Shown: positions 1-64,000 of the stretch, piece by piece
Numbering within the stretch: position 1 is the first letter of the stretch
Layout: each line of letters opens with the position of its first letter
From: a virus
Reading direction: 5' to 3' (one strand)
IMG/VR virus record: IMGVR_UViG_3300050119_000091
Coordinates: 1 to 64,000 of that record
Length of the DNA: 64,000 nucleotides
The notes under the pieces: model-generated
Database searches by the model: none
Told to the model about the DNA's origin: nothing
What the model saw: the letters and a program-made list of their open reading frames with translations, nothing else
Position numbers and translations under genes: made by a program

Positions 1-77
1 TGGTGGCCGGATGGCTGGCGCGTTCCTGATTGGTTTTCAGGTTGGTCAGTCGCCGCGCTTCACTTCGTTACGCTGTA

Positions 78-135
78 TGGAACCGCTTCCATTTTCATGT
101 GGTATCGGTACCATAGTTTAGTGGAACCGCTTCCA
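78..135. promoter_or_regulatory. Two copies of a palindromic operator-like site
   Basis: The 14-bp sequence TGGAACCGCTTCCA occurs at 78-91 and 122-135. It is an inverted repeat (TGGAA/TTCCA around CCGC), and a GGTA/TACC dyad lies between the copies at about 101-112. TTGACA follows at 139-144. On the other strand the site reads TGGAAGCGGTTCCA, which resembles LacI/GalR-family operators. No protein-coding gene is visible in 1-177. The repressor role is inferred. Confidence 0.5.
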
Positions 136-177
136 CGCTTGACAGGTACAGCTTCCATGTGGTGTAGAAAATTCAAC

Positions 178-825
178 TTACGCAAATAGGCTTATCTGCG
201 TTACTCGCTTGCGCGAACCGGCAGATTCCGCCAAGTACGCCTCAAGGCCACGGTATTGCTTGCCGCCAACATCCCGCATCCATCCGGTCCCGTCGCAACT
301 CTCGGCCCCTGCGTCGTCGCACTTCCATAGATGGCGATACGTATTCACCCGGCCCACGTGGACGCGCTCAAACTCTCCGCACCACATGGGAACCGTTTTC
401 CACTTCCAGTCGGTAGAACCGCCGACAAATACCACGTCGGCATCGCCCGGAACGTCAATTGATGTCATGCCGTCTTGAGCGGCAAAGGCAAGAGGCCACC
501 CGTAGCGCCTCAGAATCGGTGCGTAGCGCGTCCACTTGGCCAGCGTGCCATCTCGGTCCCCGACAACATCCGGCACGAGCGCCCACAGCGGATTCTGCCC
601 GCTGAGTTTCGCCCATTCCAACATGCGCATCCACTCATCCTCTGACCATTTATCTCCGGCGGCGAAAGCTCCGTTGTCCAGCGCAAAGCGAAACTCCAGG
701 AAAGTAAATGGCCCAGGTGGATTTCGCTTGACTTGCGGAGAGTGCAGGTGTCCTATCTTGCCCGGATAACGGCCCGCCAAGTAGCCAGTCTTAATCCCGG
801 TCGTGTTGGCCAGCATGATCCTCAT
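178..825 (-). CDS. dpdA: DpdA-like / tRNA-guanine transglycosylase-fold protein
   Basis: A 215-residue protein of the small phage TGT-like family. Recognisable motifs are LDNGAF (49-54), PDVVGD (85-90), QDG (117-119), FVGGSTDWK (133-141), HVGRVN (156-161) and DGT (178-180). Related DpdA enzymes exchange guanine in DNA for a 7-deazaguanine base such as preQ0, protecting phage DNA from restriction; that function here is inferred from the family. The start overlaps the stop of the upstream queD remnant (ATGA, 822-825), so the two were translated as a unit. Other preQ0 genes are not in the window, so the base would have to come from the host or from genes outside it. It could instead be a TGT-fold protein of other function. 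Confidence 0.75.
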   Translation of the reverse strand: MRIMLANTTGIKTGYLAGRYPGKIGHLHSPQVKRNPPGPFTFLEFRFALDNGAFAAGDKWSEDEWMRMLEWAKLSGQNPLWALVPDVVGDRDGTLAKWTRYAPILRRYGWPLAFAAQDGMTSIDVPGDADVVFVGGSTDWKWKTVPMWCGEFERVHVGRVNTYRHLWKCDDAGAESCDGTGWMRDVGGKQYRGLEAYLAESAGSRKRVTQISLFA

Positions 826-1045
826 TTGACGCGTATCACGACGCCGCAGTGCTCGGTTTCCCGAAGCTCGACCCCGGACACCCCGCGCACGGAATTAAAC
901 ATACGGTCGAATATCATCTCAGCCACCCGCTCACACGTGGAGTTTTCCAGACCACGAATCTCGTTGATTTGCACTTGTGGCCATCTGGGACGTTAGGCAA
1001 CCAGTGGGCGGAATCAAAACTATCCTCAATGAAAATGGTCGTCAT
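822..1045 (-). pseudogene. queD: 6-carboxytetrahydropterin synthase (QueD) remnant, internally deleted
   Basis: The frame opening at 1045 gives a QueD N-terminus (FDSAHWLP, then DGHKC) but stops at 914 after 43 residues. From about 987 to 822 another frame reads INEIRGLENSTCERVAEMI and then VELRETEHCGVV, a clear QueD C-terminus. The two halves meet near 985-990. About half of the usual ~120 residues, including the zinc-binding HGH region, is missing and the frame is shifted. QueD makes the pterin precursor of preQ0/queuosine. The intact stop still overlaps the start of the DpdA-like gene. The loss looks recent because both ends are well preserved. Confidence 0.8.
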
Positions 1046-1065
1046 GCGACCTATTCTACCGCTGT

Positions 1066-1389
1066 TTACGTTTCGTTATTGGGATCGTAGTACGGGTCTT
1101 CGTGTTCAGCCCAGACTTGCCGCGCGGCCAGCAGGAAGTCCGTCTTCTTTTCGGCCCAGTCGCTACGCTTCGATTTCATTTCCGGCGTGTCGCGCCCTGC
1201 GTCAGTCGCGTTCATGAACTTCACCGCGCTATAGATTACGTCGCATCCGAGCAGTAGCGCCTTGACTGCTTTCTCGTGAAGCTTCTCTGCTTCGTCGGCC
1301 CGATTACGCATCTCGATAACCGTCGAGTCCAGGCTCCGCAGGTTGCGGACGATCTGAAGTATCTCGTCGATCTTGGTTGCTTGATCCAT
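1066..1389 (-). CDS. Hypothetical helical protein
   Basis: 107 residues, charged and mostly helical, with a likely coiled coil over residues 5-55. A Trp/Tyr-rich acidic tail ends in DPYYDPNNET. No family recognised. It lies between the 1394 gene and the queD remnant in the same direction, with short gaps. Confidence 0.6.
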   Translation of the reverse strand: MDQATKIDEILQIVRNLRSLDSTVIEMRNRADEAEKLHEKAVKALLLGCDVIYSAVKFMNATDAGRDTPEMKSKRSDWAEKKTDFLLAARQVWAEHEDPYYDPNNET

Positions 1390-1393
1390 GTTT

Positions 1394-1678
1394 TTACCGT
1401 TTACTGACTGACTGGTCAGTCTTTTGACTGTACCGTATAGCCCGACGCTGGTTTGTGATTTCGGACTTTATTCGCGCCATATTTGCTATCTCGCAGGCGT
1501 GGCGCAATTTCGATTCCGGCGTGTCGAAATACTCCGACGTGTTGCGGAGACGATTCAGTTCGTGCTGGACTGCGACCGCAACCTTACCCCAATCAGGGAC
1601 CGCAAGCGTTAAGGTGTGGACTTCTCGTGCCATGCGGTCTATTTTACCGCGAATCCGCTCTTGGGGGTTTACGTGCAC
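1394..1678 (-). CDS. Hypothetical protein
   Basis: 94 residues from a GTG start at 1678. An ATG at 1633 (MAREVHTL) is an alternative start. The protein is Arg/Lys-rich in its second half and has no recognisable domain. It follows the exported beta-helix gene by a short gap and is probably co-transcribed. Confidence 0.5.
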   Translation of the reverse strand: MHVNPQERIRGKIDRMAREVHTLTLAVPDWGKVAVAVQHELNRLRNTSEYFDTPESKLRHACEIANMARIKSEITNQRRAIRYSQKTDQSVSKR

Positions 1679-1696
1679 AGCGTCAGAACGCCGGAG

Positions 1697-4480
1697 TTAC
1701 TGGCTCATGTCCAGCCAAAAGACATTTCCACCTACATATTCCACATCAAGAACAAAAGAATATGGGCCATAAGCATTTGTAAGGCCTGACCCAGTACTGT
1801 AGTGACTACGAATCTCATATGGCCCGCTTGTAACACCTCCACAAATACACGTGAGTGTATTGGTCGAGCTAGCTGCCAGTGTGTGAATCAGCTCAACGTA
1901 GAACCGTAACCCATCTGCAAGTGGCTGTGGGAAGGTTACAACAATCGCATTGTTAGCACTTCCCGATGATTCATGAGCGTAGTTAAGGGTAGCTCCGTTC
2001 ACCTGACCATTTAACGAAACCACTCCGTTTCCAGTGGAGATATTCCCCCCATCCGGATTGAGGTCGAGTGGTACATTCCCACTAGTCCCGTTAGTCCCCT
2101 GAATGACAGCATGACTATTAGTGGTATTGATGCCTATCTGCGCTTCATACGTACCACTTCCACTACCGAATTGTAAGTTCTCATTTCCAGCCGGGGCTTG
2201 TTGTGGACTGCGGACCACCATATTCCCCGTATAGTAGTCGTACCCTGTTAGTACAGTTAGTACTGAACTTCCAATGGACGTGATATTGACGGTTAGTCCG
2301 GTTCCAGTCCCGCCCGTCGTCGCAAGATTAGTGGCTACCGAATAGCCAATACCGCCAGATGAGTATACTGGAGTAAGTGCCGTTACAGATCCACCTGAAA
2401 CTGTCAATGTCAATTTTCCCCGGAGTGCCCCGGACTGCGTAACGGTCACAATATCTCCGTTCGTATAGCCACCTGCCGCACCGGAATTCACCGTCGCTGA
2501 AGAAATTGCAGTGGTCGAAGTAAACTCTAGCCCAGTCCGAATAGTATCGTTTATATGCCACGGCTCAAGTGACACAATTCCACTAGTGTTATTCTTAACG
2601 CTAAACTGCCCAGTTCCAATAAATGGCTGCTGTGTGGTCCCCCAGCCTACATCATTGTTACTACCTGCTAAAGCAGAACATCCTCCTGTTGCGGCGGTAG
2701 TTGGAATGAATTCATTGGGAGATCGATAGGTAACCGTATTGTAAGTACCGCACACATCATAAAAACCGTTTGTCGCGGCTGTCTGGTTTTCCATGTCGTC
2801 CGGAGGGCCAAACGTCGAACCGAAAACCTGCCGTCCTGTTAAGTCGCCCATTTGGATACCGGGGCCTACATTTCCCTCAAAATGTCCACCAGTCTGAATA
2901 AATCCCGAACCTGCAAGAAGTTCCCCGCCGCCTACGTTGTAAGTCATCTGAGGGGCATATAGCTCAATACCATTTCCATCTGATTGAGCGTGTACATTTA
3001 ACCCCCACCCTTGATTCCCCGTACCAACGGGACTGTAAAACCGCATCGCATTGTTATTCCCATTGCACTGAAACGAGAAAGGTGCAGTGTGTGTGTAAGC
3101 AGGTGTGATCGCAAGATGGCTAAGTGTGGTCTGATTTGAATAAAGGTATTCTACCTCTTCCTGACGACCAGTGCCGGGCTCCAACATCAACACCTGACAG
3201 TTTCCAGTCCCCATTGTAAAACCGGCCTGAATAACAGAGGTCGCTGTAATGGTCGCATAGCTAGATGGAGACACTGTCGTAAGAGAAGTATTCAGTGGTG
3301 TCTGAAGACTGTCGATGTCGATACCGTCCGAGGAGCAAAACTGTCCTCCACTGTTATTGAAAATCGACAAGTACCCACCAGCGACAACAAAACACTCAGT
3401 CCCCACGTATCCGCTGCTGGCACTCGCGTTGCCGCCGCCATTGACAAGAAAATTATTGAATGTCGCCCTAGCAGCATAATCGTGGAACATGACGAACGGA
3501 GATGTGCCTGCTTTGGCGATTAAAGTACTTCCCGTTGTTGATACCAGATTCGTAGTCGTTACGGCTGAGAGTCCAATCCCATTTATAACAACTCCTTGTG
3601 CAGATTGTGGCAGGTAGACCGTGGAAGAAATCGTGGACTGGCAGGTGTGAGTTACGTTCTGACCCGGGCCAATGGAGTTGTATGTATTCTGTACTGCAAC
3701 CGTATCGTCATTTCCGCCACATAGTGCTCCCCACCACTGCGGATAGAGCGTGAAGATTTTCGCACTCGCCAGACTCACCGTTCCTCCCGCGCTCAAATCG
3801 AAGTGCTGCGTCAGGTCGCCATCGAAGGAGCCAGTGAGCGTGACGGTTTGCCCGGAAGCGGGCTTAATGATTCCGTGCGCGAGTGCCTGAATATTGCACG
3901 CGATGGATTGTGTTGTAAGCCCGCTCCACGTTCGGGTTAGGTACAGCGTGCCTGTTCCCGCTCCAGTGCAGGCCAGCGCCAACGTCGCGTAGTTCGCGTC
4001 ACAGGTTGCCCCAAGCGGACACCCCGCAGACGCTCCTACGTTGATTGGGTAAGGTCCGTAAGTACCACCTCCAGCCGTCGCCGGGACTTGGAGGAAGTAA
4101 TTGTATTGCCCTGGGAGTGCCCAGAATCCAGCTCCGCCCTGACCGTCAGCGGTTGAAAGGCACGCGCCACCCGTCGCGGGTGTCAATTGCGCGGTAGTTG
4201 GGCACGGAGTTCCGGCCGTATAGCTCGTGTACGTCGTCGCTGGACTCGCCAGGCAAGAAGTCAGGGTAGTGACCGCCCCGCCGCAAACATTCAGCGTCGA
4301 TCCCGGCAAAACAAGCAACGGGCATTGTTTTCCCGCCGCGCACGATGAACTTACGGTGTCCACCGTGGTATCGAAACGAACCGCCTGCGCGTTCGCTGGA
4401 CGGCCCAATAGGACAAGTGCCAGCCACCCCAAAACGAGAGCGTCAATCAAGCGTATGCGGCAGTAGTGGGGTGATTTCAC
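1697..4480 (-). CDS. Exported beta-helix (pectate-lyase-like) protein, tailspike-like
   Basis: 927 residues. The N-terminus is a Sec signal peptide: basic residues, a Leu/Val-rich core (about 12-27) and a cut site after PANA. Around residue 245 the string PQWWGALCGGNDDT matches the entry segment of phage and bacterial parallel beta-helix proteins (PEWWGA..G..DDT), and the rest is Gly/Thr/Ser-rich and repetitive. Starting with GTG, it overlaps the preceding stop (4477-4480). The gene sits among early genes rather than with the virion genes. Much of 1700-3700 is visibly AT-richer than its neighbours, suggesting acquisition. It may act on host-surface polysaccharide; catalytic residues cannot be named. 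Confidence 0.7.
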   Translation of the reverse strand: MKSPHYCRIRLIDALVLGWLALVLLGRPANAQAVRFDTTVDTVSSSCAAGKQCPLLVLPGSTLNVCGGAVTTLTSCLASPATTYTSYTAGTPCPTTAQLTPATGGACLSTADGQGGAGFWALPGQYNYFLQVPATAGGGTYGPYPINVGASAGCPLGATCDANYATLALACTGAGTGTLYLTRTWSGLTTQSIACNIQALAHGIIKPASGQTVTLTGSFDGDLTQHFDLSAGGTVSLASAKIFTLYPQWWGALCGGNDDTVAVQNTYNSIGPGQNVTHTCQSTISSTVYLPQSAQGVVINGIGLSAVTTTNLVSTTGSTLIAKAGTSPFVMFHDYAARATFNNFLVNGGGNASASSGYVGTECFVVAGGYLSIFNNSGGQFCSSDGIDIDSLQTPLNTSLTTVSPSSYATITATSVIQAGFTMGTGNCQVLMLEPGTGRQEEVEYLYSNQTTLSHLAITPAYTHTAPFSFQCNGNNNAMRFYSPVGTGNQGWGLNVHAQSDGNGIELYAPQMTYNVGGGELLAGSGFIQTGGHFEGNVGPGIQMGDLTGRQVFGSTFGPPDDMENQTAATNGFYDVCGTYNTVTYRSPNEFIPTTAATGGCSALAGSNNDVGWGTTQQPFIGTGQFSVKNNTSGIVSLEPWHINDTIRTGLEFTSTTAISSATVNSGAAGGYTNGDIVTVTQSGALRGKLTLTVSGGSVTALTPVYSSGGIGYSVATNLATTGGTGTGLTVNITSIGSSVLTVLTGYDYYTGNMVVRSPQQAPAGNENLQFGSGSGTYEAQIGINTTNSHAVIQGTNGTSGNVPLDLNPDGGNISTGNGVVSLNGQVNGATLNYAHESSGSANNAIVVTFPQPLADGLRFYVELIHTLAASSTNTLTCICGGVTSGPYEIRSHYSTGSGLTNAYGPYSFVLDVEYVGGNVFWLDMSQ

Positions 4481-4719
4481 GCGGCCACCTGATTACATTT
4501 GCGGCCCGTCGTGTCGTAACCGGGGTTCTGGCACCACCAACACGTAGCAGGATCGTGACTGGCGCTGACCGAAATTACTGGAGCATCCGAAAGACGTCCG
4601 CGCGCGTCGATGCCTTTAGTCGCGTCTCCCGCCATGTCTGGCTCTGGTGGTAGTTGTTCTGAATCTTCGGGGTTGCCCATAAGGGCAATTGTATCAGCTG
4701 TCACGCTGTCCAATGACAA
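4477..4719 (-). CDS. Hypothetical small protein
   Basis: 80 residues if begun at the TTG at 4719, or 67 from the ATG at 4680 (MGNPEDSEQL). The region before the ATG has no Shine-Dalgarno but holds TACAAT seven bases upstream, so a leaderless start is possible. A Cys pair, CWWC, occurs near the end. Its stop overlaps the GTG of the beta-helix gene. Confidence 0.5.
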   Translation of the reverse strand: MSLDSVTADTIALMGNPEDSEQLPPEPDMAGDATKGIDARGRLSDAPVISVSASHDPATCWWCQNPGYDTTGRKCNQVAA

Positions 4720-4900
4720 CGCCTGCTTCGCCCTCTAATCGGTCGATGTGAAGGTCGATCTCTTCGCGGTTCTGGCTGATGAACGCCCTAAGCCGAAGCC
4801 CGCTTCGCAAGTACCACTGGTGCAGGTTTTCCCGGTCGTAATCTATCCACCACGCGCGGTGCCGATCTTTTCTTCCTGGGCGGCTTGGGTTTTTGTCCAC
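4694..4900 (-). CDS. Hypothetical protein, overlapping its upstream neighbour
   Basis: 68 residues from a GTG at 4900 preceded by GGGAG at seven bases. It contains a Trp/Tyr-rich segment (RAWWIDYDRENLHQWY). The first 113 bases overlap the 4788-5078 gene in another frame, unusually long even here; a TTG at 4810 would shorten the overlap to 23 bases. No family recognised. Confidence 0.45.
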   Translation of the reverse strand: MDKNPSRPGRKDRHRAWWIDYDRENLHQWYLRSGLRLRAFISQNREEIDLHIDRLEGEAGVVIGQRDS

Positions 4901-5078
4901 CTTGACGCTCCCATTTCGTCCCGGCGCGCGGATCACGGTCGGGGTCGATAGATTTCACTGGCTCAAATTCCCTGATGGGATACCCGCAACGTCGATTCAG
5001 TTCGCGCTCGATTTCTTCATCGGTTCGTGGCGCGGAAATACGTTCATATACCGCCGGAAACCGAACCTCGAATGCCAT
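4788..5078 (-). CDS. Hypothetical protein with basic tail
   Basis: 96 residues. The start lies one base after the stop of the 5080 gene. The N-terminal half is acidic-helical (TDEEIERELNRRCG); the C-terminal 40 residues are very basic and Pro-rich (KPKPPRKKRSAPR), as in nucleic-acid-binding tails. No family recognised. Confidence 0.55.
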   Translation of the reverse strand: MAFEVRFPAVYERISAPRTDEEIERELNRRCGYPIREFEPVKSIDPDRDPRAGTKWERQGGQKPKPPRKKRSAPRVVDRLRPGKPAPVVLAKRASA

Positions 5079-5079
5079 A

Positions 5080-5280
5080 TCAGAACCTCACCCTGATTCT
5101 TGGATCGTATCGGCTTCGCGTGCGCCACTCATCTGGCAATTCAGGAAACGGTATATCGCCCCATCCTAGTTTTATCGCCAGATCCACTTCGGCCTGGTGG
5201 TCACGGTCACGCGCCAGAAAGTTTTCGTTTATCTGATCGTGCCATTCGATGATGATTTGGGCTGTGCTTATGCCGCTCAT
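5080..5280 (-). CDS. Hypothetical protein
   Basis: 66 residues, starting just after the stop of the 5284 gene. The first half is helical; the second holds LGWGDIPFPELPDEW, a mixed hydrophobic segment. No family recognised. Part of the chain of short early genes. Confidence 0.55.
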   Translation of the reverse strand: MSGISTAQIIIEWHDQINENFLARDRDHQAEVDLAIKLGWGDIPFPELPDEWRTRSRYDPRIRVRF

Positions 5281-5283
5281 AAA

Positions 5284-5568
5284 TTACGCGAAGGTTATGC
5301 CGCCGTGTCCTGTTTTCTGCTGCGCCGCAAGGCGATACGATTCGGCCTCAATTTCCATCTGGTCCGCGATGGCCTTCGTGTATTCTTCCAGCGTGAATAC
5401 GCCCTTGTCGATCAGGATCTTCACGAGTCCACCCTGATCCGACATAGCCGCGTTGATGCCGACGCGCAAATGCTTCGGCTCCGTTTCCTTGGGGTCGTGA
5501 TTCATTTTGAACGCCACCCCTGACTGCATCGCGTGTGCCGCCGCCGCGTATCGTTCGCTATCGCTCAT
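5284..5568 (-). CDS. Conserved phage protein of unknown function
   Basis: 94 residues. The pattern SDSERYAAAAHAMQSGVA, TEPKHLRVGIN and KGVFTLEEY is typical of a conserved hypothetical family in tailed phages. Four bases separate it from the DUF1643 gene. No function is known to me. Confidence 0.65.
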   Translation of the reverse strand: MSDSERYAAAAHAMQSGVAFKMNHDPKETEPKHLRVGINAAMSDQGGLVKILIDKGVFTLEEYTKAIADQMEIEAESYRLAAQQKTGHGGITFA

Positions 5569-5571
5569 GAT

Positions 5572-6090
5572 TTATAGCTCCCACTTAACTGGTTGAACAT
5601 CATACCCCACATACAGCGGATGCCACGGCTCGCCAGTCGCTTCCGACATTTTCAGGTAGTGAACTGTGAACGGCCCGTTCTTCAGCAATTTGCGAACCTG
5701 CGCCGATCTGCCAGCGTGCCTGCCGTCTTTTCCCCAGCCGACAATCGTCATCTGGCACAGATCGAGACAGCGCCACATCCAGTCATCGTTTTCGGGTCCG
5801 ACCGACGCCGAACCAGCAGCTTTCATTTCCTTCGGGTCCGTGGCGCGGAATGCGTTAAGATTCCAGACGATGATCCCGCCGAACCCGAGCCGCCGCGCAC
5901 GTTCGCAATTGCGCGTGATTGTCGGATCGTTTACCTGAGCGTCGGCAGTCGAAGGATTCAGCATCCCGAACCCGAGAACCGGAAGCGATTTGTCCCACGT
6001 GCGCCACAAAACCCAGCGATACTTTCCGCATTCGCTTATGATCGCCCCAACTGTTTTCTCTTCCCTGAAATCGTCCACGCCTATAACCAC
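5572..6090 (-). CDS. DUF1643 family protein
   Basis: Carries the DUF1643 signature LNPSTADA, NDPTITRNCERARRLGFGG, VWNLNAFRATDPKE and a late VGWGKDG. The family is common in phages and mobile elements and its biochemistry is not established. The start is uncertain: the frame is open to a GTG at 6168, which would overlap the 6081 gene by 88 bases, while GTGs at 6090 and 6078 fit the conserved N-terminus better. The 6090 GTG overlaps the upstream stop by ten bases. Confidence 0.7.
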   Translation of the reverse strand: MVIGVDDFREEKTVGAIISECGKYRWVLWRTWDKSLPVLGFGMLNPSTADAQVNDPTITRNCERARRLGFGGIIVWNLNAFRATDPKEMKAAGSASVGPENDDWMWRCLDLCQMTIVGWGKDGRHAGRSAQVRKLLKNGPFTVHYLKMSEATGEPWHPLYVGYDVQPVKWEL

Positions 6091-6287
6091 TCCGTATTCT
6101 TTGGTAAAGCCCCGCTGTGCAATTTCTTCTTTGGCTCCGCGCCCTCGGTACTGATTTTCTTCAGCCACGCCTGTATGTCGCTTTTTGTCGCAACTACGCG
6201 GGTTTTAACCCAGTCATCGTATGGAACTCCTCTGTGTTCTGGAGGGCATTCCAGTTGAGTACCGCAGGCTTTGTATTCTTCAGGCAT
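6081..6287 (-). CDS. Hypothetical small protein
   Basis: 68 residues from the ATG at 6287 (MPEEYKACGTQLECPPEHRG), preceded by GAAGGGTGTCCGG, a good Shine-Dalgarno. The start overlaps the stop of the ATP-grasp gene by eight bases. The frame is open further upstream but only as a shadow of that gene. No domain recognised. Confidence 0.55.
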   Translation of the reverse strand: MPEEYKACGTQLECPPEHRGVPYDDWVKTRVVATKSDIQAWLKKISTEGAEPKKKLHSGALPKNTEWL

Positions 6288-6972
6288 CCGGACACCCTTC
6301 CCAATGGAACGAATCCGCAGCCGTGGCCATGTCAGGTAGCCACCACTTACCGTTGACGTCCTGGCAAAAATCCACCGACCATGATCTGCCGCCGCAGGCT
6401 TTTGCTGCTTCGACGGCCATGACAAACAGATCCGACGGCGGATTCGATTGAATTGCGTCCAGCTTGGATCGCCAGTCATCGCACGATGGCCGATGTTCTT
6501 CAATCGATTCCGGGGGCCAGTATGGATGCCAACATTTAACGCCGTCCGCATCTGCGAAGAATCGGAACTCGCGCGCTATTGGAAGATCCCTGAACGCCGT
6601 AAACGGGGCGTTTAATACCAGGAACTCCCGCACCAGAAACGCTTCAGGTCCGCGCGGCTCCAGCCACATTTTCATTTCCGTATCTTCCAGAGTTTCCGCG
6701 ATAGGACCGTTGTGGCCGTCGCTGTCGATTTTGTAAGCGTTCGGGCCTGAGTGTTTCGCGGAAGTCAGGTCCGTGCGGATGAAAACCGGAAACCCGATCT
6801 CTTTGGCCGCAACCATCACGGCATCTGATAGTCGGCTGAATTCCGATGATGCCTGACCGTCAAATATCGACAGGCATTCGTGGTGAACATACGGCACGAT
6901 GATGGTTTTCGGGACGGGCAATCCAGCATCGGTAATCTTAGGCAACCAGATCAGGGCGCTGTTTGGATTCAC
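6280..6972 (-). CDS. ATP-grasp fold protein
   Basis: 230 residues from a GTG at 6972. The string FIRTDLTSAKHSG followed by IAREFRFFADADGVKCWHPYW, and later WSVDFCQDVNGKWWLPD, match ATP-grasp proteins seen in phages (ATP-binding lysine/arginine, central sheet, and acidic Mg site). These enzymes join a carboxylate to an amine or thiol using ATP; the substrate here is unknown. The start overlaps the stop of the micro-gene at 6969. Confidence 0.65.
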   Translation of the reverse strand: MNPNSALIWLPKITDAGLPVPKTIIVPYVHHECLSIFDGQASSEFSRLSDAVMVAAKEIGFPVFIRTDLTSAKHSGPNAYKIDSDGHNGPIAETLEDTEMKMWLEPRGPEAFLVREFLVLNAPFTAFRDLPIAREFRFFADADGVKCWHPYWPPESIEEHRPSCDDWRSKLDAIQSNPPSDLFVMAVEAAKACGGRSWSVDFCQDVNGKWWLPDMATAADSFHWEGCPDA

Positions 6973-7031
6973 TTTTTCACCACCCTTATTTCAACTCTCT
7001 CTTCTGATTCAGAAACGAATTCGTCAGGCAT
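6969..7031 (-). CDS. 20-residue micro-gene resembling the RusA C-terminus
   Basis: A 20-codon frame reading FVSESEERVEIRVVKK at its end. Its ATG lies within the last codons of the 7024 gene and its stop overlaps the GTG of the ATP-grasp gene. The RusA-like gene two genes upstream ends in FVADGEEKVEIRIVKGG, and 25 of 30 bases in the core match. It is either a remnant of a duplicated rusA end or a translational-coupling peptide. Confidence 0.4.
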   Translation of the reverse strand: MPDEFVSESEERVEIRVVKK

Positions 7032-7344
7032 TTACCAGCGTCAATTTACCGGGTTGTGCGTCTTCCATCGGGACCATTTCAAAACCGCACATCTTCACTG
7101 GGCCGCGCCGCGCAAGCAGCATGTCGTCGTCCGATTTACCGACGATCTCAACACTCCGCACTACGATGCCCTCATTACACCAGCGGTCGATATCGGCCTG
7201 ATTTGCCAGAATCTTCAGGTCTTTATCTTTCGGGATATTGATTTTCGCGAAAGATGCACGTATCTTCGACGGCGAAATATCCGTGGTTACGTCGATCTCG
7301 CACGGAATCTGAACTTGCGTTTTTGGGTCACTCCATCCTGGCAT
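7024..7344 (-). CDS. Hypothetical protein
   Basis: 106 residues. It overlaps the end of the RusA-like gene by 17 bases, and a strong GGAGG lies upstream inside that gene. The sequence is mixed alpha/beta (TTDISPSKIRASFAKINIPKDKDLKIL). No family recognised. The position between two copies of the RusA tail suggests it entered by a duplication or recombination there. Confidence 0.6.
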   Translation of the reverse strand: MPGWSDPKTQVQIPCEIDVTTDISPSKIRASFAKINIPKDKDLKILANQADIDRWCNEGIVVRSVEIVGKSDDDMLLARRGPVKMCGFEMVPMEDAQPGKLTLVNA

Positions 7345-7867
7345 TGGGGCCTCCTTTCACTATTCTGATTTCAACTTTCTCTTCGCCGTCCGCCACGAAT
7401 ACGCATGGCTCGTGGATCTTCCGACCGTTCCACGTGGAGATGTTGTCATTTCTCATCACGCCTGCTTTTTGCAGCACGTCCATCAGCGTTACATATTTCC
7501 CGTCTTCATCAGACCTTCCAGATCGTACATAAAACGTCGTGGTGACTTCGGGATGATCGACGGGCAGTCCAACCGCCTGCGACCACTGAAACATCGCCTG
7601 GAGCGTCAGTGCTTCCATCTGGGCTTTTGTTTCGGGCGTCGATATCAGCCGCCCACCCTCGGCGGTTCGGTAGTTGCTTTTCTTCGATGGGCAGTGGCCG
7701 TGCAGCACCAGCGTTACATCTACTGGACCATCGAACGTCACTGGTTTTGACTTACGCGATCCGCTGGATAGCGGGCGCGGCTTAAAGCTTTGATTGACTG
7801 ATCCGACTCCGCGAAGATTCTTTTGCAACTCTTCGAACTGAGCCTCTGTGAAGTTCATGCCACTCAT
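7328..7867 (-). CDS. rusA: RusA-family Holliday junction resolvase
   Basis: 179 residues from the ATG at 7867, which overlaps the preceding stop (ATGA). The C-terminal half is RusA-like: SDEDGKYVTLMDVLQKAGV followed by RNDNIS supplies the acidic metal-binding residues expected of the family. RusA enzymes are dimeric nucleases that resolve four-way junctions during phage replication and packaging. The first 60 residues are family-variable. The longer frame to 7957 is a shadow of the upstream gene. Confidence 0.75.
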   Translation of the reverse strand: MSGMNFTEAQFEELQKNLRGVGSVNQSFKPRPLSSGSRKSKPVTFDGPVDVTLVLHGHCPSKKSNYRTAEGGRLISTPETKAQMEALTLQAMFQWSQAVGLPVDHPEVTTTFYVRSGRSDEDGKYVTLMDVLQKAGVMRNDNISTWNGRKIHEPCVFVADGEEKVEIRIVKGGPNARME

Positions 7868-8082
7868 AAATATTTGTCGCGCCCCGGCGAATACCGCCCC
7901 AACGGCTCCAGCCCCTCCCTTTCCAGCGCTGCGTAGTTTCTCGCCATAACCCTGCAAACTGACCCGTCTGAATGGTGGACTTCATCAATCAGTGGCATCA
8001 TGTCGTCGCATTTGGCGCACCCGGCAGTTTCGGTGATTCCTCCGCCGTCTTCGCGCTCACGGATGCTTTTGATTTTGGCCAT
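7864..8082 (-). CDS. Hypothetical small protein
   Basis: 72 residues from the ATG at 8082 (MAKIKSIRERE), with GAGGTGGT just before it; 8112 is an alternative start. It contains a CAKC pair and overlaps the zinc-ribbon gene 7998-8180 by 85 bases in another frame. The stop couples to the RusA start. Confidence 0.5.
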   Translation of the reverse strand: MAKIKSIREREDGGGITETAGCAKCDDMMPLIDEVHHSDGSVCRVMARNYAALEREGLEPLGRYSPGRDKYL

Positions 8083-8180
8083 ACCACCTCGTATCTTTTC
8101 CCGCACCGACATGCACCAGCCGAACCAACGGTAACGACCTCACGCCCGCACTCATCACAATCGAACTTATAGACGCTCAC
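7998..8180 (-). CDS. Small zinc-ribbon protein
   Basis: 60 residues. Cys pairs CDEC and CRC near residues 8-11 and 24-26 make a short zinc ribbon. The ATG overlaps the upstream stop (8177-8180). Such ribbons are common in phage early operons and usually have no assigned function. Confidence 0.5.
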   Translation of the reverse strand: MSVYKFDCDECGREVVTVGSAGACRCGKRYEVVWPKSKASVSAKTAEESPKLPGAPNATT

Positions 8181-8452
8181 TCCGTTGATTCCCCCTTGGA
8201 TCGGGGCGCGTCTTTTGTGATCGTCCAGGCCACCTCGATGGATTTCAGGACCGCAGTAAGATCATCACTAATCAGCATTTCGTAAACCTTCGGCCATACG
8301 TGAATAATCGAAGTACGAATAGTTTCCCGCTGATCCTCAGGCGGCGGACGCAGGCTTATGATAGATCCGAGACGTTCACGGCTGACGAATATCGAAAGGC
8401 TTTCCGGCTTCTCTTTCTTTGCCCGTTTTGGTTTCTCTTCAGTCGGCGTCAT
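8177..8452 (-). CDS. Hypothetical protein with basic N-terminus
   Basis: 91 residues. The Lys-rich N-terminus (KPKRAKKEKPE) is followed by a helical body with ETIRTSIIHVWPKVYEML. It overlaps the upstream methyltransferase stop by four bases. No family recognised. Confidence 0.6.
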   Translation of the reverse strand: MTPTEEKPKRAKKEKPESLSIFVSRERLGSIISLRPPPEDQRETIRTSIIHVWPKVYEMLISDDLTAVLKSIEVAWTITKDAPRSKGESTE

Positions 8453-9429
8453 ACCGCAACCTCCGTTAATTCCAGTTGCCCCTGCGACCGTGACTCAATC
8501 GCCGCGTCCAGGTTATCTCCTGCGTTTCGGAAATACGATTCTTTCAATTCGCTTCCCACGAATCGCCGCTGCTCCTGAAGCGCCACATAGCCAGAACTTC
8601 CAATCCCGGTGAACGGATCGAAAACCACGTCGCGGGGATTGCTCCACAACTCAACAGCGCGGCGAATCACCGTTAACTGAAGTGGGCAAATATGCTTGGA
8701 ATCTTCCGCGTCCCGAGCGCCCGCGCGTTGCAGTGTGTCCGATGGGTTGATGTCCATCCAGACTGGTGAAGCGTAGTTCTGCCAGACGTAGTGTGAGTAC
8801 TTGTTTTTCTTCTGGTCCGCGTGGCGCTCCGCCTTTGGTTCGTCTTCCGGATTTCCGATCCACTTCGTCAGACCGCGCGGATGCGCAACTGGCTCCGGAT
8901 TCGTCCCGAGCTTCCGCATGATTACGAGTTGATCCGGAATCCCCTGGCGGCACATGGACGAATCTTTCACTATCTGCTTATGCGCCAGCCCAAGCGCGTG
9001 CGTTCGCGTGGCCGCTATCAGCGGGTCTTTCCATATCGTGACGCGGGAGTGGAAAACAAAGCCGTGCTTCTGAAACGCGCGAATGATATCCCCAGGGAAG
9101 TCATACAGCCCAATAACGCCGTCATGCTCGATGCTGGTCGGAAGCTCCATGCAGTGAGTGGCCACCAGACGCCCCGGCATCATGATACGCGCCAACTCCG
9201 AAAGCATGAAGTCTATGCCGTTGAAGAAGTCGTTTTTGGTTCGGATATTGCTCATATCCTCGGTTGCGTCCGTGTATTGATACAACGAGACAAATGGCCA
9301 AGATGAGACGCAGAAATGTATACTATCTGACGGGATGCCGCGAACCACACGCACGCAATCGCCGTGGTATAGCGCATACTCTTCGGTGATCTTCTGATCT
9401 ATTACGGAGTCAGTGGGTACGGTAGTCAA
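8449..9429 (-). CDS. DNA amino-methyltransferase (N4/N6 type) with altered catalytic motif
   Basis: 326 residues from a TTG at 9429 with AAGGGG nine bases upstream. It belongs to the phage methyltransferase group with motif IV before the SAM motif: DPFTGIGSSG at 271-280 is motif I, and HCMELPTS, DGVIGLYDFPGDIIRAF and KDSSMCRQGIPD are group hallmarks. Motif IV, normally (S/D)PP(F/Y), reads SSWPF at 42-46, so a Trp replaces the first Pro. Activity is therefore uncertain. An HNH gene overlaps its start by 20 bases, so expression may depend on that gene. Confidence 0.8.
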   Translation of the reverse strand: MTTVPTDSVIDQKITEEYALYHGDCVRVVRGIPSDSIHFCVSSWPFVSLYQYTDATEDMSNIRTKNDFFNGIDFMLSELARIMMPGRLVATHCMELPTSIEHDGVIGLYDFPGDIIRAFQKHGFVFHSRVTIWKDPLIAATRTHALGLAHKQIVKDSSMCRQGIPDQLVIMRKLGTNPEPVAHPRGLTKWIGNPEDEPKAERHADQKKNKYSHYVWQNYASPVWMDINPSDTLQRAGARDAEDSKHICPLQLTVIRRAVELWSNPRDVVFDPFTGIGSSGYVALQEQRRFVGSELKESYFRNAGDNLDAAIESRSQGQLELTEVAV

Positions 9430-10195
9430 TGTGTTTTTCCCCTTTTGATTGGTTGCACCGACCGCATAGCGGCTGGATGTTGTCTATATTGTTCGATCCT
9501 CCCATTATGAGAGGAATTACGTGGTCCACCGTGAGCCTAATATCCGGCTCTTTCTTGCCGCACCTTAGACACATAAACCCCGCCGCCATCTTCAATGAAT
9601 CCCACTCATGCCTTGTGTACGCTCCGCCATTCGCCAGTTTCCTAGCCCTCCGAGCGTGAACGTAAGACAATGCCTTGTCGCGATTTTCTTTAAACCACCT
9701 CCGCACCATAGCGTTATGCTTCTCTGGATTTGCGGCGTACAACTCCCGGCTCTTTCGGTTGATGGCATCTCTATTTGCTTCGGCGTAGCGTGCCCACGTT
9801 TCCTTAAATCGCCCCGGGAACTTCTCTCGGCTCTCTTTTTGGCGATTAAGAATGGCCTCTTTGTGCGATTCGTAGTGCCTCTTTTGGTGGGCTGAGAATC
9901 GGGATGGGTTTAGTTTTCGAGCCGCCTTGACCCTATCGGACAGTTCTTTCTTGTGGATTTTCTGATACCTACCCCGGATTGCTTTGGTGGCGTCAGGATG
10001 GTCGCGCCTCCACTGCGCCGAGTAGGCCATGTGCTTTTCTTTATTGTTCTCGTAGTAAAGCCTCTTATCCTGATTGGTACACGAACGGCACTGCGGGAAT
10101 TTTCCGTCGTGACGTGACCTGTCGTTATGGAAGTTGTCTAACGGTTGAGGTGTAGAGCATTTTGAGCACGTTTTTAGGGTTGCGCTGTCAACCAT
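9410..10195 (-). CDS. HNH endonuclease (free-standing homing type)
   Basis: 261 residues. The N-terminal zinc ribbon has CSKC (10-13) and CRSC (about 36-39), a long Arg/Lys/Glu helical middle follows, and the C-terminal HNH has CLRC, TVDHVIPL, GGSNNIDNIQPLCGRCN. GGAGG lies seven bases before the ATG. Both ends overlap neighbours: 22 bases with the helicase and 20 with the methyltransferase. This is how mobile HNH genes are often wedged between phage genes. Confidence 0.85.
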   Translation of the reverse strand: MVDSATLKTCSKCSTPQPLDNFHNDRSRHDGKFPQCRSCTNQDKRLYYENNKEKHMAYSAQWRRDHPDATKAIRGRYQKIHKKELSDRVKAARKLNPSRFSAHQKRHYESHKEAILNRQKESREKFPGRFKETWARYAEANRDAINRKSRELYAANPEKHNAMVRRWFKENRDKALSYVHARRARKLANGGAYTRHEWDSLKMAAGFMCLRCGKKEPDIRLTVDHVIPLIMGGSNNIDNIQPLCGRCNQSKGEKHIDYRTH

Positions 10196-12162
10196 ACAGG
10201 CACCTCCATCGGCATTTGATGATCGTAGTTTGCGGATTTATTTGCGCGTTGCGCCAACTGCTCGACCCGCATAGCCAGCGACATTTCCCGCTGCAATTCT
10301 TCGTATGCCGCTTCTTTTTCGCGAATCGCGCTCATGATCGCGCCTTCGGTTTCGGCCATGATGATATGGGCGTTGACCGCGCGGACCTGCCCGAAGCGCC
10401 AGCACCGACGGATAGCTTGGAACATAGACTCGAAGGAATAATTCATTCCCACGAAGATCATATTGCGGCAATGCTGGAAATTTAAGCCCCATCCGGCTAC
10501 AGATGGCTTTGTCAGCAGAATCGGCCTGTCACCACGAAGCCATGCCACGATTCTTCGTTCTTTTTCGTCCGGCGACATGCTCCCGTCAATCGAGATACAG
10601 TCATCGCCGAGTGCCTTACGCATCGGCTCCTGCTCGTAGTTTGTGTTGCACCAAATGATCCAACTTTCCCTCAAGGTAGGCGATTGTTCTGCGCAGCAGG
10701 GCGACGTCGTTTTTGAATTTTCCGATCCCCATATTGCAGTTGGAGCATAGTATGCCTCTGAGCTTTCCCGTTGCGTGGCAATGGTCGATGTGCGGGAAGA
10801 TTCGAGGATTTCCGATGTCTGAAAATCCGCAGATTGCACATTTTCTTCCGTGGGCGTCAAACCATTCACTGAATAACTCGACGGTAAGTCCGTATTGTCT
10901 GAGGTCTTGGTTTTTTGCTTTTGTTGGGTTGTTTTTCGCCCATTCCTTGACTTTGGATTTGTGTGACTCACGATAGTCTGCGTCAGATCGGTATCTATCC
11001 CTTCTTGCAGCGTTAATTCTGGCTCGTTGTTCAGGTGTTCGCTTGCCCCATTTGGCCTCTTTGTTTTTTGCGTAGTACTCCCGCATGTAGATCCTGTTTT
11101 CTTCTGGGGTTCTGGCGTTTTTCTCCCAATTGGCCCGTAGTCGGGCGGCGTATTCTGGGTCGCTGGTAAATTTTCGGCGTCGATTCTCTTCGTATTCTCT
11201 TTTCCAGTTTGACATTCTGACAGTTTAACACTATTGGAGATTGAGTCCAAAATTAGACTAGCGGCCTTCTGTATCCTATCCGTGGCCGTCAGCCGCAATT
11301 CTTTATGCAGCCCGGTGGCGCTCATGTCGGGGCACCTGAACAGCATTCCTTCTGTGTTTACGGAATGATCCACAGCGACGATATGCTCCTGAAGATTGAG
11401 CGGCGGCAGCACATAGGCGCTGTCATTGTAGGGGCCGATGTCGGACGGCTTACTGACGCACACGCAGAACTGAGACAGAAACTCGAAGAACGGTTTCTTG
11501 CCGTGGCCCTTCAGCGACCACTTGGAAGTCTGTCCGCCGTTGTGTTCAAAAAACATAGCCAGCATTTGCGTTCGGCTCATCACATCCAGAAGCTCCGCGT
11601 GCGTCCCAAGCTCCGCGTGTTCGTTTGGAGAAGGAGTGGCACTGGAACACAACTTGAATCGAGTTTTTGAAAGTCGCTCAATGAGTCCCTGAAACAGTTT
11701 CGAGTTGAAGTCCTTGATACACGAGGATTCATCGAGAGAAATACCCGCGAACCGTGACAGGTCCAGATTGTCAAGGCTGTCGTAGTTGGTGACGTTGATG
11801 CCGTATTTCACGTCCGAGTCTTTCCGGCAGAGTGTCACCTGAATTCCAAACTTATCCGCTTCGCGCATGAACTGCTGTGCGACCGCTAGCGGGGCCGCAA
11901 TCAGGCAATCTCCGCCAGTGTGGATACAGACGTGACGACACCACTCAAGTTGTATCGGCCCTTTGCCAAGTCCCGTATTCGCAAACACTGCCGCTTTGCC
12001 GCGCTTGCAGGCCCACTGCACGATATCGGCCTGGAACTCGTGCTTCGGGTCCAGCATCATCGGATTAATGTCCAACCGCTTGATATCGAACCCGCACGGA
12101 TTCGCGAAGATTCTCTTTGTTGCCAGGAACTCTTCGTATGTAGATGTCAAAATATTCCCCAT
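10174..12162 (-). CDS. SNF2/DEAD-like helicase with an insertion that encodes an HNH gene
   Basis: 662 residues from the ATG at 12162. Motif I is ANTGLGKG at 61-68 (the usual GKT/S is GKG) and motif II is LDESSCIK. The C-terminal half has WIIWCNTNYEQ, ISIDGSMSPDEKERRI and FQAIRRCWRFGQ (motif VI), as in phage helicases next to modification genes. Between about residues 305 and 498 lies a Ser/Thr/Asn/Gln-rich, low-complexity stretch with no helicase motif; these bases encode the HNH protein at 10616-11215 in another frame. Whether the helicase works with this insertion is open. The frame upstream of 12162 shadows the MTase gene. Confidence 0.75.
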   Translation of the reverse strand: MGNILTSTYEEFLATKRIFANPCGFDIKRLDINPMMLDPKHEFQADIVQWACKRGKAAVFANTGLGKGPIQLEWCRHVCIHTGGDCLIAAPLAVAQQFMREADKFGIQVTLCRKDSDVKYGINVTNYDSLDNLDLSRFAGISLDESSCIKDFNSKLFQGLIERLSKTRFKLCSSATPSPNEHAELGTHAELLDVMSRTQMLAMFFEHNGGQTSKWSLKGHGKKPFFEFLSQFCVCVSKPSDIGPYNDSAYVLPPLNLQEHIVAVDHSVNTEGMLFRCPDMSATGLHKELRLTATDRIQKAASLILDSISNSVKLSECQTGKENTKRIDAENLPATQNTPPDYGPIGRKTPEPQKKTGSTCGSTTQKTKRPNGASEHLNNEPELTLQEGIDTDLTQTIVSHTNPKSRNGRKTTQQKQKTKTSDNTDLPSSYSVNGLTPTEENVQSADFQTSEILESSRTSTIATQRESSEAYYAPTAIWGSENSKTTSPCCAEQSPTLRESWIIWCNTNYEQEPMRKALGDDCISIDGSMSPDEKERRIVAWLRGDRPILLTKPSVAGWGLNFQHCRNMIFVGMNYSFESMFQAIRRCWRFGQVRAVNAHIIMAETEGAIMSAIREKEAAYEELQREMSLAMRVEQLAQRANKSANYDHQMPMEVPVWLTAQP
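10616..11215 (-). CDS. Endonuclease VII-like HNH nuclease nested in the helicase gene
   Basis: 199 residues. Repeated RxxYRSDADYRESHK-like helices precede a recombination-endonuclease-VII domain: KCAICGFSD, FPHIDHCHATGKLRGILC, CNMGIGKF. It lies wholly inside the helicase gene in a different frame, and its last 17 residues are read from helicase-coding bases. TTGGAC and TAAACT spaced by 17 lie just before the ATG, six bases from it, with no Shine-Dalgarno, so a leaderless start is plausible. Homing nucleases usually split or flank genes; nesting with both frames open is unusual. Confidence 0.8.
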   Translation of the reverse strand: MSNWKREYEENRRRKFTSDPEYAARLRANWEKNARTPEENRIYMREYYAKNKEAKWGKRTPEQRARINAARRDRYRSDADYRESHKSKVKEWAKNNPTKAKNQDLRQYGLTVELFSEWFDAHGRKCAICGFSDIGNPRIFPHIDHCHATGKLRGILCSNCNMGIGKFKNDVALLRRTIAYLEGKLDHLVQHKLRAGADA

Positions 12163-12836
12163 TGATCCGCCATTGCGCTTGCGATTCCAGTGTAAGTACG
12201 GCTCCGCATTTTTGCCCTGTCCGGTCCGGGCGGCATGTGATGTATTCGGTTCCACTGATCGAGTTGAGCGCCCCTCAGTACGCGCGTAGTGCGCCCGGTG
12301 AGGAAATGGGTGGGGTTGTCGCGCTTGCCTTTGGCGCTCATGTGGATACTGCCATCCGCGCGTACCGCCCATTCCGGAACTACAATATCGGACGGCTCTA
12401 ACTTCGGCAGATTAGTGAGCCACAGGCATGTTGTCTTTGTCTCGCCGTGACCGTGATGCCATGGTTGAATAATCTGATCCGGCCGGCGGATTCTGGAACT
12501 TATTATGGAAACAGGGTTCTCTATTGCAATGCGAGGAATCGGAGTGGCCATCAATGCGCGTACGAAATCCAGCGCAGCGCCCTGCTCTCCGCTGGCTACT
12601 TTTTCTTTGAACCACCGCGCGCCAGACACAGACAGATGCGTACATGGCGGATGCGCGATCATCAAATCCCATCGTGAATCTTCACGCAATAATGTGAGTA
12701 CGTCGTAGTGTATGTGACGCCCCGGAACGCTCGACAATGACGGCAACAGGTCGCAACTAAAGGCATCGTGGCCGCGCGCCAGAAATGCATCCCTCACTAC
12801 TCCGGATTCTTCGCAGGCAATAAGTACGCGCATCAT
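12147..12836 (-). CDS. C5-cytosine methyltransferase-like phage protein
   Basis: 229 residues. VLIACEESG with RDAFLARGHDAFSCDLLP is the SAM-binding start, and AHPPCTHLSVSG (61-72) carries the Pro-Cys motif IV with the nucleophilic Cys65. RIAIENP matches motif VI (ENV/ENP), and RSRTYTGIASAMADQWG is the usual phage ending. The protein is shorter than restriction-linked C5 enzymes. It probably methylates phage DNA. Its stop overlaps the helicase start by 16 bases. Confidence 0.75.
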   Translation of the reverse strand: MMRVLIACEESGVVRDAFLARGHDAFSCDLLPSLSSVPGRHIHYDVLTLLREDSRWDLMIAHPPCTHLSVSGARWFKEKVASGEQGAALDFVRALMATPIPRIAIENPVSIISSRIRRPDQIIQPWHHGHGETKTTCLWLTNLPKLEPSDIVVPEWAVRADGSIHMSAKGKRDNPTHFLTGRTTRVLRGAQLDQWNRIHHMPPGPDRAKMRSRTYTGIASAMADQWGIF

Positions 12837-12872
12837 TTAACCAGACTCAGAGATAAAGAAGCGGCCATGCGG

Positions 12873-13145
12873 TCATTGCCCGATCCGGTGGTTAATGCGG
12901 CGTGTTTCGCGAGCCAGAACCTCAAGGCGCGTATACAAATCCAAAATCATAGACTCCAGACTCACAACGACTGGCACGGCGGCCTGCGTCAACTCCAGTT
13001 GATCGCCCAACGCGGCCATACGGTACGTGGAAACCTGTAGTTCGACGGTAGCCAACTGCTTGCTCGCCGCCGCCGCGCGCTCTACTATCGTCAGGTTCCG
13101 TGGTACTGCTTTAGCGTTCGACTTTTTACTGCTCTTGTTGGTCAT
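12873..13145 (-). CDS. Hypothetical helical protein
   Basis: 90 residues from the ATG at 13145, with AGGA seven bases upstream; the start overlaps the PD-(D/E)XK gene by 20 bases. Lys/Ser-rich start, then long amphipathic helices (ERAAAASKQLATVELQVST). No family recognised; possibly a nuclease or replication accessory, judging only from position. Confidence 0.55.
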   Translation of the reverse strand: MTNKSSKKSNAKAVPRNLTIVERAAAASKQLATVELQVSTYRMAALGDQLELTQAAVPVVVSLESMILDLYTRLEVLARETRRINHRIGQ

Positions 13146-13920
13146 TTTTTGTCCTTTCAATTCCAAGACTCAGAGATAGAGGGTAATCCCGTTGATGTGG
13201 TTTTTGCCCATCAGTTTCATGCTTCCAGATTTTCCGCGTAGCCAGGAAAAGCGGGAACCTATCCGGCACTTCCGTAAACTTCCACTTCTGGATTTTGTTG
13301 TATCGATAGCCCACCTGGAGGATTGCGAGCTTGACGCCCTTCGGCAGAAGCGGGTCCGCATGCTTGTACGCCGAAACCTGCATCTCCATTGACGGCCAGA
13401 TTTGCGAACTGGTTTTTACGTCAATGAGCCATACCTGATCTCCGATGCGGACCAAAAGATCGACCGTCCCGGCGTAGCGGTGTTTCTCGTGCCAAACCGT
13501 GTATTCCGCGCGAATCAGTTCGGGGTTATGCTTCCGCCACCACTCCACGAACGTCATCAAACGCCAGTATTCATCGGCGGAGAGTTCTTCTTGCTCCCCT
13601 GTATTCGGGTTCGTAAACAAATCTTCCATTGCGACCGTCCCGCCATTCACGAGACGATTGACGCCTTGGTGTACCTTGTCGCCAGCTTCGCCGGCCGCTT
13701 CTTTTATTTCGTTCGCCTGTTCGTATCCGTGTTTCGCGACCCAGCGCGTCAACTCTTCTCCCTTATGGTAAAAAGAGCAAACCCATGAAACGGATGGCAC
13801 GTAGTCCCATGTTTTGTTTTCGTCGCTCAGTTGTCGCGCGTAGAATCTGGAATCCGGGGTTGTTATCCTTGTCAGCCGCTGTCCATCTACCGTCACCACT
13901 TCTCGAATTTCCCGCTTCAT
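13126..13920 (-). CDS. PD-(D/E)XK (RecB/Cas4-like) nuclease
   Basis: 264 residues. The core reads Glu139 region, GTVDLLV (151-157), WLIDVKTS (164-171) and QVSAYKHA (181-188): the D...DxK...QxxxY arrangement of RecB-family nucleases. No Cys cluster as in Cas4 is seen. Such proteins serve phage recombination or end processing, fitting the RusA gene in the operon. It overlaps the HTH gene by four bases. Confidence 0.75.
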   Translation of the reverse strand: MKREIREVVTVDGQRLTRITTPDSRFYARQLSDENKTWDYVPSVSWVCSFYHKGEELTRWVAKHGYEQANEIKEAAGEAGDKVHQGVNRLVNGGTVAMEDLFTNPNTGEQEELSADEYWRLMTFVEWWRKHNPELIRAEYTVWHEKHRYAGTVDLLVRIGDQVWLIDVKTSSQIWPSMEMQVSAYKHADPLLPKGVKLAILQVGYRYNKIQKWKFTEVPDRFPLFLATRKIWKHETDGQKPHQRDYPLSLSLGIERTKNDQQEQ

Positions 13921-14153
13921 CGAAGTTTCCCAAGTTTCTCAACGACAGAATCCGAAACTTTCCTTCGACCGTGGCGAATGTCGCTCAGATACTGAACTGT
14001 GATTCCCATGCGCTTTGCCATGTCCCGCAACGATCCGTGGTACTGGTCGCAGAATGCCGATACACACTGCTGAAGAACGCCTTCGCAGAACACAACCGCG
14101 CCGCGCCGCGCCTTCAGGTCCGCCGCTACCGTTTCTATTTTTCTCAGCGTCAT
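13917..14153 (-). CDS. Helix-turn-helix DNA-binding protein
   Basis: 78 residues. SLRDMAKRMGITVQYLSDIRHGRRKVSDSVVEKLGKL is an XRE/Cro-type HTH (about residues 41-77). The N-terminal helix is Arg/Lys-rich. It is probably a small transcription regulator of the early operon; target sites are unknown. Its stop overlaps the nuclease start. Confidence 0.7.
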   Translation of the reverse strand: MTLRKIETVAADLKARRGAVVFCEGVLQQCVSAFCDQYHGSLRDMAKRMGITVQYLSDIRHGRRKVSDSVVEKLGKLR

Positions 14154-14196
14154 AGTTTCAAATGTCAGTGTAAGCGTAAACTGTGTAACTTGTCAA

Positions 14197-14418
14197 CTAA
14201 ATATCCCACGGCGGAGGTCCGGATTGATTCCTGATTTCCTCTTCACTGAACTGGGGTACGAATAGCGCGTAGGTTTTGTGCTTCTTGCGCTGGAGTTTGT
14301 CGTTCGTCCATTCGACTTCGGCCCCGCATCCCTGACACGTTGCCCGGATATATGCCGTGTCGAGCTTTTCAAACGACCATCGATTCTCTAAACACTTCTT
14401 ACATGGGCGCATTGCCAT
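14197..14418 (-). CDS. Small zinc-ribbon protein
   Basis: 73 residues with CKKC (6-9) and CQGC at about 29-32, then a Lys-rich segment. Immediately upstream (14421-14442) is a hairpin, CTGAAACT paired with AGTTTC/CAG around a short loop, close enough to affect translation. The protein is like other phage zinc ribbons; function unknown. Confidence 0.6.
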   Translation of the reverse strand: MAMRPCKKCLENRWSFEKLDTAYIRATCQGCGAEVEWTNDKLQRKKHKTYALFVPQFSEEEIRNQSGPPPWDI

Positions 14419-14972
14419 ACTGAAACTCTTTTTCAGTTTCCAGCGTTAACGCAGGTGGTGAACGCCTGAAGCGAAGACGCACGGAACCCTGCTCCCAGGA
14501 ATCCGTGAACTGTCGATTTCGAGATACGCTGGCGGAGCCACGCACTTACGCTTCGACGGATGATTTCGATCTTCGGCATCATCGGCCTGTCCGTATTCTG
14601 AAGAGACTGGAGTTTCACCGTAAGGGACTCTCTCCAACGCGATAACAACAAGTGGCTTTGAGTGGCTCTTAACATAACGCCACCCGCAAGCGGGCTTTCA
14701 GACCCGTGATTCCCTTGCGTCCCGAAATACCTCACGGCGTTTCGGCGGCTGCGTCCTGCTGTCCCGTGGACGCAATACCGCGACAAGACGAAGGTTTCCC
14801 GTTGGATCGGTTGTGCCGAATTGTTGGAAAGTTGCCATCTAGCATCGCGGGGTTTGACACCCACGGAAGAAGTGTAGCATACGTCCACCGGGACGCGGTA
14901 TGCCAGCGCGTGTCAAAAATCCGTGTGCGTCAGATGGCCCGACTGAACACGAACCCCGATAGACTATTCATT
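14419..14972 (-). other. 554-nt gene-free structured stretch, candidate non-coding RNA
   Basis: No convincing gene lies here in a region otherwise packed with overlapping genes. The only long frame (14433-14888, minus) is Arg/Ser-rich and has no protein-like pattern. Structure is visible: TTTGACAC (14853-14860) pairs with GTGTCAAA (14910-14917) and encloses a two-part hairpin, GCATAC/GTATGC with GTCC/GGAC at 14877-14903. CCCGCTTGCGGG lies near 14683-14694, and GTGGC/GCCAC nearby. Phages are known to carry large structured RNAs of 500-800 nt (GOLLD and ROOL classes); membership is not shown here. It could also be a decayed mobile element. Confidence 0.35.
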
Positions 14973-15140
14973 TTACCGAATCCACCGCCAGTAAGCAGCA
15001 GACGCATGTCCCATGAAAGCTGAAGTCTGCCAAACTAGCCATCCGTAAGCGACCTCAAGACGCTCAACCGGAAACCATCGGCCATTAACTAAAACCTCAA
15101 CATCACTCGGTCCGCGATTGCATTTTCGCTTCACTGGCAT
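14973..15140 (-). CDS. Hypothetical Trp-rich small protein
   Basis: 55 residues. The ATG at 15140 overlaps the end of the 15131 gene by ten bases. The sequence VLVNGRWFPVERLEVAYGWLVW looks like a small beta-sheet domain, with a C-terminal AAYWRWIR. No family recognised. It is the last gene before the 554-nt gap. Confidence 0.55.
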   Translation of the reverse strand: MPVKRKCNRGPSDVEVLVNGRWFPVERLEVAYGWLVWQTSAFMGHASAAYWRWIR

Positions 15141-15421
15141 TTCGTCACCCTGTATTCAAACAGTCCGTTAGCGTTTTCGCGCCTGCGGCGATCCACGCTC
15201 GCATTTGTTGGCGGCTTGCGAAAGTCCCGTAATCTGGCGGATATCGCAGCTTCTGAGTCCCGCCCGATAAGCGCATTCCGAATCTCAGGCAGGCTCCGCC
15301 ATTTCCCATCGACCATAAGATTCCACACACGGCGGAATTGACTCGATAGCCGATGCTTGTCCAGATTGGGTTCGTACGTTTCTCCCGAGAAATTCAGACT
15401 ACCTTGGAGTTCCTGAATCAT
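15131..15421 (-). CDS. Conserved phage winged-helix-like protein
   Basis: 96 residues from the ATG at 15421, which overlaps the previous stop (ATGA). FRRVWNLMVDGKWRSLPEIRNALIGRDSEAAISARLRDFRK has the helix and wing pattern of a winged-helix domain seen in phage proteins of unknown role. It ends near GLFEYRV, typical of the wing strand. Probably DNA-binding; inferred. Confidence 0.6.
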   Translation of the reverse strand: MIQELQGSLNFSGETYEPNLDKHRLSSQFRRVWNLMVDGKWRSLPEIRNALIGRDSEAAISARLRDFRKPPTNASVDRRRRENANGLFEYRVTKCQ

Positions 15422-15618
15422 TTCGGACCTTCCGGCAACGGCATCCAGTGAGACAGTTCGGATTCGCGCCATCCGTTTTTGTCTGAATAAAAAACATACT
15501 CCCGCTTCGTCGCGTTACTGAAGTGAACAATGAACGCCGTTTCCTCGATCCAGTCCCATACGAGAAAATCCGTGCCATCGTGCGGGGTTGTCGCTATCGG
15601 TTGCCACTCTCCAGTCAC
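15418..15618 (-). CDS. DUF551-like protein
   Basis: 66 residues from a GTG at 15618 that overlaps the stop before it (GTGA) and has GGAGG seven bases upstream. WQPIATTPHDGTDFLVW at the start and LSHWMPLPEGP at the end are the DUF551 pattern. The family is widespread in phages and its function is unknown. Confidence 0.7.
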   Translation of the reverse strand: MTGEWQPIATTPHDGTDFLVWDWIEETAFIVHFSNATKREYVFYSDKNGWRESELSHWMPLPEGPK

Positions 15619-16046
15619 GCCGAAACCTCCGCATCCCGTTTCTGCATCCACAACGAATCAGGCTTGATGGTCCCAGTTAATAAACCAAGCGTTGCGTAAT
15701 CCGAAATCAAAACTTCTTTCGACCTGACAACCCAGTACGAGAAGAACGTTTTCTCGCCTTTCTGGAGTGCCTTTTGACCTGTCCGGTGCGCGCTGTCGCA
15801 CATCGGCACGGCGGTTTCGTCCGGGGCTTTTTGGCCGCGCCCGCGATTTCCCAGATGAGCCGCTTCAATTCGGCGGCTGCACGTGTGGCGCGGATCTTCA
15901 GACAGAACGCATTCCAGGGAGCGAATCAGATCTAGGTGCGCTTCGTTTGGCGGTATCCCGCCTGATCGGACAATCTTCCGGCGCTTCGGCTTGAAAACCC
16001 CGCGCGCTATTCCGTTCCAGTTTGTAGTTCGCGGGGATGTCTTCAC
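15615..16046 (-). CDS. DUF968-like HNH-fold protein
   Basis: 143 residues from a GTG at 16046 with GAGG close upstream. IEAAHLGNRGRGQKAPDETAVPMCDSAHR is the DUF968 core, an HNH-type fold with His/Cys ligands. DUF968 proteins are common in phage replication regions and are thought to be nucleases. Residues upstream of 16046 are a shadow of the MazG-like gene. Confidence 0.6.
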   Translation of the reverse strand: MKTSPRTTNWNGIARGVFKPKRRKIVRSGGIPPNEAHLDLIRSLECVLSEDPRHTCSRRIEAAHLGNRGRGQKAPDETAVPMCDSAHRTGQKALQKGEKTFFSYWVVRSKEVLISDYATLGLLTGTIKPDSLWMQKRDAEVSA

Positions 16047-16053
16047 GGACGCC

Positions 16054-16389
16054 TCATTTCCGCAAGTGCCCGCTCCATCCGTGTCGAACCGAAACCTCAT
16101 CGAACTTTGCGAGGATTACGGATTCTGTGTTCGCCTGAAGCGCAGTAATCATCAAGTCTGCGAAGCAGATCACGTCCGCCAGTTCTTTCAGGAGTTCCGC
16201 CCGCTTTTCCGTTTGCGGCAGCTGGCCCTGTTTGACTCGAACGAAAACCTGATTCACTTCGCCAACTTCAGCCGCTAGGGCGTGCGCCCAATCGTCCAAG
16301 GTCCAGTCTTTCAATTCTTCGCGCCATACTTCCCGGCACCGCCGCGCGTTGACTTCCTGAAAGGCGTCGAATGTCATGCGTTGAGTCAT
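16054..16389 (-). CDS. MazG-like nucleotide pyrophosphohydrolase
   Basis: 111 residues. ALAAEVGEVNQVF, ELLKELADVICFADLMI and KFDEVSVRHGW follow the MazG/all-alpha NTP-PPase pattern: ExxE, then ExxD metal sites. These enzymes hydrolyse NTPs or dNTPs to monophosphates and are used by phages to shape nucleotide pools. It sits between short genes with four-base overlaps. Confidence 0.75.
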   Translation of the reverse strand: MTQRMTFDAFQEVNARRCREVWREELKDWTLDDWAHALAAEVGEVNQVFVRVKQGQLPQTEKRAELLKELADVICFADLMITALQANTESVILAKFDEVSVRHGWSGHLRK

Positions 16390-16652
16390 TCGTCACCCCG
16401 AATTTTTGCGGCTATGCAGTCACACCACCCGCGACCTTCGGCGGTTGCGTCGTAAGCCGTTTCCGCGATCTTCGCGCACCGTTCGCGCTCAACCGCGATT
16501 GCCTGATTCACGTAGTGCATGGTGATATCAAACTGCGCAGACGCCTCAGAGAATTTCTCCGCTAGATATTTTTCAATCGTCGCGCTTGGATTTTCGCAAG
16601 GCTGACGGCTGTCAGCCACCGCAGGGGAAGAAATAAAATCGCTATCGCTCAC
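16386..16652 (-). CDS. Hypothetical conserved phage protein
   Basis: 88 residues. HYVNQAIAVERERCAKIAETAYD is a common segment in short phage proteins; a pair of Cys follows (WCDC). Four-base overlaps on both sides. Function unknown. Confidence 0.6.
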   Translation of the reverse strand: MSDSDFISSPAVADSRQPCENPSATIEKYLAEKFSEASAQFDITMHYVNQAIAVERERCAKIAETAYDATAEGRGWCDCIAAKIRGDE

Positions 16653-16897
16653 GGCTTTTCCTTCCGCGCATCGGCTTGTTTGATTAATGCTTCCAGCCTG
16701 GTTTCCAAAGTCATTTCGTGAACGGTCGCTGGAGTTTTTGGCGGATCAAGTTCCGGGCCGAGTGAGAATTCCACCAACCCACAAACAGACCGAATGGTTT
16801 TCTCGATCCACCGCGCAAATCCCAAGCCCTCGTGGCCCGCTGCGCCTTTCGCCGCCCGGTATGTTTCGTCTTGCACGGATACGTTGATTTGCTTCAC
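16649..16897 (-). CDS. Ribbon-helix-helix (Arc/MetJ-type) regulator
   Basis: 82 residues from a GTG at 16897. KQINVSVQDETYRAAKGAAGHEGLGFARWIEKTI has the beta-strand/helix/helix layout of RHH proteins. The promoter just upstream carries two tandem copies of TGGTAAA with a nine-base period between its -35 and -10 boxes. RHH repressors bind tandem direct repeats, so self-regulation is a reasonable inference. Confidence 0.65.
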   Translation of the reverse strand: MKQINVSVQDETYRAAKGAAGHEGLGFARWIEKTIRSVCGLVEFSLGPELDPPKTPATVHEMTLETRLEALIKQADARKEKP

Positions 16898-16907
16898 TTG
16901 CTTTTAA

Positions 16908-16936
16908 AGTATTTACCAGTTTTACCATCTTGTCAA
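16908..16936 (-). promoter_or_regulatory. Leftward promoter with tandem operator-like repeats
   Basis: On the minus strand TTGACA (16936-16931) is followed after 17 bases by AATACT (16913-16908). The spacer contains TGGTAAAAC and TGGTAAATAC in tandem (16909-16928). The GTG of the RHH gene starts about ten bases further on. The -35 is a consensus match; the -10 is weaker. Confidence 0.6.
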
Positions 16937-17011
16937 GTGGTTATTTTCCCTGACGGTCTATTTTGGCTATCCAGCGGCCCCGTAGAATGCCGATTCTACC
17001 CACCTAGCGAC

Positions 17012-17200
17012 TCACTGGCGCGTCCGGGTGGCTTTCGCTGGCACATGGGGGGGGGAATCGGCCCCGGCGCGTTCTTGGGCTATTTGCGCGTCGATCTGAC
17101 ATAAAACCTCAAGCAAGGCCATCGCGGTTTCTTGCTTCCCGACTGATTCAGCCCCGCAAATGTGAACTTTCAGAATTATTTTGCAATCTTCGACGGTCAC
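17012..17200 (-). CDS. Hypothetical small protein
   Basis: 62 residues. The ATG overlaps the helicase stop (17197-17200), which supports translation. VEDCKIILKVHICGAESVGKQETAMALLEVL looks like a small folded domain; the tail is basic and Pro-rich. No family recognised. The run gggggg at 17047-17055 lies near its end. Confidence 0.5.
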   Translation of the reverse strand: MTVEDCKIILKVHICGAESVGKQETAMALLEVLCQIDAQIAQERAGADSPPHVPAKATRTRQ

Positions 17201-18543
17201 TGGATATCCTCCGCCGCTGATTCAAATCTGAGTTGGTTAGCAAGAAACACAAGCGGCACTTTCCCGGTTTGTCCGTCACGCTGCTTGCCGATGATTAAAT
17301 CTGCCACCCCGCGCAAGTCTTCGCGGTCGCGGCAATGCGCGTACATCTCCGGGCGGTGAACGAAAAGAACGAGGTCTGCGTTTTCTTCGATCTTTCCGCA
17401 TTCCTTCAGGTCCGGGAGTCCTGGCTCACGGCGTTCTTCTTCGCACTTGCGGTTGAGTTGGGCCAGCACAACAAACGGAACGTCCATATCGCGGGCGGCT
17501 CTTTGCAGAGCGTCCGCAATTCGGTTGTACTTGATTCGCTCTTCGCGCTCCGGGCCGTCGATCAGGTGGAAGTGATCTATCACCACGAGGTCAATCACGT
17601 TTTTGGATTTCAGGTATCGCAGCGATGCCAGAATCGACGCTGCCGTTTTACCGCGCCTCTGTTTCGATTCGATGTGAACCGGAAGTGTTTCAATGATCGA
17701 CCTGGTTTCTACGAGCTTCGTCCGCTCGTTCAGATTCAGATATCCGAGTTTCATCCGGTGTGCGTCGATGCGACCCTCTTGCGCGACCTCGCGCCGCACA
17801 AGCGACGCCCCACTCATTTCGAGCGACACATAAGCTACGCCGAAATTCTGTTTCGCTGCGTGGGTCGCAATCTGCATTGCGATGGCAGATTTTCCCATCG
17901 ACGGACGGGCGGCGATGATTGTCAGTTCGCCTTTTTGCATCCCGCATGTAATTTGCTGCACACGCGGCCACGGAAACGGAATCCCGGCGTAAGCACCGGC
18001 CGTCGATGGCGAAATAAGGGCCTGCCATCCCCCAGGAAACTCGCGAATGATATCCGTCGCTAACTTCCATTCGGGATCGTCACCGTTCGTGTCGATATCC
18101 TGCGCCGCCGATATCAGCGATGCGATTACGTCCGACGATTCTTCCTGGTCCGATAGAAATCGATTCATCGCCTGCTGGCAGAGTAAAGCGCCGCGCCGTC
18201 GCGCTGATTTTTCTCGGACCATCGAAACATACGAATCGAAATTCGGGAGAAGTGGCATCCCTTTTTCAAGTTCCAACAGGTGACTCAGCCATTCGTAATC
18301 CGAAGGGTCTGTTTCCCGGAGTCTATTGCAAACGGTTACGTGGTCGATTGCCGATTCCGATTCCGCCAAAAACTCCATCGTTTGCCAAATTCTCTTATGT
18401 CGATCCATCGCGAAATCATCGACTGTCAGCTTGTCCCGAACTTCCGAAAAGCAATCCAGTCCCCGCATTAGCAGTTGAGCCAACACCATACGCTCAGAAT
18501 CTACGGCCTGTGGCAATCCTCGTTCGAGTTCTTCTGGGTTCAT
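17197..18543 (-). CDS. dnaB: Replicative DNA helicase, DnaB type
   Basis: 448 residues, the usual DnaB length. The N-terminal domain spans about 10-110. Walker A is ARPSMGKS (212-219), SLEMS follows at 240-244 and Walker B is LVVIDHF (319-325). Later, LAQLNRKCEEER, DLKECGKIEENADLVLF and KQRDGQTGKVPL are DnaB motifs including the arginine finger region. It unwinds DNA at the phage fork. It lies seven bases after the iteron-bearing initiator gene, the classic initiator/helicase pair. Confidence 0.92.
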   Translation of the reverse strand: MNPEELERGLPQAVDSERMVLAQLLMRGLDCFSEVRDKLTVDDFAMDRHKRIWQTMEFLAESESAIDHVTVCNRLRETDPSDYEWLSHLLELEKGMPLLPNFDSYVSMVREKSARRRGALLCQQAMNRFLSDQEESSDVIASLISAAQDIDTNGDDPEWKLATDIIREFPGGWQALISPSTAGAYAGIPFPWPRVQQITCGMQKGELTIIAARPSMGKSAIAMQIATHAAKQNFGVAYVSLEMSGASLVRREVAQEGRIDAHRMKLGYLNLNERTKLVETRSIIETLPVHIESKQRRGKTAASILASLRYLKSKNVIDLVVIDHFHLIDGPEREERIKYNRIADALQRAARDMDVPFVVLAQLNRKCEEERREPGLPDLKECGKIEENADLVLFVHRPEMYAHCRDREDLRGVADLIIGKQRDGQTGKVPLVFLANQLRFESAAEDIQ

Positions 18544-18550
18544 TTTCGAT

Positions 18551-19405
18551 TTAGTCCTCTGGTGGTTGTAGCGGTTGAATTACTTGGTATTTCGATTTTT
18601 GGTCTTCGGTTGGAGTGCGACCGTTTGCTTGTGGTTTGCGTGGGGGGCGTTTCCATGCGCCGTTTTCCAAATACTTCGGGAGCCTGGTAACAAATCTGCA
18701 ATCCTCGCCCGCTTCGATTCTGGCCTGTAGTCTTTTTGTGGCATCGAGTTTCTGTTCAAAGTCGAATTTCTTCCAACTGAACATCCACGCCTGACTCAGG
18801 TCTTCTTCGATCAGGTCACTTCCCCAGAACCGAGTAGCCGCAAGCACGAAGTGCGAGAAGGACTCATCGGATTTGTAGTTTCCGTAAGTGCCGTTCTTAG
18901 ATTCTTCTGTTTTAAGAGATCTACCGTTTACAGAAGATTCTTCAGATATAGAAGAAGAATAAGATTTAGATCGCGCATCGCGCGCGAGAGGTGTGACGCC
19001 TTGTGACGCATCGTGACGCGATGTGACGCCATGTGACGCGGAGTCTCTCTCTCTTTTTTCCTGCATCCTTAAAGTTGAAGACGGTTGTCGTTTATCGAAA
19101 TTTGTCAACAAGTTACCAGAAATCATCTTGCGCCACCTGAAGCCGTCAATGACGGTCTCCACGTCTTTATCCGGCAATCCAGTGGCGACGGAGATGTGGT
19201 CAATTTGGACGCCCTCAATGGAACCGCGCGGACTACTTTGGGAGGCGAAATCCAGCAACCAGACCCAAATTGCAGCCACGTCCGATAGTCGTATTTCAAG
19301 TGACTCAGGGTGACGCGATGTGACGCGATGTGACGCGATGTGACGCAGGACGACTTGATACTTAGGGTCTGTTGCGATGCCATGATAGGCTCTCCACCAG
19401 TCCAT
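18551..19405 (-). CDS. Replication initiator (O/DnaD-like) with built-in origin repeats
   Basis: 284 residues. The N-terminal ~100 residues resemble phage replisome organisers (LEIRLSDVAAIWVWLLDFAS, IEGVQIDHISVATGLPDKDVETVIDGF, a winged-helix pattern). A Ser-rich linker follows (about 125-165), then a DnaD-like region (AWMFSWKKFDFEQKLDATKRLQ). The DNA for residues about 20-36 and about 122-140 is the two 10-bp repeat arrays, so the gene both encodes the initiator and contains its likely binding sites, as lambda O does. DnaB follows directly. The initiator role is inferred from this context. Confidence 0.7.
   Translation of the reverse strand: MDWWRAYHGIATDPKYQVVLRHIASHRVTSRHPESLEIRLSDVAAIWVWLLDFASQSSPRGSIEGVQIDHISVATGLPDKDVETVIDGFRWRKMISGNLLTNFDKRQPSSTLRMQEKRERDSASHGVTSRHDASQGVTPLARDARSKSYSSSISEESSVNGRSLKTEESKNGTYGNYKSDESFSHFVLAATRFWGSDLIEEDLSQAWMFSWKKFDFEQKLDATKRLQARIEAGEDCRFVTRLPKYLENGAWKRPPRKPQANGRTPTEDQKSKYQVIQPLQPPED
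18896..18970. other. AT-rich candidate unwinding region
   Basis: This stretch is clearly AT-richer than its surroundings and directly adjoins the iteron array at 18991-19040. It contains the inverted repeat TCTTCTGT/ACAGAAGA. An AT-rich segment beside iterons is the arrangement of lambda-type origins; unwinding here is inferred. Confidence 0.45.
18991..19040. repeat. Iteron array A: five 10-bp repeats
   Basis: Five in-register units: GTGTGACGCC, TTGTGACGCA, TCGTGACGCG, ATGTGACGCC, ATGTGACGCG. The invariant core is GTGACGC. The 10-bp period places every site on the same helix face and is not a multiple of three, so the coding frame cannot explain it. Probable initiator-binding sites of the origin. 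Confidence 0.75.
19299..19348. repeat. Iteron array B: five 10-bp repeats
   Basis: Units AAGTGACTCA, GGGTGACGCG, ATGTGACGCG, ATGTGACGCG, ATGTGACGCA in 10-bp register, with the same core and orientation as array A about 260 bp away. The outermost unit is degenerate (CTC for CGC). Two arrays could allow looping by the initiator. Confidence 0.75.
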
Positions 19406-19570
19406 TCAGTGACCGCCTTGGGATTCAAATTTTCGGATTGCTTCGATTATGTCGGAAACCAAAACCCGCTCAGGCTCAGTGAGTTGGAAAATATTAAACG
19501 AGCCGCTGATTATAATTTTCTGGTCGCAGGAAAGCGCGACTTCGCGATGATGTTCTAAATAGTCTTCCAC
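19406..19570 (-). CDS. Hypothetical small protein
   Basis: 54 residues from a GTG at 19570 with GAGG five bases upstream (in-frame GTG at 19666 is the longer alternative, 86 residues). The body IIISGSFNIFQLTEPERVLVSDIIEAIRKFE is protein-like. The stop is followed at once by the initiator ATG. It is the first gene of the leftward operon. Confidence 0.5.
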   Translation of the reverse strand: MEDYLEHHREVALSCDQKIIISGSFNIFQLTEPERVLVSDIIEAIRKFESQGGH

Positions 19571-19800
19571 TTCCACCTCGGATGGGGAGCCAGGCCGGTC
19601 CGGGTCCGAGGTTCCGAATCCGGCCCGTGGAAAGGCTTCCGCGCGTCGGGGGATCAATCCCGACACAGTTATTTTACCACAAGCAATCGACTTGCCAATG
19701 TATCACGTTTCTGGTTTACCCAATAAAACCGCTTTGTTTCCCACATAGGGTATCGACGTGCTTGATTGATTCTGGCTCAAATAGCCAAGGAGAAAACATC
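19571..19800. promoter_or_regulatory. Divergent control region between left and right transcription units
   Basis: On the minus strand TTGGCA, 16 bases, TAAAAT reads leftward to about 19670, seven bases before the GTG at 19666. The rest carries no gene I can support. A plus-strand promoter should lie before 19801, but no clear -35/-10 pair is visible. Confidence 0.4.
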
Positions 19801-19920
19801 ATGACATTGAATCCGACCGAAACCGCACGCCTGGGAGTTCTGAACGCAAAGCCGGTGCCGCAACAGACCCAGCCCGAAAAGAACGAACTCGCGGCGCTGG
19901 TTGCAAAGCAGAACAGGTAA
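19801..19920 (+). CDS. 39-residue hypothetical protein
   Basis: A short gene with a strong AAGGAG nine bases before the ATG. The product is Pro/Gln/Glu-rich (KPVPQQTQPEKNELAALVAKQNR). No family recognised. First gene of the short rightward cluster. Confidence 0.55.
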   Translation: MTLNPTETARLGVLNAKPVPQQTQPEKNELAALVAKQNR

Positions 19921-19985
19921 AATCCGTCAGGATGTCCCGGCTGGTAATTCGGCCAGTCGGTAACGTGGTTAAGGAGACTTGGAAA

Positions 19986-20138
19986 ATGATAACTCTGATA
20001 CTTCTGGTTTTCGGTTTTGTGCTCTTCGTGTTGGCTGGTTTCGGGGTGCCGACCGCGCCACGATTCAATCTTTTAGGTTTTGGTCTAGCTTGTTGCGCAC
20101 TAGCGGAGATTCTGTCCAGGACGCCCCTGTTACGGTAA
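19986..20138 (+). CDS. Small membrane protein
   Basis: 50 residues from the ATG at 19986 with AAGGAG eight bases upstream. Two hydrophobic segments (ITLILLVFGFVLFVLAGFG and LLGFGLACCALAEIL) give a helical hairpin. Such proteins are frequent in phages near structural genes. It could be holin-like, but the lysis genes are elsewhere. Confidence 0.6.
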   Translation: MITLILLVFGFVLFVLAGFGVPTAPRFNLLGFGLACCALAEILSRTPLLR

Positions 20139-20210
20139 GTTCGCAAACTCTCCGTGGCCCACTGAGGTACTATTTGTTTCGTTGGGGTCCAGCGTGCCTA
20201 AGTTGTCGGT

Positions 20211-20612
20211 ATGCTACGCTTTATCAACAAGCTAATGGCCCCAGACCAATACCATCACCTCGTCCAGAAATTAAACAATTTCAATGCGATGTTTCCGAGT
20301 ACTGGGGTATCGGTCTCGGTGCTGGCTGTTATGGCAACTGGAACAGTGGCCACGCTGGTGCAGGCCACAACCCCGGCAGCGGATATTTCATGGGTCGAGC
20401 ACCTGACATTGGAAGGGGCACTAGTCGTCGCGGTCGGGGTTCTATGGCGCGCACTTTCTACGGAAAGGGCGCAGAACATCAAAAGCACCGAAGCGGTAAC
20501 GGCGGCGCTGGTATCGTCCACTGCGTCAAGCGCTGAACTTCGGGCTTCAAACGCGGAGCTTCGGGCAACTATCGAACACCTGAGAGAATTAGTGAGTGAC
20601 GCGCGGCGCTGA
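20211..20612 (+). CDS. Membrane-associated coiled-coil protein
   Basis: 133 residues. A hydrophobic segment (about 33-52), a second at about 68-82, then a helical Ala/Glu/Arg-rich tail that looks like a coiled coil (ASSAELRASNAELRATIEHL). No strong Shine-Dalgarno is seen. It converges with the terminase genes, leaving only four bases between them. Confidence 0.55.
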   Translation: MLRFINKLMAPDQYHHLVQKLNNFNAMFPSTGVSVSVLAVMATGTVATLVQATTPAADISWVEHLTLEGALVVAVGVLWRALSTERAQNIKSTEAVTAALVSSTASSAELRASNAELRATIEHLRELVSDARR

Positions 20613-20616
20613 AAGG

Positions 20617-21450
20617 CTATCGCTTCCGTGGGCGGATCTGATTTCCCTCAAAATCCTCATTAAACTTTAGAAGATTGATGTGTCTTTGTGTTGGGTCATA
20701 TGACCTGTTGATCGCTTCGGCGCGGAGCACTTCAACCGGCTTTCCCGCTACGACTGAGGGGTAGTCCCGGTAGGCGTTGCCAACTGCGGCCCAAACAGAA
20801 TCTTTCATATTTCCAAAAGTTATAACGTCTTCGGGGTTTTTCGGATCGAAGCCAAGCCCAGGAATCGTCGAGATCAAATTCGGGCACTCTTCCGAGATCA
20901 AAAGCAGCGGAGTGCTTCGCGGGTTTACGGTCGCCTCAACGGGATTCACGGGCGGATTTTCGCCGCGAATCACGAGACTCTGGCGCAACCCGTCAAACAC
21001 CATGCGCGCAGTCGCGATTCGGGAATTTGGGCCGTCGTCCGTTTGACGCAACTTCGGTATCCCGGCAGGTACCGTCACTTCGTCGATCAGATTATGAATC
21101 GCCCGCATTGATCCGTGACCTTGCGCAAACACCGCGTTCCCGCCATAGAATCGACTCAGGTGCGTTCGTTCCGGCTTCGGCGTGGCATCGACTATCATTC
21201 GTGCCAGTTCGTGCTCTGGCGTCAGTTCTTTGACTAATTCGCGGTAGAAAATAATCAGGTCGAGTGGGTATGTGACGTTCGCGCCTAAAATCGTTTGCGC
21301 TTCGCGTGCGGTGATCTGACCGTGGCAGGCCCACAAGCAGCAGGCGTGCGACCTGAAGCCCCAATGCAAGGCGCTCCAGGTGGTCCACCAGTTTCGCGTG
21401 AGGCGGTCGATATCCTTCACGGCGACTTCGGTTGATAGTGAGGTGTTCAT
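20617..21450 (-). CDS. terL: Terminase large subunit, nuclease part
   Basis: 277 residues from the ATG at 21450. It begins where TerL linkers begin: DRLTRNWWTTWSALHWGF. The first nuclease Asp expected in this motif (DWGF or DYG) is His29 here (CAT rather than GAT). The end has LISEECPNLISTIPGLGFDPKNPEDV, the usual third nuclease motif region. It is translated by ATGA overlap from the ATPase gene. Nuclease activity is therefore in doubt unless another residue substitutes. Confidence 0.75.
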   Translation of the reverse strand: MNTSLSTEVAVKDIDRLTRNWWTTWSALHWGFRSHACCLWACHGQITAREAQTILGANVTYPLDLIIFYRELVKELTPEHELARMIVDATPKPERTHLSRFYGGNAVFAQGHGSMRAIHNLIDEVTVPAGIPKLRQTDDGPNSRIATARMVFDGLRQSLVIRGENPPVNPVEATVNPRSTPLLLISEECPNLISTIPGLGFDPKNPEDVITFGNMKDSVWAAVGNAYRDYPSVVAGKPVEVLRAEAINRSYDPTQRHINLLKFNEDFEGNQIRPRKR

Positions 21451-22487
21451 CGCAGCACCACGCGCTTCTGGTCCCATGCACCGCTGAAATATTGTCCTGC
21501 GAACTGGTCGAAACGCCCAAATAATTCGCCCATGCGGATGTTATCCGGCTTCGCCCACATCTTTTTCCCTTCTGATGTTTTAGTAACGAATATTTTGAAG
21601 CGCTGGTGATCGTCGATTGAGTCGAGCCACGCTCTGTTGTAAATTCCAGATGGACACGGCGGCAAATCCCCAGGGAGCGAGTAGAAAAATTCTTTTGTTA
21701 ACGGAACCCCGTCCAGTATGATGTTTTCGTTAGCGTGCCAGCCGTGCCAGTTGTCCCACCCAAAACCCTGTAAAAATGCATAATCACCCGGCACTTCCCG
21801 TTCAAGGTCGTAGTCTTTTTTGAAAAATACGCGCTCATGCCAATCCGATCCCGGCCCCCCGGGATTGAATCCGTAGGCGGTTTTAGCGCCACCAGGTCCA
21901 GCAGCGGGCCATCTATTTGGCGTGTGAAGTTCCTCTAATTCTTCCGGCGTGAACCCCTCGGACTGGTCGATCATCACCAGGAAAATATTCGGGCCGCGCG
22001 TGAATCTGCGAAGGTCTTTGAATGTATCGCCGTACCCGAACGCGATGCGCGGGTATCCCATTCCAATAGGGAATGAGAAATCTTTTGTCCGACCGTCCCA
22101 CCAGTCCATCATCGGAAGGTGTTCGCGTTCCCATTCCTGGAGATGGTTTTTTTCGCAATCCCCCCAAACTTGACGGACAATGTAGATCACGATCCCTGGT
22201 AGGTATTGCGCAACCTCGGACGCAACCACCAGTGCGGCATCGCGAAGCCCGCGCGACTTGGCCGCTCCGCGACTGCCACCGTACCCCCACCGGACTGGAA
22301 TATCAGGGCCGCGAGCCAGTAACCCGTCAATCAGGATTCGTTGCTTGGGTTGCGGGTCAACGCGAAAAATAACCGCATCGCATTTGCACGAAAGTCGTTC
22401 GTGATCGGTTGGCTCCTTGCATATAGCACAACGCCCGAAGTAGTCAGTCGTAAAGCCGCGCGAATCAGCAGCAGAAGATCTAGCCAA
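21447..22487 (-). CDS. terL: Terminase large subunit, ATPase part
   Basis: 346 residues from a TTG at 22487 with AGG six bases upstream. A small Cys cluster lies at 20-36 (CAIC, then CKC). Walker A is GYGGSRGAAKS (68-78) and Walker B IFLVMIDQSEGF. FGWDNW and FAGQYF mark the end of the ATPase domain. The motor domain stops at the linker and the nuclease follows as a separate gene. Both lie opposite to the structural genes. The frame upstream of 22487 is antisense to the HNH gene. Confidence 0.8.
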   Translation of the reverse strand: MARSSAADSRGFTTDYFGRCAICKEPTDHERLSCKCDAVIFRVDPQPKQRILIDGLLARGPDIPVRWGYGGSRGAAKSRGLRDAALVVASEVAQYLPGIVIYIVRQVWGDCEKNHLQEWEREHLPMMDWWDGRTKDFSFPIGMGYPRIAFGYGDTFKDLRRFTRGPNIFLVMIDQSEGFTPEELEELHTPNRWPAAGPGGAKTAYGFNPGGPGSDWHERVFFKKDYDLEREVPGDYAFLQGFGWDNWHGWHANENIILDGVPLTKEFFYSLPGDLPPCPSGIYNRAWLDSIDDHQRFKIFVTKTSEGKKMWAKPDNIRMGELFGRFDQFAGQYFSGAWDQKRVVLR

Positions 22488-22516
22488 TGGATACCTGCGA
22501 GTAAAATGAGATAATA

Positions 22517-22555
22517 TAAAAAGAGGCCCCGTGCTGCGGAAACAGCAACGAGGCC
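22517..22555 (-). terminator. Hairpin with T-run upstream of the terminase
   Basis: A 31-nt stem-loop at 22525-22555 (GGCC, CGT, GCTG paired with their complements, loop CGGAAA) is followed leftward by TCTTTTT. On the minus strand this is a textbook intrinsic terminator; on the plus strand the same hairpin sits in the leader of the HNH gene. Confidence 0.6.
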
Positions 22556-22563
22556 AGCAGGGA

Positions 22564-22580
22564 GCGCCAATGGAGGGCGC
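22564..22580 (+). promoter_or_regulatory. Hairpin enclosing the HNH Shine-Dalgarno
   Basis: GCGCC (22564-22568) can pair with GGCGC (22576-22580). The Shine-Dalgarno GGAGG (22572-22576) lies in the loop and first stem base. Translation of the HNH gene at 22585 may be held down by this hairpin, as known for T4 homing nuclease genes. Confidence 0.5.
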
Positions 22581-22584
22581 AACG

Positions 22585-23163
22585 ATGCGACTTAAGTATA
22601 GGCCAATACCTACATTCACCGAATCTGAAATAGCCGCATTCTGGTCTTTGGTTGACAAAAGAGGCCCAAAAGAATGTTGGCCGTGGATCGGGCGACGACA
22701 CACTCGCGGATATGGATTTTTCGACGCCAATAAAAACTATCGATCCTTGAGGTCCACCAGGGTTCTTATTAAAATCGTCACAGGGAGTGACCCTGGAAAT
22801 AACGAGGCTTGCCACTCGTGCGACTATCCGCCATGCTGCAATCCAGACCATGTGTTTGCGGGAACACACACGGATAACATGGCGGATATGAGTGCCAAGG
22901 GAAGGGCAAATGTCCGACGTGGAAAGGACCATCATTTTTATGGCCGTCCCGACCTTATGCCCGCTCACAGCGGGTGGCATCCAGCTATCGACCTGGCCGG
23001 GGAGAAACACCCGCGATCTAAACTTACGGCGGACGATGTGCGAAAGATTCGCGAGATGGGCGATCAAGGGACCGTGATCCATGCAGAGATGGCCCGCATG
23101 TTCAAGGTGTCGCATAAACTCATCGTCAACGTACTTTTGCGCAGGACATGGGAGCACATTTGA
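22585..23163 (+). CDS. HNH endonuclease (homing type)
   Basis: 192 residues from the ATG at 22585, eight bases after GGAGG. ECWPWIGRRHTRGYGFF, then ACHSCDYPPCCNPDHVFAGTHTDNMADM is the phage HNH core with zinc ligands. The C-terminal part (KLTADDVRKIREMGDQGTV, AEMARMFKVSHKLIVNVL) is a DNA-binding NUMOD-like helix-turn-helix. It lies divergent from the terminase, so it may target that gene. Confidence 0.85.
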   Translation: MRLKYRPIPTFTESEIAAFWSLVDKRGPKECWPWIGRRHTRGYGFFDANKNYRSLRSTRVLIKIVTGSDPGNNEACHSCDYPPCCNPDHVFAGTHTDNMADMSAKGRANVRRGKDHHFYGRPDLMPAHSGWHPAIDLAGEKHPRSKLTADDVRKIREMGDQGTVIHAEMARMFKVSHKLIVNVLLRRTWEHI

Positions 23164-23207
23164 AACTCTTGCCATTCAGTACTTCAGTTTAACGTGCGGT
23201 CTTGTAG

Positions 23208-23213
23208 TACAAT
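23208..23213 (+). promoter_or_regulatory. TACAAT -10-like box before the 23223 gene
   Basis: TACAAT ends ten bases before the ATG at 23223, which has no Shine-Dalgarno. The transcript would have almost no leader. No good -35 is seen. One of several such boxes in this phage. Confidence 0.4.
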
Positions 23214-23222
23214 TCCACACAG

Positions 23223-23648
23223 ATGCAATCGGCTTACTTTTTAATCTGGTGCGGGATAGCGGTTTTGATTGTCGGGTTCGGCGTTCTCGCCTATTGTGTG
23301 ATTCAGTTGCGGCATGGCGCGGACGCAACAAGCGAACGTATCGACCGCGTTCTGGCGCAATTTCTGGCGGCACAAACCTGCCAGGGAACGATTGATTCCA
23401 ATTTTGAAACCAGAATTACCAGTCTGCAGTCATGGGCGTCTTCGTGGGTTACGTTTCAGGAGAAAATCGCAAAATCACATGACGCCAAAGTCGATGAACT
23501 TAATAAGCGCCTGATTGAACTCGAAACCGAAAACAAAACCACGCCTCCCAAAAAGCATGACGACGATGATCCACTTGGAGGCCCGCGCTCATGGAACGCG
23601 CAAGCAATGGCGGCATCGCGCGGTGAAGGGGTAGAATACATTGGCTAA
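23223..23648 (+). CDS. Membrane-anchored coiled-coil protein
   Basis: 141 residues. One N-terminal membrane segment (about 5-28), then a long helical region (SLQSWASSWVTFQEKIAKSHDAKVDELNKRLIELE) and an acidic KKHDDDDPLGG segment. Its stop is overlapped by the next start. Role in the virion region unknown; similar proteins can be spanin-like or tail-assembly factors. Confidence 0.6.
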   Translation: MQSAYFLIWCGIAVLIVGFGVLAYCVIQLRHGADATSERIDRVLAQFLAAQTCQGTIDSNFETRITSLQSWASSWVTFQEKIAKSHDAKVDELNKRLIELETENKTTPPKKHDDDDPLGGPRSWNAQAMAASRGEGVEYIG

Positions 23649-24120
23649 TTTCGGACAGAGGCCACCGCGTCCAGGAGATGAACCACCGCCCCGCAGACAG
23701 TTGACGCCCGAAGAAATTCGCGTTCGCGAAACATTTAATCGGGCCGATCACCTGGCTGGCGTAAAGCCGCAACCCGCGCAGTCTTCTACGATGGAGGTAA
23801 AGGTTTTCGACGAAGCGGCAATACGGGCGGCACTATCTCAAGATGGCCTTGATTTCGCGTACCAGATTTTCCCCATTGGAGAAAAACCAGCGGACGCAAC
23901 CGGGCGCTCCGCGAATCGCGAAGCTCGAATCACGGAACTCGAAAATGAGCAACCGAAATTCCGAAAACGCGCCACGGATGCCGAAGCAATCACCGCTGCC
24001 GCCGTGCGCGAAGTTGCGGACCTGAAAAAGGAAATCGAAAACCTCAACGTGGCTAATGCTACACTTCTGAGTGAATTGGAAAAACTGAAGTCCGCACCCC
24101 CAGTGCAGGAGGCCGTTTAA
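23641..24120 (+). CDS. Hypothetical coiled-coil protein
   Basis: 159 residues from a TTG at 23641. Pro-rich start (RPPRPGDEPPPRR), then a C-terminal coiled coil (AAVREVADLKKEIENLNVANATLLSELEKL). Overlaps the previous gene by eight bases. No family recognised. Confidence 0.6.
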   Translation: MANFGQRPPRPGDEPPPRRQLTPEEIRVRETFNRADHLAGVKPQPAQSSTMEVKVFDEAAIRAALSQDGLDFAYQIFPIGEKPADATGRSANREARITELENEQPKFRKRATDAEAITAAAVREVADLKKEIENLNVANATLLSELEKLKSAPPVQEAV

Positions 24121-24121
24121 T

Positions 24122-24592
24122 ATGGCAGGATTTTTGAAGGGTGGCCCTCGGCCTGGTTCGGCTCCGCCAAAAGGCGTACACGGATTCATGTCGCACTCCA
24201 GTTCCAATATGCCGATGCCGCCGCATACGCCGCAACTTCCAATAGCACCGCACGGCGGCGGGGATGGCAAGCAGACCACAATTACTCACCACCCGGACGG
24301 ATCGCACGAAGTCCAGCACGCGGACGGAGAAACATCAAAGCATCCGAACGCTGGACACATGGCGGCGCACATGCACGCGAAACACGCGGGCGGCGAAGTC
24401 GGAAACATGCACTCCGATGGCGGGGCAGTGACTACCCATAACGTCGGGCCTGATGGCGAAGTAAATGGACCTACGGAATACGCAAGCCCCGAAGAGGGCG
24501 CAAATCATCTGGCGATGGCGATGAACGGCAATGACGGTGAAATGCCGATGGCCGAAGAGCCGGATGGCGATGAAGGTGAATCGTACGGTTAA
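24122..24592 (+). CDS. His/Gly-rich hypothetical protein
   Basis: 156 residues with AGGAGG nine bases upstream. Very rich in His, Gly, Met and Pro (GHMAAHMHAKHAGGEVGNMH). It looks disordered and could bind metal. The acidic end is EEPDGDEGESYG. It is of the kind often seen just ahead of phage structural genes; no family recognised. Confidence 0.55.
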   Translation: MAGFLKGGPRPGSAPPKGVHGFMSHSSSNMPMPPHTPQLPIAPHGGGDGKQTTITHHPDGSHEVQHADGETSKHPNAGHMAAHMHAKHAGGEVGNMHSDGGAVTTHNVGPDGEVNGPTEYASPEEGANHLAMAMNGNDGEMPMAEEPDGDEGESYG

Positions 24593-24656
24593 GCAGGATA
24601 CAATTTCAAACGAACCGGGCTTTCCGCAAGGTAGACCGCAACAAGGAGAATAAAAC

Positions 24657-26168
24657 ATGTCGTTGATCTCAACTTTCGCGGGAACCTACTCGGCTCTCGA
24701 TTACGCCTTCGGAACGGCTCAGTCCGTCGCTCCGAGTGGCTTACAGGTAGTCACGGGGAATACCGCCGTTGGCGTCGGGACGATTACGATTGCAACCCCG
24801 ATCACAACCACGCAGGGCGGTACTCCGTTCAGTCCGATTGCGATTGGATCGGTGCTCACCATCGGCAATGCGGCGAACGCCGAAACCGTAACCGTTACCG
24901 GCGTCGGGATTCCGTCGCTGGCTGGGTTTGCGCCCGATACCGGGTCGATCACCGTAACGGCAACATTTGCCAATCTTCACGGACCGCAGGAAAACGTCCT
25001 CTCTGCGACGTACGGCCTTCAGGAGGCCATCAACGTAGCCTCTCAGGCTGGCGGCGGCAGCGTAGCTGTTTACCCGGCATGGTACAAGGCGGGCGGCACG
25101 GCGGCGATGGTTGCGGCGGCCACTGTCCCAACTTCGTTGGTGAATACATCGGCTGGCTATTCCGGCGTCGTGCGTATTGTTGACGCGCAGACCCTCCAGT
25201 CTTATACCTACGGCCCCAGATCGGTTACTGTCGTGGCGGCTCCATCGGCGGCCACTTCTGCCACTGTGGCATCTACCACGGCGGCTGGCACTTGGACCGC
25301 GATCACGATTCACGTTCTGTTTACTTACGTGACGCCCGACGGTGGCGAATCCCTGGCATCGTCGGACTACAGCTTCACTGCCACTGTCAGCGAGGCAATC
25401 GGCGGCACTGGTCCGGCGGCTTCCACTGGCGCGGTTGGATATCGCGTTTACATGGGTGCGAACGCCACGACAACCTGCTACCTGTCTCCCGTAACGGCCG
25501 CGAACGGCACTCCGATTCAGTGCGGCCCTATCGCGGCATTCAAAATCGGCACCAGCTTCTCAGTGGCCACTGCCAATGTAGCGGCGGCACTTATTCCGGT
25601 TCAGTCCAGCGCATTCCCTGCTGGATTCCAGCCCGCCACCGCTGGCTTGCTCGGCGGCAATATCGTCGAGGGTCCGTTTGCTGTCACTGGCGTGGTTACG
25701 GCTGGCACGGCCATCGAAGGCGCGATTTTCCAGCTTCCCGCCGCCTACCTAAATCGCGTTAACAAAGCATTCCGCCTCACGGTACAGGGTATCTTTACCC
25801 CCGTATCGACAGCTACCCTGATCGTTTCAGTCGCTGTCGGATCCGTGTATAACGGAACCGAAACCACGATTTACACGACAACCAGCGCGGCCACAACTGG
25901 CACCACGGCGTCTGACTTCTTGCTTCAGGTGATTCTGCGAACTGCGCTTATCGGGGCCACTGGAACCGTCGAAGCGCACGGATTCACAATCGGCGCATCC
26001 ACCACAGCGACAGCCAATATCGCAGCCGTCAACATCGACAACGCGCAGGCCGCTTCCAGCGCCGTTGATCTGACAGGTCAGGGTTACATCCGGGTACTCA
26101 TCAACTCTGGCACCGCGAACCTGACTCAATCCCAGATCCGAACGGTACTTCTCGAACCGCTGAACTAG
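24657..26168 (+). CDS. Large structural protein, Thr/Ala-rich
   Basis: 503 residues with AAGGAG before the ATG. Beta-rich, Thr/Ala/Val-rich, with a segment resembling a fibronectin-like fold (TAITIHVLFTYVTPDGGESLAS, GYRVYMGAN). It precedes the portal, so a head or decoration protein is likely. TACAAT at 24599-24604 may be its promoter. Confidence 0.6.
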   Translation: MSLISTFAGTYSALDYAFGTAQSVAPSGLQVVTGNTAVGVGTITIATPITTTQGGTPFSPIAIGSVLTIGNAANAETVTVTGVGIPSLAGFAPDTGSITVTATFANLHGPQENVLSATYGLQEAINVASQAGGGSVAVYPAWYKAGGTAAMVAAATVPTSLVNTSAGYSGVVRIVDAQTLQSYTYGPRSVTVVAAPSAATSATVASTTAAGTWTAITIHVLFTYVTPDGGESLASSDYSFTATVSEAIGGTGPAASTGAVGYRVYMGANATTTCYLSPVTAANGTPIQCGPIAAFKIGTSFSVATANVAAALIPVQSSAFPAGFQPATAGLLGGNIVEGPFAVTGVVTAGTAIEGAIFQLPAAYLNRVNKAFRLTVQGIFTPVSTATLIVSVAVGSVYNGTETTIYTTTSAATTGTTASDFLLQVILRTALIGATGTVEAHGFTIGASTTATANIAAVNIDNAQAASSAVDLTGQGYIRVLINSGTANLTQSQIRTVLLEPLN

Positions 26169-26198
26169 TAACGGAGTCTCTCCAGGGACGCATCCATT

Positions 26199-26232
26199 AC
26201 AGGCCGCTTACTCTATCGGGTATGCGGCCTGT
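26199..26232 (+). terminator. Hairpin after the 24657 gene
   Basis: ACAGGCCGC (26199-26207) is a perfect complement of GCGGCCTGT (26224-26232), loop 16. No T-run follows, so it may be a processing or stability hairpin rather than an intrinsic terminator. Confidence 0.45.
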
Positions 26233-26255
26233 AGTGGTTAAAAGAGGGAAATCAG

Positions 26256-26429
26256 ATGGCGAAACAATGGCTGCAATCCGCAATCAAGAGACCCGGAAAA
26301 TTGACCGCCGAAGCGCAAGCCAGCGGGCGATCTAAACTCCAACAGGCCGAAGTCGATTCCCACTCACCGGACCCGTCGAAGCGGTCACGCGGTGCGCTCG
26401 GAATTCGACTCATCAAAAAAACGATATGA
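26256..26429 (+). CDS. 57-residue basic protein
   Basis: Begins with ATG at 26256 with GAGGGA upstream, and its stop overlaps the next start (ATGA). Basic and Ser-rich (KRPGKLTAEAQASGRSKLQQAE), ending IRLIKKTI. No family recognised. Just upstream of the zinc-ribbon and portal genes. Confidence 0.5.
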   Translation: MAKQWLQSAIKRPGKLTAEAQASGRSKLQQAEVDSHSPDPSKRSRGALGIRLIKKTI

Positions 26430-26908
26430 CCCACGAAGCGATGTCGGAAAAAGATCGACATGAGTGGCTGGATTCTCAAATCCGCAAAGGCGGTGCTGTA
26501 TTCTGCCCGTGGTGCTCGGGATTGAATCGTCCCGGCGAAGAATCAAATCCATGCTGCCAGCCGTTCGCGTTTGCGGTTCAGGAGCGCGCCGCTGGATTGA
26601 TGAGTAACTTCGCTAACCAGTACACCGCCGTCGAAGTTGGTATGTCTTCGTCGATCACATGCCCGTGGTGTCACGAAGTAAATCGAGCGCCCGCGCCAGA
26701 ACATCCCGCAGATTGGAAGCGGCCAAATTCATCGCCATTCTGCTGCTCGATTTTCGATCACGCGCTCGCAGCGCACCTGGAAGTAAAGCGCGTTAAGTGG
26801 CTGGTTCGTATGGCCGATAAGATCGCAGAGAATCTGGACAAGGGCATTAGCGTGCCAGTGGCTCAGGCGTGCGGAATGCAGTTGCCCACAACAGGAACCG
26901 TCAATTGA
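26426..26908 (+). CDS. Protein with two CPWC zinc ribbons
   Basis: 160 residues. Two similar modules: FCPWCSGLNRPGEESNPCC near 25-45 and ITCPWCHEVNRAPAPEHP...FCC near 77-107, each with CPWC then a second CC pair, i.e. two zinc-binding repeats. C-terminal helical region follows. Overlaps the portal start. Function unknown; possibly head assembly. Confidence 0.6.
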   Translation: MTHEAMSEKDRHEWLDSQIRKGGAVFCPWCSGLNRPGEESNPCCQPFAFAVQERAAGLMSNFANQYTAVEVGMSSSITCPWCHEVNRAPAPEHPADWKRPNSSPFCCSIFDHALAAHLEVKRVKWLVRMADKIAENLDKGISVPVAQACGMQLPTTGTVN

Positions 26909-29328
26909 GTCCATCGGTCGGCTACCCTACTACCGAATACGAAGAATCTGAACCCGCGCCACCTACGGTAGTTCCTGATTATGGCGACGGCTACAGGAAT
27001 CTACCTGAACAACTAAAGCGAGCGCTCATGGATTGCTTCAAAAAGGCACAATCCTGTGAGAAATTCATACGCCGTCAGGAAGTTCTTCAGGACGCAAAGA
27101 TCCGTTTCTACGACATGGGAATCCAGCATGTCTACCTGAACGGAACTTACGCATGGACGGCTGGCGTTGCGGGCGGATCATACGCCACCGGGCCTAACTC
27201 CAAAAACTACTTCAGCGAATACTTGGACGATTACCCAATCCTGCCGGCGTTCGGCCAGATCATTCGCGCGAAACTATCAGAGCACGATCCGTCCGTAGAT
27301 TTCCAGCCGGATGACCAGAGCGATACGAACGATCTTGAGGCCGCGAAGGCCGCTGAAGGGATGCGGCACGATTACGACCGTAACAACGACGTTAAATTAC
27401 TCCAGCAGCAGATCGTCTACCACTGGGAAATGGGCGGCAGATGCGTCGTATGGACCCGTAGTGAAGACGCGCCGCCCCGGTTCGGAGATGTGGCAGGCAA
27501 CCCGCCGCGACACGTTGTATCGACCGCATACGGCAGCATTGAGGCCAAGGTTCCGATCTTCGCCAACACAACGCGCCAGTGCGGGTATTGCATTCTGTAC
27601 GATGACCCGGATATCCAGGAAGCGAAAGAGCAATACGACTGGATAGCCCACAAGCTCGACGCAGGCCAACAGTGCGCGGATGAAAACGCATACGAGCGCA
27701 TAGCGCGTCTTGGAATCATTCAGAATTCAGCGGGACGCAGTTATGGCTGGAACATCGGCGATGCGGTAACCCATCTGATCGGACGCGGCAATGGGTTCCT
27801 GAGAACGAATCGCTTTCAGGGTTACGATGACGCATTTGAAGAAGCCACGGAGTCAGACGTAAATCCAGACGGAACTGTTCTGACAGTCGGGGAAAAACTG
27901 AAGCAACTGTACCCCGATGGCGCTCACATGGTCGTAGTTGGCCAGGAGTACGCTTGCTCCTACAACAGGTGCATGGACGATTGCATTTCAATCTCCCATC
28001 CCTACATCGGGAAAGGCCAGCAGAGAATGCCGATCCTTTACCCGATGATCGTAGTTCAGGACCGCTTCAATCAGGGAATGAATCTGATTGCGGAATCGCA
28101 GGATCACTTGGTTCCGTCAACGTGGATCGGGTGCGCGGCAACGGAATTCGCGGCGATCACAAAGCAACGCGCAAAGCCCGGAGCATTCCGAAACCTGAAA
28201 GACATGCCCAGTGGCGTCCGAATTCAGGACGTACTGTACCGCGAGCCGGATTACCAGATTCCAGCGAGCGCGATGCAGTTTCTACAGTTTCTTGACGGTG
28301 CCCTCCCTGAGTTTATGTTGGCGTGCCCTCCTGCTATGTGGGGGCAAAGTATGCAAGATAATAAAACGGCCGCTGGCTTGCAACTCGCCGCCGCTCAGGC
28401 AATGGGCATCATGGGCGCATTGTGGGATATGCAGGTTCAACAGTTCACTGAAATATATCGCCAGAACTGCATAGCCATTATTTCGGACGAAAAATACGCG
28501 GATCAGGTTATCACGACAAACGCGCGCGGGTTGCGTGAGGTTGTCGAAAAAGGTTCACTGACAAAAGGCAAGTTCCGATGCTTTGCCGATAAAGATTCCG
28601 GATTCCCTGAATCAACGAACTCAAAAAGGCAATCCATGGAGCGACTGGTTGGGCTGCTGGCTCCGACCCCGCTCGGTACGCAAATCATGGGAGCGCCGGA
28701 TAATGCGGCGGAGTTGGTCCGGCTCAGCGGCGTCAATCTGGTTATCCCGGAAGCGGAAGCGCGAAACAAGCAACTTCGCGAAATCGAAAGTCTCTTGGCG
28801 CAAGAGCCTGTCATCGGTGACCCGATGATTCTGGCGATGTTGCGATCCGGCCAGAAAGTTCCTGACATCATCATGGCTATTCAGCAAGCCAGAAACACGA
28901 TGATGCAGGCGTATCAGGCGGGGTTACAGCAACAGCAAATCCAGCACGCGGGGCAAACTATCGCATCGCAGGCAATGGGAACCGCCGCGCCGCCCGCACC
29001 AGTTCCTCCGCCACCGCCTGACCCATCGACCATTGCGAAATCATCCGTTCCGATTTGGCCCTCAGACTTTCATCTGTACGAAGCCACGAAATGCCAAGAC
29101 TACCTAACGTCCGACCAGTGCAACACGGAACTGATAATCGGCAAGCCGTCACCCGATCCGGCGATGAATGGCGAGATGGTTCCGAATAACGCAGGCGTGT
29201 TGAATGTATTTTTGCACTGGAGCGAGCACGTCGCCGCGATCCCGGCAGCGCCGATGCCTGCGCCGTCTGGTCCGCTGCCAGCCGTGGGCAGTCCGCCCAA
29301 GGTAGCGCCTCAGCCAGCCGGAAGTTAA
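26905..29328 (+). CDS. Portal protein
   Basis: 807 residues from a TTG at 26905, whose codon overlaps the previous stop, with AGGA eight bases upstream. It has the length and pattern of the portal of podo-like phages: KAQSCEKFIRRQEV, DYPILPAFGQIIRAKLSEHDPSVDF, YHWEMGGRCVVWT, TRQCGYCILYDDPD, and a helical Gln/Ala/Met-rich C-terminal crown (about 660-720). It forms the DNA-entry ring at one capsid vertex. Position ahead of scaffold and capsid genes agrees. The Pro-rich tail is variable. Confidence 0.75.
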   Translation: MSPSVGYPTTEYEESEPAPPTVVPDYGDGYRNLPEQLKRALMDCFKKAQSCEKFIRRQEVLQDAKIRFYDMGIQHVYLNGTYAWTAGVAGGSYATGPNSKNYFSEYLDDYPILPAFGQIIRAKLSEHDPSVDFQPDDQSDTNDLEAAKAAEGMRHDYDRNNDVKLLQQQIVYHWEMGGRCVVWTRSEDAPPRFGDVAGNPPRHVVSTAYGSIEAKVPIFANTTRQCGYCILYDDPDIQEAKEQYDWIAHKLDAGQQCADENAYERIARLGIIQNSAGRSYGWNIGDAVTHLIGRGNGFLRTNRFQGYDDAFEEATESDVNPDGTVLTVGEKLKQLYPDGAHMVVVGQEYACSYNRCMDDCISISHPYIGKGQQRMPILYPMIVVQDRFNQGMNLIAESQDHLVPSTWIGCAATEFAAITKQRAKPGAFRNLKDMPSGVRIQDVLYREPDYQIPASAMQFLQFLDGALPEFMLACPPAMWGQSMQDNKTAAGLQLAAAQAMGIMGALWDMQVQQFTEIYRQNCIAIISDEKYADQVITTNARGLREVVEKGSLTKGKFRCFADKDSGFPESTNSKRQSMERLVGLLAPTPLGTQIMGAPDNAAELVRLSGVNLVIPEAEARNKQLREIESLLAQEPVIGDPMILAMLRSGQKVPDIIMAIQQARNTMMQAYQAGLQQQQIQHAGQTIASQAMGTAAPPAPVPPPPPDPSTIAKSSVPIWPSDFHLYEATKCQDYLTSDQCNTELIIGKPSPDPAMNGEMVPNNAGVLNVFLHWSEHVAAIPAAPMPAPSGPLPAVGSPPKVAPQPAGS

Positions 29329-29425
29329 GGCATAATGGATCAGAAGATGTTTAGAATATCGCATCAACAATGCGTGAGGCGTGCGGGGCAATTGAGAAAG
29401 TAAACGGTTGGGACTGAGAACCTAA

Positions 29426-30853
29426 ATGAACATCCTGATGAACGAAGCAGACGGCGGAGAAGGTGGCGGAGGTGGCGGGGCTGCCGTAGCGATGATGGAT
29501 ACCTCGCTGGCCACTGGTGCTGAAGGTGGCGACGGAACGGGCGGCGAAGAAACCGCACTCGCGACTACGGACGGCGACGGGACAACACAGGGCGCGGACG
29601 GCGCGGCGCTCCGCAAAACAGAGCACCCCGGACTGACGGCCCTCAAGACTCACGAGAACGCCGAAGTAAAGAAGTTTGCGAATACCGTCATTCGCGACAG
29701 GGCTTTCCGTAACGAACTGTCCCGCATGTTCCCTGGGGTGAACCCCAAGACGGCAATCGAATCGTTACAGCGCGATATGGTGAGCCTGGCGGGGCGTAAC
29801 TGGAACACCCCGGACCCGAAGGACGCAGCGCGGCGCACCGGAATTCAGCAGGTTCGGGATCGTCTGGCGGAGATCGAAGAAATTGATCTCATGTTCTACG
29901 GCGGCAATCCGCAATTGCTCGACGGCATGACGGCGGACGATGAAGGGAAATCCGCATTCGCCAAACTCGCACCGCACATGATGGCCCGATGGCGGGATCT
30001 GGCCCCGAACGCTTATTCCGCATCACGGGCGCGTGAAATGGTCGCGGATTTAACTCAGGCCCAGTTGAAAAACGACAAGGGCGAAGTGGTCGCGAATGCC
30101 GATGTGCCATTCCGCATTCAGCGTATCGCGCTGGCGCTGAAGGGCGACAAAGACGGCAACGTGTCCCCGCTGGACATGCAGCTTGTCCGCAATGAACTGA
30201 TGTTCGTGCAGGCGTACATGTATCAACTTCAGCAGATGACTTCGCTTGCGCCTGAAGTCTTCACGAAGACGGCAGACCGCGAAGATTCGAAGTTGGCGGA
30301 ACGGGAACGGAAAATAGCGGAACGGGAGGCCCAGAACCGAAACGCAGACTGGAATAACGCTCGCCAGATCATGGCGAATCAGGTCACCACGAAAACCTGG
30401 AACCAACTGACCAAGGGCCATGAAATATCCGCCGACGATCAGGAAGAATGCGTAGCCCTGTTTCAGCGCCGATTTGAAGCGAAGATCAAAGCCAAAGAAC
30501 CTCGCGCCGACGAGAATCGCAAGGGCTATATCGAATCGGATGACCGCGACGGGTACTTGGCCTACGAAAACTACCTGATGACCACTTATGGCGTCCCTGC
30601 GTTAAAAGAACAGGTCACGCGGATGCTGGCTAAGATGGGGCCGTCGAAGCCGGGGGCGAAATCCGCCGCGACCGTCAATGGTCAACCCGCCGTCGTGAAA
30701 CCGCCCGCGCAGGGATTCACGAAACTCGCAGAGAAGCCGCCGCTTCACGTCATCAGTAACGATGGGCGTACGCGGGAAATGGTTCTCGCAAAACAGGCCG
30801 TACTACGCATTCCGTGGAACGGGCATCCGGCGGGCAAGAAAATCTGCTGGTAG
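29426..30853 (+). CDS. Scaffold-like protein
   Basis: 475 residues. A Gly/Asp/Glu-rich disordered start (about 8-60) is followed by charged helices (REDSKLAERERKIAEREAQNRNADW) and a basic end. Just upstream of the decoration and capsid genes, as scaffolding proteins are. The weakly supported 22-codon frame 29335-29403 lies in the gap before it. Assignment by position and composition only. Confidence 0.55.
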   Translation: MNILMNEADGGEGGGGGGAAVAMMDTSLATGAEGGDGTGGEETALATTDGDGTTQGADGAALRKTEHPGLTALKTHENAEVKKFANTVIRDRAFRNELSRMFPGVNPKTAIESLQRDMVSLAGRNWNTPDPKDAARRTGIQQVRDRLAEIEEIDLMFYGGNPQLLDGMTADDEGKSAFAKLAPHMMARWRDLAPNAYSASRAREMVADLTQAQLKNDKGEVVANADVPFRIQRIALALKGDKDGNVSPLDMQLVRNELMFVQAYMYQLQQMTSLAPEVFTKTADREDSKLAERERKIAEREAQNRNADWNNARQIMANQVTTKTWNQLTKGHEISADDQEECVALFQRRFEAKIKAKEPRADENRKGYIESDDRDGYLAYENYLMTTYGVPALKEQVTRMLAKMGPSKPGAKSAATVNGQPAVVKPPAQGFTKLAEKPPLHVISNDGRTREMVLAKQAVLRIPWNGHPAGKKICW

Positions 30854-31022
30854 GATCGGCATCTGACGTGCTATAGATAACATCGTGCTGTTAATCGACT
30901 ACATTCGGCGTCACATGGTATGGTGCAGGAATCCGCACTGCCGCCATCGTCACCACCATCGGCCAGCGGTTAGTTTCGGGTTGGAATTCAGAATCGGCAA
31001 CGAGATATTCTCAGGAGAAAAC

Positions 31023-31376
31023 ATGTCCGCAACACTTCAGGTAGGTCAGTCAGTTTCAGCAGTAGCATCCCATCCGATCATTGGCGACGGAACCCCGAGT
31101 TCAGCGGTTCTGTCAAATGTTTCACTCTCAACGGGCGATGTAAACGTGTTCACGGTGTCGGCAGACCCGAACGTAGAAAACGGATTCATCGTCGTTAGCG
31201 TAAATCCCGGCTCGGCCCAGATCACCGGAACGGCTACGGCGACCGAACTGGACGGCACAACCCATCAGATCCCGTTGACGCCGGATACGATCACGGTAAT
31301 CGTCGCGCCTCCGCCGCCTCCGCCGCCCGCAACGTCGTTCGGCCTGGTGTTCGGCACTCCGACCGCCACGACATAA
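31023..31376 (+). CDS. Ig-like capsid decoration protein candidate
   Basis: 117 residues from the ATG at 31023 with AGGAG five bases upstream. Beta-rich, with VSLSTGDVNVFTVSADPNVENGFIVVSVNPGSAQITGTATA resembling a BIG2-type Ig fold. Ends in a PPPPPPP run. Ig-like domains adorn many phage capsids. Placed directly before the capsid gene. Confidence 0.55.
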   Translation: MSATLQVGQSVSAVASHPIIGDGTPSSAVLSNVSLSTGDVNVFTVSADPNVENGFIVVSVNPGSAQITGTATATELDGTTHQIPLTPDTITVIVAPPPPPPPATSFGLVFGTPTATT

Positions 31377-31404
31377 AGACAACCCATAAAACGAGAGCAG
31401 TAAG

Positions 31405-31449
31405 CATCTGGCGCGGACCAAAGTACACGGTTCGCGCCAGATGTGTTTT
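31405..31449 (+). terminator. Intrinsic terminator after the decoration gene
   Basis: CATCTGGCGCG pairs perfectly with CGCGCCAGATG; inner ACC/GGT extends it to about 15 bp around a nine-base loop (31405-31443). TGTTTTG follows. A new promoter box lies just after it. Confidence 0.65.
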
Positions 31450-31458
31450 GGTGTATGA

Positions 31459-31464
31459 TACAAT
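31459..31464 (+). promoter_or_regulatory. TACAAT box and 200-nt leader before the capsid gene
   Basis: TGATACAAT (extended -10 shape) sits 15 bases after the terminator. The next gene starts at 31665, leaving about 195 nt of leader with a GGTTCC/GGAACC pair near 31506-31545. No other gene is seen in it. Confidence 0.45.
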
Positions 31465-31664
31465 CCCAATCAGATTTAATACGTAGACGGAAACACGCAC
31501 AGGCAGCGGTTCCAGCACGCCCATAATCGGCAAACGGAACCCGTCAACGAGCAGTACAGAGTAAGCGTTAAAAGCCGCAAGCAGGCGCACATGCTGGCCC
31601 AATAGGGCGAAGGTTGCACGCGAATCTGAAGCGAATCAAAAATTCAATTCAGGGAGAGTGCGTC

Positions 31665-32918
31665 ATGCCTGTTGGGAACAACAGTTCGGCCCTAGCGGCC
31701 CAAAAAGAAGTTTTCAATACCGATTTCGTTGTCGAGTTGATGAATCTGGAATCGGTTTTCTACCCGAGAATCAAAGAAGACACAGAGATTAAGCCCGTTT
31801 CGACGCGCCCGTCGCGCATCGCAACTCAGCCGATCACGGGCGGAAAACTCCGCGTGTACGGCGCTGACGGCCAGAAGATGGGCCGTGGATCAGGGCCGCA
31901 GGAAGTCTTCGGGTATATTTCGTGCGCCAGCTACCTCCAGGCGTCCGAATACACCGCCCAGGCTCAGTACGGCACGGACTCCGCCGCGAAGTCGATCAAC
32001 AACTACGTCAGTATGACCCACGAACAGGCGTTTAAGACGCTTGGCGGGTACATGGACGTGTTCGGCAAGATGGACGGCTCCAATACCATCGACACCGTTG
32101 TATCGACAACCACGAACGGAATCCTGGTCAACAACGCGAACCTGTTCCAGTCGAACCAGACCATTGATATCTGGTCCGCGCTCGGCGGCACTTGCCGTGG
32201 CTCCGTCGAAATCGAAACGGAAGATTCGGACACCAACACCCTCTGGACGACGACCGGACTTCCGGCTGGCACAACTACGGGCGACCTGCTTCTGGTTTCC
32301 GGCTCAACCGGTACGGCGAATTCCGGATACTTCGGTATTTTGTATTACGCCGTCAATACGAACGTCGGGAACTACCTCGGTATCCCGCGCGCATCGTACC
32401 CCGGTCGGTACACGGCCCAGGGAATCAACCTCGGCGGACAGTCACTAACGCCCGCTGCGGTCCGAGCAGTACAGGTGAAGTTGATCAATGCGATGGGCGG
32501 CAAGGCTGCGGCCAGTGTTGATTCCGTGGCCTACTGCACGCCTGCGATGCAGCTTGCCTGGGAAAACAACGCTACTCCAGTCCAGACCATCGTGGCGCAA
32601 GGCACGAGTACGGACACGTCCCGCGACATGCTCCCGAAAAACATGCCGACGATGATCGGTGGCAAGCCTATCCTTCCGGGGACGCGCGCCATTCCGGGCC
32701 GAATCGATATTTTCGATTTCAACAACTTGTCCCGCGTCACCAGCAAAGCTGTGGATTATTACAGCGCCGGGGGCAATACGGAATTTCCGGTGGTGGCAGA
32801 TGACGGATCGATCCAAAGCTCGAATCTGTTCTACGTCGTGTTTCAGGAGAATTTGGTAAACCGGAATTCCAGGGAGTGGACGTTTTTGTCGAATATTGCC
32901 GTCCCCAAATACCTTTGA
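31665..32918 (+). CDS. Major capsid protein candidate
   Basis: 417 residues from the ATG at 31665 with AGGGAG upstream. Begins NSSALAAQKEVFNTDFVVELMNLESVFYP; KTLGGYMDVFGKMDGSN and GIPRASYPGRYTAQGINLGG are typical of a P22-like/HK97-fold coat group. Near the end, GRIDIFDFNNLSRV and FQENLVNRNSREWTFLSNIAVPKYL. Position after portal, scaffold-like and decoration genes supports the call. It has its own promoter-like box and long leader, fitting high expression. Confidence 0.75.
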   Translation: MPVGNNSSALAAQKEVFNTDFVVELMNLESVFYPRIKEDTEIKPVSTRPSRIATQPITGGKLRVYGADGQKMGRGSGPQEVFGYISCASYLQASEYTAQAQYGTDSAAKSINNYVSMTHEQAFKTLGGYMDVFGKMDGSNTIDTVVSTTTNGILVNNANLFQSNQTIDIWSALGGTCRGSVEIETEDSDTNTLWTTTGLPAGTTTGDLLLVSGSTGTANSGYFGILYYAVNTNVGNYLGIPRASYPGRYTAQGINLGGQSLTPAAVRAVQVKLINAMGGKAAASVDSVAYCTPAMQLAWENNATPVQTIVAQGTSTDTSRDMLPKNMPTMIGGKPILPGTRAIPGRIDIFDFNNLSRVTSKAVDYYSAGGNTEFPVVADDGSIQSSNLFYVVFQENLVNRNSREWTFLSNIAVPKYL

Positions 32919-32942
32919 AAATTTTGGCATTGCTGATATAAT
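32915..32942 (+). promoter_or_regulatory. Consensus promoter for the HNH gene at 32949
   Basis: TTGAAA (32915-32920), 16 bases, then TATAAT (32937-32942) in an extended -10 context (TGATATAAT). The ATG begins seven bases later, where transcription should start, so the mRNA would be leaderless. Confidence 0.65.
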
Positions 32943-32948
32943 CATGTA

Positions 32949-33782
32949 ATGCCAGCCAAGGGCGGACATCAGTCCGAAGAAGCGAAAGAAGCAATCAGGG
33001 CGTACCACAAGGGCCGAGAGTTTTCCCCGGAGCATCGGGCGAGACTCTCGGCTTCTTTACGTGGGAAGAAGCGCGCCCCGCGATCCGAAGAGACAAAAAG
33101 GAAAATCAAGGAGGCATGCTCTGGACAAAAACGCACCCCTGAGCAAATAGAGAAAAACAGGGTGTCGCATTTAGGGCAACCCAGTGCACGCAAGGGGGTG
33201 GTGCTATCTGAAGAAACCAAGCAAAAGATACGGGATGCACGAGTGATCCAGGGGAATCCAAAATTCAATCTTCGGGGCATTACTCAGGCTCAGGTAGATG
33301 AGGCCACCGCCAACGGGTTGCGGTGGTGTGCTGGGCAATGCAAGGCATTTATCCCGCGAGAGAGGTTCTATAAAAACGGTGAAACCAAGAGGACGGTATG
33401 TTCCTCATGTGGGCTTTCATGCAATCGCACAATGGGGCGATCTGGAGTCTATAAAAAATATGGAGTCACCGAAGAGTGGTATCAAGTTACCTTATCATCC
33501 CAAAACGGCCAATGCGCTTTGTGTCCAGCGGTGGTTCCTCCAGTTGATATGGCAGCGCCATCAGGGAAAGGGAAGCATCACTATCTATCAATTGACCATG
33601 ACCACGAAACAGGTAAGGCTAGGGCGCTCTTGTGTTCCAGGTGCAACTTGGCGCTTCATCGGGTGGAGTATGTCGATGGGTGGGCGCAGCGGGCTGTTGA
33701 GTATCTGAAAAAGCACGGTAGCCAGATTGGCAAAGAGCGCAAGCGATCTCCGGAACCTCAGTCAACGGTGGTAAGATTATGA
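32949..33782 (+). CDS. Endonuclease VII-like HNH nuclease with NUMOD repeats
   Basis: 277 residues. Three to four NUMOD3-type repeats come first (SEEAKEAIRAYHKGREFSPEHR, SEETKRKIKEACSGQKR, SEETKQKIRDARV), then the catalytic domain: QNGQCALCPAV, LSIDHDHETGKARALLCSRCN. No Shine-Dalgarno; GGCATT (32926-32931) and AATGCC (32948-32953) form an inverted repeat covering the ATG. It sits right after the capsid gene. Confidence 0.85.
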   Translation: MPAKGGHQSEEAKEAIRAYHKGREFSPEHRARLSASLRGKKRAPRSEETKRKIKEACSGQKRTPEQIEKNRVSHLGQPSARKGVVLSEETKQKIRDARVIQGNPKFNLRGITQAQVDEATANGLRWCAGQCKAFIPRERFYKNGETKRTVCSSCGLSCNRTMGRSGVYKKYGVTEEWYQVTLSSQNGQCALCPAVVPPVDMAAPSGKGKHHYLSIDHDHETGKARALLCSRCNLALHRVEYVDGWAQRAVEYLKKHGSQIGKERKRSPEPQSTVVRL

Positions 33783-34045
33783 ACGAAATGGAATTAAACC
33801 GTAGAGGGTTTCTCTATTCTCTTGCTGGTGTAGTGGCGTGGGTAAAGAGTCCGAAAGCGAAAATTGAAAGTCTTGTTTCGCCTGCGGCGTCGGCTATCCA
33901 GCCGACTTGCGTAGCGTCGTGGTCTGCGAATCAGGCTGCGATTGATGAATACGTAAATCTCACACATGCGGCAATGGCCCGACATTTCGCGTCGCCCGAA
34001 TTTCAGCTCAAAATAGACGAAGCGATTCTTGGATGGGGCGCATGA
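33779..34045 (+). CDS. Small protein with Tat-like signal
   Basis: 88 residues. ATG overlaps the HNH stop. The N-terminus NRRGFLYSLAGVVAWV has the twin-arginine RRGFL plus a moderately hydrophobic core, like a Tat signal. Helical rest (YVNLTHAAMARHF). Unusual in a phage; function unknown. Confidence 0.55.
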   Translation: MNEMELNRRGFLYSLAGVVAWVKSPKAKIESLVSPAASAIQPTCVASWSANQAAIDEYVNLTHAAMARHFASPEFQLKIDEAILGWGA

Positions 34046-34740
34046 TAGAAGCTAATCCACATGGCCTGATTCAGTGGTCCGTTGCCGCAATGAAAAAGTA
34101 CGGGTCAGTTGTCGATGGCGGCGCGTACAACGGATCGAATTTATTTCGTCTTATCTGGGCACCGTCGCGGGCCGTAACGCTCATGCTGGACCGTGGAGCT
34201 ACAACGCTGCCAAAGTACGTTGCCGTCGAGCCGCTGTTTAATCCGGCGGTTTGGGTTCTGGAAAAATGGCGATCATGCGCGGATATCGCAGGCGAAGTAA
34301 CGCAAGCGGAATGGAACGCGCCGAACTCGGAATGGCTGATGCAGGGGCCATACCCGCTGGATGGGGATTACGAGTTATGTACTCAGTTAGCGGTTGGGGT
34401 TGATCCGGCAAACGCGAACATCGACAAGGTCGTAGTGTGGGTCGAGGCGGGCAAAAAGTTCTCCCCGCAGCAAAACGCGCTGGCGCTGCAAAACAAAATG
34501 GACGCAGAGGAAAAAACGAAACGCCGCGTTATCAAAGACAAGATCGATGACAGGTTGCTGCCATTCGGCGGCGAGGCATGGGCATCCGGATCTTCGGTTC
34601 GATCAAAGCGAAACACGAAGACTATCGAAATCAAGCACTCCGCAAACGAACTCGGATTGCCGACGAAGCCCGGAAACATGGGGCTATCGCCAATTCATAA
34701 ACCAGTCACGTATCAAGTACCATTAGGTGAGGAAGGTTAA
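34042..34740 (+). CDS. Hypothetical virion-region protein
   Basis: 232 residues from the ATG at 34042 (ATGA overlap). An N-terminal domain rich in Trp and Ala (about 1-110), then a charged region (MDAEEKTKRRVIKDKIDDRLL). No family recognised; expected to be structural or assembly, by position between capsid and adaptor genes. Confidence 0.55.
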   Translation: MIEANPHGLIQWSVAAMKKYGSVVDGGAYNGSNLFRLIWAPSRAVTLMLDRGATTLPKYVAVEPLFNPAVWVLEKWRSCADIAGEVTQAEWNAPNSEWLMQGPYPLDGDYELCTQLAVGVDPANANIDKVVVWVEAGKKFSPQQNALALQNKMDAEEKTKRRVIKDKIDDRLLPFGGEAWASGSSVRSKRNTKTIEIKHSANELGLPTKPGNMGLSPIHKPVTYQVPLGEEG

Positions 34741-34745
34741 TTTTC

Positions 34746-35714
34746 ATGCCGACATTTGGAGCAGTTGAAAACCAGCAGATTCCCGGTGGATTCGGAATCG
34801 TCCAGAGTTATCCGGTAGGCGATCCGCGCAATATCGAAAACATCCGCCGCCAGGTTGAACTGGACCGTATCTCCGTTCCCGATGAACTGGAAGCTATCAC
34901 GGAACTTTCGGACGCCACGACGGTATGGATATATTCGGTCGGGGCGTGGCCTCAGTTTGTATCGCTCGGTTCGCTCGGCTCGCATACAATCCCCGGAATT
35001 TCGGAAGAGCATTGCCTGGTTGATGGCGACTTGACTGTATCGGCTCCTCTACCCGTTAAAGGCATCCCAAGCGAAACGTATCCTGTTGATGACGGTGGAC
35101 GGCGCATCTATCACCGCCCGCAGAAAAACGATCCTCTCCGCAAGCACACAGGAATGCATCTGGCGCTCGAAATCATCGGCGCTGGCGTGAAGTCAAAAGT
35201 CGATAACGATCTCCGTCCGTGGGGGTGCTTCGTGTCTGAGGTTCCGGAGCAGCAACCCGGCTCCCCGCTGTTTGCGAAATGGAAGAAAGCCGTAGAGGAC
35301 GCAAAGGCTGCGCTGAAACTGAACTACTCCAAGCGTCTCGCTAAAGCGAACGAAGCGTTCAAAAACGGCAACTACCAGAAGTTGTACGAGGGCGACGAGC
35401 GGCTTCCTATTATCACTCGCGTCATGAAGGTCAAGAAGTCCGATTGCCCGTTCATGGAAAACATGGTCGCCCCGGAAAGTAAGCAGTGCATCAATTGCCG
35501 CGAACATCTTCCGCCCGATGCGCTGTCTTGCGGTAAATGTGGGCAGCGCCAGGTCAGCGACAAGAAGTACGAAGAAGAGATCGCGAAGCGGTTGGCGGCG
35601 GCAAGCGGCGAACCTGAAAAGAAAAGGCGCGGCCGCCCCGCCGCATCGGCAATTCCTGAAGTTCCGGACGAAGATGAAAATCCGAAGCCGGAAGACGAAG
35701 ACGATATCGTGTGA
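34746..35714 (+). CDS. Zinc-ribbon protein with basic/acidic tail
   Basis: 322 residues. C-terminal part has CINC and CGKC (near 247-275), then KKRRGRPAAS (AT-hook-like) and an acidic end DEDENPKPEDED. The first 200 residues look like a folded structural domain (YHRPQKNDPLRKHTGMHLALEI). Function unknown; often found between capsid and head-tail adaptors. Confidence 0.55.
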   Translation: MPTFGAVENQQIPGGFGIVQSYPVGDPRNIENIRRQVELDRISVPDELEAITELSDATTVWIYSVGAWPQFVSLGSLGSHTIPGISEEHCLVDGDLTVSAPLPVKGIPSETYPVDDGGRRIYHRPQKNDPLRKHTGMHLALEIIGAGVKSKVDNDLRPWGCFVSEVPEQQPGSPLFAKWKKAVEDAKAALKLNYSKRLAKANEAFKNGNYQKLYEGDERLPIITRVMKVKKSDCPFMENMVAPESKQCINCREHLPPDALSCGKCGQRQVSDKKYEEEIAKRLAAASGEPEKKRRGRPAASAIPEVPDEDENPKPEDEDDIV

Positions 35715-35771
35715 TTTTGAGTTAACGCGGAAACTGTGTTGATTCTCCTCCGAAGTCACCGCAGAATTTAC

Positions 35772-35812
35772 GGGCCGTCCAGTGGAGTTCCGCGCCATCG
35801 GAAAGACGGCCC
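35772..35812 (+). terminator. Hairpin after the zinc-ribbon gene
   Basis: GGGCCGTC (35772-35779) pairs with GACGGCCC (35805-35812). The loop is 25 nt. It ends the 34746 transcription unit and a promoter box follows at 35836; no strong T-run is present. Confidence 0.45.
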
Positions 35813-35835
35813 ACCTTACATCGCGTGTGATCTTA

Positions 35836-35841
35836 TACAAT
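35836..35841 (+). promoter_or_regulatory. TACAAT box before the 35849 gene
   Basis: TACAAT ends seven bases before the GTG at 35849. CTTACA lies 16 bases upstream as a possible -35. There is no Shine-Dalgarno, so a leaderless start is likely. Confidence 0.45.
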
Positions 35842-35848
35842 TAACGCA

Positions 35849-36592
35849 GTGCCAACCGCGCCATACCCCACGCTCGAAAAAATTCTAGGGTTTGCGCGCG
35901 TTCAGGTAAACGACGCTATCCAGGCCAATGGCGGCAATACCCTTGTGGATTCCGCCGACTTCACTCCGCTGTACGTGAATCGGGCATGGCTCATGCTTCA
36001 ACAGGAGTTAGTCAGTAATGGTTTCGACCGATTCCGAACCGATAATCTGATAGTGACGTTGCCGGCGGTCAACAGCGAAGACACAGCGCTACAAGTCACG
36101 CTGGACTGGACTGGGTACTACGATGGCGTCTCGCTGAATACTGGCGTTGTTCTGCCTCAAACACTCATCAAGGCACTGAAGTTGTCGGAGCGTCCCACCG
36201 ATTCAGCGCCGAACGTAAATTCGTTTATCGACATGGATGGCCCGGAACAGGGCATACGTCGCATCCCTTCGATAACGAAACAGCAATGGAACGGCATCTG
36301 GGTTTGGGATGACGACCAGGTTCGGATGCCGGGAGCTACGGCCCAAACAGACGTGCATATTGATTTCCTGGCGTACCTGCCGGACTTCACTGGGTCGGGT
36401 GCGGGATTCCCTGGACCGCAGACTGCAAATATACTCCGATGTGAGGATGCTTTCGCTGGATTTATTGCCGCTGTGTTCTGTGCCGCCAGGGGCGATGTGG
36501 ATGCTTCGACAACCCTCCAGCAGGCCAAGGATGCGGCGAAAATTCTCGCAGGCGCACAGCCCACGGAAACGCCAATGGCGGCAGTCCAGTGA
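35849..36592 (+). CDS. Head-tail adaptor-like protein, copy 1
   Basis: 247 residues from a GTG. YVNRAWLMLQQELVSNGFDRF and later IWVWDDDQVRMPGATAQTDVHIDFLAY, FAGFIAAVFCAARGD. The segment with a Trp-rich turn and PGATxxxD matches the 36692 protein, so the two are paralogues. Likely neck or adaptor proteins; the identification is by position and similarity to each other. Confidence 0.6.
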   Translation: MPTAPYPTLEKILGFARVQVNDAIQANGGNTLVDSADFTPLYVNRAWLMLQQELVSNGFDRFRTDNLIVTLPAVNSEDTALQVTLDWTGYYDGVSLNTGVVLPQTLIKALKLSERPTDSAPNVNSFIDMDGPEQGIRRIPSITKQQWNGIWVWDDDQVRMPGATAQTDVHIDFLAYLPDFTGSGAGFPGPQTANILRCEDAFAGFIAAVFCAARGDVDASTTLQQAKDAAKILAGAQPTETPMAAVQ

Positions 36593-36726
36593 TACCGCCA
36601 ACTGAATGCGACGGGATTATGTGCGCGGAGTGTGCGCCCGATGGATGTAAAGTGCCTGAAACGGTAATCCCTGAACTGGAGGAAAAAGAGAGTGCCGGTT
36701 TCACCTCCATCGAATCCAATATTTGA
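36589..36726 (+). CDS. 45-residue Cys-rich protein
   Basis: A GTG at 36589 overlaps the previous stop, and the frame ends 35 bases into the 36692 gene. Contains CDGIMCAECAPDGC with four Cys in 14 residues, a possible small metal site. It carries the Shine-Dalgarno of the next gene and may link translation of the pair. Confidence 0.45.
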   Translation: MIPPTECDGIMCAECAPDGCKVPETVIPELEEKESAGFTSIESNI

Positions 36727-37549
36727 CACTGCGACGTCGATCATGAACGCGACGAAGCCGCGCGTAGCCCAGGAGATGCCGTCTCTGGTGGCGTATAGCG
36801 GTAGCGTCCTGGATCATACGCAAGCCACATCGCAGCAGTTTTTCAATAACGCATGGCGCAACTTTCAGGATTCACTCTGTGATGCCGGATCAAAGGCGTT
36901 TCAGGAAGAAATCGTCATTAAGGACATTCCGCCTACCGCCAGTTTTGATCCGGCGGACCAAAATTCAATATCGTGGTTTGAATGCTCAGATGGCGTGAAT
37001 ACGACATCGACGCCAGTGCTGCCGTCCGATCTCGTGACGCCATTGTGGATGAGCGAGCGCCAGGCGGGAACCGAAAATCCGTTCCCGCGCCCCGACGCGC
37101 CGAACATGGATTTATACATCGACGGGTTGCCACGAACCGCGCAAAAATATTGCTACAACGGATGTTGGGAGTGGCGCGGGCAGGTTATTTATTACCCTGG
37201 AGCAACTCAATCGGTCGATTTTTTGATTCGGTATCGAAAGCAACTTTCTGACATTGTTGACGTAGGCAATCAGCGGTGGTTCAATCAGCCAGTCCCGCTG
37301 GTGCGATGTCAAAATCCGATGTCCTGGTGGATGGTTGTCGAGATAGCAGCATTCGCGGCGGGCACGCCGAACGCACCGCGCAATATCGTAGCAATGGCCG
37401 CGACCGCTGAGGCGAAAGCTATCGAAGCAACGAAAAAGTATGCAAACCGTGACGTTATGCTCGATGAGCGCACTGAAGCGATTCGGGTCCCATACAACGG
37501 CGGATCGCGCGGGCAGGGCAGTCAGGGCGGATACGGCAACTTCTACTAG
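36692..37549 (+). CDS. Head-tail adaptor-like protein, copy 2
   Basis: 285 residues from a GTG with GGAGG nine bases upstream. CWEWRGQVIYYPGATQSVDFLIRYRKQLSD aligns with the copy at 35849. The N-terminus has a helical region (QFFNNAWRNFQDSL). The Gly-rich end is GGSRGQGSQGG. Probably part of the same complex. Confidence 0.6.
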   Translation: MPVSPPSNPIFDTATSIMNATKPRVAQEMPSLVAYSGSVLDHTQATSQQFFNNAWRNFQDSLCDAGSKAFQEEIVIKDIPPTASFDPADQNSISWFECSDGVNTTSTPVLPSDLVTPLWMSERQAGTENPFPRPDAPNMDLYIDGLPRTAQKYCYNGCWEWRGQVIYYPGATQSVDFLIRYRKQLSDIVDVGNQRWFNQPVPLVRCQNPMSWWMVVEIAAFAAGTPNAPRNIVAMAATAEAKAIEATKKYANRDVMLDERTEAIRVPYNGGSRGQGSQGGYGNFY

Positions 37550-37600
37550 GGTGTTGTACAATAGCAGACGAAACGCAGCGTCAACAGGAGATATGATCAC

Positions 37601-38044
37601 ATGGCCGTAGGAATTGTATACACGGGAGCACTGGCGAACGGGTCCAGTTTTGCGGCTGGAAGCGGAAGCGGTTTGTGGGATACCACAAAGGCATCGATAA
37701 TCATCCCCGCCCAACTGACGCTCACTGGAAATTATGGAACCGGAAGTTCCAACGGAGATCCGCTTAATTTTGGCTCAGTCGCCCCTCCCATTGGAGGTAG
37801 CCTGTATGACGACGCCCCATGGTGGTGGAGTCTGGAAGAGCTTGCGGTGGCCGGGTCCGTATTGACAGGGTACGAGTTCAAGTATCTGCCGGGTCCGACG
37901 TTGGCGAAGCCCACGCAAGCGGGCGGGGTGCTTCAGGCCCTTTTGGCTGGCGTGCAGTATACTCCAAGCGCGGCCTATGGCGGCGCATTGCCGTCTGGCA
38001 CCGTCATCAATGGCGTGTTCGTATTCACTCGCTCGGGCGCGTAA
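37601..38044 (+). CDS. Small structural protein
   Basis: 147 residues with CAGGAG upstream. Gly/Ser/Ala-rich and beta-like (YTGALANGSSFAAGSGSG, WWWSLEELAVAGSVL). Preceded by TACAAT at 37557-37562. Originally it would have been followed directly by the tail gene. Confidence 0.55.
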   Translation: MAVGIVYTGALANGSSFAAGSGSGLWDTTKASIIIPAQLTLTGNYGTGSSNGDPLNFGSVAPPIGGSLYDDAPWWWSLEELAVAGSVLTGYEFKYLPGPTLAKPTQAGGVLQALLAGVQYTPSAAYGGALPSGTVINGVFVFTRSGA

Positions 38045-38065
38045 TCGTGCGGCGCTGACAATTCG

Positions 38066-38092
38066 ATGGCGCAAAATACCGCATCTCCAGAT
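38066..38092 (+). repeat. Left flanking copy of the tail-gene start
   Basis: 27 bases that match the first 27 bases of the tail gene (38899-38925) with two mismatches. Here the reading continues as MAQNTASPDFIFPTLGH and soon diverges. It marks the old start of the tail gene, left of the inserted minus-strand genes. Confidence 0.7.
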
Positions 38093-38093
38093 T

Positions 38094-38330
38094 TTATATT
38101 CCCCACATTGGGCCACTCATGTATGTTACTGAATCATCACGCAATCGCTGTGCATCGGCCTGCGTTCTCTCTAGTATCGCAATCTTGCGCTCTAATTTAC
38201 GTTGCTTTAGTATGCAAGCGCCGTGCGGGGATGCGCGGCATGTCTCGCACAACTCTGACATTAAGTGGATGTCGTTGGTGAATGAATTACCGCAAAGAGC
38301 GCAATCAGCTTCCCATTGTGTGGGTGTCAT
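38094..38330 (-). CDS. Moron gene: Cys-pair coiled-coil protein
   Basis: 78 residues. CALC near 10-13 and CETC near 28-31 look like a zinc ribbon, followed by a charged helix (KQRKLERKIAILERTQADAQRLRDD). GAGGGA upstream. Third gene of the reversed cassette. Confidence 0.6.
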   Translation of the reverse strand: MTPTQWEADCALCGNSFTNDIHLMSELCETCRASPHGACILKQRKLERKIAILERTQADAQRLRDDSVTYMSGPMWGI

Positions 38331-38333
38331 TTA

Positions 38334-38432
38334 TCATTCCCTCTTCCCTGCCTTGAATCCTGATAGCCAAGCTGCCATTGCGACAACGGCCAGCATGATG
38401 AACTGGGTTACTATATCTGTTGTGAAAGTCAT
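38334..38432 (-). CDS. Moron gene: 32-residue single-pass membrane peptide
   Basis: MTFTTDIVTQFIMLAVVAMA... then SGFKAGKRE: a single membrane segment with a basic end. GAGG lies nine bases before the ATG, and the stop is followed after three bases by the next ATG. Between the zinc ribbon genes. Confidence 0.55.
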   Translation of the reverse strand: MTFTTDIVTQFIMLAVVAMAAWLSGFKAGKRE

Positions 38433-38433
38433 G

Positions 38434-38853
38434 CTAGCGACCCTCTGTTACGGTTGCCGTAATCGTGCTCTTGTATTGGCATCGCGGGCACTTCCTCGCA
38501 CCCCGAATTTTCCTGGAAATTCTGATGTGTCCGCACTTCAGGCACTCTATCGGCGGCAGGCACCGAGGCCCGATAGAGAATTCAGATTGAGCCACAATGC
38601 CATGTCCAGCCAGCCAGAACGAGGGGCTGTCCGATTCTCCATACCCGCAAACTCGCCCTATGGTCCAAGTCGCGCTGAAGTCCCCGACGTGTCTGCCGTG
38701 TCCGCGAATCCAGTAGAAATCTCCAGGGCGCATACTGTCCGCGTCGGCAAAATAATCCTTGCATGCTTCCGTGGATATAGCAAAAGAAACAGTGTCTTTA
38801 AGAACCGGAAACGACGGTATTCTGGCGGTCCCGTTCTGATTTATTCGGCTCAT
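38434..38853 (-). CDS. Moron gene: protein with C-terminal zinc ribbon
   Basis: 139 residues from the ATG at 38853 (the longer frame is antisense to the tail gene). PGDFYWIRGHGRHVGDF and TWTIGRVCGYG suggest a small beta domain; the C-terminal zinc ribbon has CLKCGHIRISRKIRGARKCPRC. First gene of the cassette; its promoter is five bases from the ATG. Likely a lysogeny or superinfection type accessory, but no family recognised. Confidence 0.6.
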   Translation of the reverse strand: MSRINQNGTARIPSFPVLKDTVSFAISTEACKDYFADADSMRPGDFYWIRGHGRHVGDFSATWTIGRVCGYGESDSPSFWLAGHGIVAQSEFSIGPRCLPPIECLKCGHIRISRKIRGARKCPRCQYKSTITATVTEGR

Positions 38854-38858
38854 GACTA

Positions 38859-38888
38859 AATATACACCGTATACGGCATAAGTGTCAA
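38859..38888 (-). promoter_or_regulatory. Moron promoter with palindromic operator
   Basis: TTGACA (38888-38883), 18 bases, TATATT (38864-38859). The spacer contains the perfect palindrome CCGTATACGG. The ATG follows after five bases, so the transcript is probably leaderless. A repressor binding between the boxes would silence the cassette. Confidence 0.65.
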
Positions 38889-38898
38889 TAGTGAAATA

Positions 38899-38925
38899 AT
38901 GGCCCAAAACACCGCATCTCCAGAT
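38899..38925 (+). repeat. Right flanking copy of the tail-gene start
   Basis: First 27 bases of the tail gene. Matches 38066-38092 except at two positions. Together they flank the 806-bp segment with the minus-strand genes. Confidence 0.7.
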
Positions 38926-41900
38926 TCGCATGAAATCCCGATAACCGTCTTTGGCGGACTTGTCACGTATATTGATCCGACAAGTCTGCCAATGGGAGTC
39001 AGTCCCGATTGTTCGGATATGCAGTTCACTCCAGGCGGAACGTCGAGCCGGGACGGATTTAAGAAGCACTTCGCGGCCCCGCTTTACCCCACCGAAACCC
39101 GCACGTACCAAAAATCCTACGTTGACCCAAGGGGTACAATTTTCAATCTGTATTTCTACTCCAACGGTGCGTTGACAGTCGAGAACGTCACGACAGCGCC
39201 AGGAGTAGAAACGCTTCTCAGTCAAACGTCAGCGCCGGGATCATGGGCGAAATCTTCTACTGCGTTTGGGCGCGAGTACATCGCAATCTCAGACACATTG
39301 CACGGCGCGGAGATCCCGCTTCAGTTCGACGGCGTAAATCTCGATAGGGTGACTCAGGACGGGCCGGGTGCTTCTCCCAATGTCTCAAGTGTCCCGATCC
39401 CTGCCGTCGCTATGGTGGCGTCAGGAGCGCCCGTAGTGTTGAACCTGACGGAGTCAGACCCCAGAGGCGGAGACGGTTCGGGTTACTTTACCGCGATTGA
39501 TATGTACACCATGGATTCGGTGGCATCCGTCAATATAGGCGACCAAATCACAATTGCGGGGTACGGTGGCGCTCCTGCTCCAATGAACGGAACGTGGCCG
39601 GTATTGGCGATATTTCTCAGTTCCGGATCTCCTGGAAACCTGATTCAGCTTTCGGCGTATCTGCCGCCGACTACGGTATCCAGCGTGGCATCGGCGACCG
39701 GGACGGTCGGCGGCGGAACGACGATTCAGCGGGTCAATAATCTGGTAACGGTGACCACGGCGGCGGCGCATCAGCTTCAGCCGGGATACCAGGCGCAAAT
39801 CACAGGGATGCCAGCCGCATCTGTAGGCACGTCGATTTCATCCGTGGTAGTGAATAACGAAGACCTGCCGGGTCTGGCGACAGTGACGACATCGACGGCA
39901 CATGGCCTGGTTCCGCAATTACAGGTCAGCTTGGTGGGTATTGCAGGTACAGCAGTCGGCGGCGGCATTACTTCTCTGTCAAGGCAGGGGCAGATAGTGA
40001 CCGCCACGACGGCTACAGCGCACGGGCTGACCCCTGGCGCAACCGTCACGATAGCGGGAGTTGCAAACGCCAGTTTCAATAGCACGGTGACAGTCTTGAA
40101 CGTAATTTCCGCGACGGTGTTCACCTATATTCAGGTGGATGTGGACGCCACTGATTCAACGGGAACTGCCACTCTGAACTGGCCGATATTCAACACTCAA
40201 ACACCTACGTATTTCGAGGTAGTTTCGGCCCCAACAGCGACTACATTCCAGGTCCAACTGGACTATTCGGACGGATCATGGTCAGGCGGGACGGTCACAT
40301 ATGCATGGGATGGGACGTTCTTTGTTCAGGACGTGCCGGGGCCGACATCGTTTACGTACTTGCAATACGGCCCGAATGCGACGAGTTCGACGGTTGGAAG
40401 CGTAACGCCCTATGGCCAGGCCGCGCCAGGCAAGCGGCAGATGGTTTGCTTTTTCATAACCAGGCAGGGCTACACAACGAGATACAGTCCACCCGTTCCC
40501 GTAGTTACGAATGGCGGCCAATATCTCAGTGTGACGAATATTCCGATAGGGCCGTCGAATATAATTGCCCGCGTGCTGGCATTCACTGGCGCGGAGGGGG
40601 CGTATTTTTACTGGATTCCCGCACCGCCCCAAGTCAACGGGCAGTTGGTTGGGACATCGACGATTATCAACGACAACACGACAACCAGCACCATTCTGGA
40701 TTTCAGCGATCCGACTTTATTTGCGGGGCTTGGAATTTCAACCGCAGGAAATAACCTTGCAAATCAGACAGTCATTGACGGTGCGCTTGGATTTGCGCGG
40801 TACGCCAGCCGCCTGATTACTTACGGGCAGAGAAATAACATTCAAAATTTGCTGAACATGGGATTCGATGGTGGATACCTGCCAGCGGCTCCGACGCTGC
40901 CTGCCGGGTGGGCAGGCGGCGGCGCGGGAACGATTGCGGCGGGTCACTACGGCAGCGGATGGACCACGAGCGCTACGCCCCTTACTCAGTCGTTCTACGA
41001 AGATTTCAGCGGTGCCCCGATTGCGATCGGAAACACGGCGTACACGTTCAGGGCGTGGGTAAGTGCGGCGGGAACGGTCACGGCAACAATCAGCAGCATT
41101 GAGGGTAGTTTCACGAGTACGGCCACGCTTACTGCATCGGCGACGGGATGGTATGAGTATATATTCAGCCTGAAAACCCCTGTGAGCATACCCGACGATA
41201 TGCTGATTGGCATAACAGGCTCGGGCGTGATTGTCGATGAGATGAGTATTGTTTTCACCGACACCCCATACGCGACAACACTACTCGGATCGTACGTGAA
41301 TAACCCGGAAGCGTTCGACGGAGTTTCCGGCAGGTTCGGTCCTGTCGATGACACGCATCAAACGCTGGCGCTCGGGATCATCCGAAGTAATCTGTACTTA
41401 CTGACCCAGGATCCAAGTGGGCGAATGCACCAAACATCCCAGGGGGACACTGAACCTTCAGGATGGACCGTTGACGAGGTAGGGCAGAATTGCGGGACGG
41501 TGTCCGCGTTCTCGCTCACGGTTTCGCAGGCCAATGACAATACAGGGGGCGGCGGCGAAGAATGGTTTGCGTGGTATTCCTCATCTGGTCCGCGAATATT
41601 CGGCGGAGAGTTCCCGTTCAAAATTGCCCAGGAGATCATGCGGCGCAAAGGACGGGTTCCGCCCGGATCGCCAGATGATTTATCGAACATCAACACGGCG
41701 GCGCAAACGACCGTTTGGGGCCTGAACGACCCCATCGCAAAAATCATATATTTCGGCGTGCCGATGAATTCCGCGACCGCGCCAAGTAACGTCTGGATGC
41801 TGAATTATCTTGGATGTGAAACGGCGGGAGAGATCGCGTCTCAAGATCCGGTCCATCGCGCAATAAATACGGGCAAGATGATCGCTAACGACCTTGGGCG

Positions 41901-42459
41901 TAAATGGTCGCCATGGAATCGGCCCATGAATAGTGCGGCGCTGATGTTCAGTAGCGACGGAGGATTACAGCCGTTCTTTTGCGGCGGAAACGGGCTGGCT
42001 CCCGGATCGTCCACGGATGGCGCATATGGAAATATCTACACACTGGACCCCTCCATGAACGTCGATGATGACTATGGAGTAATCGTGCCATATTACGTGA
42101 CTTCGGCACTCCCGGACGCGGACCTGGCGCAGGGATTGGGAATCGGTGGCGGGTTGAAAATGTGCTCTTATGCCTATGGCTTGATTTCGGGAACGGGCAC
42201 GATGACGATTTCGATTCTATTCAACCTGCTATCGAAGGCATGGCGCATCAATTCCGGCACTGGCGGTTCACCGATCATTATGAATGAAAATCCCGACAAC
42301 GACACGGAGTTCGGGTGCGGACAGGCGACAGGTAAGCGATTCTGGTTTAAGTTCGCATCCACCCCGACAACGGGAACGGCCAATGATTTTGAACTGAATA
42401 ACTGGACCGTCGCCATTAAGAAGAATGCGAGAATGCCGATCAGGGGAAGTAACCGATGA
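38899..42459 (+). CDS. Large tail protein
   Basis: 1186 residues. The start ITVFGGLVTYIDPTSLPMGVSPDCSDMQFTPGGTSSRDGFKKHF resembles proteins of the podovirus tail-tube (gp12-like) type. Around residues 270-400 are three repeats of the type VTTTAAHGLxPGxxVxIxG. The rest is beta-rich. Structural; probably the tail tube or hub. No Shine-Dalgarno is evident and the region just upstream is the moron promoter, so its start may be affected by the insertion. Confidence 0.6.
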   Translation: MAQNTASPDSHEIPITVFGGLVTYIDPTSLPMGVSPDCSDMQFTPGGTSSRDGFKKHFAAPLYPTETRTYQKSYVDPRGTIFNLYFYSNGALTVENVTTAPGVETLLSQTSAPGSWAKSSTAFGREYIAISDTLHGAEIPLQFDGVNLDRVTQDGPGASPNVSSVPIPAVAMVASGAPVVLNLTESDPRGGDGSGYFTAIDMYTMDSVASVNIGDQITIAGYGGAPAPMNGTWPVLAIFLSSGSPGNLIQLSAYLPPTTVSSVASATGTVGGGTTIQRVNNLVTVTTAAAHQLQPGYQAQITGMPAASVGTSISSVVVNNEDLPGLATVTTSTAHGLVPQLQVSLVGIAGTAVGGGITSLSRQGQIVTATTATAHGLTPGATVTIAGVANASFNSTVTVLNVISATVFTYIQVDVDATDSTGTATLNWPIFNTQTPTYFEVVSAPTATTFQVQLDYSDGSWSGGTVTYAWDGTFFVQDVPGPTSFTYLQYGPNATSSTVGSVTPYGQAAPGKRQMVCFFITRQGYTTRYSPPVPVVTNGGQYLSVTNIPIGPSNIIARVLAFTGAEGAYFYWIPAPPQVNGQLVGTSTIINDNTTTSTILDFSDPTLFAGLGISTAGNNLANQTVIDGALGFARYASRLITYGQRNNIQNLLNMGFDGGYLPAAPTLPAGWAGGGAGTIAAGHYGSGWTTSATPLTQSFYEDFSGAPIAIGNTAYTFRAWVSAAGTVTATISSIEGSFTSTATLTASATGWYEYIFSLKTPVSIPDDMLIGITGSGVIVDEMSIVFTDTPYATTLLGSYVNNPEAFDGVSGRFGPVDDTHQTLALGIIRSNLYLLTQDPSGRMHQTSQGDTEPSGWTVDEVGQNCGTVSAFSLTVSQANDNTGGGGEEWFAWYSSSGPRIFGGEFPFKIAQEIMRRKGRVPPGSPDDLSNINTAAQTTVWGLNDPIAKIIYFGVPMNSATAPSNVWMLNYLGCETAGEIASQDPVHRAINTGKMIANDLGRKWSPWNRPMNSAALMFSSDGGLQPFFCGGNGLAPGSSTDGAYGNIYTLDPSMNVDDDYGVIVPYYVTSALPDADLAQGLGIGGGLKMCSYAYGLISGTGTMTISILFNLLSKAWRINSGTGGSPIIMNENPDNDTEFGCGQATGKRFWFKFASTPTTGTANDFELNNWTVAIKKNARMPIRGSNR

Positions 42460-42704
42460 ATGAGGTTTTATTGGCAGCGGCAGATAAAGCATCCCGCAAG
42501 CGCGAATACATGATTCAGCGGGCGAAGTCGAAAGGTCCGAGCGCGGCGTTCTATGTCGGATTGGTTTCGATATCGAAAGTTATTGACCATGCGAAACAGG
42601 CATCGGTTGGCAGTCGTGACGACGTGGTGGCTGCGATGGTTCGACTGCGAAGCGTCACCGCTGACACTGATCTGCGATATCAGTCCGAACGCGAAGAAAA
42701 GTAA
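42456..42704 (+). CDS. Hypothetical helical protein
   Basis: 82 residues, ATGA overlap with the tail gene and directly followed by the fibre gene. Helical, Lys/Arg-rich (DKASRKREYMIQRAKSK). Possible chaperone or assembly factor for the fibre by position. No family recognised. Confidence 0.55.
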   Translation: MNEVLLAAADKASRKREYMIQRAKSKGPSAAFYVGLVSISKVIDHAKQASVGSRDDVVAAMVRLRSVTADTDLRYQSEREEK

Positions 42705-44213
42705 ATGGCCGGATTTCAGGTTCCAAACCTCGCGTACCTCCGCAATATCCCGGTAATCGGCGGTCGTCTGTACGAAGCCCTGCACGGAGCGCAAAAGGCC
42801 ATCAACACAATGGCGATTCAGGGCAATCTGAATCCCGATGGGCAGGTTGACCCACCGCCCGCAATCGACGGCGTAACGGCTACGGCGGCAAACGGCGTCC
42901 TCCATGTTTCGATTCAGCACACGGCTGCGGACGTGCGGCGCGATGTCGTCTATCACGTCGAGCACGCGGATAATCCGAATTTCATAAACCCGCAAATTCG
43001 CCATTTAGGAGATACCCGCAGTTGGTCTGAATTCATCGGGGATCAATCGCGCTACGTGCGGGCATATGCGTCTTACGGGGCAAGCGCGGCGGGTCTGGTT
43101 CTGGTTCACGGTGGCGCAGCCACTCCGCAACCAGTCAGCGGCGGCGGATCGATAGGTCCATCGCCGTACCTTCCATCGCAAGGCAGGAGCACTGGAGCGC
43201 CCGGTCAGGGCGGCGCAGACTCTTCACCCGTCCCAGTGCGTTCCGACGCGTCTGGCTTCGATTGGAGGCTACAGCGGCCTATTGCATCAGAGGCGGAATC
43301 TCGTGCAGTGTCGCCCGGTTCGCTGAATGGCGTTGGATCGGTAAATTCGGGTGGTGGCGGCGGGGGCGGCTCAGTTTCTATCTCTGAGGCCGCTATCGCA
43401 ACATGCGAATACCTGTCTTCCGTGGCTGGTACCGGAAACGCGATTACTGGCGTAACGACGGTCCCGTATTCGAGTCTTGCGAACGGTTTCCTGATTCGCT
43501 ATGTTCCGATTCACGACAACAGCGGAGCGACGACCTTAGCGGTCAATGGGATCGCTGCGAAAGCGATTACAAAGAACGGGACGATTGCGCTTGCGGGCGG
43601 GGAGATTGTTACGGGGCGAGCGTATCTTCTGATGTACGACGGAACGCGGTTTCAACTCGTCGGCCAGATCGCGCCAATCAGCGCGGGATTGCTCGGGTCA
43701 GACTCTCATGGCGTGCCGATTATTGCGCCCGATACCACGGTGGCTGCGGGAAGCTATACGAACGCAAATATAACGGTCAACTCTCAGGGCCAACTTACGG
43801 CGGCAGCCAACGGATCAAGCGGCGCGGCCGTTACTGGAACGTGGACGCCAGACCTGCAATTTGGCGGCTCGAATACGGGCATAACTTATTCGGTCCAGCA
43901 CGGTGCATACTGGTCATTCAGCAACTTAGTGGTGGCGACGTTCGATATTCTTCTCACGTCTAAGGGCGTGGCCACTGGCATCGCGGAAATCGGCGGGTTG
44001 CCATTTTCGGTTTCGGCGGCGGAAGTTATTTCCGGGTCCGTGATTTACGGCCTGAATATGCTGGCACTTACGGGAACGCCCACGATTCTCTCAGAACTCG
44101 GTACCACGAAAATCGCCACATACACGTGGGGTGCGACGGGCGCGGCAAATCTCACGGATGCGAATTTCACAAACACATCCAGATTTATCGGAACGGTAAT
44201 TTACCAGACATAA
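42705..44213 (+). CDS. Tail fibre protein
   Basis: 502 residues. N-terminal virion-binding part, then a Gly/Ser-rich linker (GGGGGGGSVS near 215-225), then the fibre repeats GLLGSDSHGVPIIAPDTTVAAGSYTNANITVNSQGQLTAA, common in phage fibres. The C-terminal part, TGTWTPDLQFGGSNTGITYSVQHGAY, ends in a receptor-binding-type beta domain. Recognises host surface by inference. Confidence 0.7.
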   Translation: MAGFQVPNLAYLRNIPVIGGRLYEALHGAQKAINTMAIQGNLNPDGQVDPPPAIDGVTATAANGVLHVSIQHTAADVRRDVVYHVEHADNPNFINPQIRHLGDTRSWSEFIGDQSRYVRAYASYGASAAGLVLVHGGAATPQPVSGGGSIGPSPYLPSQGRSTGAPGQGGADSSPVPVRSDASGFDWRLQRPIASEAESRAVSPGSLNGVGSVNSGGGGGGGSVSISEAAIATCEYLSSVAGTGNAITGVTTVPYSSLANGFLIRYVPIHDNSGATTLAVNGIAAKAITKNGTIALAGGEIVTGRAYLLMYDGTRFQLVGQIAPISAGLLGSDSHGVPIIAPDTTVAAGSYTNANITVNSQGQLTAAANGSSGAAVTGTWTPDLQFGGSNTGITYSVQHGAYWSFSNLVVATFDILLTSKGVATGIAEIGGLPFSVSAAEVISGSVIYGLNMLALTGTPTILSELGTTKIATYTWGATGAANLTDANFTNTSRFIGTVIYQT

Positions 44214-44220
44214 GGCCTTC

Positions 44221-44604
44221 GTGACCACCAGACCACTCAAGCCATCCGACATCCCGATTCTTCAGGAGTTCGCGCGGCAATCGTCTTTTCCCTATCCCCA
44301 ATTGGACCATCCGCATATTGAGTCTGTTCTGGTGGTGGTGGATTCAGACGACAGGCCAATCATGGCTTGCGCGGCAAAGAGGCTGGTGGAACTGTATTTA
44401 TTTGTAGATCCATCACGGGCTTCTGGCGTAAAAAAGAACGCTATCGACGCTCTCCACCACGGTATGGCCACGGCGCTACGTGGGAAACTGTACAATAGTG
44501 CAGAGATATATCTGAGTCCGCTGATAGCAAACGCTTTCGGTCGGCGATTGGAGCGAACGTGGAACTGGGTACGCAACTGGCCGAGCTGGCACCACGGCCT
44601 CTGA
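44221..44604 (+). CDS. GNAT-like acetyltransferase family protein
   Basis: 127 residues from a GTG. VELYLFVDPSRASGVKKNAIDALHHGMATALRGK, then NAFGRRLERTWNWVRNWPSWHHGL, matches small phage GNAT-like proteins found beside tail-fibre genes. Their substrate is unknown. It is overlapped by the HNH gene by 46 bases. Confidence 0.6.
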   Translation: MTTRPLKPSDIPILQEFARQSSFPYPQLDHPHIESVLVVVDSDDRPIMACAAKRLVELYLFVDPSRASGVKKNAIDALHHGMATALRGKLYNSAEIYLSPLIANAFGRRLERTWNWVRNWPSWHHGL

Positions 44605-45035
44605 GGAAAAAAACTGGACCACTGCCCACTCCAATGGTCGAGCGCGCGTCTAGGGTGATAGAGTTCGCAATCCGCATCCCAGAATCAACATGTTGGTATT
44701 TTGCTGGGTCTCTAAGCGATAGAGGGTACGGGAAAACCAGTATGCCGGGGAAGTTTAATCGTGCCCATGTTGCCGCATATATTGCCACATTCGGGCCAGT
44801 CCCGGATGGGACCGAAATAGACCATACATGTCGGGAGCGCTCGTGCGTGAATCCGCGTCACCTTGAGGCCGTTTCTCACGCTGAGAATATGCGCCGTGCG
44901 CGGGGGTTAGGCAAATCCCGATTCAAATGTTCCCACCAATCGGTGAAGATGATAGCCGGTAAAAAACGCTGCGAAATATGCTACAGGGAAGAGTACGCAA
45001 GAAATAACGCCAAAAAGCGCATGGGGGCGGCGTAA
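44559..45035 (+). CDS. HNH endonuclease, small
   Basis: 158 residues from a GTG at 44559 with GGAG five bases before it; the ATG at 44634 is an alternative. STCWYFAGSLSDRGYGKTS, then EIDHTCRERSCVNPRHLEAVSHAENMRR is the HNH core; C-terminal FKCSHQSVK...CEICYREEY adds a zinc ribbon. It overlaps the 44221 gene by 46 bases and ends one base before the next gene. Confidence 0.8.
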   Translation: MELGTQLAELAPRPLRKKTGPLPTPMVERASRVIEFAIRIPESTCWYFAGSLSDRGYGKTSMPGKFNRAHVAAYIATFGPVPDGTEIDHTCRERSCVNPRHLEAVSHAENMRRARGLGKSRFKCSHQSVKMIAGKKRCEICYREEYARNNAKKRMGAA

Positions 45036-45812
45036 ATGGGTCGCGGTTCAGATGTGGCTCAAAACTCCGCCACGCAATCCCAAAACACCGCATCTGGGTT
45101 AACCGGAAACGCCAATTCGCTGTACGGCAATCTGGCCCCGATGCTCACGTCACAAGCGGCGCACCCGGCAGGATTTTCACCAGCAGACGAAGCGTCAATG
45201 GAAACAGGCGCAATGGATACGGCTGGTGGATCTGAAGCCGGGGCCGTTGGCGAGGGGAATCTGGAAGCAGCGCGAACGCGGAACGCGGGCGGATTCGGGC
45301 AGGCGGTTTCCGATGCATCGCGCGGAGCAGGCGAAACACTATCTCGCGGATTGCTCGGAGTTCGCAACGCAAATGCCAACCTCAAAAATCAGCAGCAGAA
45401 CGAAGCCCTTGGTGGGCTTGAGGGGCTGTACGGTACGAACGTGGGTGGCGCAAATTCGGCGCTCGGAAACGTAGCCCCGTTGGTCAATGCGGACACTAAC
45501 GCGGAAAACGCAAGTTGGGACGCATTCAATAACATCACCGGGGCGATTGATAATACCGCCAAGGCGGCGTCTGGATTCGTCACACCGTGCTGGATAGCTG
45601 AAGTCCTGTACGGGATTGATGATCCACGAACCCATACAATTCGCGCCTGGCTGAGAGGTCCATTCCGCGACACGGTGGCAGGGAGTTCGCTGGTGACGCT
45701 ATATCTGGCTATCGGGCGTCCAGTAGCGTGGGTTGCGCGGCGATCTTCATGGCTCCGTGCGGCATTGAAACCGCTGTTTGATGCGGCACTCCGAAAGGCG
45801 ACGGGATGTTAG
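45036..45812 (+). CDS. Internal virion-like protein
   Basis: 258 residues. The first 180 residues are Gly/Ala/Asn-rich with helices (LEAARTRNAGGFGQAVSDASRGAGETLSRG). The C-terminus, CWIAEVLYGIDDPRTHTIRAWLRGPF...AIGRPVAWVARR, is a module seen at the end of several phage virion proteins. It contains a 17-bp sequence also present at the start of the tail gene. Confidence 0.6.
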   Translation: MGRGSDVAQNSATQSQNTASGLTGNANSLYGNLAPMLTSQAAHPAGFSPADEASMETGAMDTAGGSEAGAVGEGNLEAARTRNAGGFGQAVSDASRGAGETLSRGLLGVRNANANLKNQQQNEALGGLEGLYGTNVGGANSALGNVAPLVNADTNAENASWDAFNNITGAIDNTAKAASGFVTPCWIAEVLYGIDDPRTHTIRAWLRGPFRDTVAGSSLVTLYLAIGRPVAWVARRSSWLRAALKPLFDAALRKATGC

Positions 45813-47518
45813 TCGATACCTCAATCCCGCAGCCGCAACCGCTGCCAACGTCGATAGGCGGAAGCCCCGGAACAATGGCGCTTCAGGGTATCCGATCATC
45901 GTCGGATATAGTTGACCATCTGGACAAAGTCCTGAAAGCGCAACCGCCCGAAGTTCAGGCGGCGGTAGATCACGCCCACGACATCATGGGACTGAATCCG
46001 CCATCTCAAGCCATCGCGGATACGCCGCAATCGGGCGCAACGCAATCTTCGCCCGTTACTGATCCCAGCGTCGCCCAATTGCCACTGGCAGCGCCCAGGG
46101 CTGATTCTGTGTCGTTACCAGCGTCGTCGCAACCGTCCAGCCCCTCAATAGCGCAACCACTTCCGTCTCGGGCTGAATCCCCAGTTCAGTCGTCCCTTCA
46201 GGCTGCGGGCGTTCCTGAGCATCCAACGACCGCTGCGCTACCGTCAAACCCGCTGGTGGAGAAAATGAGTGATCAGGTTGCGGCGGGTCCGGGGTGGCAC
46301 GGAATCCATAATCCATTCCTGAAAGGTCTTGCGGCGGTTGGGGATACAATCGGCAGCGGACTTTTCCCTGAGTTCGCACAATTCGTTCCCGGAACTACGG
46401 CCCATCACAACGAACTTTTAGGGGAAGAGGAAAACCAACTCGGGCAGGAGCAAAAAGCTACCAAGGCCACCGACGAATCGCGACTGCAAAACGCACAGGC
46501 GGCGGAGCGGGAATCATTACCAGAACTCCACAATACGCAAGCGGAACTCGCTACATCAAAACTGACCCAAGCTAAGGATATTGCGGACGCCAAACAGGGG
46601 ACGGCGGACGCGAAGCAGGCATTAGCTGACGCCGAAGCAGAACGCAAGCGAGGGGAGAGTCAGCAGAAAATCGCGACGGGACTCGCGGAGCACGGATTGA
46701 AGATGGACCCCGAAACAAAGCAACTGATTCCGCTTCCCTATACCGAAATGTCTGAACCGCAAAAAGCAGCGCATGACCTGAAGGCTGCGCAGGCTGAATT
46801 GACCACCGCGCGCAGTGACTATGTGACGGCACAAAAAGACGGCATCCCGGCAGCGCAGGAATTAGCGCGTAAGCGCGTAGATGCGGCCCAGGAAAGTGCG
46901 GCTACGGCGGCGGGGCGTCTTGGGCTGTCGCGCGACGAATTCAACGCCCAGTTCCTCGGGACGGCCCCTGGCGGCGAAGCTCTCGCGGGCGGCGAAACGG
47001 ATGAAAACGGCAAGCCCATAGGTACGAAAGTTGCGGCTGGAAATAAACCGGGAGCAACAGTTCAGGGACGCGCGTCCCAAGCTGGATCAATTATCGAGGT
47101 CGGCAATAACCTTAAAGCCGAAATCGACAAACACAAAGACGCACTCGGAAATCTATCCGATTACTGGAAACAGGCAACCAACGGAACCCCAATCGCTGAC
47201 CCGGTAGCGTCTAAGCTGATGTCGGAAATCGCCAGTTACGCGGCGCTTCAACCTGCCATGCACGGTATGCGTGGGGGACAGGCAATGAAGGAATTTGAGA
47301 AAATGGTTGGCGGTATTCCAAAAGACCCTGAGGCCCTCAAGGCCGCTATCGATGGCATCGGCGAAACTGCCGCCGTGATTAAAAAACAGGGGCAACCTGC
47401 GCATGCTGGAGTCGGTTCATCCGCGCCGCCAAAGCCCACAACCCAAGCGGAGTACGACGCAATAAAACCAGGCACGGTTTACGTTGATACTGACGGACAG
47501 CAAAAGAAGAAAAAGTAA
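45806..47518 (+). CDS. Large helical internal virion-like protein
   Basis: 570 residues, overlapping its neighbour by seven bases. Pro/Gln-rich start, then a long coiled coil (about 200-360; KATDESRLQNAQAAERESLPELHNTQAEL) and helical end. Matches the type of proteins ejected with the DNA in podo-like phages; inferred from size, composition and place. Confidence 0.6.
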   Translation: MLVDTSIPQPQPLPTSIGGSPGTMALQGIRSSSDIVDHLDKVLKAQPPEVQAAVDHAHDIMGLNPPSQAIADTPQSGATQSSPVTDPSVAQLPLAAPRADSVSLPASSQPSSPSIAQPLPSRAESPVQSSLQAAGVPEHPTTAALPSNPLVEKMSDQVAAGPGWHGIHNPFLKGLAAVGDTIGSGLFPEFAQFVPGTTAHHNELLGEEENQLGQEQKATKATDESRLQNAQAAERESLPELHNTQAELATSKLTQAKDIADAKQGTADAKQALADAEAERKRGESQQKIATGLAEHGLKMDPETKQLIPLPYTEMSEPQKAAHDLKAAQAELTTARSDYVTAQKDGIPAAQELARKRVDAAQESAATAAGRLGLSRDEFNAQFLGTAPGGEALAGGETDENGKPIGTKVAAGNKPGATVQGRASQAGSIIEVGNNLKAEIDKHKDALGNLSDYWKQATNGTPIADPVASKLMSEIASYAALQPAMHGMRGGQAMKEFEKMVGGIPKDPEALKAAIDGIGETAAVIKKQGQPAHAGVGSSAPPKPTTQAEYDAIKPGTVYVDTDGQQKKKK

Positions 47519-49143
47519 TGGCCGGATTCGGACAAAACGACGAAGTTGTTTCGCCAAAAACCAAACCGTTTGGCACTAACGACGAAGTTGTGCCCGTGGC
47601 ATCCGAACAACTTCCCGCATACGGCGACAACGCTGCATGGGCTGCTAAGGCAGGGCAAAACCAGAACCCCGGATTCTTTGATAAGGGCGGAACGGTTGAC
47701 CGCTTCATCAAGGGTACTGGATTGTCGAACATCCCGAATGATCTATCCGAAAGTGTCGGGAATTTCGTTCACAACCCAACGCCGGGAAATCTGCCGATAG
47801 TCGGGCCGTCGATTGATTCCGCAACTCGATTACTGACTGGCACAAGCGCCAGCCCGATTCACGATATCGCTAATTCCGTTCCGATAGTCGGGCCAGCGGC
47901 AAACGCAGTAGGCGAATACCTGGCGCGTGGAGAATACCCCGAAGCCGCAGGCGGCGCAACGGCATTGCTTGCGCCTGGATTACATGGCGAACCGTCTCCC
48001 GGATTGAATCTGGCGGAAGGCGACACTCTAACTCCTGGGTTTGGATCTCGCGCCGCTTCCGGGATGAAAGCGGCTGCGCCGCAAGTCGGCAAGGGGCTTG
48101 CGAAGATCGGAGCGGGAGCGACAGCTTTTGAGGCTATCCCCGGCGAAGCGGGAAGGTTTATCGTGGGTTACCCGCTAGTGCGGAGCGGAATGCACGATGT
48201 GGGGCGAGGTGTATCTGCGGGAATGGAGCAGTTTCGTGGTCCGGTGCAGGGACCGGAGGTTGCACCCAAGGGATTCAAATCTCCGTACCCTACGCTTCCA
48301 TACGAAAATCCAACCCCCTCTCTTATAGAGCGCCCGTCTGGGGTAACTGGCGGTCGTCCACTGCCTCAATCCCCCTCTGCGGGACCATCTTCGCCCTCCG
48401 TTCCTTCAGGGCCAGGCCCCGGATATTCCGGCACGCAGTATCCGCCCGCAACGGGGCGCGGTGGGCTACCGCAATCGCCACCAGTTATCATCTCATCGCC
48501 TCGCGCCCCTGGCGGGCCATCGTTTCTGATGCCATCGGACTATATAAAAATTCCACAATCCGGGCCACTGGTTGATCCATGGAATCGATTCGCGTCAGTC
48601 GAACGCCCGCAGCCATCCAGCGCCCAAAGGCCAGATTATTCGCAATTCGTTCCGCCGTTACCATCAGGCGCTCCATCTTCTTCTGTTATTGAGCCAGGAC
48701 GCGGGCCTGGATTATGGAGTTCAGGAGACCGCATGGCGGCCAATCCCAGCCCCGTAGAGAAGCCGTTACCCGCGTCCGCTGCCGAACCACCCTCCGGTGT
48801 CATCCGAATCGGCCAGACTCCCGCAGAGGCTGTCCAGTCGGCATCAAATTCAAATGAAGGAACGTTAGGCACGCGCGCAGCAATGATGCACCAGTTACGC
48901 ATGGCCGGCCAGCAGATGGGGCCAGACCCGCGAACGGCTTCGATTATCCAAAGATTCGAGAGTCCGGAATACACCCAGCGTCCCGACCGCGAATTTATTG
49001 ATCCTCGCGAATCGCAAATAATGGCACAGCCGTTACCATCATCAACCGCCGATACTCCAGCGGCATATCGCGCCCGCGCCAATGTCAGTCGCGCTAAGTT
49101 CGGACCAGACGGCCAAAATAATCAATTAAGACCGAAGAAATAG
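47518..49143 (+). CDS. Internal virion-like protein, Pro/Gly-rich
   Basis: 541 residues; TAATG overlap with the gene before. Helical/hydrophobic first part (NSVPIVGPAANAVGEYLARGEYPEAAGG) then a long Pro/Ser/Gly-rich segment (about 230-420). Forms with the two genes before it a block typical of ejection proteins. Start MAGFGQNDEVV. Confidence 0.6.
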   Translation: MAGFGQNDEVVSPKTKPFGTNDEVVPVASEQLPAYGDNAAWAAKAGQNQNPGFFDKGGTVDRFIKGTGLSNIPNDLSESVGNFVHNPTPGNLPIVGPSIDSATRLLTGTSASPIHDIANSVPIVGPAANAVGEYLARGEYPEAAGGATALLAPGLHGEPSPGLNLAEGDTLTPGFGSRAASGMKAAAPQVGKGLAKIGAGATAFEAIPGEAGRFIVGYPLVRSGMHDVGRGVSAGMEQFRGPVQGPEVAPKGFKSPYPTLPYENPTPSLIERPSGVTGGRPLPQSPSAGPSSPSVPSGPGPGYSGTQYPPATGRGGLPQSPPVIISSPRAPGGPSFLMPSDYIKIPQSGPLVDPWNRFASVERPQPSSAQRPDYSQFVPPLPSGAPSSSVIEPGRGPGLWSSGDRMAANPSPVEKPLPASAAEPPSGVIRIGQTPAEAVQSASNSNEGTLGTRAAMMHQLRMAGQQMGPDPRTASIIQRFESPEYTQRPDREFIDPRESQIMAQPLPSSTADTPAAYRARANVSRAKFGPDGQNNQLRPKK

Positions 49144-49153
49144 GAGAAACGAA

Positions 49154-49564
49154 ATGCCATTGTGGGGAACGCCGAAAGCTGGAGCAAATCCGATATCCGG
49201 GTTAAATTTTACGGACCTGCGTCCAGGGGACTACCTGACCCTGTTTGACGGAACGGAAACGATTGCAACTGGATCGAAATCAATCGCGTTCGCGCGCGGC
49301 GGCTCCGGTTCTGGTGCAGACATGGGCAGCACGTTCGCGGTGACTGGGTGTCCAGGCGGCAGCGTGTTCGACGTGCAGCAGTCCAACACCAAGACCGATG
49401 ACGCAGGGTCTCTGGATGCTATGGACGCCACATTTAACACCGTTACGGGCGACACCATCAACGGCAATAATTCCGTCACGGATATCGGGCGGTCGATGTT
49501 CTATCGGCTGATTTGCACAAACTTCGTTGCTGGTGACGTTCCGATTGCAAACGTGAAGAGGTGA
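49154..49564 (+). CDS. Small virion protein
   Basis: 136 residues, AGGAG seven bases before ATG. Gly/Ser/Thr/Asp-rich beta-type (FARGGSGSGADMGSTFAVTGC). Similar in style to capsid- or tail-decorating proteins. No family recognised. Confidence 0.5.
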   Translation: MPLWGTPKAGANPISGLNFTDLRPGDYLTLFDGTETIATGSKSIAFARGGSGSGADMGSTFAVTGCPGGSVFDVQQSNTKTDDAGSLDAMDATFNTVTGDTINGNNSVTDIGRSMFYRLICTNFVAGDVPIANVKR

Positions 49565-49613
49565 TTTAAATGCGAATACCGGGATGCGGTGTTTGTGGTA
49601 ACGGCACATAAGT

Positions 49614-50180
49614 ATGCCAGAACATTACACTGGCAGTCAATCGCTGGCCGCTGTTGCGACGGCTTCGGCTCCGTCGCTTACCGAGGGCGCAACAGCCAAG
49701 CTATCCACGGATCTTTCCGGAAATCTGCGAACTACCGGGGGCGGCGGTGGTGGTGGAAACGTCACCATCGTCGGGCCGCTCGGATCGCAACCAGCCGCAG
49801 ACTCGGTTTCGGTGGCATTGGCATCGGATCAGTTGCCACTGCCGATCACGGGCAGTATTTCTGTAGCTCCGGTTTACTCGCATACCCTCAACCAGGGAGG
49901 ATTGCAGACCGTCACCACGGCGGCGGTGTTGCTGGCGGATAATCACACGGGCGCAACCCCGCGCGTCGGATGGGAGATTCAGAACATCAGCACAGTGGTA
50001 GTTCTTATACTTCTCGGGGGCGGAACTCTTTCAGCGGCAAATTATACCTTTGCGCTCCCAGCCTGTGGAACATCAGCGGACGGATCCAGCCCGATTTATC
50101 GGGATACGCAATGGCAGGGCGAAGTGCAGATTATGGCGGCGACGGGAACCGGAAAAGTAGTGTTTGGTGAGTACGTATGA
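49614..50180 (+). CDS. Structural protein
   Basis: 188 residues, no strong Shine-Dalgarno. GNLRTTGGGGGGGNVTIVG linker, then a beta domain with WEIQNISTVVVLILLGGGTLSAANYTF. The 50358 protein has a related C-terminal pattern, so these two may share a fold. ATGA overlap to the next gene. Confidence 0.55.
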   Translation: MPEHYTGSQSLAAVATASAPSLTEGATAKLSTDLSGNLRTTGGGGGGGNVTIVGPLGSQPAADSVSVALASDQLPLPITGSISVAPVYSHTLNQGGLQTVTTAAVLLADNHTGATPRVGWEIQNISTVVVLILLGGGTLSAANYTFALPACGTSADGSSPIYRDTQWQGEVQIMAATGTGKVVFGEYV

Positions 50181-50374
50181 TAGTCGAAATTGAACTGGCG
50201 GTTGTGATTGTCCTATTGGCCTGGAGCCCCGTTGTCGAATGGCTGGAGGGCCGCAAGCCATTGCCTCCGACTCCGCAAGAGCAGGAACAGGCTACACTCG
50301 CGGCAGAGCACGCGGAATATCTGAAGATGCGGGCGGCGATTGAGCGGGAGAAAAGCCATGAAGTCAATTCTTAA
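50177..50374 (+). CDS. Small membrane-anchored protein
   Basis: 65 residues. One N-terminal membrane helix (IELAVVIVLLAWSPVVEWL) then a charged helix (EQATLAAEHAEYLKMRAAIEREKS). Resembles small inner-membrane parts of phage lysis or tail modules, but no family is certain. Overlaps both neighbours. Confidence 0.55.
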   Translation: MIVEIELAVVIVLLAWSPVVEWLEGRKPLPPTPQEQEQATLAAEHAEYLKMRAAIEREKSHEVNS

Positions 50375-50773
50375 CTTCTGCCTGTTCGCAGGCGTCTCGA
50401 TCTCTCTGTCGGCTCAACAGCCCGTCATCATCAAGGATCAGGGTGGTAGCGGAAACGCTGCTAGTGTAACTAGCGCGGCGGCGCTTAAGGTTGACAACTC
50501 GGCGGTAACGCAGCCAGTGAACGGCATCGGCAATGGGGCGGTGGTGTCGGGCCAGCAGGCTGTAACCGGAACTGCGGCCGTGCTTGCGTCCAACTCCATC
50601 AAGCAGGCTTGCTTCTCCGCGCTCTCAACAAACGTGATAAGCATATTCCTCGGCGCTTCGGGAGTCACTACGTCAACGGGTTTTGAAATGAAGCCGGGGA
50701 CAGGAGTGTGTCTGCCTCTAACTAACACCAATTTGATTTTCGTTGTCGCGTCTACCACAGGAGCAACTATCAC

Positions 50774-50792
<19 letters not shown>
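50358..50792 (+). CDS. Exported virion-region protein
   Basis: 144 residues from the ATG at 50358. Sec-type signal ([20 protein letters not shown]) with likely cut after SLSA, then a Gly/Ala/Ser/Asn-rich beta domain ([21 protein letters not shown]) with one Cys pair. First of a run of exported proteins. Function unknown. Confidence 0.65.
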
Positions 50793-51375
<583 letters not shown>

Positions 51376-51388
<13 letters not shown>

Positions 51389-52974
51389 AAAAGTTTATTC
51401 TCGTTTTCCTTATCGCTGCCGGTCAACTGTTCGCGGCTCTCCCCGCGTCTACGGTCTGGGAAGTCCGCACAGGCGGAAGTGATACCAATGGCGGGGGATT
51501 CGTCACTGGCGCATCGGGCACGGACTGGAGCCAGCAGAACGGCACGCAATACTCAGTCACGGATGGGGTGACCCTCGGCACCACGACGATAACCAGTGCG
51601 ACAGCATCGTTCGGAACCGACGTAGTTGGCAATATCATGTACGTGCAGGGCGGGACCGGGAGCATCACTGCCGGGTGGTATTGGATCACAGCGCGGGCAA
51701 GTGCGACTTCGATCACAGTGGACCGTAGCGCGGGCCTGACCACTGGCACCGGGGTAACGCTGCATATCGGTGGGGCGCTATTGAGTCCGGGGATCGCATC
51801 TAGCCAGATGGCCGTAAGCGGAATGATTGCGTACCTGCTAAATACTGGTTCTTCTGTATTCTCGATAACGAGCGCCACGAGCAACATCGCAGGCGGAACG
51901 ATGTCTCAAAATTTGTCGAACATCGACAATATTTTTGTAGGTTACGCCACCCATAGGAATATATTTAACACAGACACGCCTCCAACGATTCAGGCAAATG
52001 TGGCATCGGCAGTTTTGACCAAGGGCGCCCGAAGCACTTTTTTTAATTTGATATTTGACGGAAATTCACAAGCCTCAACCATACTAACTTCCGGTGCGTA
52101 TTTCTATCGGGTGACGGTGCAGAATTTCGCTGCCGCATCAACTGCATCAACGGTCAATAGTTTTTTCATCGGATGCCTAGCCACAGGAAACAGCGCTACT
52201 GTTTTTCTTGGTGGCCTTGTCGCTTACAGTGAGGCGTATGGCAATACCGCAACTCCAATCAGCGCTGGGACAATCATACGAACTTTTTCATACCTCAATA
52301 CTGGAGCGGGTACGGATGGGGCCGCGAACGTAGCAAGCACAGTGGCTTTTGTGGACGGACTTACGTCAGTGGCGAACGGGCGACACGGCTACAATGCCGC
52401 AGCAGGCGGGATGCACCTTATCGAAAACAGCACACTGCAAAGCAATGCTGGCTTTGGTGTGGTCAGCGGCGGTACGACACTGATCTCAAATAATAACGGG
52501 TTTTACAATAACGCTTCGGGTCCGGTCAGTCTTACGGCTCCAACCGGATATTCTTTCAACCCAATCACCCTCACTGGCACGGCGTTTCCCGGGAGCACGC
52601 AAACACCGGCAACTACAACTACCGGTAGTACTTCGGGGGCAAGCACCGCCTTGACGGTGGGTTCCAGTACGGGAATCGCAGTTGGGCAGCTAATCACAGG
52701 AACAAACATCGCGGCGGAAACCTATGTCGCTGCCGTAAGCGGCACAGCGGTAACGCTGTCGATAGCTAGCACTGGAACAGTGTCAGGCAATGTAAATACG
52801 TACCCGGCTGTGTTAAGTCTCAACGCTCTTGCCAGCCAAGGTGCCGCTCTTCGCGCTGCTGCAATCCCGGCGCTCTTCCCGAGGGGTCTGACGCCGGATT
52901 ACGCAGACGTGGGAGCAGTGCAGTCACAAGCGACAGCAGGTACCACTCAGTATTCATACGGGTACGCGCAGTGA
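51376..52974 (+). CDS. Exported beta-helix protein
   Basis: 532 residues. Sec signal ([20 protein letters not shown]), then [17 protein letters not shown], the opening of a common phage beta-helix family. Asn/Gly/Ser/Thr-rich turns continue to about 400. Likely a carbohydrate-binding or depolymerising protein. Start at 51376, or at the in-frame GTG 51385. Confidence 0.65.
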
Positions 52975-53033
52975 TCCGATTCCTCCGCGCACTCTTCGCA
53001 CTCATCGACGATCTGGACGGCCCACGCTCGTGA
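52971..53033 (+). CDS. 20-residue linking peptide
   Basis: GTG at 52971 overlaps the previous stop and the frame ends by overlapping the next GTG (53030). [20 protein letters not shown]. Possibly just couples translation of the two exported-protein genes. Confidence 0.35.
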   Translation: MIRFLRALFALIDDLDGPRS

Positions 53034-54046
53034 AACTCGCAGCACTCTGTCTTCTGCTCACTATTCCTGTATCCGCCGCGCTGATAGGGTCAGTAGCGTG
53101 GGACGGCCCAACGTCTCCGTCTATCAACACAACGAACGTCACATTGGCGTGCGTGTTCGCCACCGGTCCGGACCCGTTCACTCCGGCAATCGCCGACAGC
53201 TACAAGAACGTCTGGCACCTCGCCGGAAAGGTTGGCAGTGGATCGCTCACATGTGCATACGGTGCGATCACAGCAGGCCCTGGGCACGCGGTTACGATCA
53301 CCAACGCACCGGATGGCGGCGGATATGAGTATGTCTTCATGGCGTTCTCAGGGTTCACCGGCCCGGTAGGCCAGTACTCGCTCAATGACGACGTTTACGC
53401 GGACACGATCCAAGCCGGTCCGGTGACGCCGACAGGGGGTGGAGAACTGGTCATCGTGGGGCTGGACTCCGCGAACGCAGGACCGGCGCTGAGTATTGAT
53501 TCCGGACTCACCATCGCGCAGAATATCTACAACACCGAATCAGGAGCAAGCGTTGCCTACTCCGCGACGGTGTCGGCCATGCCAATGAACCCGACATGGA
53601 AGCTCACGTTGTCAAGTTTCGTCGGCGCACTTACTGCAACTTTCCCGGCTCTCGCGACGCCGACGCTCGCACCGATTACGGCTCCGATGACGTGGCCCAA
53701 TCTCCTGACCGTCACGGCGGCAGGTAGCGTCCTGACCATCGGAGGAGGCTGCACTGTCAGCTCGCCTTGCAATGTGCGGATTGGCAGCACGGTCTATGCA
53801 TTCACCTACCCGGTGACAGCGACCCTGGCTCCAAGCGACTCAGGAACGGCATACGTGTACATCGACGGTGCGACTGGACTGACAATAGTCGGAAGCAATA
53901 TGTCACCGACCTGCGCCGGTGGCTGCGTTGCGCAGGCCGGAATCACGAACTTCCCCACCGACTCATTACCCATTGCGATCTGGACGGTCAGTAACGGTAC
54001 ATGGTCACCGGCGGGGATCGACGTCAGGGCTTTGCTGAGTCGCTGA
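53030..54046 (+). CDS. Exported structural protein
   Basis: 338 residues from a GTG. Sec signal MKLAALCLLLTIPVSA, then a beta-rich Gly/Thr/Ala protein (ACVFATGPDPFTPAIADSYKN). C-terminal part (MTWPNLLTVTAAGSVLTIGGGC) is a repeat-like domain. No family recognised. Confidence 0.6.
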   Translation: MKLAALCLLLTIPVSAALIGSVAWDGPTSPSINTTNVTLACVFATGPDPFTPAIADSYKNVWHLAGKVGSGSLTCAYGAITAGPGHAVTITNAPDGGGYEYVFMAFSGFTGPVGQYSLNDDVYADTIQAGPVTPTGGGELVIVGLDSANAGPALSIDSGLTIAQNIYNTESGASVAYSATVSAMPMNPTWKLTLSSFVGALTATFPALATPTLAPITAPMTWPNLLTVTAAGSVLTIGGGCTVSSPCNVRIGSTVYAFTYPVTATLAPSDSGTAYVYIDGATGLTIVGSNMSPTCAGGCVAQAGITNFPTDSLPIAIWTVSNGTWSPAGIDVRALLSR

Positions 54047-54054
54047 AGGACACC

Positions 54055-54639
54055 ATGAAATTCGCACTTTTTCTGCTCACCATCCCGGCATTCTGCCAGG
54101 TCATCCCGCAGGTCCACGTCTCCGCGAATCTTCTGTCATCGCAGACGACGGCCAGTATGTTCGGAAGATTGCCGAAGCCCTACAGCGCGGCGGCCGTCTC
54201 CGTGTGCAACGAAACCGCCGCGCCGGTGACGATGGCCCTGGCAGCCGTAGCGCAGAAGGTGGCCGTCACTGGCTACGTGATGCTGCCGAAGGACGCCGCA
54301 CTTTCCGTCATCGCAGCAGCGCAGGGTTCGTCGCTCGGCAGCAAAGTACTCCGGGGCTCGATTGCGGCTGTCCAGATCGCAGCAATCGCAGCGGGCTGGA
54401 GCACGTTGAGCGCGGTGGTAAAAAACACGCTGACATCGGCCGCGTTGGCAGGGGCGTCGGTGGTGAGCGTTCTGGGTACGGCGATTCCAAGCCACGTATA
54501 CCTGACGTTCGATCACGAAGCGCTTCCGGACCCGCTGGTCATTGCCGCCAACGGTTGCGCGTCGGGCGTTGTGATCGTCGAAGTGTCCAAGACCCCGGGG
54601 CTGTCGGTGGCCGTTCCAATGCCGGATGGAGGAAAATGA
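54055..54639 (+). CDS. Exported helical protein
   Basis: 194 residues from the ATG at 54055, with AAGGA upstream. Signal peptide MKFALFLLTIPAFCQ, followed by hydrophobic helices near 85-140 (AAVQIAAIAAGWSTLSAVVKNT). Might sit in the membrane. Its stop overlaps the lipase start. No family recognised. Confidence 0.6.
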   Translation: MKFALFLLTIPAFCQVIPQVHVSANLLSSQTTASMFGRLPKPYSAAAVSVCNETAAPVTMALAAVAQKVAVTGYVMLPKDAALSVIAAAQGSSLGSKVLRGSIAAVQIAAIAAGWSTLSAVVKNTLTSAALAGASVVSVLGTAIPSHVYLTFDHEALPDPLVIAANGCASGVVIVEVSKTPGLSVAVPMPDGGK

Positions 54640-55349
54640 CGTACGACAAAACAGAGGCGCTTACTTTATTATCTCTGTGTTCCGAGGCCTACATCCTCGC
54701 CAACACAGGTCATTGTACGCTGCCGGATGGCTTCTCGACGCCCCTACCTATCCGCCTTAATGGCAAGCGCCCCATCCTGTTGCGTGGCGACAATCTGGAC
54801 ATCGTGGGCTTCACCTCACAATCGAACGGCGTGACTTACATCGTCTTCCGCGGCACTCAGATTCTTAAGGGTGTCCGATTCGCCGAGGAGTGGGTGCTCG
54901 ATGGCTTCTGCTTCCCGATGGTGGATATGCCGGGGCGCGGGCGCGTTCATCTCGGGTTCAACGATTTTTACAGATGCGCACTATCGTCTCTGCTCTCGAA
55001 TCTGAGGGAGTACCCACTGGGCATGTGCGATGCCCTGATGACTACCGGCCACTCCCTGGGCGCGGCGGCGGCCACTATCTGTCATGCGAAACTCGGCGGG
55101 GATCTACTCACGTTTGGTTCACCAAGAGTTGGCAATAAAGACTTCGCGGAGGGTTTATGGTCCGGCCCGACTATCCGCGTGACGAATAAGCCAGACGTCG
55201 TGCCCGATGTGCCGCTCGACCAGTGGCCGCTCTGGATGTTCCGCCATGGCGGAGAGAACCTGGTGCTGGACGGACCCGGCGCGGGCCAATGGCACGTCGC
55301 GCATAGCCTGGAATCGTATCGGGCAGGAATCGAGTTGCAGGTAGAATAA
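54636..55349 (+). CDS. Class 3 lipase (alpha/beta hydrolase)
   Basis: 237 residues from the ATG at 54636. FRGT (71-74), GHSLGAA (138-144, Ser140), GSPRVGN (161-167), PDVVP (Asp187) and AHSLESY (His223) give the full catalytic set of a Lipase_3 enzyme. It has no signal peptide of its own. Likely splits a lipid or ester on the host side; the substrate is unknown. Lies immediately upstream of the lysis genes and after the exported proteins. A rare gene in phages. Confidence 0.8.
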   Translation: MTYDKTEALTLLSLCSEAYILANTGHCTLPDGFSTPLPIRLNGKRPILLRGDNLDIVGFTSQSNGVTYIVFRGTQILKGVRFAEEWVLDGFCFPMVDMPGRGRVHLGFNDFYRCALSSLLSNLREYPLGMCDALMTTGHSLGAAAATICHAKLGGDLLTFGSPRVGNKDFAEGLWSGPTIRVTNKPDVVPDVPLDQWPLWMFRHGGENLVLDGPGAGQWHVAHSLESYRAGIELQVE

Positions 55350-55368
55350 AATTGAGAGAGGAAATAAC

Positions 55369-55611
55369 ATGACATTTAATTTTGGATCGTTCATCGTAAA
55401 GGCATTTCAGTTGGCGCTCGTGGCCGACCAGGCATACCAGGAGACTCAGGCACCCGGAGCCTCCGCATCGACAATTCTCCAGCCCAACAACTTCGATAAC
55501 CTGCTGTTGGAGCTCGCTTCAATTGCAACTCCAGTGGCAAGTACTCCTGTTGCTCCGCCACATCCGAATCCGAATGCCATCGCAGGGAAGGCGATCTCGA
55601 TACAGCCTTAA
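55369..55611 (+). CDS. Hypothetical small protein
   Basis: 80 residues with GAGAGGAAATAAC before the ATG. N-terminal amphipathic/hydrophobic helix (FGSFIVKAFQLALVADQAY), then a Pro-rich end. Unknown; may act near the lysis genes. Confidence 0.5.
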   Translation: MTFNFGSFIVKAFQLALVADQAYQETQAPGASASTILQPNNFDNLLLELASIATPVASTPVAPPHPNPNAIAGKAISIQP

Positions 55612-55683
55612 AAGTGACGGGAGTCAGCCGCGAGATCCGAAAGGGTGTCGCGGCTTCCGTGCTTTTGCGCTACAATAATTCCC

Positions 55684-55767
55684 ATGCGGGACTACTACAC
55701 CCTGGCGGATCTCCTCGTGGCCTTAGCGGGACTAGCGTTACTTGTGACAGCACTGGTGGCCCGGTAA
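55684..55767 (+). CDS. 27-residue membrane peptide of the lysis region
   Basis: MRDYYTLADLLVALAGLALL then VTALVAR: a single hydrophobic helix. TACAAT ends seven bases before its ATG (55671-55676), with no Shine-Dalgarno. TAATG couples to the next gene. Could be a pinholin-like or antiholin-like peptide; unproven. Confidence 0.5.
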   Translation: MRDYYTLADLLVALAGLALLVTALVAR

Positions 55768-55997
55768 TGCACGATTCTTTGAGAATTCCGTGGTACGTTG
55801 ATGAGGGTCCACCTATGGATACACGCATTGCCCGCAGCGCAAATGCCCTCCGCTATCTCGCGTCGCCAGACAAAATGCACGCGACCATTCAGGGACTCGT
55901 CTACTCTGTCTTCCTGCCGGAAGGAACAAATAGAGGATGGCGAACCCGCGTGGCAATGATGCGCATGTTCTGGCATATCACGAAAGCCGTTCTATGA
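55767..55997 (+). CDS. Hypothetical small protein
   Basis: 76 residues from the ATG at 55767 (TAATG). Basic and helical (DTRIARSANALRYLASPDKM). Followed directly by the holin-like gene. No family recognised. Confidence 0.55.
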   Translation: MHDSLRIPWYVDEGPPMDTRIARSANALRYLASPDKMHATIQGLVYSVFLPEGTNRGWRTRVAMMRMFWHITKAVL

Positions 55998-56230
55998 AGC
56001 GAAGCTGGCGCACTACCGCTTCCGGCCTCATTGGCGCTCTCGCGCTCGTCGTGGTTGGAAATCCATCGATCATCCCGGCGCGGCTGCACTGGATCGTCGT
56101 GTTAGCCGGGATCGTGGCGTCGGGCGGCTTCGCTGCGCTCGGGATCGCCGGCAAAGACGCTCAGGTCCACTCCACGCTGTCCGAGGTCGCGAATGCCAGT
56201 CCGATTGCAAATTCCACGGAGAAAACGTGA
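55994..56230 (+). CDS. Holin-like membrane protein
   Basis: 78 residues from the ATG at 55994. Basic start (KRSWRTTASG), two membrane segments (LIGALALVVVG and LHWIVVLAGIVASGGFAALGI), then GKDAQVHS as in many phage holins. It would pierce the inner membrane to release the endolysin. Translation linked to the genes on both sides. Confidence 0.65.
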   Translation: MKRSWRTTASGLIGALALVVVGNPSIIPARLHWIVVLAGIVASGGFAALGIAGKDAQVHSTLSEVANASPIANSTEKT

Positions 56231-56394
56231 ACCGCCTGATACTCGAAGCCATAGCGTTCCTGCTCCAACGGGAGATCGCCCGCATAAAGCGTGAGCCAGC
56301 TTCGACAATAAAAGACCGAATGGCAGCGGAGCATCTTTTAGGCCGCGTGGAATATCACATTGCCGCTGGAGAAGAGAAAGCCGTTAAGCCGTGA
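56227..56394 (+). CDS. 55-residue helical lysis-region protein
   Basis: GTG overlaps the previous stop. Helical, mixed charge (FLLQREIARIKREPASTIKDRMAAEHLLGRVEYHIAAGEE). Between holin and endolysin; may be an accessory. Confidence 0.5.
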   Translation: MNRLILEAIAFLLQREIARIKREPASTIKDRMAAEHLLGRVEYHIAAGEEKAVKP

Positions 56395-56462
56395 GCATCC
56401 AGGTTCACTTCAGATCCGCATCGGAGAAGATCCCCGAAGTCTTCGAGGGTCGCACGGCATGA
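56391..56462 (+). CDS. 23-residue linking peptide
   Basis: GTGA overlap before, ATGA overlap with the endolysin after. MSIQVHFRSASEKIPEVFEG then RTA. It may exist only to couple translation. Confidence 0.35.
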   Translation: MSIQVHFRSASEKIPEVFEGRTA

Positions 56463-57019
56463 CACCCCCCTGCTTCCCGACCGACCTCATTTCCGCGTGC
56501 CGCGCGTTCACCGGGCCGCAGGAAGGCTGCTCGCTGGCGATGTACCTGGACAACGCGGAAGATCCGAGCGTCACCGTCGCATGGGGTCACCGGCTCGCGA
56601 CGATTGAAGACGCCGCGGCGGCCTTCGGGTGCGCCCCGAACGATCCGGAACTTATTCTGGACTGGGACGATATATGCCAGAAGCCGGGCCTTTCGGCGAT
56701 GGCCTACAAGAGGTTCACGAAATGGCGGCTGACAGTCGCGCAAGCTGATGCCATTTTCGACGCGGACTTGCAGCAGCACATCGCGAACTGCCAGCATCGC
56801 GTTTACGGATTCTACAGGTTTCCGCAACCAGCGCAAGTCGTGTGCGTGGACATCGATCTGAACGTGAAAGGCGGAATCATCACCTTCCCGAAGATGACAA
56901 TGGCAATGGCCGCTGGCGACTGGGCGACCGCTGCCGATGAATCCGACCGCCCACAACTGCCGGCACGATCACTAGCTACGCGGAGCCTGCTCCTCAGTCT
57001 TATTCGGCCGGTTTCGTAG
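56459..57019 (+). CDS. Endolysin, GH24 lysozyme-like
   Basis: 186 residues. E22 and D31 (QEGCSLAMYLD) have the spacing of the T4 lysozyme catalytic Glu and Asp, and T39 VAWGH44 matches its TIGxGH motif, with a two-residue insertion before T39. Later FPKMTMAMAAGDWATAADES resembles the GH24 C-terminal lobe. Cuts peptidoglycan. No signal peptide, so it needs the holin. Confidence 0.7.
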   Translation: MTPPCFPTDLISACRAFTGPQEGCSLAMYLDNAEDPSVTVAWGHRLATIEDAAAAFGCAPNDPELILDWDDICQKPGLSAMAYKRFTKWRLTVAQADAIFDADLQQHIANCQHRVYGFYRFPQPAQVVCVDIDLNVKGGIITFPKMTMAMAAGDWATAADESDRPQLPARSLATRSLLLSLIRPVS

Positions 57020-57033
57020 GCCAGTGAGGTCAT

Positions 57034-57342
57034 TCAGCATACTTTCCTTTGCGGCAGAAGTGCAGCCAGCGCGTCTATTGCGACCCACATAGCCCTGTCG
57101 ATATCGTCAAACTTTGGATCGATGCAGGGCGTGGCCTCAGAGAGTCGGTAAAGGTCCACCAGTTTCTGCGCAGCCTCCAGCGCCGCATTGCAGGCGTGGG
57201 TATTCCACTCGTCGGCAAAGAATCCGATGCCCCGCAGGCGGCACTTCTCATTAACGCACCACGTCAGTTGATGCCCTATCACTTGTCTGGGCTGCTGGCC
57301 GCAAAACGGGCACGGCTTCAGCACTTCACATTGTTCCGGCAT
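57034..57342 (-). CDS. Lar-like zinc protein
   Basis: 102 residues from the ATG at 57342 with GGGAG upstream. LKPCPFCGQQPRQV and later CVNEKC and DEWNTHACN match the Lar restriction-alleviation family pattern. Last gene of the right-hand early operon, convergent with the endolysin. Confidence 0.65.
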   Translation of the reverse strand: MPEQCEVLKPCPFCGQQPRQVIGHQLTWCVNEKCRLRGIGFFADEWNTHACNAALEAAQKLVDLYRLSEATPCIDPKFDDIDRAMWVAIDALAALLPQRKVC

Positions 57343-57550
57343 GTATCTCCCTTTCAAGCGTAGGCTGCATTCCAGCCTCTTTCTGGCGTTTTGCTTCGGC
57401 CAGGAGACCCCTCTTCCATGTTGCAGCTATTCGGCGCAGGCGATCTTCCGTCAGGGTGCATACCGGAATATATTGACCGTTTGTCATCCGAAAGAAGTTC
57501 GGCACTATCGGCGTTTCAATCGTTACCTTCACTGTTGGTGGATTCGTCAT
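57326..57550 (-). CDS. Hypothetical protein
   Basis: 74 residues from the ATG at 57550, preceded by GAGGAG. VKVTIETPIVPNFFRM then basic helix (RRIAATWKRGLLAEAKRQKEAG). Overlaps both neighbours. No family recognised. Confidence 0.55.
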   Translation of the reverse strand: MTNPPTVKVTIETPIVPNFFRMTNGQYIPVCTLTEDRLRRIAATWKRGLLAEAKRQKEAGMQPTLEREIHAGTM

Positions 57551-57956
57551 TGTTCTCCTCGTAGGCCTCAATAGCCTGTTTCAAGTTCTCATGGAGAGTA
57601 TCCAATCGCGAGCAATCATCGCCCACGTGGCCCTCGCAATGATAGCTGCAATTCTCGCAGTGGGTTGGTCCAGCTTCAATTATGACTTGCCCCTGGCAGA
57701 TGTGGCACGTATCCAGTGCGTCCACGTAGGTTTTTGCTGCCGTTGCCAAACGGGCCGATAAATCCATGGCATCTCGCAGCCGTACGTCGGCGGCGAGAAT
57801 AGATAATAGTACGGGAATCTCGATGGCAGAGGATTCTAAAGCCTCCATTGCGGGACTCAACTCTGGGTTATATCCCGATCCCGTGCCAAACCAGTAGTGC
57901 AATATTCTGCTCGCCATCTGAACTTTGTCAGATAGTTCTTTCGGATCAATCGGCAT
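57516..57956 (-). CDS. Hypothetical Cys-rich protein, MPIDPK group
   Basis: 146 residues from the ATG at 57956 with GAGGAGAGG. Middle has CHIC and CENCSYHCEGHVGDDC, a zinc cluster. It shares the start (MPIDPKELSDK) and the end (QAIEAYEE) with its upstream neighbour. Confidence 0.55.
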   Translation of the reverse strand: MPIDPKELSDKVQMASRILHYWFGTGSGYNPELSPAMEALESSAIEIPVLLSILAADVRLRDAMDLSARLATAAKTYVDALDTCHICQGQVIIEAGPTHCENCSYHCEGHVGDDCSRLDTLHENLKQAIEAYEENNDESTNSEGND

Positions 57957-58362
57957 TCCTCTCCTCGTAGGCCTCAATAGCGGCTGCCAGTTGTATATAC
58001 GCATCGCAAGCCGTTTCACATTCCCCCGCCCCGCCAATCATCCAGCAATGCGCCTCTTTCAGTGCCGCCATAAGGTCCTCTGCTCGGTCTACCCCACGTC
58101 GCTCGGCTTCCCGGCGTTGCGTGGATTTCGGGTCGTCCGATAGTAGAGCAGCGGCGAGTTCGCCGCACAGCCACTCGATAAATTTTATTTTCTGCGCCGA
58201 AGCCATATCGCCATACCGAGGCTTGATAGCCGCCAGCTGTTTGGACTCGAAGGCAAGGTTAATCAGGGCGTAGGCAATCGTCGGCCTTGTTGCAGTGCGG
58301 CAGGCTTGATATTCGGCAATGTCCCGCTTGGCATGTTCTAAAGCTTTGGGGTCAATCGGCAT
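57946..58362 (-). CDS. Hypothetical protein, MPIDPK group
   Basis: 138 residues from the ATG at 58362 with GGAGG. Begins MPIDPKALEHAKRD and ends AIEAYEERNAD, as the 57516 gene begins and nearly ends; the middles differ. Helical. No family recognised. Confidence 0.55.
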   Translation of the reverse strand: MPIDPKALEHAKRDIAEYQACRTATRPTIAYALINLAFESKQLAAIKPRYGDMASAQKIKFIEWLCGELAAALLSDDPKSTQRREAERRGVDRAEDLMAALKEAHCWMIGGAGECETACDAYIQLAAAIEAYEERNAD

Positions 58363-58540
58363 TACGACCTCCACATTTGTTGTTCTCGCAGACTGGCTGA
58401 TGGTTCTTGAAGCTCACTTTCGACAGGCGCTGACCGCACTGGGGGCAATACGTTCGTGACTTGCGCCATATCCAGGTCCCGTCTTTATGGTGAATGGCCT
58501 CCTCTAACTCTTCCCGGCTGAGTATCTTCGTTTCGCTCAT
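58352..58540 (-). CDS. Small zinc-ribbon protein
   Basis: 62 residues. YCPQCGQRLSKV and CENNKCGG supply two Cys pairs, a rubredoxin-knuckle type ribbon. GGGAG precedes the ATG. Operon member. Confidence 0.6.
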   Translation of the reverse strand: MSETKILSREELEEAIHHKDGTWIWRKSRTYCPQCGQRLSKVSFKNHQPVCENNKCGGRNAD

Positions 58541-58559
58541 TGAATCGCTCCCTTTATTT

Positions 58560-58682
58560 TCAGCCCCAATACGACCACTGACACTTACGCTTTGCCTTCC
58601 GCTGCGCCCGTCTCTTGTCGATCTCCCAGCACAAAAGTGCCAAGCCGACTATTATCATGAAAACTGCTGGGCGAATGTCCAT
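58560..58682 (-). CDS. 40-residue membrane protein
   Basis: MDIRPAVFMIIVGLALLCWE then a basic segment DKRRAQRKAKRKC. Single membrane helix with positively charged cytoplasmic end. GAGG eight bases before ATG. Not previously in the longer gene list by size; supported by spacing. Confidence 0.5.
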   Translation of the reverse strand: MDIRPAVFMIIVGLALLCWEIDKRRAQRKAKRKCQWSYWG

Positions 58683-58753
58683 TAAGATATCCTCAAGTGT
58701 TTGACGCGTGCGGGCGACTCCGAATCACAGAACCTTACGACCCGCCATCCACG

Positions 58754-59575
58754 TTACTGCCCGCACTCGATTTCATCGGAAATCTGACCCAGTACTGTAC
58801 GCAGGGCGTTTTCTACGCTCATGGCCAGAATATGTTTAGGCCAGTCGGATGCTTGGTAGCGATCCAGAATAGCGCAAAGATCCGCTGTCTTTAGGGGCTT
58901 CCGCTTCACCGGCGCGGTCGCAAGGGTATTCCCACTACCTGACTGCTGGAATGGCGTGGCGATGCGTTTAATGGTCGCTGGGGTCAGTTTCTCGCCGCTT
59001 TTCAGGGCCTCGCGCTGGAGGTCCTTCGAGAGTTTCGCCAACGCCACCGCCGCATTCGGTTTAATTGACTGATTCACAAGGGCCCTGGCCCCTTCGTCGC
59101 ACAACTCGATCAGGGCCAGCCGCTCTTTAACCCACTTCTCGTCTTCGTGGTACACGTTGGCAGCGATGTCTTCCAAGGACATCCCGTAGCGTTCCAGTTT
59201 GGCGATATTAAATGCATCGTCAATGGCGGTCGTTTGGTTTCGGTCCCTGTTTTCCCGTACCGTCGCCATGAACGCCTGGTGCTCAGAGCCCTTGAAGTAC
59301 ACGCAGCGGAGCTTGAACGGGACTGGCGTCAACTTCCGTTTGTTGATCTCCAGGGCGGCCCGCCATCGGGAATGGCCCGCGTATAGGATCGGAGTTCCGC
59401 CGTCGTTCCCGATTAGGACCGGCTGAAGCTGGCCCGATGCGACCATCGAATCCACCAGCCAGCCGATTTCCGGTAACTCGTGGCGTCCGTTCAGTTCCGC
59501 CTTGATCTTAATGTTTTCGGGAGCAAACATATACTCCGAAGAACGGCTGTGTTCTACTTTGAATTCTACGGCCAC
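58754..59575 (-). CDS. ParB/Srx-family protein
   Basis: 273 residues. ENIKIKAELNGRHELPEIGWLVDSMVASGQLQPVLIGN, GHSRWRAALEI and ENRDRNQTTAIDDAFNI are ParB-type N-domain motifs, followed by an HTH-like region (GMSLEDIAANVYHEDEKWVKERL). Phage ParB-like proteins can cut or bind DNA, or regulate. No ParA is seen nearby. Confidence 0.75.
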   Translation of the reverse strand: MAVEFKVEHSRSSEYMFAPENIKIKAELNGRHELPEIGWLVDSMVASGQLQPVLIGNDGGTPILYAGHSRWRAALEINKRKLTPVPFKLRCVYFKGSEHQAFMATVRENRDRNQTTAIDDAFNIAKLERYGMSLEDIAANVYHEDEKWVKERLALIELCDEGARALVNQSIKPNAAVALAKLSKDLQREALKSGEKLTPATIKRIATPFQQSGSGNTLATAPVKRKPLKTADLCAILDRYQASDWPKHILAMSVENALRTVLGQISDEIECGQ

Positions 59576-59598
59576 GCGTGTTAGTCTCCCTACGTTTT

Positions 59599-59787
59599 CT
59601 ATCTCGTAATGCAGGATTTACAACTACATCCCATTGCCCAGATGCGGTAGCGGGTTCGCCGTAATATTGCGTGACGATCCGCTAAAGTCATCGCTGAAAG
59701 AACTGGAGGTGTTCGCAAGCGCATGACGGAATCGCGATAGATCCGTTTCTGGGATGGGCATGCGTTAACCAGTTCGTGAATCGTCAA
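59599..59787 (-). CDS. Hypothetical small protein
   Basis: 62 residues from a TTG at 59787 with GGAAGG five bases upstream. Basic with terminal CSCKSC. It follows the zinc-ribbon gene by two bases. No family recognised. Confidence 0.45.
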   Translation of the reverse strand: MTIHELVNACPSQKRIYRDSVMRLRTPPVLSAMTLADRHAILRRTRYRIWAMGCSCKSCITR

Positions 59788-59789
59788 AA

Positions 59790-59957
59790 CTACCTTCCCC
59801 TTCGGCGTGCGTCAGCCGGCGCACTTGATTTCGGAATTCGCGCCGCAACATCCCATCTCGGTTGCGTGCATGACGGACAGCGTGCGGGCCGATTGTTGAT
59901 GCGCTTTGTCCATTTATGGCCGCAACGCAGGCAGTGGCAGTCTGTTTTTATCGGCAT
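59790..59957 (-). CDS. Zinc-ribbon protein
   Basis: 55 residues. CHCLRCGHKWTKRI and CPSCTQPRWDV make a typical Cys4 ribbon (CxxC-17-CxxC). Upstream TTGCCT, 17 bases, TAGAGT may be a promoter. No Shine-Dalgarno before ATG. Confidence 0.6.
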   Translation of the reverse strand: MPIKTDCHCLRCGHKWTKRINNRPARCPSCTQPRWDVAARIPKSSAPADARRRGR

Positions 59958-60006
59958 TTAATAAACTCTACCATGTTGGATATTTAAAGGCAAGAAAAAA
60001 TAACGT

Positions 60007-60246
60007 CTATCGCCCCATTTCCTCTTGAATAATTCGCGCTATGTGGTCGATGTATCGGGCGTGCCGTGTGCTGGCGCAGGAGAGTTCGTTTACGGTCGCC
60101 AGCATCGGCTCCCGGTCTATCCTCCAGGCTGCCTGATATGCCCTGCGTTCGATCTCTGGCAGTACGGGAATTCGGGATTGCTCCGCTTCCGTAAAACCAA
60201 AGAACCTGGACATGGTTTCTTCTTCGTGTCTGTCGTTTGATTCCAT
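60007..60246 (-). CDS. Hypothetical helical protein
   Basis: 79 residues; AAGGAAAAGC before ATG. Helical, Arg/Glu-rich (EQSRIPVLPEIERRAYQAAWR). Operon member. Confidence 0.55.
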   Translation of the reverse strand: MESNDRHEEETMSRFFGFTEAEQSRIPVLPEIERRAYQAAWRIDREPMLATVNELSCASTRHARYIDHIARIIQEEMGR

Positions 60247-60256
60247 GCTTTTCCTT

Positions 60257-60808
60257 TCAGAACTTAACCGATCCCAGCCACTCAGCGAAATTTATTAACT
60301 GAATAGACAGATAGGCAACTACAAATGGACCAGCGCAGTAAATCAGGAGTTCGCATGTGTCGCGGGCAAACTCCGCCCACTGTTCAGGGTCCGATGCTCC
60401 GATACCGATCATGTTTCCGTTGCACTTCGGACAAAGCCCCAATCCTTTACGCGTGCGGTCGCTTTCGTCTGCGACAGATGGAGAGTGGACGCCATCCACG
60501 TCTAACTGAAACAGCGGAGCGGATCGCGGAGAAACTTCAAATACATGCCACACGAGTCCGCCATCTTGCACTGTTCCGACGTAATCCCGATCCACGTCAA
60601 ACATGGGATGCCCGGTTCCGTAGATGCAGAAAACGCGCGGCAATTGCACTTGGTCCCCGCTGCATCCTTTGGCCCAAAGGACCAGGTCGCCACGCTGAAA
60701 CTGGACGGATATCACCTCGGCATTAAAAGGCATGGAGACAACTTGGGCGTCGGTAATTGCAATGGGAAATTTCCAGATGCGGCTGTTCGTCCGCGATGGG
60801 AGTATCAC
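60257..60808 (-). CDS. DUF7352-like domain with a membrane tail
   Basis: 183 residues. First 105 residues match a phage family (WKFPIAITDAQVVSMPFNAEVISVQFQ, VFCIYGTGHPMF, YVGTVQDGGLVWHVFE). Then an added CPKCNGNM Cys pair and a membrane-like helix (LLIYCAGPFVVAYLSIQL) not usual in that family. ATGA overlap with the next gene upstream. Confidence 0.65.
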   Translation of the reverse strand: MILPSRTNSRIWKFPIAITDAQVVSMPFNAEVISVQFQRGDLVLWAKGCSGDQVQLPRVFCIYGTGHPMFDVDRDYVGTVQDGGLVWHVFEVSPRSAPLFQLDVDGVHSPSVADESDRTRKGLGLCPKCNGNMIGIGASDPEQWAEFARDTCELLIYCAGPFVVAYLSIQLINFAEWLGSVKF

Positions 60809-61338
60809 GATTTAACCTCCCTGCCAATTAAAGCCAGCAGTCGATGGAACTCACCAGATACGCCGCAAACGAAACGCAAGTGACTCTCGGTGTGCGTGGG
60901 ATTTTCGTATTCCCACTTGTACTTCGACTCTCCCGGGTGAATGCATTCAATCTTTACCGTTACTCCGTCTTTGGTCCAGGTTTCGCCGTCTTCGTCATCC
61001 AGAACGAAACCAGAGGCAGTCAGTGCTTCGATTGCGATCTCTTGTTCGTGCTCGTTCGCCATCTCGCGAGCTTCGGCGCTTGCGGCGTTGAAAGAACCCA
61101 CGAGTTTCTCGCGTTCAAAGCGGCACTCATCGCGTTCGCCCTGATCGTCCCGAAGCAACTCAAGCCCATGGATATCTTCTTCGTCCAAATTCACGCCGAT
61201 GGATTCGAGTGCGGATACTATACGCTCAAGACGGGAATATCTTTGGGCTTTGCCCATTGCGCCGCCAAATGTCTCAGCGCCGATAGCATTGATTAGAGAC
61301 TGAATTTGCGCTTGATCTCGGTAGATTGTCGTTTCCAT
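60805..61338 (-). CDS. Hypothetical acidic protein
   Basis: 177 residues from the ATG at 61338, two bases after the repeat-gene stop. Glu/Asp-rich helical first half with a coiled-coil type stretch (RDECRFEREKLVGSFNAASAEAREMANEHEQE), then a beta segment (WTKDGVTVKIECIHPGESKYKWEY). No family recognised. Confidence 0.6.
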   Translation of the reverse strand: METTIYRDQAQIQSLINAIGAETFGGAMGKAQRYSRLERIVSALESIGVNLDEEDIHGLELLRDDQGERDECRFEREKLVGSFNAASAEAREMANEHEQEIAIEALTASGFVLDDEDGETWTKDGVTVKIECIHPGESKYKWEYENPTHTESHLRFVCGVSGEFHRLLALIGREVKS

Positions 61339-61339
61339 T

Positions 61340-62257
61340 TCAGGCAACCTCTACGAATTCGCCGTTGTTGTTAAGGCGGTATTTTACGTTCGGCTTGAGT
61401 TGCCCGTCGCCGTCTTCGTCCTGGACTGAAGCGAAGCGTGTTTTGTATCGCTTGCCGTTCCATTGCAGGATTACCAGGTTACCGCCGTAGCCAGCCGTCG
61501 CAGTCCCGCTATCGCCAGCCGTCGCAGTCCCGCGATGGCCAGCCGTCGCAGTCCCGCTATCGCCAGCCGTCGCAGTCCCGCCGTAGCCAGCCGTCGCAGT
61601 CCCGCCGTAGCCAGCCGTCGCAGTCCCGCGAACGCCAGCCGTCGCAGTCCCGCTATCGCCAGCCGTCGCAGTCCCGCGATGGCCAGCCGTCGCAGTCCCG
61701 CGAACGCCAGCCGTCGCAGTCCCGCTATCGCCAGCCGTCGCAGTCCCGCTATCGCCAGCCGTCGCAGTCCCGCGAACGCCAGCCGTCGCAGTCCCGCTAT
61801 CGCCAGCCGTCGCAGTCCCGCGAACGCCACCCGTCGCAGTCCCGCTATCGCCAGCCGTCGCAGTCCCGCGAACGCCAGCCGTCGCAGTCCCGCTATCGCC
61901 AGCCGTCGCAGTCCCGCTGATTACGCGCTTGCCGAATCCGCCATTATCGACCACGTATTTCCCAGCGGCCATACGATCACCACAAAACACCACGTCGCCA
62001 GATGGAAATTTGACCTTGCCGCTAAGGTCAATCAGCATGGCCTCATCGACCGAAACGACCAGCCATTTCGCGCCTTCGGAGAAATCCCCAAGCGATGCGT
62101 CTCCCTCGCCCCAAAGCCATCCATGCAGGCCACTGCCACACGCCTGCGTGGGCTTCCAGTCGGAGCATGAGATCGGCCCGGATTCAGGCCATTTGAACTG
62201 GCCGTGATAACTGGTCATGTCGGCGGCGCATGACCGCAACACCAATACACTAGCCAT
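61340..62257 (-). CDS. DUF7666-like protein with 18 eight-residue repeats
   Basis: 305 residues from the ATG at 62257. The N-terminal domain (SYHGQFKWPESGP, WKPTQACGSGLHGWLWG, WLVVSVDEA) matches a phage family. Then 18 units of GTATAGxx follow (two variable residues: DS, VR, HR, YG), ending with GNLVILQWNGKRYKTRF. The array resembles a beta-solenoid. Similar repeats are known in phage proteins; function unknown. Confidence 0.75.
   Translation of the reverse strand: MASVLVLRSCAADMTSYHGQFKWPESGPISCSDWKPTQACGSGLHGWLWGEGDASLGDFSEGAKWLVVSVDEAMLIDLSGKVKFPSGDVVFCGDRMAAGKYVVDNGGFGKRVISGTATAGDSGTATAGVRGTATAGDSGTATGGVRGTATAGDSGTATAGVRGTATAGDSGTATAGDSGTATAGVRGTATAGHRGTATAGDSGTATAGVRGTATAGYGGTATAGYGGTATAGDSGTATAGHRGTATAGDSGTATAGYGGNLVILQWNGKRYKTRFASVQDEDGDGQLKPNVKYRLNNNGEFVEVA
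61484..61915 (-). repeat. 24-bp tandem repeat, 18 units
   Basis: 432 bp = 18 x 24 bp, no interruption. Order of the variable pair along the protein: DS VR DS VR DS VR DS DS VR HR DS VR YG YG DS HR DS YG. Unit 4 has GTATGG. The near-identity of units means copy number could change readily by slippage or recombination. Confidence 0.9.
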
Positions 62258-62597
62258 TCGCGTGTACTCCGATCTCTGCCGTCTTCGGCGTGGCCTTTTC
62301 TCCGAGCACGCACTCAACATCGATCACTTGGCCGTGCTGGATTTCGCCCCAGTGGTTCAGTATGTAATCGTGGGCAATCTGAAAGGTGCGCGTGCCCTTG
62401 CCGAGCGCGGCCCATTCGTATGGATCATTCGTGGCCTTCTGATCGTACAGACTCATCAGGATTACGCTTGACCCATCGGCAGGGAATCCGCAATGGCGCA
62501 TGAATCGGGCTTCGGTCGCGTCACCAGGCGTCATGAGTATGCCCATAGCTGCGATGGTGGTTCCTTTGTCTCTAATCTCTAGGTACTTAGTGGTCAT
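62250..62597 (-). CDS. Conserved phage protein of unknown function
   Basis: 115 residues from the ATG at 62597, GGAG eight bases upstream. KYLEIRDKGTTIAAMGI, DPYEWAALGKGTRTFQIAHDYILNHWGEI and VIDVECVLGEKATPKTAE are the pattern of a widespread phage family. Stop overlaps the next ATG. Confidence 0.65.
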   Translation of the reverse strand: MTTKYLEIRDKGTTIAAMGILMTPGDATEARFMRHCGFPADGSSVILMSLYDQKATNDPYEWAALGKGTRTFQIAHDYILNHWGEIQHGQVIDVECVLGEKATPKTAEIGVHANG

Positions 62598-62710
62598 TTC
62601 CATTTCTCCAGGTATTTAACGGCGTTAAGAAGCGTTGATGTTCGGTCTCTTGCATGGCCTAAGACGATGTTGCATGCGTAGCACAGGATACCCCTGCGGC
62701 GGCGTGCGTC
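62594..62710 (-). pseudogene. Remnant of an endonuclease VII-like HNH gene
   Basis: In the frame ending at 62594 the sequence reads RGILCYACNIVLGHARDRTSTLLNAVKYLEKW, the C-terminal part of an Endo VII-type HNH protein (compare RGILCSNCNMGIGKF at 10616-11215). The catalytic DH region is missing and the upstream frame is not protein-like. The 62659 gene runs through it in another frame. Its stop still overlaps the next start. Confidence 0.6.
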
Positions 62711-62910
62711 CCGCTCGCCTTGCTGAACTTTCCTGTTACCGTATCCCGAACCGCGTGGCGACGTGGGAGTTTCTTCCGTGGCCTGCCAGGTAAACTCCGG
62801 GCTTCGCCTTCCAGCGCGTTCCAGCGGTCGATAGCGGCTTGCTTTCGTTGCGCTTCAGCTTCCGGCGATAGCTTGTATGGCCGTGCGTGAGGATTCTTTT
62901 TGCGTCCCAA
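62659..62910 (-). CDS. Small basic protein, perhaps HNH-derived
   Basis: 83 residues from a TTG. KKNPHARPYKLSPEAEAQRKQAAIDRW looks like the N-terminal part of an HNH or NUMOD protein. Its end is the frame-shifted sequence over the HNH remnant. It may be a broken gene still translated. Confidence 0.4.
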   Translation of the reverse strand: MGRKKNPHARPYKLSPEAEAQRKQAAIDRWNALEGEARSLPGRPRKKLPRRHAVRDTVTGKFSKASGTHAAAGVSCATHATSS

Positions 62911-62911
62911 T

Positions 62912-62992
62912 TTACAATCCGTCCTTGCCTGCGGCGACGCGTGGCCCCGCGCCTTGCTCGATTGGTGGATCGTGCCGCTCGATTATGTCCAT
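62912..62992 (-). CDS. 26-residue peptide
   Basis: MDIIERHDPPIEQGAGPRVA then AGKDGL, with GAG seven bases before ATG. No hydrophobic segment. Likely translated; function unknown. Confidence 0.35.
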   Translation of the reverse strand: MDIIERHDPPIEQGAGPRVAAGKDGL

Positions 62993-63011
62993 ATCTAATC
63001 TCCTTATTCGC

Positions 63012-63371
63012 TTAGTGGGCACATGTCTCCAAATCCCGAGGGAAGCACTGGAAGCACCGCAATGCATCGCCGTCGCTCGACATAAGTTGCTTACCGCAGT
63101 CCTGACAGTGACGCACTGCGGAATTAATCACCGCCGGAATACTCGATTCAAATGTCCTGTCCTCAAACTGGGCGATTGCCTTGCGCGCAACATCGCGGAT
63201 CGTTTTCTGTACTTCGTCTGAAGGGAACGAGCACTCAGCTTCTATCCGCCGCAAAGCCGTTAAGAGAGTGCCGGAATTGCGAGCAGTAGCATTGGCGCGG
63301 ATGGATTCCTCTGCCAAGTGGGTACAGCAGAGGCCGCTGGAGCTGCAATCTGGGCATATTGGTGTGCTCAT
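63012..63371 (-). CDS. Protein with two Cys clusters
   Basis: 119 residues. CPDCSSSGLCC near the start and HCQDCGKQLMSS...CFQC near the end make two zinc-binding modules, with a helix between. ATGA overlap with the gene before it. Confidence 0.55.
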   Translation of the reverse strand: MSTPICPDCSSSGLCCTHLAEESIRANATARNSGTLLTALRRIEAECSFPSDEVQKTIRDVARKAIAQFEDRTFESSIPAVINSAVRHCQDCGKQLMSSDGDALRCFQCFPRDLETCAH

Positions 63372-63664
63372 TGTTGGGACTCATTCCAGCGCGACCCATA
63401 CCGCGACTCAGAATCGGAAATACGCCGACAGGGACGATCTTCGGCTGAGATTTCCGCGTTGACTTCGGTGATCCGCTCTATTTGCAGCCGCATCGCGCGC
63501 CGCCGTATTTCTGTTTCGATGTTGTGAAGCTCGCGGAGCGCCGGCTGCTTAAGGCAACCGTTAAACCCAGCGCCCTCCATGATCGCAGCCAGTCGGTCTA
63601 CGAGTTGCGGTAGCGTGCTTTCCTGTAGTTGTTTTGTTTCCGCATCGACTAAGTGTCCGATCAT
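63368..63664 (-). CDS. Hypothetical helical protein
   Basis: 98 residues; starts with an ATGA overlap (63661-63664). Helical, with basic Arg-rich end (EIRRRAMRLQIERITEVNAEI). No family recognised. Confidence 0.55.
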   Translation of the reverse strand: MIGHLVDAETKQLQESTLPQLVDRLAAIMEGAGFNGCLKQPALRELHNIETEIRRRAMRLQIERITEVNAEISAEDRPCRRISDSESRYGSRWNESQQ

Positions 63665-63852
63665 GCTACCACCTCCGGGTAGCGCAGGTGGTACGCCGCC
63701 GAATAGATCGCAGACATAGCCTTTATGCTGCCCTGAATGCGGTTCAATTCGCGGTGAGCGGTTCGTAGTATTTCGAGTGCCGCCCGCAACTCTGGCGCAT
63801 CGCTGCGCCAGTTCTCATATAGCGCGTTTCCGAAGTGAGTCCGCAGTTTCAT
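63661..63852 (-). CDS. First gene of the right-hand early operon
   Basis: 63 residues from the ATG at 63852 with GGAG eight bases before. LRTHFGNALYENWRSDAPELRAALEILRTAHRELNRI is helical. Longer frames to 63981 read through the promoter and are unlikely. Confidence 0.55.
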   Translation of the reverse strand: MKLRTHFGNALYENWRSDAPELRAALEILRTAHRELNRIQGSIKAMSAIYSAAYHLRYPEVVA

Positions 63853-63912
63853 GGTATATTCTCCAGGTAATGACGTTTGAAAGAGCCTGAATAACTCGCT
63901 CGATCTGTTTCT

Positions 63913-63941
63913 ATTATGACTTACTACTGGCAGTTTGTCAA
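63913..63941 (-). promoter_or_regulatory. Leftward early promoter
   Basis: TTGACA (63941-63936), 17 bases, CATAAT (63918-63913). It matches the bacterial sigma-70 consensus with one weak -10 base. About 60 nt of leader to the ATG at 63852. It would drive the genes down to 57034. Confidence 0.7.
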
Positions 63942-64000
63942 TAGCTAACGCAATAATTATTTCGCGCGGGCGAGTCTGCAATGGTCCCGAGCTTCACGCG

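Follow-up and report, generated by a model that had tools for sequence, protein, structure and literature searches.

The DpdA protein of Enterobacteria phage 9g, acting alone, puts dPreQ0 into the plasmid DNA of E. coli that makes preQ0 (PMC6884629). The same 2019 survey describes 76 phages with DpdA and no preQ0 genes, for which host preQ0 or uptake was suggested, names YhhQ as a preQ0 transporter, and leaves undecided whether host preQ0 is used for DNA modification by phages that have dpdA but no such genes (PMC6884629). The window analyzed here comprises bases 1-64,000 of a 66,779-base virus record (IMG/VR IMGVR_UViG_3300050119_000091), which is not closed and may be incomplete, and carries near its start a short DpdA-like gene with the remains of queD directly upstream:

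178..825, (-) strand: short DpdA-like protein of predicted TGT fold, 215 aa (ORF, PHROG 15826, AlphaFold2 model and PDB fold match, invariant residues)
822..825, (-) strand: ATGA overlap of the queD stop and the dpdA start (sequence)
822..968, (-) strand: queD remnant, C-terminal 48 codons plus stop, in the other frame (Pfam PTPS positions 68-119, alignment)
969..970, (-) strand: deletion junction, two leftover nucleotides between the frames of the N-terminal and C-terminal parts (alignment to the QueDs of L020 and L035)
971..1045, (-) strand: queD remnant, N-terminal 25 codons, as far as GHKC (translation, alignment to the intact QueDs of relatives)

On balance, it seems probable that this locus encodes a short enzyme of the tRNA-guanine transglycosylase (TGT) type that swaps guanine in the phage DNA for a host-made 7-deazaguanine as a protection against restriction, and that the queD gene beside it was broken by a deletion of ~135 nt.

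The original prediction of a TGT-fold gene rested on the LDNGAF, PDVVGD and FVGGSTDWK motifs, and all three are found in the translation of the 215-aa ORF at 178-825 (-). The protein belongs to PHROG 15826 ("unknown function", E=2.9e-31) and matches no model in Pfam or NCBIfam. Its AlphaFold2 model, for which 44 aligned sequences served as input, has a mean pLDDT of 90.6 and a pTM of 0.88; a Foldseek search of the PDB returned TGT in 50 of the 50 matches listed (best E 3.7e-6), and VIA-align matched the model to TGT with Z 14.7 (204 aligned residues, rmsd 3.3 A), both of which place it among the TIM barrels of the TGT type and not in another fold, the outcome that would have contradicted the prediction. 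Among viral structures, the best matches are several phage proteins annotated as queuine tRNA-ribosyltransferase and many unnamed ones. This kinship is visible by structure search only, since a search of PDB sequences with the profile of the short family found no relative and hhalign could not align the family sensibly with the TGT of E. coli. The product of 178-825 is, as modelled, a compact TGT-type member of a short DpdA-like phage family. Its proposed kinship to phage DpdA is supported by hhalign of the family profile against four proteins of the DpdA1 type (9g and relatives), a modest match of E=4e-5 and 70% probability over the 108 columns of the LDxGAF-to-GG core; moreover, in a full-length profile run with weaker scores, ESCDGTGW pairs with YSCDSSSW and LDNGAF with LDSGAF.

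The residues D50, N51, G52, P85, D86, Q117, G135, G136, H156 and D178 are invariant in the phage and plasmid members aligned, and D50 (LDNGAF) and D178 (CDGTGW), also conserved in phage and plasmid relatives, are invariant in 44 family members. The protein thus has the two catalytic aspartates of the TGT/DpdA superfamily, with D50 as presumed general base and D178 as presumed nucleophile, roles assigned by motif and not by superposition; in the profile alignment they are paired with D72 and D215 of 9g. By motif again, and not from superposed coordinates, we take D50, N51, D86, Q117, G135-G136 and D178 to be equivalent to D102, S103, D156, Q203, G229-G230 and D280 of the Zymomonas TGT, which presumably form the base pocket and the nucleophile. 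DpdA1 proteins (9g type) are marked by a conserved histidine at 9g position 196 that is absent from DpdA2; H156 is invariant in the short family, yet it is not placed on 9g H196 by the weaker-scoring full-length profile alignment.

Upstream of this gene, positions 1045-971 (-) translate to MTTIFIEDSFDSAHWLPNVPDGHKC, the N-terminus of QueD, which aligns with the intact QueDs adjoining dpdA in relatives, and positions 968-822 (-) translate to INEIRGLENSTCERVAEMIFDRMF...VELRETEHCGVVIRVK, the C-terminus, which matches Pfam PTPS with E=9e-4, narrowly missing the gathering cut-off, and with E=4e-4 in a search of the record itself. The remnant therefore resembles QueD (6-carboxytetrahydropterin synthase, PF01242) at both ends, but lacks its center and is shifted in frame. 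The alignment of QueD homologues of relatives, proposed in the original prediction to map the deletion, places the junction at 969-970 and shows ~133-136 nt to be missing, that is, 45-46 codons of ~118-125; since the net loss is 1 mod 3, the frame is shifted. Thus, the predicted deletion and frameshift are both present and the ATGA overlap with dpdA is indeed kept (825-822), whereas the loss was overstated as roughly half of the protein, being a bit above one third. The deleted segment contains the LHGHxY and DH motifs, where QueD has residues for zinc binding and catalysis; of these residues, the first His and the Cys are all that is left. A functional QueD made by frameshift translation can be ruled out, as a change of frame would not restore the metal-binding and catalytic segment, which is missing altogether. 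Judged from its sequence, the queD at 822-1045 is an inactivated pseudogene, and its destruction was perhaps recent, since both remnants are stop-free in their own frames, a weak indication over just 73 codons.

The short family comprises at least 80 relatives in IMG/VR and 24 phage-collection records, several of them annotated as 'DpdA-like tRNA-guanine transglycosylase'. The IMG/VR relatives are mostly 45-56% identical to the window protein, the nearest only 56%. In Escherichia phage phiG7, the short homologue (L084:5938-6530) is split over two overlapping ORFs (phiG7_20 and _21) and apparently frameshifted, with a longer DpdA-type gene intact. Two dpdA spans derived by tblastn, L022:5466-6101 and L027:5251-5877, have an in-frame stop near the C-terminus, which may be a truncation, a sequencing error or the true end read through.

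The association of the short family with preQ0 genes, also foreseen in the original prediction, is seen in the presence of QueD at 46 of the 80 IMG/VR loci; in 28 it lies within ~250 nt of dpdA, mostly downstream, and the upstream position found in the window recurs in L006 and L057. On the tree, the distribution of queD requires 13 changes, with 8 or more forced by supported branches, a count inflated by contigs cut near dpdA (e.g., L011), and for this reason the comparison was limited to the 55 loci where dpdA has 1.5 kb or more of flank on either side; queD is present in 30 of them and absent in 25. Moreover, the dpdA proteins of L033, without queD, and L022, with it, are 96% identical. To judge from these sequences, queD beside the short dpdA is repeatedly gained or lost.

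The two ends of the contig are exact inverted repeats of each other over 127 nt (window 1-127 and record 66378-66779; L083), and the last 400 nt of the record duplicate two further segments of its end region, of 127 and 149 nt; these repeat ends look like k=127 assembly-graph ends and not biology. Elsewhere in the window, a 24-bp tandem repeat of ~18 copies (61490-61918) lies within an ORF matching PHROG 18079, and a helicase-like ORF (10174-12372) overlaps by ~600 nt, on the same strand and in another frame, an ORF at 10616-11215 that reads like an HNH endonuclease and is possibly an inserted homing endonuclease.

The queD deletion might have arisen in assembly, or might be carried by only a minority of a population in which queD is otherwise whole and paired normally with dpdA. 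In favor of such an error or variant, exact 127-nt repeats terminate the contig less than 1 kb away, as happens when an assembly graph is tangled, and no second IMG/VR record has the remnant DNA to confirm the deletion (an exact 29-mer of the N-terminal part is present in no other IMG/VR record). However, ~840 nt separate the junction from the repeat end, and an assembler of the de Bruijn kind, as suggested by the 127-nt repeat length, requires real k-mers over the junction. In addition, since 25 of the 55 long-flank relatives are without queD, its loss is ordinary in the short-dpdA family, and an artefact appears unlikely. The broken queD could also mean that the dpdA-like gene is itself decaying or idle and that nothing is modified, and the apparently frameshifted copy of phiG7 would agree with such a course. 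This is quite unlikely for the window gene, whose ORF is full length and whose product, at the positions where 90% or more of the relatives agree, deviates at residue 5 only, besides insertions at 38-42 (five residues) and 186 (one); furthermore, a short dpdA is often found intact where queD is missing, as the same 25 loci attest. A real deletion beside an intact dpdA is thus the preferred reading.

With the adjoining precursor gene wrecked, any modification by the window phage would need a host-supplied precursor. The original prediction had also allowed for distant preQ0 genes and proposed a search for queC, queE and folE, and this part found no support: the 66.8-kb record, not closed and perhaps incomplete, has no over-cut-off match to PF01242, PF06508, PF04055 or PF01227, and no second QueD and no QueC, radical SAM protein, FolE or YhhQ was found in it, so that the set of FolE, QueD, QueE and QueC expected of an own preQ0 pathway is lacking there. 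Among 43 relative records searched whole, QueD was detected in 23, QueC in 10, a radical SAM hit in 6 and FolE in 2, and six QueD-bearing records of 39-61 kb are without QueC, radical SAM or FolE; Sonali carries folE, queC, queD and queE. Thus, the former 7-deazaguanine path ascribed to the phage can be traced in its inactivated queD and, since relatives mostly carry queD alone, is unsupported beyond that gene. Because QueD so outnumbers the other genes and stands alone in those six records, queD next to the short dpdA would rather seem to boost the host pathway, with host dependence as the usual state, and this dependence is probably older than the deletion. A chromosome scan for the host gave nine contigs, from MAGs or genomes of several phyla, and pointed to no single host.

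In three isolates, a membrane protein of the Vut_1 family (PF02592; E 1.4e-9 to 2.5e-12), which we take to be the YhhQ family, is encoded near the short dpdA, either adjoining it or one gene off:

L097:7345-7878: Vut_1/YhhQ-type gene of ReqiPine5 (gp04)
L100:7355-7885: Vut_1/YhhQ-type gene of StevieRay (53)
L101:7086-7613: Vut_1/YhhQ-type gene of Aoka (38)

These neighbors suggest precursor uptake as a substitute for queD; in the window record and the 43 relatives, a YhhQ transporter was sought and none was found.

The short family also occurs on plasmids, where tblastn found it in 176-182 records, 141-146 of them from Pseudomonas; among the matches listed, many exceed 300 kb and nearly all are annotated as hypothetical. 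Examples are:

L103:5839-6729: plasmid homologue of the short DpdA
L105:5836-6714: plasmid homologue of the short DpdA
L106:5827-6693: plasmid homologue of the short DpdA
L107:3743-4606: plasmid homologue of the short DpdA

Three aligned copies from Pseudomonas and Burkholderia plasmids have an N-terminal extension (~290 aa) and retain the invariant residues. No que gene is annotated around the homologue in the six plasmid stretches read, whose gene tables are incomplete, and a literature search of partial coverage found no published description of the plasmid copies. Since large plasmids carry the short enzyme as well, phages may not be the only elements to use this strategy.

The nearest solved fold being a tRNA-guanine transglycosylase, the short protein might act on tRNA or another RNA in a takeover of host translation, and a second, longer gene of the DpdA/TGT type is carried by Sonali (annotated queuine tRNA-ribosyltransferase) and by phiG7 and R29Z (9g-type DpdA), which means that the short form may have a separate task. 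However, TGT is ~375 aa long and grips tRNA by its C-terminal zinc-binding region, for which the 215-aa protein has no room, as it ends soon after the nucleophile motif, and an occurrence on both plasmids and phages suits DNA protection better; an RNA target is accordingly improbable.

With DNA as the preferred substrate, the 178-825 enzyme would exchange guanine in the phage DNA for a 7-deazaguanine through the double-displacement reaction of TGT, the base being host-made and most likely preQ0, if the host supplies it, and the modified DNA would be hidden from host restriction. The adjacent queD would formerly have raised the flux into the host preQ0 pathway, until a ~135-nt out-of-frame internal deletion took its zinc and catalytic residues and turned it into a pseudogene, which would leave dpdA intact and reliant on host preQ0. 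With less confidence, and only tentatively, the family may be seen as a minimal DpdA, in phages slightly more than half as long as TGT, that edits the DNA of mobile elements with host preQ0 in many phage hosts and on large plasmids, queD alone serving as an on/off booster, repeatedly gained and lost and here caught mid-loss.

In comparison with known systems, the window protein shares the fold (Z 14.7) and the pocket motifs of bacterial and archaeal TGT, but has only ~10% sequence identity to them and is without the C-terminal zinc region. Like the DpdA of phage 9g, it is TGT-related, and the LDxGAF and CDxxxW motifs of both align; however, the 9g protein has 316 aa against 215 here, the short form lacks its long C-terminal region, and sequence search alone does not reach 9g DpdA from the short form, while phage 9g has folE, queD, queE and gat-queC (PMC6884629). 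The 'DpdA-like tRNA-guanine transglycosylases' of cluster-P-type mycobacteriophages (StevieRay) and of Arthrobacter phages Sonali and Aoka belong to the same short family and have the same invariant residues at ~30% identity to the window protein, and in StevieRay and Aoka a YhhQ-type transporter adjoins the short dpdA where the window has queD. An intact dpdA beside a queD fossil, together with near-twin relatives with and without queD, makes the question left by the 2019 survey testable. With its dpdA and no detected preQ0 genes, the locus fits the published class of dpdA-only phages (group 3), for which use of host preQ0 was suggested (PMC6884629), and differs from them in keeping an attached queD fossil and in its distinct, short DpdA subfamily, thereby showing a possible route into that class.

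Follow-up and report, generated by a model that had tools for sequence, protein, structure and literature searches.

An Endonuclease VII-type HNH gene lies out of frame inside the gene for a SNF2-type DNA helicase in the window (the whole 64,000-nucleotide stretch of viral DNA that was analysed), and HNH genes embedded in this way are shown to avoid stop codons in the reading frame of their helicase host. We interpret the insert as a homing cassette that would need no splicing, made up of a promoter and a nuclease ORF, with the helicase being read through it in another frame, and give this reading a probability of about 0.8. The original prediction, that a homing nuclease entered the gene and that the host frame has been kept open, is supported by both of the comparisons proposed with it, namely with helicases that lack the insert and of stop codons across HNH homologues.

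The helicase gene (10174..12162, minus strand) encodes 662 amino acids, with all core motifs and with the insert in frame. It is annotated as Helicase_C (Pfam) and as a DNA helicase (PHROG), and the best matches to its predicted structure are SNF2 remodellers and SNF2 ATPases. As predicted, the frame runs through the insert, with no stop codon on the minus strand from 12372 to 10174 and a natural start near 12162. Insert-less viral relatives are 66–70% identical to the window helicase over residues 1–304 and 55–61% identical over residues 499–662, while residues ~305–498 have no counterpart (194 codons in the window vs 5 to 7 in these relatives). The residues that had been singled out are thus indeed an insert, of ~189 codons net (10669..11250, minus strand). 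It lies directly ahead of motif IV, where a linker joins the two RecA-like lobes. The insert is of low complexity and is predicted to be disordered, with an AlphaFold pLDDT <50 over residues 312–497 and confident RecA-like lobes on both sides; rows from annotated phage records were left out of the alignments for structure prediction. Insert-less relatives exist at high identity, such as L001 and L003 for the window and Gordonia phage Holliday for Gordonia phage Squiddly, and the C-terminal half of the helicase has kept a third-position-biased divergence.

The embedded ORF (10616..11215, minus strand) encodes 199 amino acids, with the helicase gene in its +1 frame. The claim that the same bases encode an Endonuclease VII-like HNH protein in another frame is confirmed by a match to Pfam Endonuclease_7 (PF02945) with E=2.4e-20 and 72.6 bits, against a gathering cutoff of 23.6. 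A profile search with this protein gave matches to T4 endonuclease VII and Hpy99I, with which it shares an HNH/beta-beta-alpha-metal core with cysteine pairs. Unlike in these two enzymes, the core is preceded by an N-terminal helical array of ~100 residues in the AlphaFold model (mean pLDDT 85), and no PDB match for the fold model was found at E<=0.001. Seven residues are invariant across the HNH family (C126, C129, D144, H145, C157, C160 and N161). The last ~17 codons (10616..10668, minus strand) lie within the bases of helicase motif IV in the alignment of relatives, so the nuclease C-terminus is read from helicase bases, as had been noticed. At the right end of the insert in L013, L070, L071, L098 and L099, the HNH stop codon TGA spans the junction and uses the host Glu/Asp codon before motif IV, which places the end of the element at the host motif.

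Viral contigs and genome assemblies were searched with the window and related HNH proteins, and copies were removed, which left 22 non-redundant HNH genes that are flanked on both sides by halves of the same helicase family. As loci were collected by HNH protein similarity and embedding was defined by the flanking helicase halves, openness of the helicase frame was not a selection criterion. The first scan of genome collections gave no loci and a wider scan gave six; a plasmid scan returned partial endonuclease VII matches only. Members of the embedded set are mutually related, at 35–60% protein identity. Sixteen are inserted at the same site as in the window, before motif IV (site 1), and six (L020, L074, L100, L105, L175 and L176) between motifs IV and V (site 2). 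The cultured Gordonia phages Squiddly and Malisha carry HNH proteins that are 44–45% identical to that of the window, with the helicase site and the relative frame both unchanged; their insert-bearing gene has been deposited as one helicase CDS, with no annotation of the nuclease. In L067, L088, L120 and L162, one alternative frame is open over part of the HNH gene, but these candidates were rejected as no recognised host gene spans it.

Over the 183 HNH codons of the window insert, there are no stops in the helicase frame and eight in the third frame. Permutation of synonymous codons within this gene alone leads to an expectation of 3.2 stops, with P(0)=0.008. Across the embedded set, the helicase frame is stop-free in 20 of 22 cases over 144–187 HNH codons, and the third frame has 1–19 stops. 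The helicase is in +1 relative to HNH in 17 of these 20 and in +2 in L073, L112 and L148, where +2 is open and +1 has 3–6 stops; the open frame is therefore that of the host, whichever it may be. Of the free-standing relatives that reach 90 codons (83 after removal of redundancy), a single one lacks stops in +1 and a single one in +2, so that the stop avoidance looked for across homologues recurs in embedded and not in free-standing copies. For the 20 open cases, the synonymous-codon permutation gave a summed log10 P of −24.7 (per-gene P(0) from 0.0008 to 0.73), which is conservative because adapted codon usage is kept, yet does not combine tests that are fully independent, since members of the set are related. 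The base-composition null gave −63.6. Several single cases are unremarkable under the conservative null, such as L027 (P=0.73) and L070 (P=0.63), and the force of the test hence comes from the whole set, which bears out the proposal that the host frame is kept open. The +1 frame is intrinsically poor in stops (~3.3 per 100 codons vs ~7.5 in the third frame, in GC-matched controls), as would suit an open frame that is a compositional accident of the HNH family. We give such an accident next to no credence, given the stops in free-standing relatives, the permutation result, and the three embedded cases that are open in the other frame.

There is little constraint on the helicase frame beyond the absence of stops. 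Where two HNH proteins agree, their helicase-frame residues agree at 48.3%, vs 46.1% expected from permuted codons, and the same test on free-standing genes gave 40.3% vs 39.8% expected. Almost no constraint thus acts on the helicase-frame residues of the insert other than that imposed by the HNH protein. Insertions between the lobes are common in SNF2 proteins, and the present one, which has the same position, might be a helicase domain with a function and under selection for its sequence, in which case the HNH gene would be a relic. This is extremely improbable, as the helicase-frame residues are hardly conserved beyond the HNH-forced level, the insert is predicted to be disordered, and it is the core histidines, cysteines, and asparagine of HNH that are invariant.

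The other two embedded cases, L075 and L174, are located at site 1 and contain 10 and 7 stops in the helicase frame, at the random rate, and openness is hence not obligatory. Their helicase halves are still in register, and in both the downstream half is equipped at motif IV with its own start codon and a strong Shine-Dalgarno site (TTG with dG −10.7 in L075; ATG with dG −6.3 in L174). They look like genes in pieces, as in Aeh1 nrdA, and because of these start signals we read them as split genes. Relatives with the insert and with stops in the helicase frame, which the original prediction had set against its own reading, therefore do occur, but these look like split genes and do not speak for splicing. 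These two cases and the phage precedent of Aeh1 nrdA (PMC2988022) also favour the view that the helicase is made as two polypeptides, with a start inside the gene for the C-terminal half and an open frame that is incidental. The window junction, though, offers no start codon other than a TTG that lacks a ribosome site (dG 0.2), a strong in-frame ribosome site at motif IV was found in 1 of the 20 open cases (L100), and chance openness is rejected for the set as a whole, which makes this view unlikely.

One HNH clade (99/96 support) brings together the window (+1 open), L073 (+2 open), L095, L075, and L174. L095 was considered as a third broken case and rejected, as its helicase is intact and its HNH gene is intergenic, between the helicase and a methylase; it was used as a control and has nine stops in the +1 frame. 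Openness tracks location in this mixed clade, and the contrasts within it indicate that openness is determined by the way in which the host accommodates the insert rather than by descent of the HNH gene. The clade can be regarded as a natural experiment comprising embedded-open +1, embedded-open +2, embedded-split, and intergenic states.

HNH genes often reside in group I introns, and the window nuclease resembles intron-encoded HNH homing endonucleases in nuclease type and in its placement in a conserved gene. This, together with the proximity of the site to a conserved motif, would be compatible with a self-splicing intron or an intein that is removed, the open frame being a by-product or an accident. 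Unlike in group I introns, however, only ~35 nt at the left end of the insert lie outside the HNH ORF, which leaves no room for a separate ribozyme, and Rfam searches gave no match at E<=1 for 10400–11600 and none at the gathering score for nine relatives. With regard to an intein, Pfam detected no Hint/splicing domain in the helicase frame, where Helicase_C is the only match, and the insert is predicted to be disordered. Removal would furthermore not need an open host frame. We consider an intron or intein very unlikely, in agreement with the earlier observation that there is too little sequence for the former and no sign of the ends of the latter. L174, a contig from a Methanosaeta MAG, matches HEARO RNA (HNH-associated RNA and ORF) at its end (3192–3327), but this match was rejected as an intron candidate, being sub-threshold and elsewhere on the contig.

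The left edge of most +1 elements resembles a sigma-70 promoter, from which the nuclease is probably expressed. In the window, a −10-like box (TAAACT; 11222..11227, minus strand), preceded by TGT as in an extended −10, ends 6 nt before the HNH start codon ATG, and the box in turn is preceded, with a spacing of 17 nt, by a −35-like TTGGAC (11245..11250, minus strand) at the element's left edge. The box TAAACTGGCA or a near variant is present upstream of most +1 elements. A TAnnnT hexamer that ends exactly 6 nt before the start was found in ten embedded cases, including the window, vs 2 of 122 free-standing first starts, and starts with this arrangement are mostly without a ribosome site; in L099 and L175, the box is 33 nt upstream of the start and a Shine-Dalgarno site is present. 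Among 14 elements, 8 have TTG at a distance of 16–18 nt on the upstream side of the box, vs 5% in the background, and 9 have TG before it. Consensus-like promoters can be found in L074 (TTGACA-17-TAAATT) and L175 (TTGACA-17-TAAACT). The window −35 is weak (3 of 6), for which reason its box was not reported by a general promoter scan, and the case for a promoter comes from the comparison of relatives. A leaderless or short-leader mRNA transcribed from this promoter would be the simplest reading, and common descent could be an alternative reason for the shared box.

The cassette could have arisen when an Endonuclease VII-type HNH gene entered the inter-lobe linker of a phage SNF2 helicase, before motif IV. 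The element would then consist of a small promoter at its left edge, a start codon 6 nt past the −10 box, and an ORF over the remaining length, with the nuclease made from its own leaderless mRNA. Since the helicase frame is maintained open, we infer that the helicase is translated straight through the insert, which would form a disordered linker of ~190 residues between functional lobes. The nuclease would spread by cutting insert-less alleles and survive only where the host gene stays usable, so that selection on the host frame would essentially be limited to the avoidance of stops.

Homing is suggested by the HNH family itself, the patchy distribution of the insert, and a possible trace of co-conversion. 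Insert-less alleles exist, and in the helicase tree insert-bearing and insert-less members are interleaved (the window and L094 with L001 and L003; Squiddly with Holliday; L027 with L012), while HNH and helicase identities are weakly correlated (r=0.25). Squiddly and Malisha share ~100% identity in the insert and 78–92% within a few hundred bases on either side; outside the insert region, Squiddly is nearer to the insert-less Holliday. Such a tract would be the expected, if indirect, trace of co-conversion during homing.

The closest known system is the ShiLan domain, an HNH that lies out of frame in a phage methylase with the host frame open, for which its authors detected no signal of splicing and put forward leaderless translation (Arsenault, Gosselin and Gogarten, 2025; PMC11855218). 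The window HNH likewise is out of the host frame, fills its insert next to conserved host residues, has a patchy distribution, and is associated with an open host frame and with neither intron nor intein. ShiLan belongs to Pfam HNH_3, unlike the present Endonuclease_7 family, which also differs in using both alternative host frames across many lineages. Judged from these sequences, the two are the same kind of element in separate lineages. The same paper described a hidden out-of-frame HNH in Pacc40 gp60 (PMC11855218). This HNH sits in a helicase domain that is homologous to that of the window (35% identity) and, unlike the window HNH, has no Pfam match. The insertion sites of ShiLan and Pacc40 both differ from those of the present family; in Pacc40 (L091:3866-4345), the HNH follows 'QRPSDI', which adds a third site of insertion to the two above for this helicase family, and the methylase part of gp60 contains what looks like an intein. 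New with respect to ShiLan are the nuclease family, the sites, the use of both frames, the many lineages, the stop-avoidance statistics, the split-gene relatives, and the promoter proposal. Free-standing HNH homing genes inside conserved phage genes without splicing are also exemplified by mobE in Aeh1 nrdA and mobA in T4 gene 60, where the host is split into two polypeptides (PMC2988022). L075 and L174 resemble the nrdA kind, in contrast to the window, with its open host frame and no ribosome site at the junction.

It remains an even bet whether these cases represent a wider class of homing element without intron or intein, in which a promoter and a nuclease ORF suffice and the second frame is kept open by evolution for translation of the host protein, with decay into split genes as an alternative outcome. 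Such elements would have originated more than once, in either alternative frame, within helicase and probably also terminase genes. In L051 (1922-4291), an Endonuclease_7 HNH is located out of frame inside a large terminase gene, between the ATPase and nuclease domains, and the terminase frame is open through it (permutation P=0.059). The usual view is that a homing gene within a coding sequence depends on splicing or else splits its host. The present family points to a way for them to live inside other genes without splicing, as a third outcome at scale, in at least 20 related phage lineages, and with a nuclease that annotators currently miss. It makes it possible to test how the choice of codons alone may keep a selfish gene harmless, and how gene overlaps originate, with the cultured phages Squiddly and Malisha and the insert-less Holliday as test material.

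Two other genes of nuclease families were observed in the window. The first (9410-10195, minus strand; 261 amino acids; HNH_5/HNH) is located between the helicase and an N6/N4 DNA methylase, overlaps both neighbours (10174-10195 with the helicase and 9410-9429 with the methylase), and is probably a free-standing homing gene. The second (32949-33782, plus strand; 277 amino acids) is another Endonuclease VII-type gene of the same phage, which also matches homing endonuclease PHROGs and shares 31% identity with the embedded HNH over the core.

Follow-up and report, generated by a model that had tools for sequence, protein, structure and literature searches.

Helically phased GTGACGC repeats inside a phage initiator gene mark a very probable origin of DNA replication

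The window, a stretch of 64,000 nucleotides that makes up nearly the whole of a 66,779-bp phage record, carries a replication initiator gene on its minus strand (18551-19405). The 284-aa product has a predicted winged-helix N-domain, a basic helix, a low-confidence linker and a helical C-part. A DnaB-like replicative helicase gene follows immediately downstream on the same strand (17197-18543; Pfam E=1.3e-63). Helicase genes are also found close to the initiator in several annotated relatives, and here the two genes adjoin. An 86-aa open reading frame lies directly upstream of the initiator (19406-19666, minus strand) and matches no family at E<=0.001. Both are preceded by a promoter-like site, TTGGCA-16-TAAAAT (19671-19698, minus strand), in a set of promoter-like sites whose number is no better than chance.

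Other minus-strand features of the window lie at a distance from this gene cluster. A ParB-like partition protein (58757-59575; PHROG 1033, E=8.8e-18) could provide plasmid-like upkeep of the prophage. A 326-aa protein encoded at 61343-62320 contains about 18 copies of an 8-residue repeat (DNA 61490-61918), in which a GTATAG-like segment is joined to two residues that switch among DS, VR, YG and HR. The underlying 24-bp unit is 91% matching, and the protein matches PHROG 18079 (function unknown) at E=1.3e-75. Within 9410-12372, HNH-like or endonuclease-VII-like frames can be read from the translation at 9410-10195 and 10616-11215. The second of these overlaps a helicase frame (10174-12372), lies between the helicase's matched ends, and is possibly an inserted homing endonuclease gene.

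The initiator protein of the window matched no Pfam or NCBIfam model. A tblastn search relates its first ~125 residues to a cyanophage 'putative replication protein O' (E=7e-9). Weaker relationships extend to genes for replication O, primosomal and replisome-organiser proteins in phages of Escherichia, Pseudomonas and Aeromonas. The family PHROG 3729 ('replication initiation protein') is matched below 0.001 by 30 of the 31 aligned family members, the exception being the window protein, which on its own reaches E=0.013. Beyond PHROG 3729, family members match differing replication families (O-like, DnaD-like loader and primosomal), a pattern that would fit modular initiators joined at a linker. 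In the AlphaFold2 model, a confident N-domain (residues about 10-124) closes in the basic helix (110-124) and gives way to the low-confidence linker (under 50 at 141-179), after which the helical C-part begins. Because structure comparison of the N-domain returns a series of winged-helix domains tied at Z 5.4-7.5, including CAP/FNR, the modelled fold is likely a winged helix, with kinship to no single family implied. The tied matches include the plasmid initiators 4pql, 5kbj, 4pt7 and 4pta (Z 5.4-6.0), which, judging from their titles, are of the RepA_N type. A Foldseek search with the window model gave no match at E<=0.001, and a profile search gave none at E<=1 against PDB sequences.

Two arrays of short direct repeats lie within the coding sequence. 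Array 1, the linker array (18993-19039, plus strand, antisense to the gene), contains five perfect GTGACGC units starting at 18993, 19003, 19013, 19023 and 19033, in exact 10-bp steps. It spans codons about 123-138, at the end of the basic helix, where the confidence of the model falls (block means of 72, then 52). Array 2, the N-domain array (19300-19346, plus strand; codons about 20-36), has perfect units at 19310, 19320, 19330 and 19340, again in 10-bp steps. An earlier note on this DNA had counted five GTGACGC units in each array; the count is right for array 1, whereas the fifth unit of array 2 is a variant, GTGACTC, in register at 19300. The 10-bp register that the note reported, the position of both arrays inside the initiator gene (18551-19405, minus strand) and their separation of 260 bp (19040-19299) are all accurate. 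The three-base spacer is variable in array 1 and reads GAT between the perfect units of array 2. Array 2 overlaps a 13-residue insertion relative to most homologs, which falls within codons 21-38 (19292-19343, minus strand), with ambiguous exact ends, and is placed where helix 1 ends and passes into the next loop. Across the 64 kb, GTGACGC occurs 24 times, compared with 12.8 in shuffles, and nine of the 24 copies lie in the two arrays. The whole 66,779-bp record contains no further array of three units.

The arrays are not a by-product of the encoded protein. When synonymous codons of the window gene were permuted 20,000 times, with protein and codon usage kept, the longest chain of units reached three in the first 320 nt (N region) and four in the next 320 nt (linker region), against four and five observed, and no shuffle contained more than five cores in the gene, against nine observed. 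Neither array was ever reproduced, in keeping with the note's claim that protein repeats do not explain them. With 10-bp spacing, the three-unit GTGACGC pattern was found in 25 viral contigs, and with 11-bp spacing in 17, whereas a control with the letters of the core reversed (10-bp spacing) was found in none. Among genome contigs, however, three-unit GTGACGC arrays also occur in unrelated, ordinary bacterial genes, which means that an origin cannot be recognised from the core by itself. The 93 genome-contig matches were not used as origins, several of them lying in ordinary enzyme genes or in one array-rich Ignavibacteria genome.

This last genome, the bin UBA2333, carries GTGACGC 10-bp arrays on many contigs (L051, L073, L086, L087, L098, L110, L115, L117, L121 and L127), several of them outside long open reading frames, in the manner of a dispersed repeat. 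The longest unbroken GTGACGC array encountered, ten perfect units in 10-bp register, lies outside any long open reading frame at 5379-5475 of a Sphingopyxis MAG contig (L126).

The arrays were followed across homologous genes, which were gathered by two profile searches of viral contigs (80 loci kept in each) and supplemented with named phages. An alignment was used as the query because the window protein alone gave four pattern matches in viral contigs, none of which was confirmed. Fifteen of the 160 loci, in which the gene start was not found by motif, were dropped before counts. The array test comprised 70 distinct genes: the window gene, seven from named phages, 60 from the second profile search and two representatives of a near-identical E. 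coli set (L152-L231), the only members of that set to enter. Arrays with 10/11-bp steps were sought de novo in each gene and tested against 100 of its own synonymous shuffles. A linker array is present at p<=0.05 in 62 of the 70 genes, including five purine-only arrays that were set aside, and absent at that threshold in the other eight. Its position is kept (about nt 330-470) while the encoded protein segment is poorly conserved. The note had proposed comparing conservation of the repeats with that of the protein across relatives, and the outcome supports an origin at the DNA level. The plan is conserved while its core changes. Genes of the PHROG 3729 type in Escherichia, Pseudomonas and Aeromonas phages carry in-gene arrays, and an ACGC chain scan of the 70 genes found an antisense linker array only in the window. 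Among 64 distinct E. coli genes, synonymous changes are fewer in the arrays, a difference that is not significant (p=0.18).

The family is common in E. coli genomes. Of 5426 complete genomes of this species, 2503 contain a homolog of the Escherichia phage Tritos gene, used as query, and in 1630 of them at least 80% of the query is covered, which makes bench tests in ordinary laboratory E. coli possible. The E. coli examples examined carry the two-array plan, and most of the matches listed are annotated either as 'hypothetical protein' or as 'phage replisome organizer'.

A second array is a recurrent feature of these genes. Both the N-domain and the linker array pass p<=0.05 in 17 genes, a set in which several members are closely related (three from E. 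coli; Marin with phita81A), so that independent cases are fewer. By scan, the cores of the two arrays agree in 14 of the 17; among the exceptions, L281 agrees by eye (GTCAC listing), L292 is mixed and L255 disagrees. The N-domain array recurs in Escherichia, Pseudomonas and Aeromonas phages at about nt 128-166, compared with nt 60-106 in the window. Other such arrays start at nt 96, 191 and 200, the one at nt 200 (L276) being inverted. A further homolog, L304, has units of its own GTA type in mixed orientation at the point of the window's insertion, which the scan left unscored. Recurrence at differing places is hard to explain except as a DNA site carried by the gene. It also bears on the idea that the arrays arose by replication slippage or as protein-level repeats, and have no function as DNA. 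Tandem short repeats can indeed grow by slippage, and three-unit arrays do occur in ordinary genes. Nevertheless, the failure of synonymous shuffles to reproduce the arrays, the empty reversed-core control and the constancy of array position in 62 of 70 homologs despite divergence of the protein segment, together with the repeated second arrays, leave this idea a negligible probability.

A site of DNA opening is suggested by the sequence next to array 1. The note had pointed to an AT-rich stretch beside one array, and the least stable 50 bp of the whole gene do lie there, at 18919-18968 (28% GC), starting 24 bp beyond array 1 in the direction of the gene; this segment is a candidate DNA unwinding element. 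Stability was compared in 54 genes, 16 of the 70 being left out because they had no linker array, had a purine-only array or were cut off. In 51 of the 54, the 50 bp of lowest stability start at -30 to +60 from the end of the array, compared with 6.3 expected under uniform placement. In 53 genes, the first 60 nt past the array are less stable than in synonymous shuffles, and in 46 the difference reaches p<=0.05. For the window, the AT-richness of these fixed 60 nt does not significantly exceed codon needs (p=0.21); its best 50-mer within 60 nt of the array is less stable than in all 5000 synonymous shuffles. On the gene strand, the purine fraction of the tract is at least 0.60 in 50 of the 54 genes (median 0.70), and the window's value, 0.42, is the lowest of the family and only mildly pyrimidine-rich.

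These tracts help to distinguish an origin from a set of operators. The arrays could in principle be sites at which the initiator or a repressor regulates transcription of the replication operon, with replication starting elsewhere. Clustered in-gene sites can block transcription, a promoter-like site lies upstream, and two arrays would suit looping repression. However, an operator needs no unwinding-prone stretch, such as lies past the linker array in 51 of 54 genes, nor AT-richness beyond codon needs, as seen in 46, and the arrays sit in mid-gene, away from promoters. Regulation of this kind is accordingly a very improbable account of the arrays.

The association with instability is clear only in the window's own family, as tests of GTGACGC arrays in other viral sequences show. 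In other viral open reading frames, the downstream side of the array is less stable in 19 of 24 cases, and the least stable point lies just past the array in only 11 of 24; for arrays outside long open reading frames, the corresponding counts are 8 of 14 and 4 of 14. Likewise, the three-unit arrays in unrelated bacterial genes come without the flanking instability pattern (27/48). Of 66 listed genome-contig open reading frames, 52 were aligned and scanned. A search for DnaB near other GTGACGC arrays, made with a single-seed profile, found it only in L015 and was too weak to count either way.

The repeat unit is mostly G-N-N-ACGC. In an alignment of 242 units from 52 genes, anchored on ACG (which is therefore imposed) and leaving out ten array-bearing genes with fewer than three anchored units, the unit reads A-x-G-N-N-ACG-C. 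Neither the G at -3 (75%) nor the C after ACG (79%) was imposed. The triplet before ACG varies between phages and mostly agrees within one gene. The commonest triplet per gene is GTC in 14 genes, CGA in nine, GTA in eight, GCA and GAA in six each, GTG and GGA in three each, CAA in two and GCC in one. On its own strand, the window's commonest unit is ATGTGACGC, which differs by one base from ATGTCACGC, the unit in Pseudomonas phage Marin. A tree of 47 N-domains requires at least 22 changes of the triplet, compared with a shuffled mean of 31.2 (0 of 200 shuffles as low), although this tree gives the window a very long branch and draws in part on a few columns that are iteron-coded. The triplet is thus labile yet clustered.

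The distribution of triplets bears on which protein reads the units. They might be recognised by a host factor or by another phage protein, in an origin that is otherwise the same. This is unlikely, although it would fit the presence of the same GTGACGC core in other initiator families, as a shared binder predicts. Closely related phages differ in the triplet, whereas the arrays of a single gene mostly share it, and the units follow the N-domain family; the nearest precedents also bind their own in-gene sites (PMC5043065; PMC5703833). Recognition by the product of the gene itself is the preferred reading. Eight other phage initiators (L007, L009, L011, L012, L017, L020, L026 and L029) have GTGACGC arrays immediately behind a basic segment resembling R-x-R-x-Y-R-x-R, in some cases with inverted copies (GCGTCACATGTGACGC), which suggests that the unit is shared beyond the window's initiator family.

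The genetic code restricts which units can be used in a coding sequence. Because GTGACGC holds TGA, an array of three units spaced by 10 or 11 bp puts a TGA in each of the three frames and can sit in an open reading frame only in antisense. No antisense-reading open reading frame was found to span any of the arrays. Consistent orientation over the 25 plus 17 viral contigs, at first taken for conservation, was dropped as evidence for this reason. The note's observation that the two arrays share an orientation is correct, both reading GTGACGC on the plus strand, but carries no information, as antisense placement is forced by TGA. Units of the GTA and GTG types, before ACG, contain TAA and TGA. 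In sense arrays of these types, slots in the forbidden frame kept ACG and changed the triplet in seven of seven cases, against 2 of 32 slots elsewhere; in classes free of stops, the majority triplet is retained at that frame in 44 of 49. The change of triplet away from a stop is forced, and the informative part is the retention of the ACG unit. In L250 and L287, an 11-bp step skips the forbidden frame, although steps of this length are also seen in stop-free classes. With nine perfect units of the GTG type, the window escapes the stop problem by carrying its arrays in antisense. As a result, its units point away from the unwinding stretch, whereas those of the family point towards it. If the window origin works, iterons of this class need not point in a particular direction with respect to the melting site; otherwise, the window could have its melting site elsewhere.

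Taken together, these observations indicate that the phage very probably starts DNA replication at repeats inside its own initiator gene. The origin candidate of the earlier note is strengthened by the arrays of relatives, by their unstable stretches (51/54 genes, and beyond codon needs in 46/54) and by the second arrays. Cumulative GC skew was rejected as evidence, its minimum at 27,308 and long plateau being confounded by divergent gene direction near 19.7 kb. From the precedents of lambda and RepA_N (PMC5043065; PMC5703833; PMC7466680), we infer the following course of initiation. The winged-helix N-domain of the gene's own product would bind GTGACGC units, one per turn, along one face of the DNA. 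The complex on array 1 would then bend or stress the DNA and melt the adjacent AT-rich segment at 18919-18968, and the C-part of the initiator would deliver the DnaB helicase of the neighbouring gene. Array 2 is probably an accessory site for the same protein, acting in looping, in stabilising or in limiting initiation; it may loop to array 1, adding protein or restricting firing. As in lambda, the origin would be traversed by transcription of the operon, for which the promoter-like site at 19698-19671 is a possible start. For this reading as a whole, namely an in-gene origin at which the gene's product binds the units, melts 18919-18968 and brings DnaB through its C-domain, with array 2 as accessory, we estimate a probability of about 0.85.

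A wider proposal concerns the G-N-N-ACGC class as such and is more tentative, being possible though somewhat less likely than not. It would be a very widespread class with one unit per helical turn, in which ACGC serves as a constant anchor and the preceding triplet, read by the initiator encoded in the same DNA, sets an evolvable specificity. The genetic code would police the triplets, stops being evaded by a changed unit, an added base or an antisense array. Second arrays of the same type would have been gained repeatedly at differing places in the coding sequence of the DNA-binding domain and may act as a control or handcuffing site. Related phages, and also prophages of common gut bacteria, show the same in-gene layout with a changed spelling of the repeat. 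If the origin reading is right, origin positions could be read from sequence alone for many phages and prophages, and natural initiator-iteron pairs would be ready for the study of how DNA-binding specificity changes. It would also offer a clean case of a protein code and an origin code constraining each other.

Several known origins share parts of this plan. In the lambda origin in gene O and in the origins of Stx phages, the middle of the initiator gene holds iterons together with an AT-rich, strand-asymmetric tract, and the helicase is recruited through the initiator complex (PMC5043065; PMC7466680). Similarly, the window has an array inside the initiator gene at the inter-domain linker, with an AT-rich tract adjacent, and to this extent the lambda-type plan proposed in the note applies. 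The units themselves differ. Each lambda iteron is a near-perfect inverted repeat of 19 bp to which O binds as a dimer, whereas the units of the window are direct, 10 bp long and built on a non-palindromic core of 7 bp; the window also has a second array in the N-domain part, and its arrays run antisense. In the RepA_N plasmid pSK41, the initiator has a winged-helix N-domain, DnaD-like parts, sites central in the rep gene and a dispensable linker encoded by the origin (PMC5703833). The window initiator has comparable central in-gene sites and may resemble it in its predicted winged-helix N-domain. However, a Pfam scan of the window initiator found no RepA_N domain PF06970 (0 families at E<=0.1), and the RepA_N origin has four Rep boxes in one site rather than two arrays of short units. 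Iteron plasmids place direct repeats in helical phase beside an AT-rich tract (PMC5043065), as the window does; its unit is shorter, its array lies inside the initiator gene and its initiator is different. For Francisella phage KIRK, a putative origin has been described in which iterons lie within a replication gene (PMC7924643). The portions of the searched literature that were available contained no description of the G-N-N-ACGC unit or the two-array plan, and those of a paper on Stx-phage replication regions (PMC8044961) contained nothing on iterons. Also close are the PHROG 3729 initiators ('replication protein O', 'phage replisome organizer'), which appear to have the same N-domain and, like the window gene, carry an in-gene 10-bp linker array followed by an unstable stretch. 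Read on the sense strand, their arrays give GTCACGC, whereas those of the window give GTGACGC on the antisense strand. By analogy, the window origin would work like those of lambda and RepA_N, yet it falls outside the definition of each: that of lambda because unit length and symmetry differ, and that of RepA_N because PF06970 is absent. It is therefore classed as a variant of the in-gene iteron origin, set apart from the lambda and RepA_N types.

Follow-up and report, generated by a model that had tools for sequence, protein, structure and literature searches.

In the 64,000-nucleotide stretch of viral DNA analysed here (the window), the large terminase gene, terL, is divided into two overlapping minus-strand genes, and we consider it likely that they specify a packaging motor of two proteins, a derived form in which the nuclease-fold subunit is vestigial and DNA is cut by a different nuclease. 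The first gene (21447-22487, 346 aa) carries the ATPase half. The second (20617-21450, 277 aa) carries the nuclease-fold half, a vestigial RNase H-like subunit that has lost its catalytic aspartates. That this loss affects the split nuclease halves of both phages in which we find the division was absent from the first-pass annotation of the window. Both genes are TerL by descent. Since the two domains do not share one chain and the catalytic residues are gone, we class the pair as a TerL-derived two-protein motor and not as an ordinary TerL.

Organization of the divided terL gene

The ATPase ORF opens with a TTG at 22487, preceded about 7 nt upstream by an AGG, and its product ends in ...AWDQKRVVLR* with a TGA stop at 21449-21447. 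The nuclease ORF begins with an ATG at 21450-21448 and its stop codon ends at 20617, so that the two genes are linked by an ATGA stop-start overlap (21447-21450, minus strand; assembled junction, within 21400-21520: CGATGAACACC). We built a TerL profile from eight one-piece relatives and searched it over the whole 66,779-base virus record. It matched the ATPase ORF along positions 22-308 of its 567 (E 2e-95) and the nuclease ORF along positions 307-558 (E 1e-54), with no third match on the record outside these two ORFs. These complementary matches bear out, coordinates included, the first-pass annotation's reading of a terL split by an ATGA overlap at the domain boundary. Such E-values exclude chance as the source of the TerL matches, and only 4 of 20,000 composition-matched random sequences kept 277 codons open.

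The ATPase half has the motifs of an N-terminal ASCE ATPase, namely a Walker A (GGSRGAAKS, with Lys78-Ser79 in P0004 numbering intact at 22254-22259, minus strand), a Walker B (MIDQSE), an NPG motif (FNPGG) and a lid region. Its AlphaFold model (pLDDT 87.6) retrieved the TerLs Sf6 gp2, D6E and P74-26 as top Foldseek matches, and tblastn against phage records found terminases, annotated as such or not, at 26-29% identity. Against PHROGs and Pfam this half gave no relative (only a non-significant C1_2 hit, E 0.33), nor did it when scanned as a single protein against viral_contigs. The terminase families PF03354 and PF03237 matched nothing on the record, a silence that we attribute to the divergence of the TerL here and not to its absence. 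At the N-terminus, a zinc-ribbon-like CxxC...CxC extension occurs both in the window (about 22379-22430, minus strand) and in the one-piece TerL of the sister phage (L104:7548-7720) (CAICKEPTDHERLSCKC; CPNCKKPIRRGEIRCAC). The Walker B of the window (21957-21968), like that of most of 47 relatives, has the form hhhh(D/E)Q(A/S/G)E where DE would be usual, and with such a DQxE-type motif the position of the catalytic glutamate in this TerL family may be shifted by two residues towards the C-terminus.

Scanning IMG/VR with an alignment of the window ATPase half and the locus L006 yielded 61 loci. Among the closest relatives was L043, on a 20,046-base contig (3300036830_000113), where terL is likewise split. 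It shares 51% identity with the window in the ATPase part and 43-44% in the nuclease part, and its ATPase ORF ends in GSWDERKMVLR*, which places the break after the same codon. There, the ATPase stop forms an ATGA overlap with the start of a gene for a DUF5131 protein (Pfam PF07505; L043:600-1326), and this gene in turn overlaps the start of the nuclease gene as GTGA, so that the terL halves lie about 720 nt apart. From the GQY to the WW motif there are 36 residues in the window and, with only the terL parts counted, 32 in L043; 19 of the 47 one-piece relatives have 26 (range 20-31 over all of them).

Could an ordinary one-piece terL look split here because of an error in sequencing or assembly? 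Contig frameshifts do occur in the collection, as in the ATPase region of L095 (4962-6508, apparent; the neighbour L075 is intact) and in the DUF5131 gene of L043 itself, where profile positions 2-86 and 99-243 fall in two frames. However, L043 breaks after the same codon and carries an entire gene between its two parts, and the window linker, which exceeds that of near fused relatives by about ten residues, is not what one base lost or gained in a fused gene would leave. A slip would also leave the loss of catalytic residues, described below, unaccounted for, and we regard it as highly improbable. Programmed -1 frameshifting or readthrough, yielding a fused TerL besides, has no better claim. 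The nuclease frame is indeed open upstream of its start, as had been noted, with a further ATG nine codons up at 21477 and 30 open codons reaching 21540, but the 31-codon overlap contains no X XXY YYZ slippery heptamer, and L043 cannot make a fusion by shifting frame because the DUF5131 gene separates its halves. Thus, of the two products proposed in the first-pass annotation, the pair of separate proteins is supported and the -1 frameshift product is not.

An intein or intron at the split site was considered and rejected, the junction consisting of ordinary stop and start codons; an Rfam search of the window and L043 found no intron and no RNA of any other kind. Apparent terL inteins do exist among the relatives (L066:2928-5486; L088:2223-5030 and L089), one at the catalytic Asp of motif III (DVLD/C...HN/CLRYG) and one inside the Walker A loop. 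In the TerL of cyanophage Mic1, inteins interrupt both domains (PMC7156551). The coding sequence is interrupted in Mic1 as in the window, but the Mic1 inteins splice out to leave one protein, whereas the window has two genes.

We know the split from two members, both uncultivated contigs, one of which ends inside the ATPase. Searches with three alignments, and further ones in samples taken at order, class and phylum level around the genome that carries the one-piece relative L101, returned no third; the matches in those samples were long one-piece frames or partial sequences. Another kind of terL break was observed in L006:1910-3454, L063 and L081:4842-6420, which are in one piece at the domain boundary and have a stop just before motif III. 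The remainder lies in a second ORF starting MWLIA..., joined as TAA-ATG in L006 and in another frame in L081. All three also lack the motif II Asp (GPIGPE).

A nuclease fold without its catalytic residues

The second gene had been called the nuclease half, a name that holds for its predicted fold, though not for its active site. An AlphaFold2 model from a 34-row alignment reached pLDDT 88.9 and pTM 0.85, with low confidence in the first six residues. VIA-align placed this RNase H-like model closest to the D6E TerL nuclease (Z 16.4 over 163 residues, rmsd 2.4), followed by P22 (15.1) and SPP1 (14.4; model residues 6-231 against 246-413), then by G20c, RB49, Sf6, HK97 and HCMV in that order, with resolvases lower at 8 to 9. 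By sequence, the nuclease half found no relative in PHROGs, in Pfam or, searched alone, in viral_contigs, and none among isolated phages, where the portal and capsid likewise had none; PDB sequence searches were empty.

At the catalytic positions, an alignment with 47 one-piece relatives (32 of them recounted) gives a different picture. Motif I has His29 in place of Asp (LHWGF; 21364-21366, minus strand), where L043 has Ser. Motif II has Ala106 for Asp (GGNA against SPDA, GHDA and similar in relatives; 21133-21135), where L043 has Asn, and motif III has Ala221 for Asp (20788-20790), where L043 has Gln. All 47 one-piece relatives have the Asp of motif I and the second Asp of motif III, and neither of the two split members has either. 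The motif II column is less strict, since 5 of the 32 recounted one-piece rows have neither D nor E there, mostly because a DPSC or DPST is displaced by 1-2 residues. The Arg-Tyr that follows motif III is also gone from both split members, while the first acidic residue of that motif, Asp217, is kept in both. With its catalytic aspartates replaced, the nuclease half very probably does not cut DNA and is probably catalytically dead. The replacements differ between the two split members (H/S, A/N, A/Q), which fits a relaxed active site better than a new one. Between the window and L043, identity is 45%, pN 0.37 and pS 0.78 (saturated) over 264 codons of the nuclease half, against pN 0.33 and pS 0.80 in the ATPase part; both halves are under purifying selection.

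The intact fold, this purifying selection and the retention of Asp217 would all suit a nuclease that is still active through shifted or alternative metal ligands, in which case the pair would be a two-protein terminase with both activities. We consider this unlikely, because the motif I and III aspartates that are invariant in 47 one-piece relatives have become non-acidic residues (H/S and A/Q), motif II is likewise replaced (A/N), and the neighbouring Arg-Tyr is lost. Also unlikely, to about the same degree, is that the pair is a relic, or a set of repurposed early-operon proteins, and that packaging depends on a different terL beyond the assembled record. In favour of this, the pair points with the replication operon, its nuclease is probably dead and the gene is divided, and something may be missing from the record, which is linear and 66.8 kb long against 68.7 kb in the sister phage. 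However, the ATPase motifs are intact, both halves are under purifying selection, the pair sits next to the virion module at the place of the one-piece terL of the sister phage, and a second TerL was not found on the record. The packaging motor is our preferred reading.

Phylogeny and genome context of the split

The proposal to look for relatives with a one-piece terL was fruitful, as 47 were found, including L104 (contig 3300037156_000058, 68,691 bases), whose undivided TerL is 611 aa long. A tree built from 36 ATPase sequences joins the window and L043 in one group (support 98/76) that arises within the one-piece TerLs and has L104 as its sister (100/99). Given this nesting, the split is a derived state, for which a single origin is enough. 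Another one-piece relative, L101, sits in a genome of the Bryobacterales (Acidobacteriota), a faint hint at the host.

The genome combines features of both neighbours. With the L104 phage, the window shares a virion module (portal-like protein 33%, capsid 43%, and 50% for a 1186-aa protein at 38899-42459), and with the L043 phage it shares the replication module (DnaB 59%, exonuclease 49%) and the split terL. The split terL adjoins the virion module, and in the sister phage (G002/L104) the one-piece terL has the same position. The structural genes are on the plus strand (portal-like 26869-29328, capsid 31614-32918), and the first-pass annotation was correct that both terL genes run opposite to them. 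The reason is that the pair heads the replication operon (17197-19405, minus strand), with an initiator at 18551-19405 and a DnaB helicase at 17197-18543 downstream of the terL pair, as in L043. The replication arrangement of L043/L184 is the same as that of the window. Thus terL points with the virion genes in the L104 phage and, in both split phages, with the initiator and DnaB, upstream of them.

A proposed two-protein motor and candidates for the cutting enzyme

We propose that terL split, most simply once, at the linker between ATPase and nuclease into two overlapping genes, which the ATGA overlap probably couples in translation, holding both proteins in balance. The first gene encodes a full packaging ATPase whose motifs are intact, and both proteins may come together at the portal to form the packaging motor, with the second acting as a non-catalytic DNA-binding or motor-regulating subunit similar to what has been suggested for the C-terminal domain of phi29 gp16. 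Concatemers would then be cut by another nuclease. Indeed, if the phage makes concatemers, as its DnaB-type replication genes suggest, and the nuclease half is dead, cutting must happen elsewhere. Stopping just short of calling it probable, we tentatively suggest that pumping and cutting have been genetically separated, with the ATPase and a dead clamp or regulator subunit on one side and cutting passed to another phage nuclease, such as an HNH-like or RusA-like protein, on the other.

Each half matches, by profile and predicted fold, the respective domain of the TerLs of D6E, Sf6 (gp2), P22 and SPP1 (G2P), from which the window differs in having two genes and in having lost the catalytic residues of the nuclease. 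The nearest functional parallel is phi29 gp16, a packaging ATPase whose C-terminal domain is a vestigial RNase H-like nuclease without catalytic residues, and for which a non-catalytic DNA-binding or motor-regulating role has been proposed (PMC7672431). The window, too, keeps a packaging ATPase and an RNase H-like domain devoid of catalytic residues, but gp16 is a single chain whose fold is reduced and which serves a protein-primed, unit-length genome, whereas the window encodes the domain at full size as a protein of its own and has DnaB-type replication genes. In phi29, the unit-length genome explains the dead nuclease domain. In the subset of window ORFs that was scanned, we recognised a DnaB-type helicase and neither a terminal protein nor a protein-primed polymerase. 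The likeness to gp16 is one of function and not of descent, given that the window sequences group with ordinary TerLs. We found no clear precedent in the literature for a TerL encoded by two genes, an absence that weighs little with many journals beyond reach.

A candidate for the missing cutting activity, put forward with reserve, is a small HNH-like protein (15615-16100, minus strand; phrog_131, E 2.5e-4; 40% to L184 6002-6364). It and a RusA-like protein (7328-7957, whose L184 homologue matches phrog_34 with E 0.007) are common to both split phages and were not found in the L104 phage. In HK97, according to the account of Kala et al. 2014 given in PMC9410871, a separate HNH protein, gp74, has a share in the cutting at packaging. 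HK97 TerL has the classical one-piece structure (PMC9410871), whereas the nuclease half of the window looks dead, and a packaging role for an HNH protein here would follow only the precedent of gp74.

The TerL nuclease domain has been described as universal in tailed phages (PMC7824862). If the packaging-motor reading is true, a separate dead nuclease subunit beside an intact one-piece sister would be a natural experiment on what, other than cutting, the nuclease domain contributes to the motor, and on the coupling of ATPase and nuclease domains that are not tethered.

Four HNH/endonuclease VII type genes are scattered over the window (9410-10195, minus strand; 22531-23163, 32949-33782 and 44559-45035, plus strand) and are probably homing endonucleases. 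One of them (22531-23163) is divergent beside terL, next to the ATPase gene; it resembles a free-standing homing endonuclease, and neither of the two compared contigs contains a relative. Elsewhere in the window, an ORF on the minus strand (61340-62320) contains many tandem GTATAGDSG-like repeats, and after the virion genes a plus-strand ORF (54204-55349) encodes a class 3 lipase domain (Pfam Lipase_3, E 9e-16).
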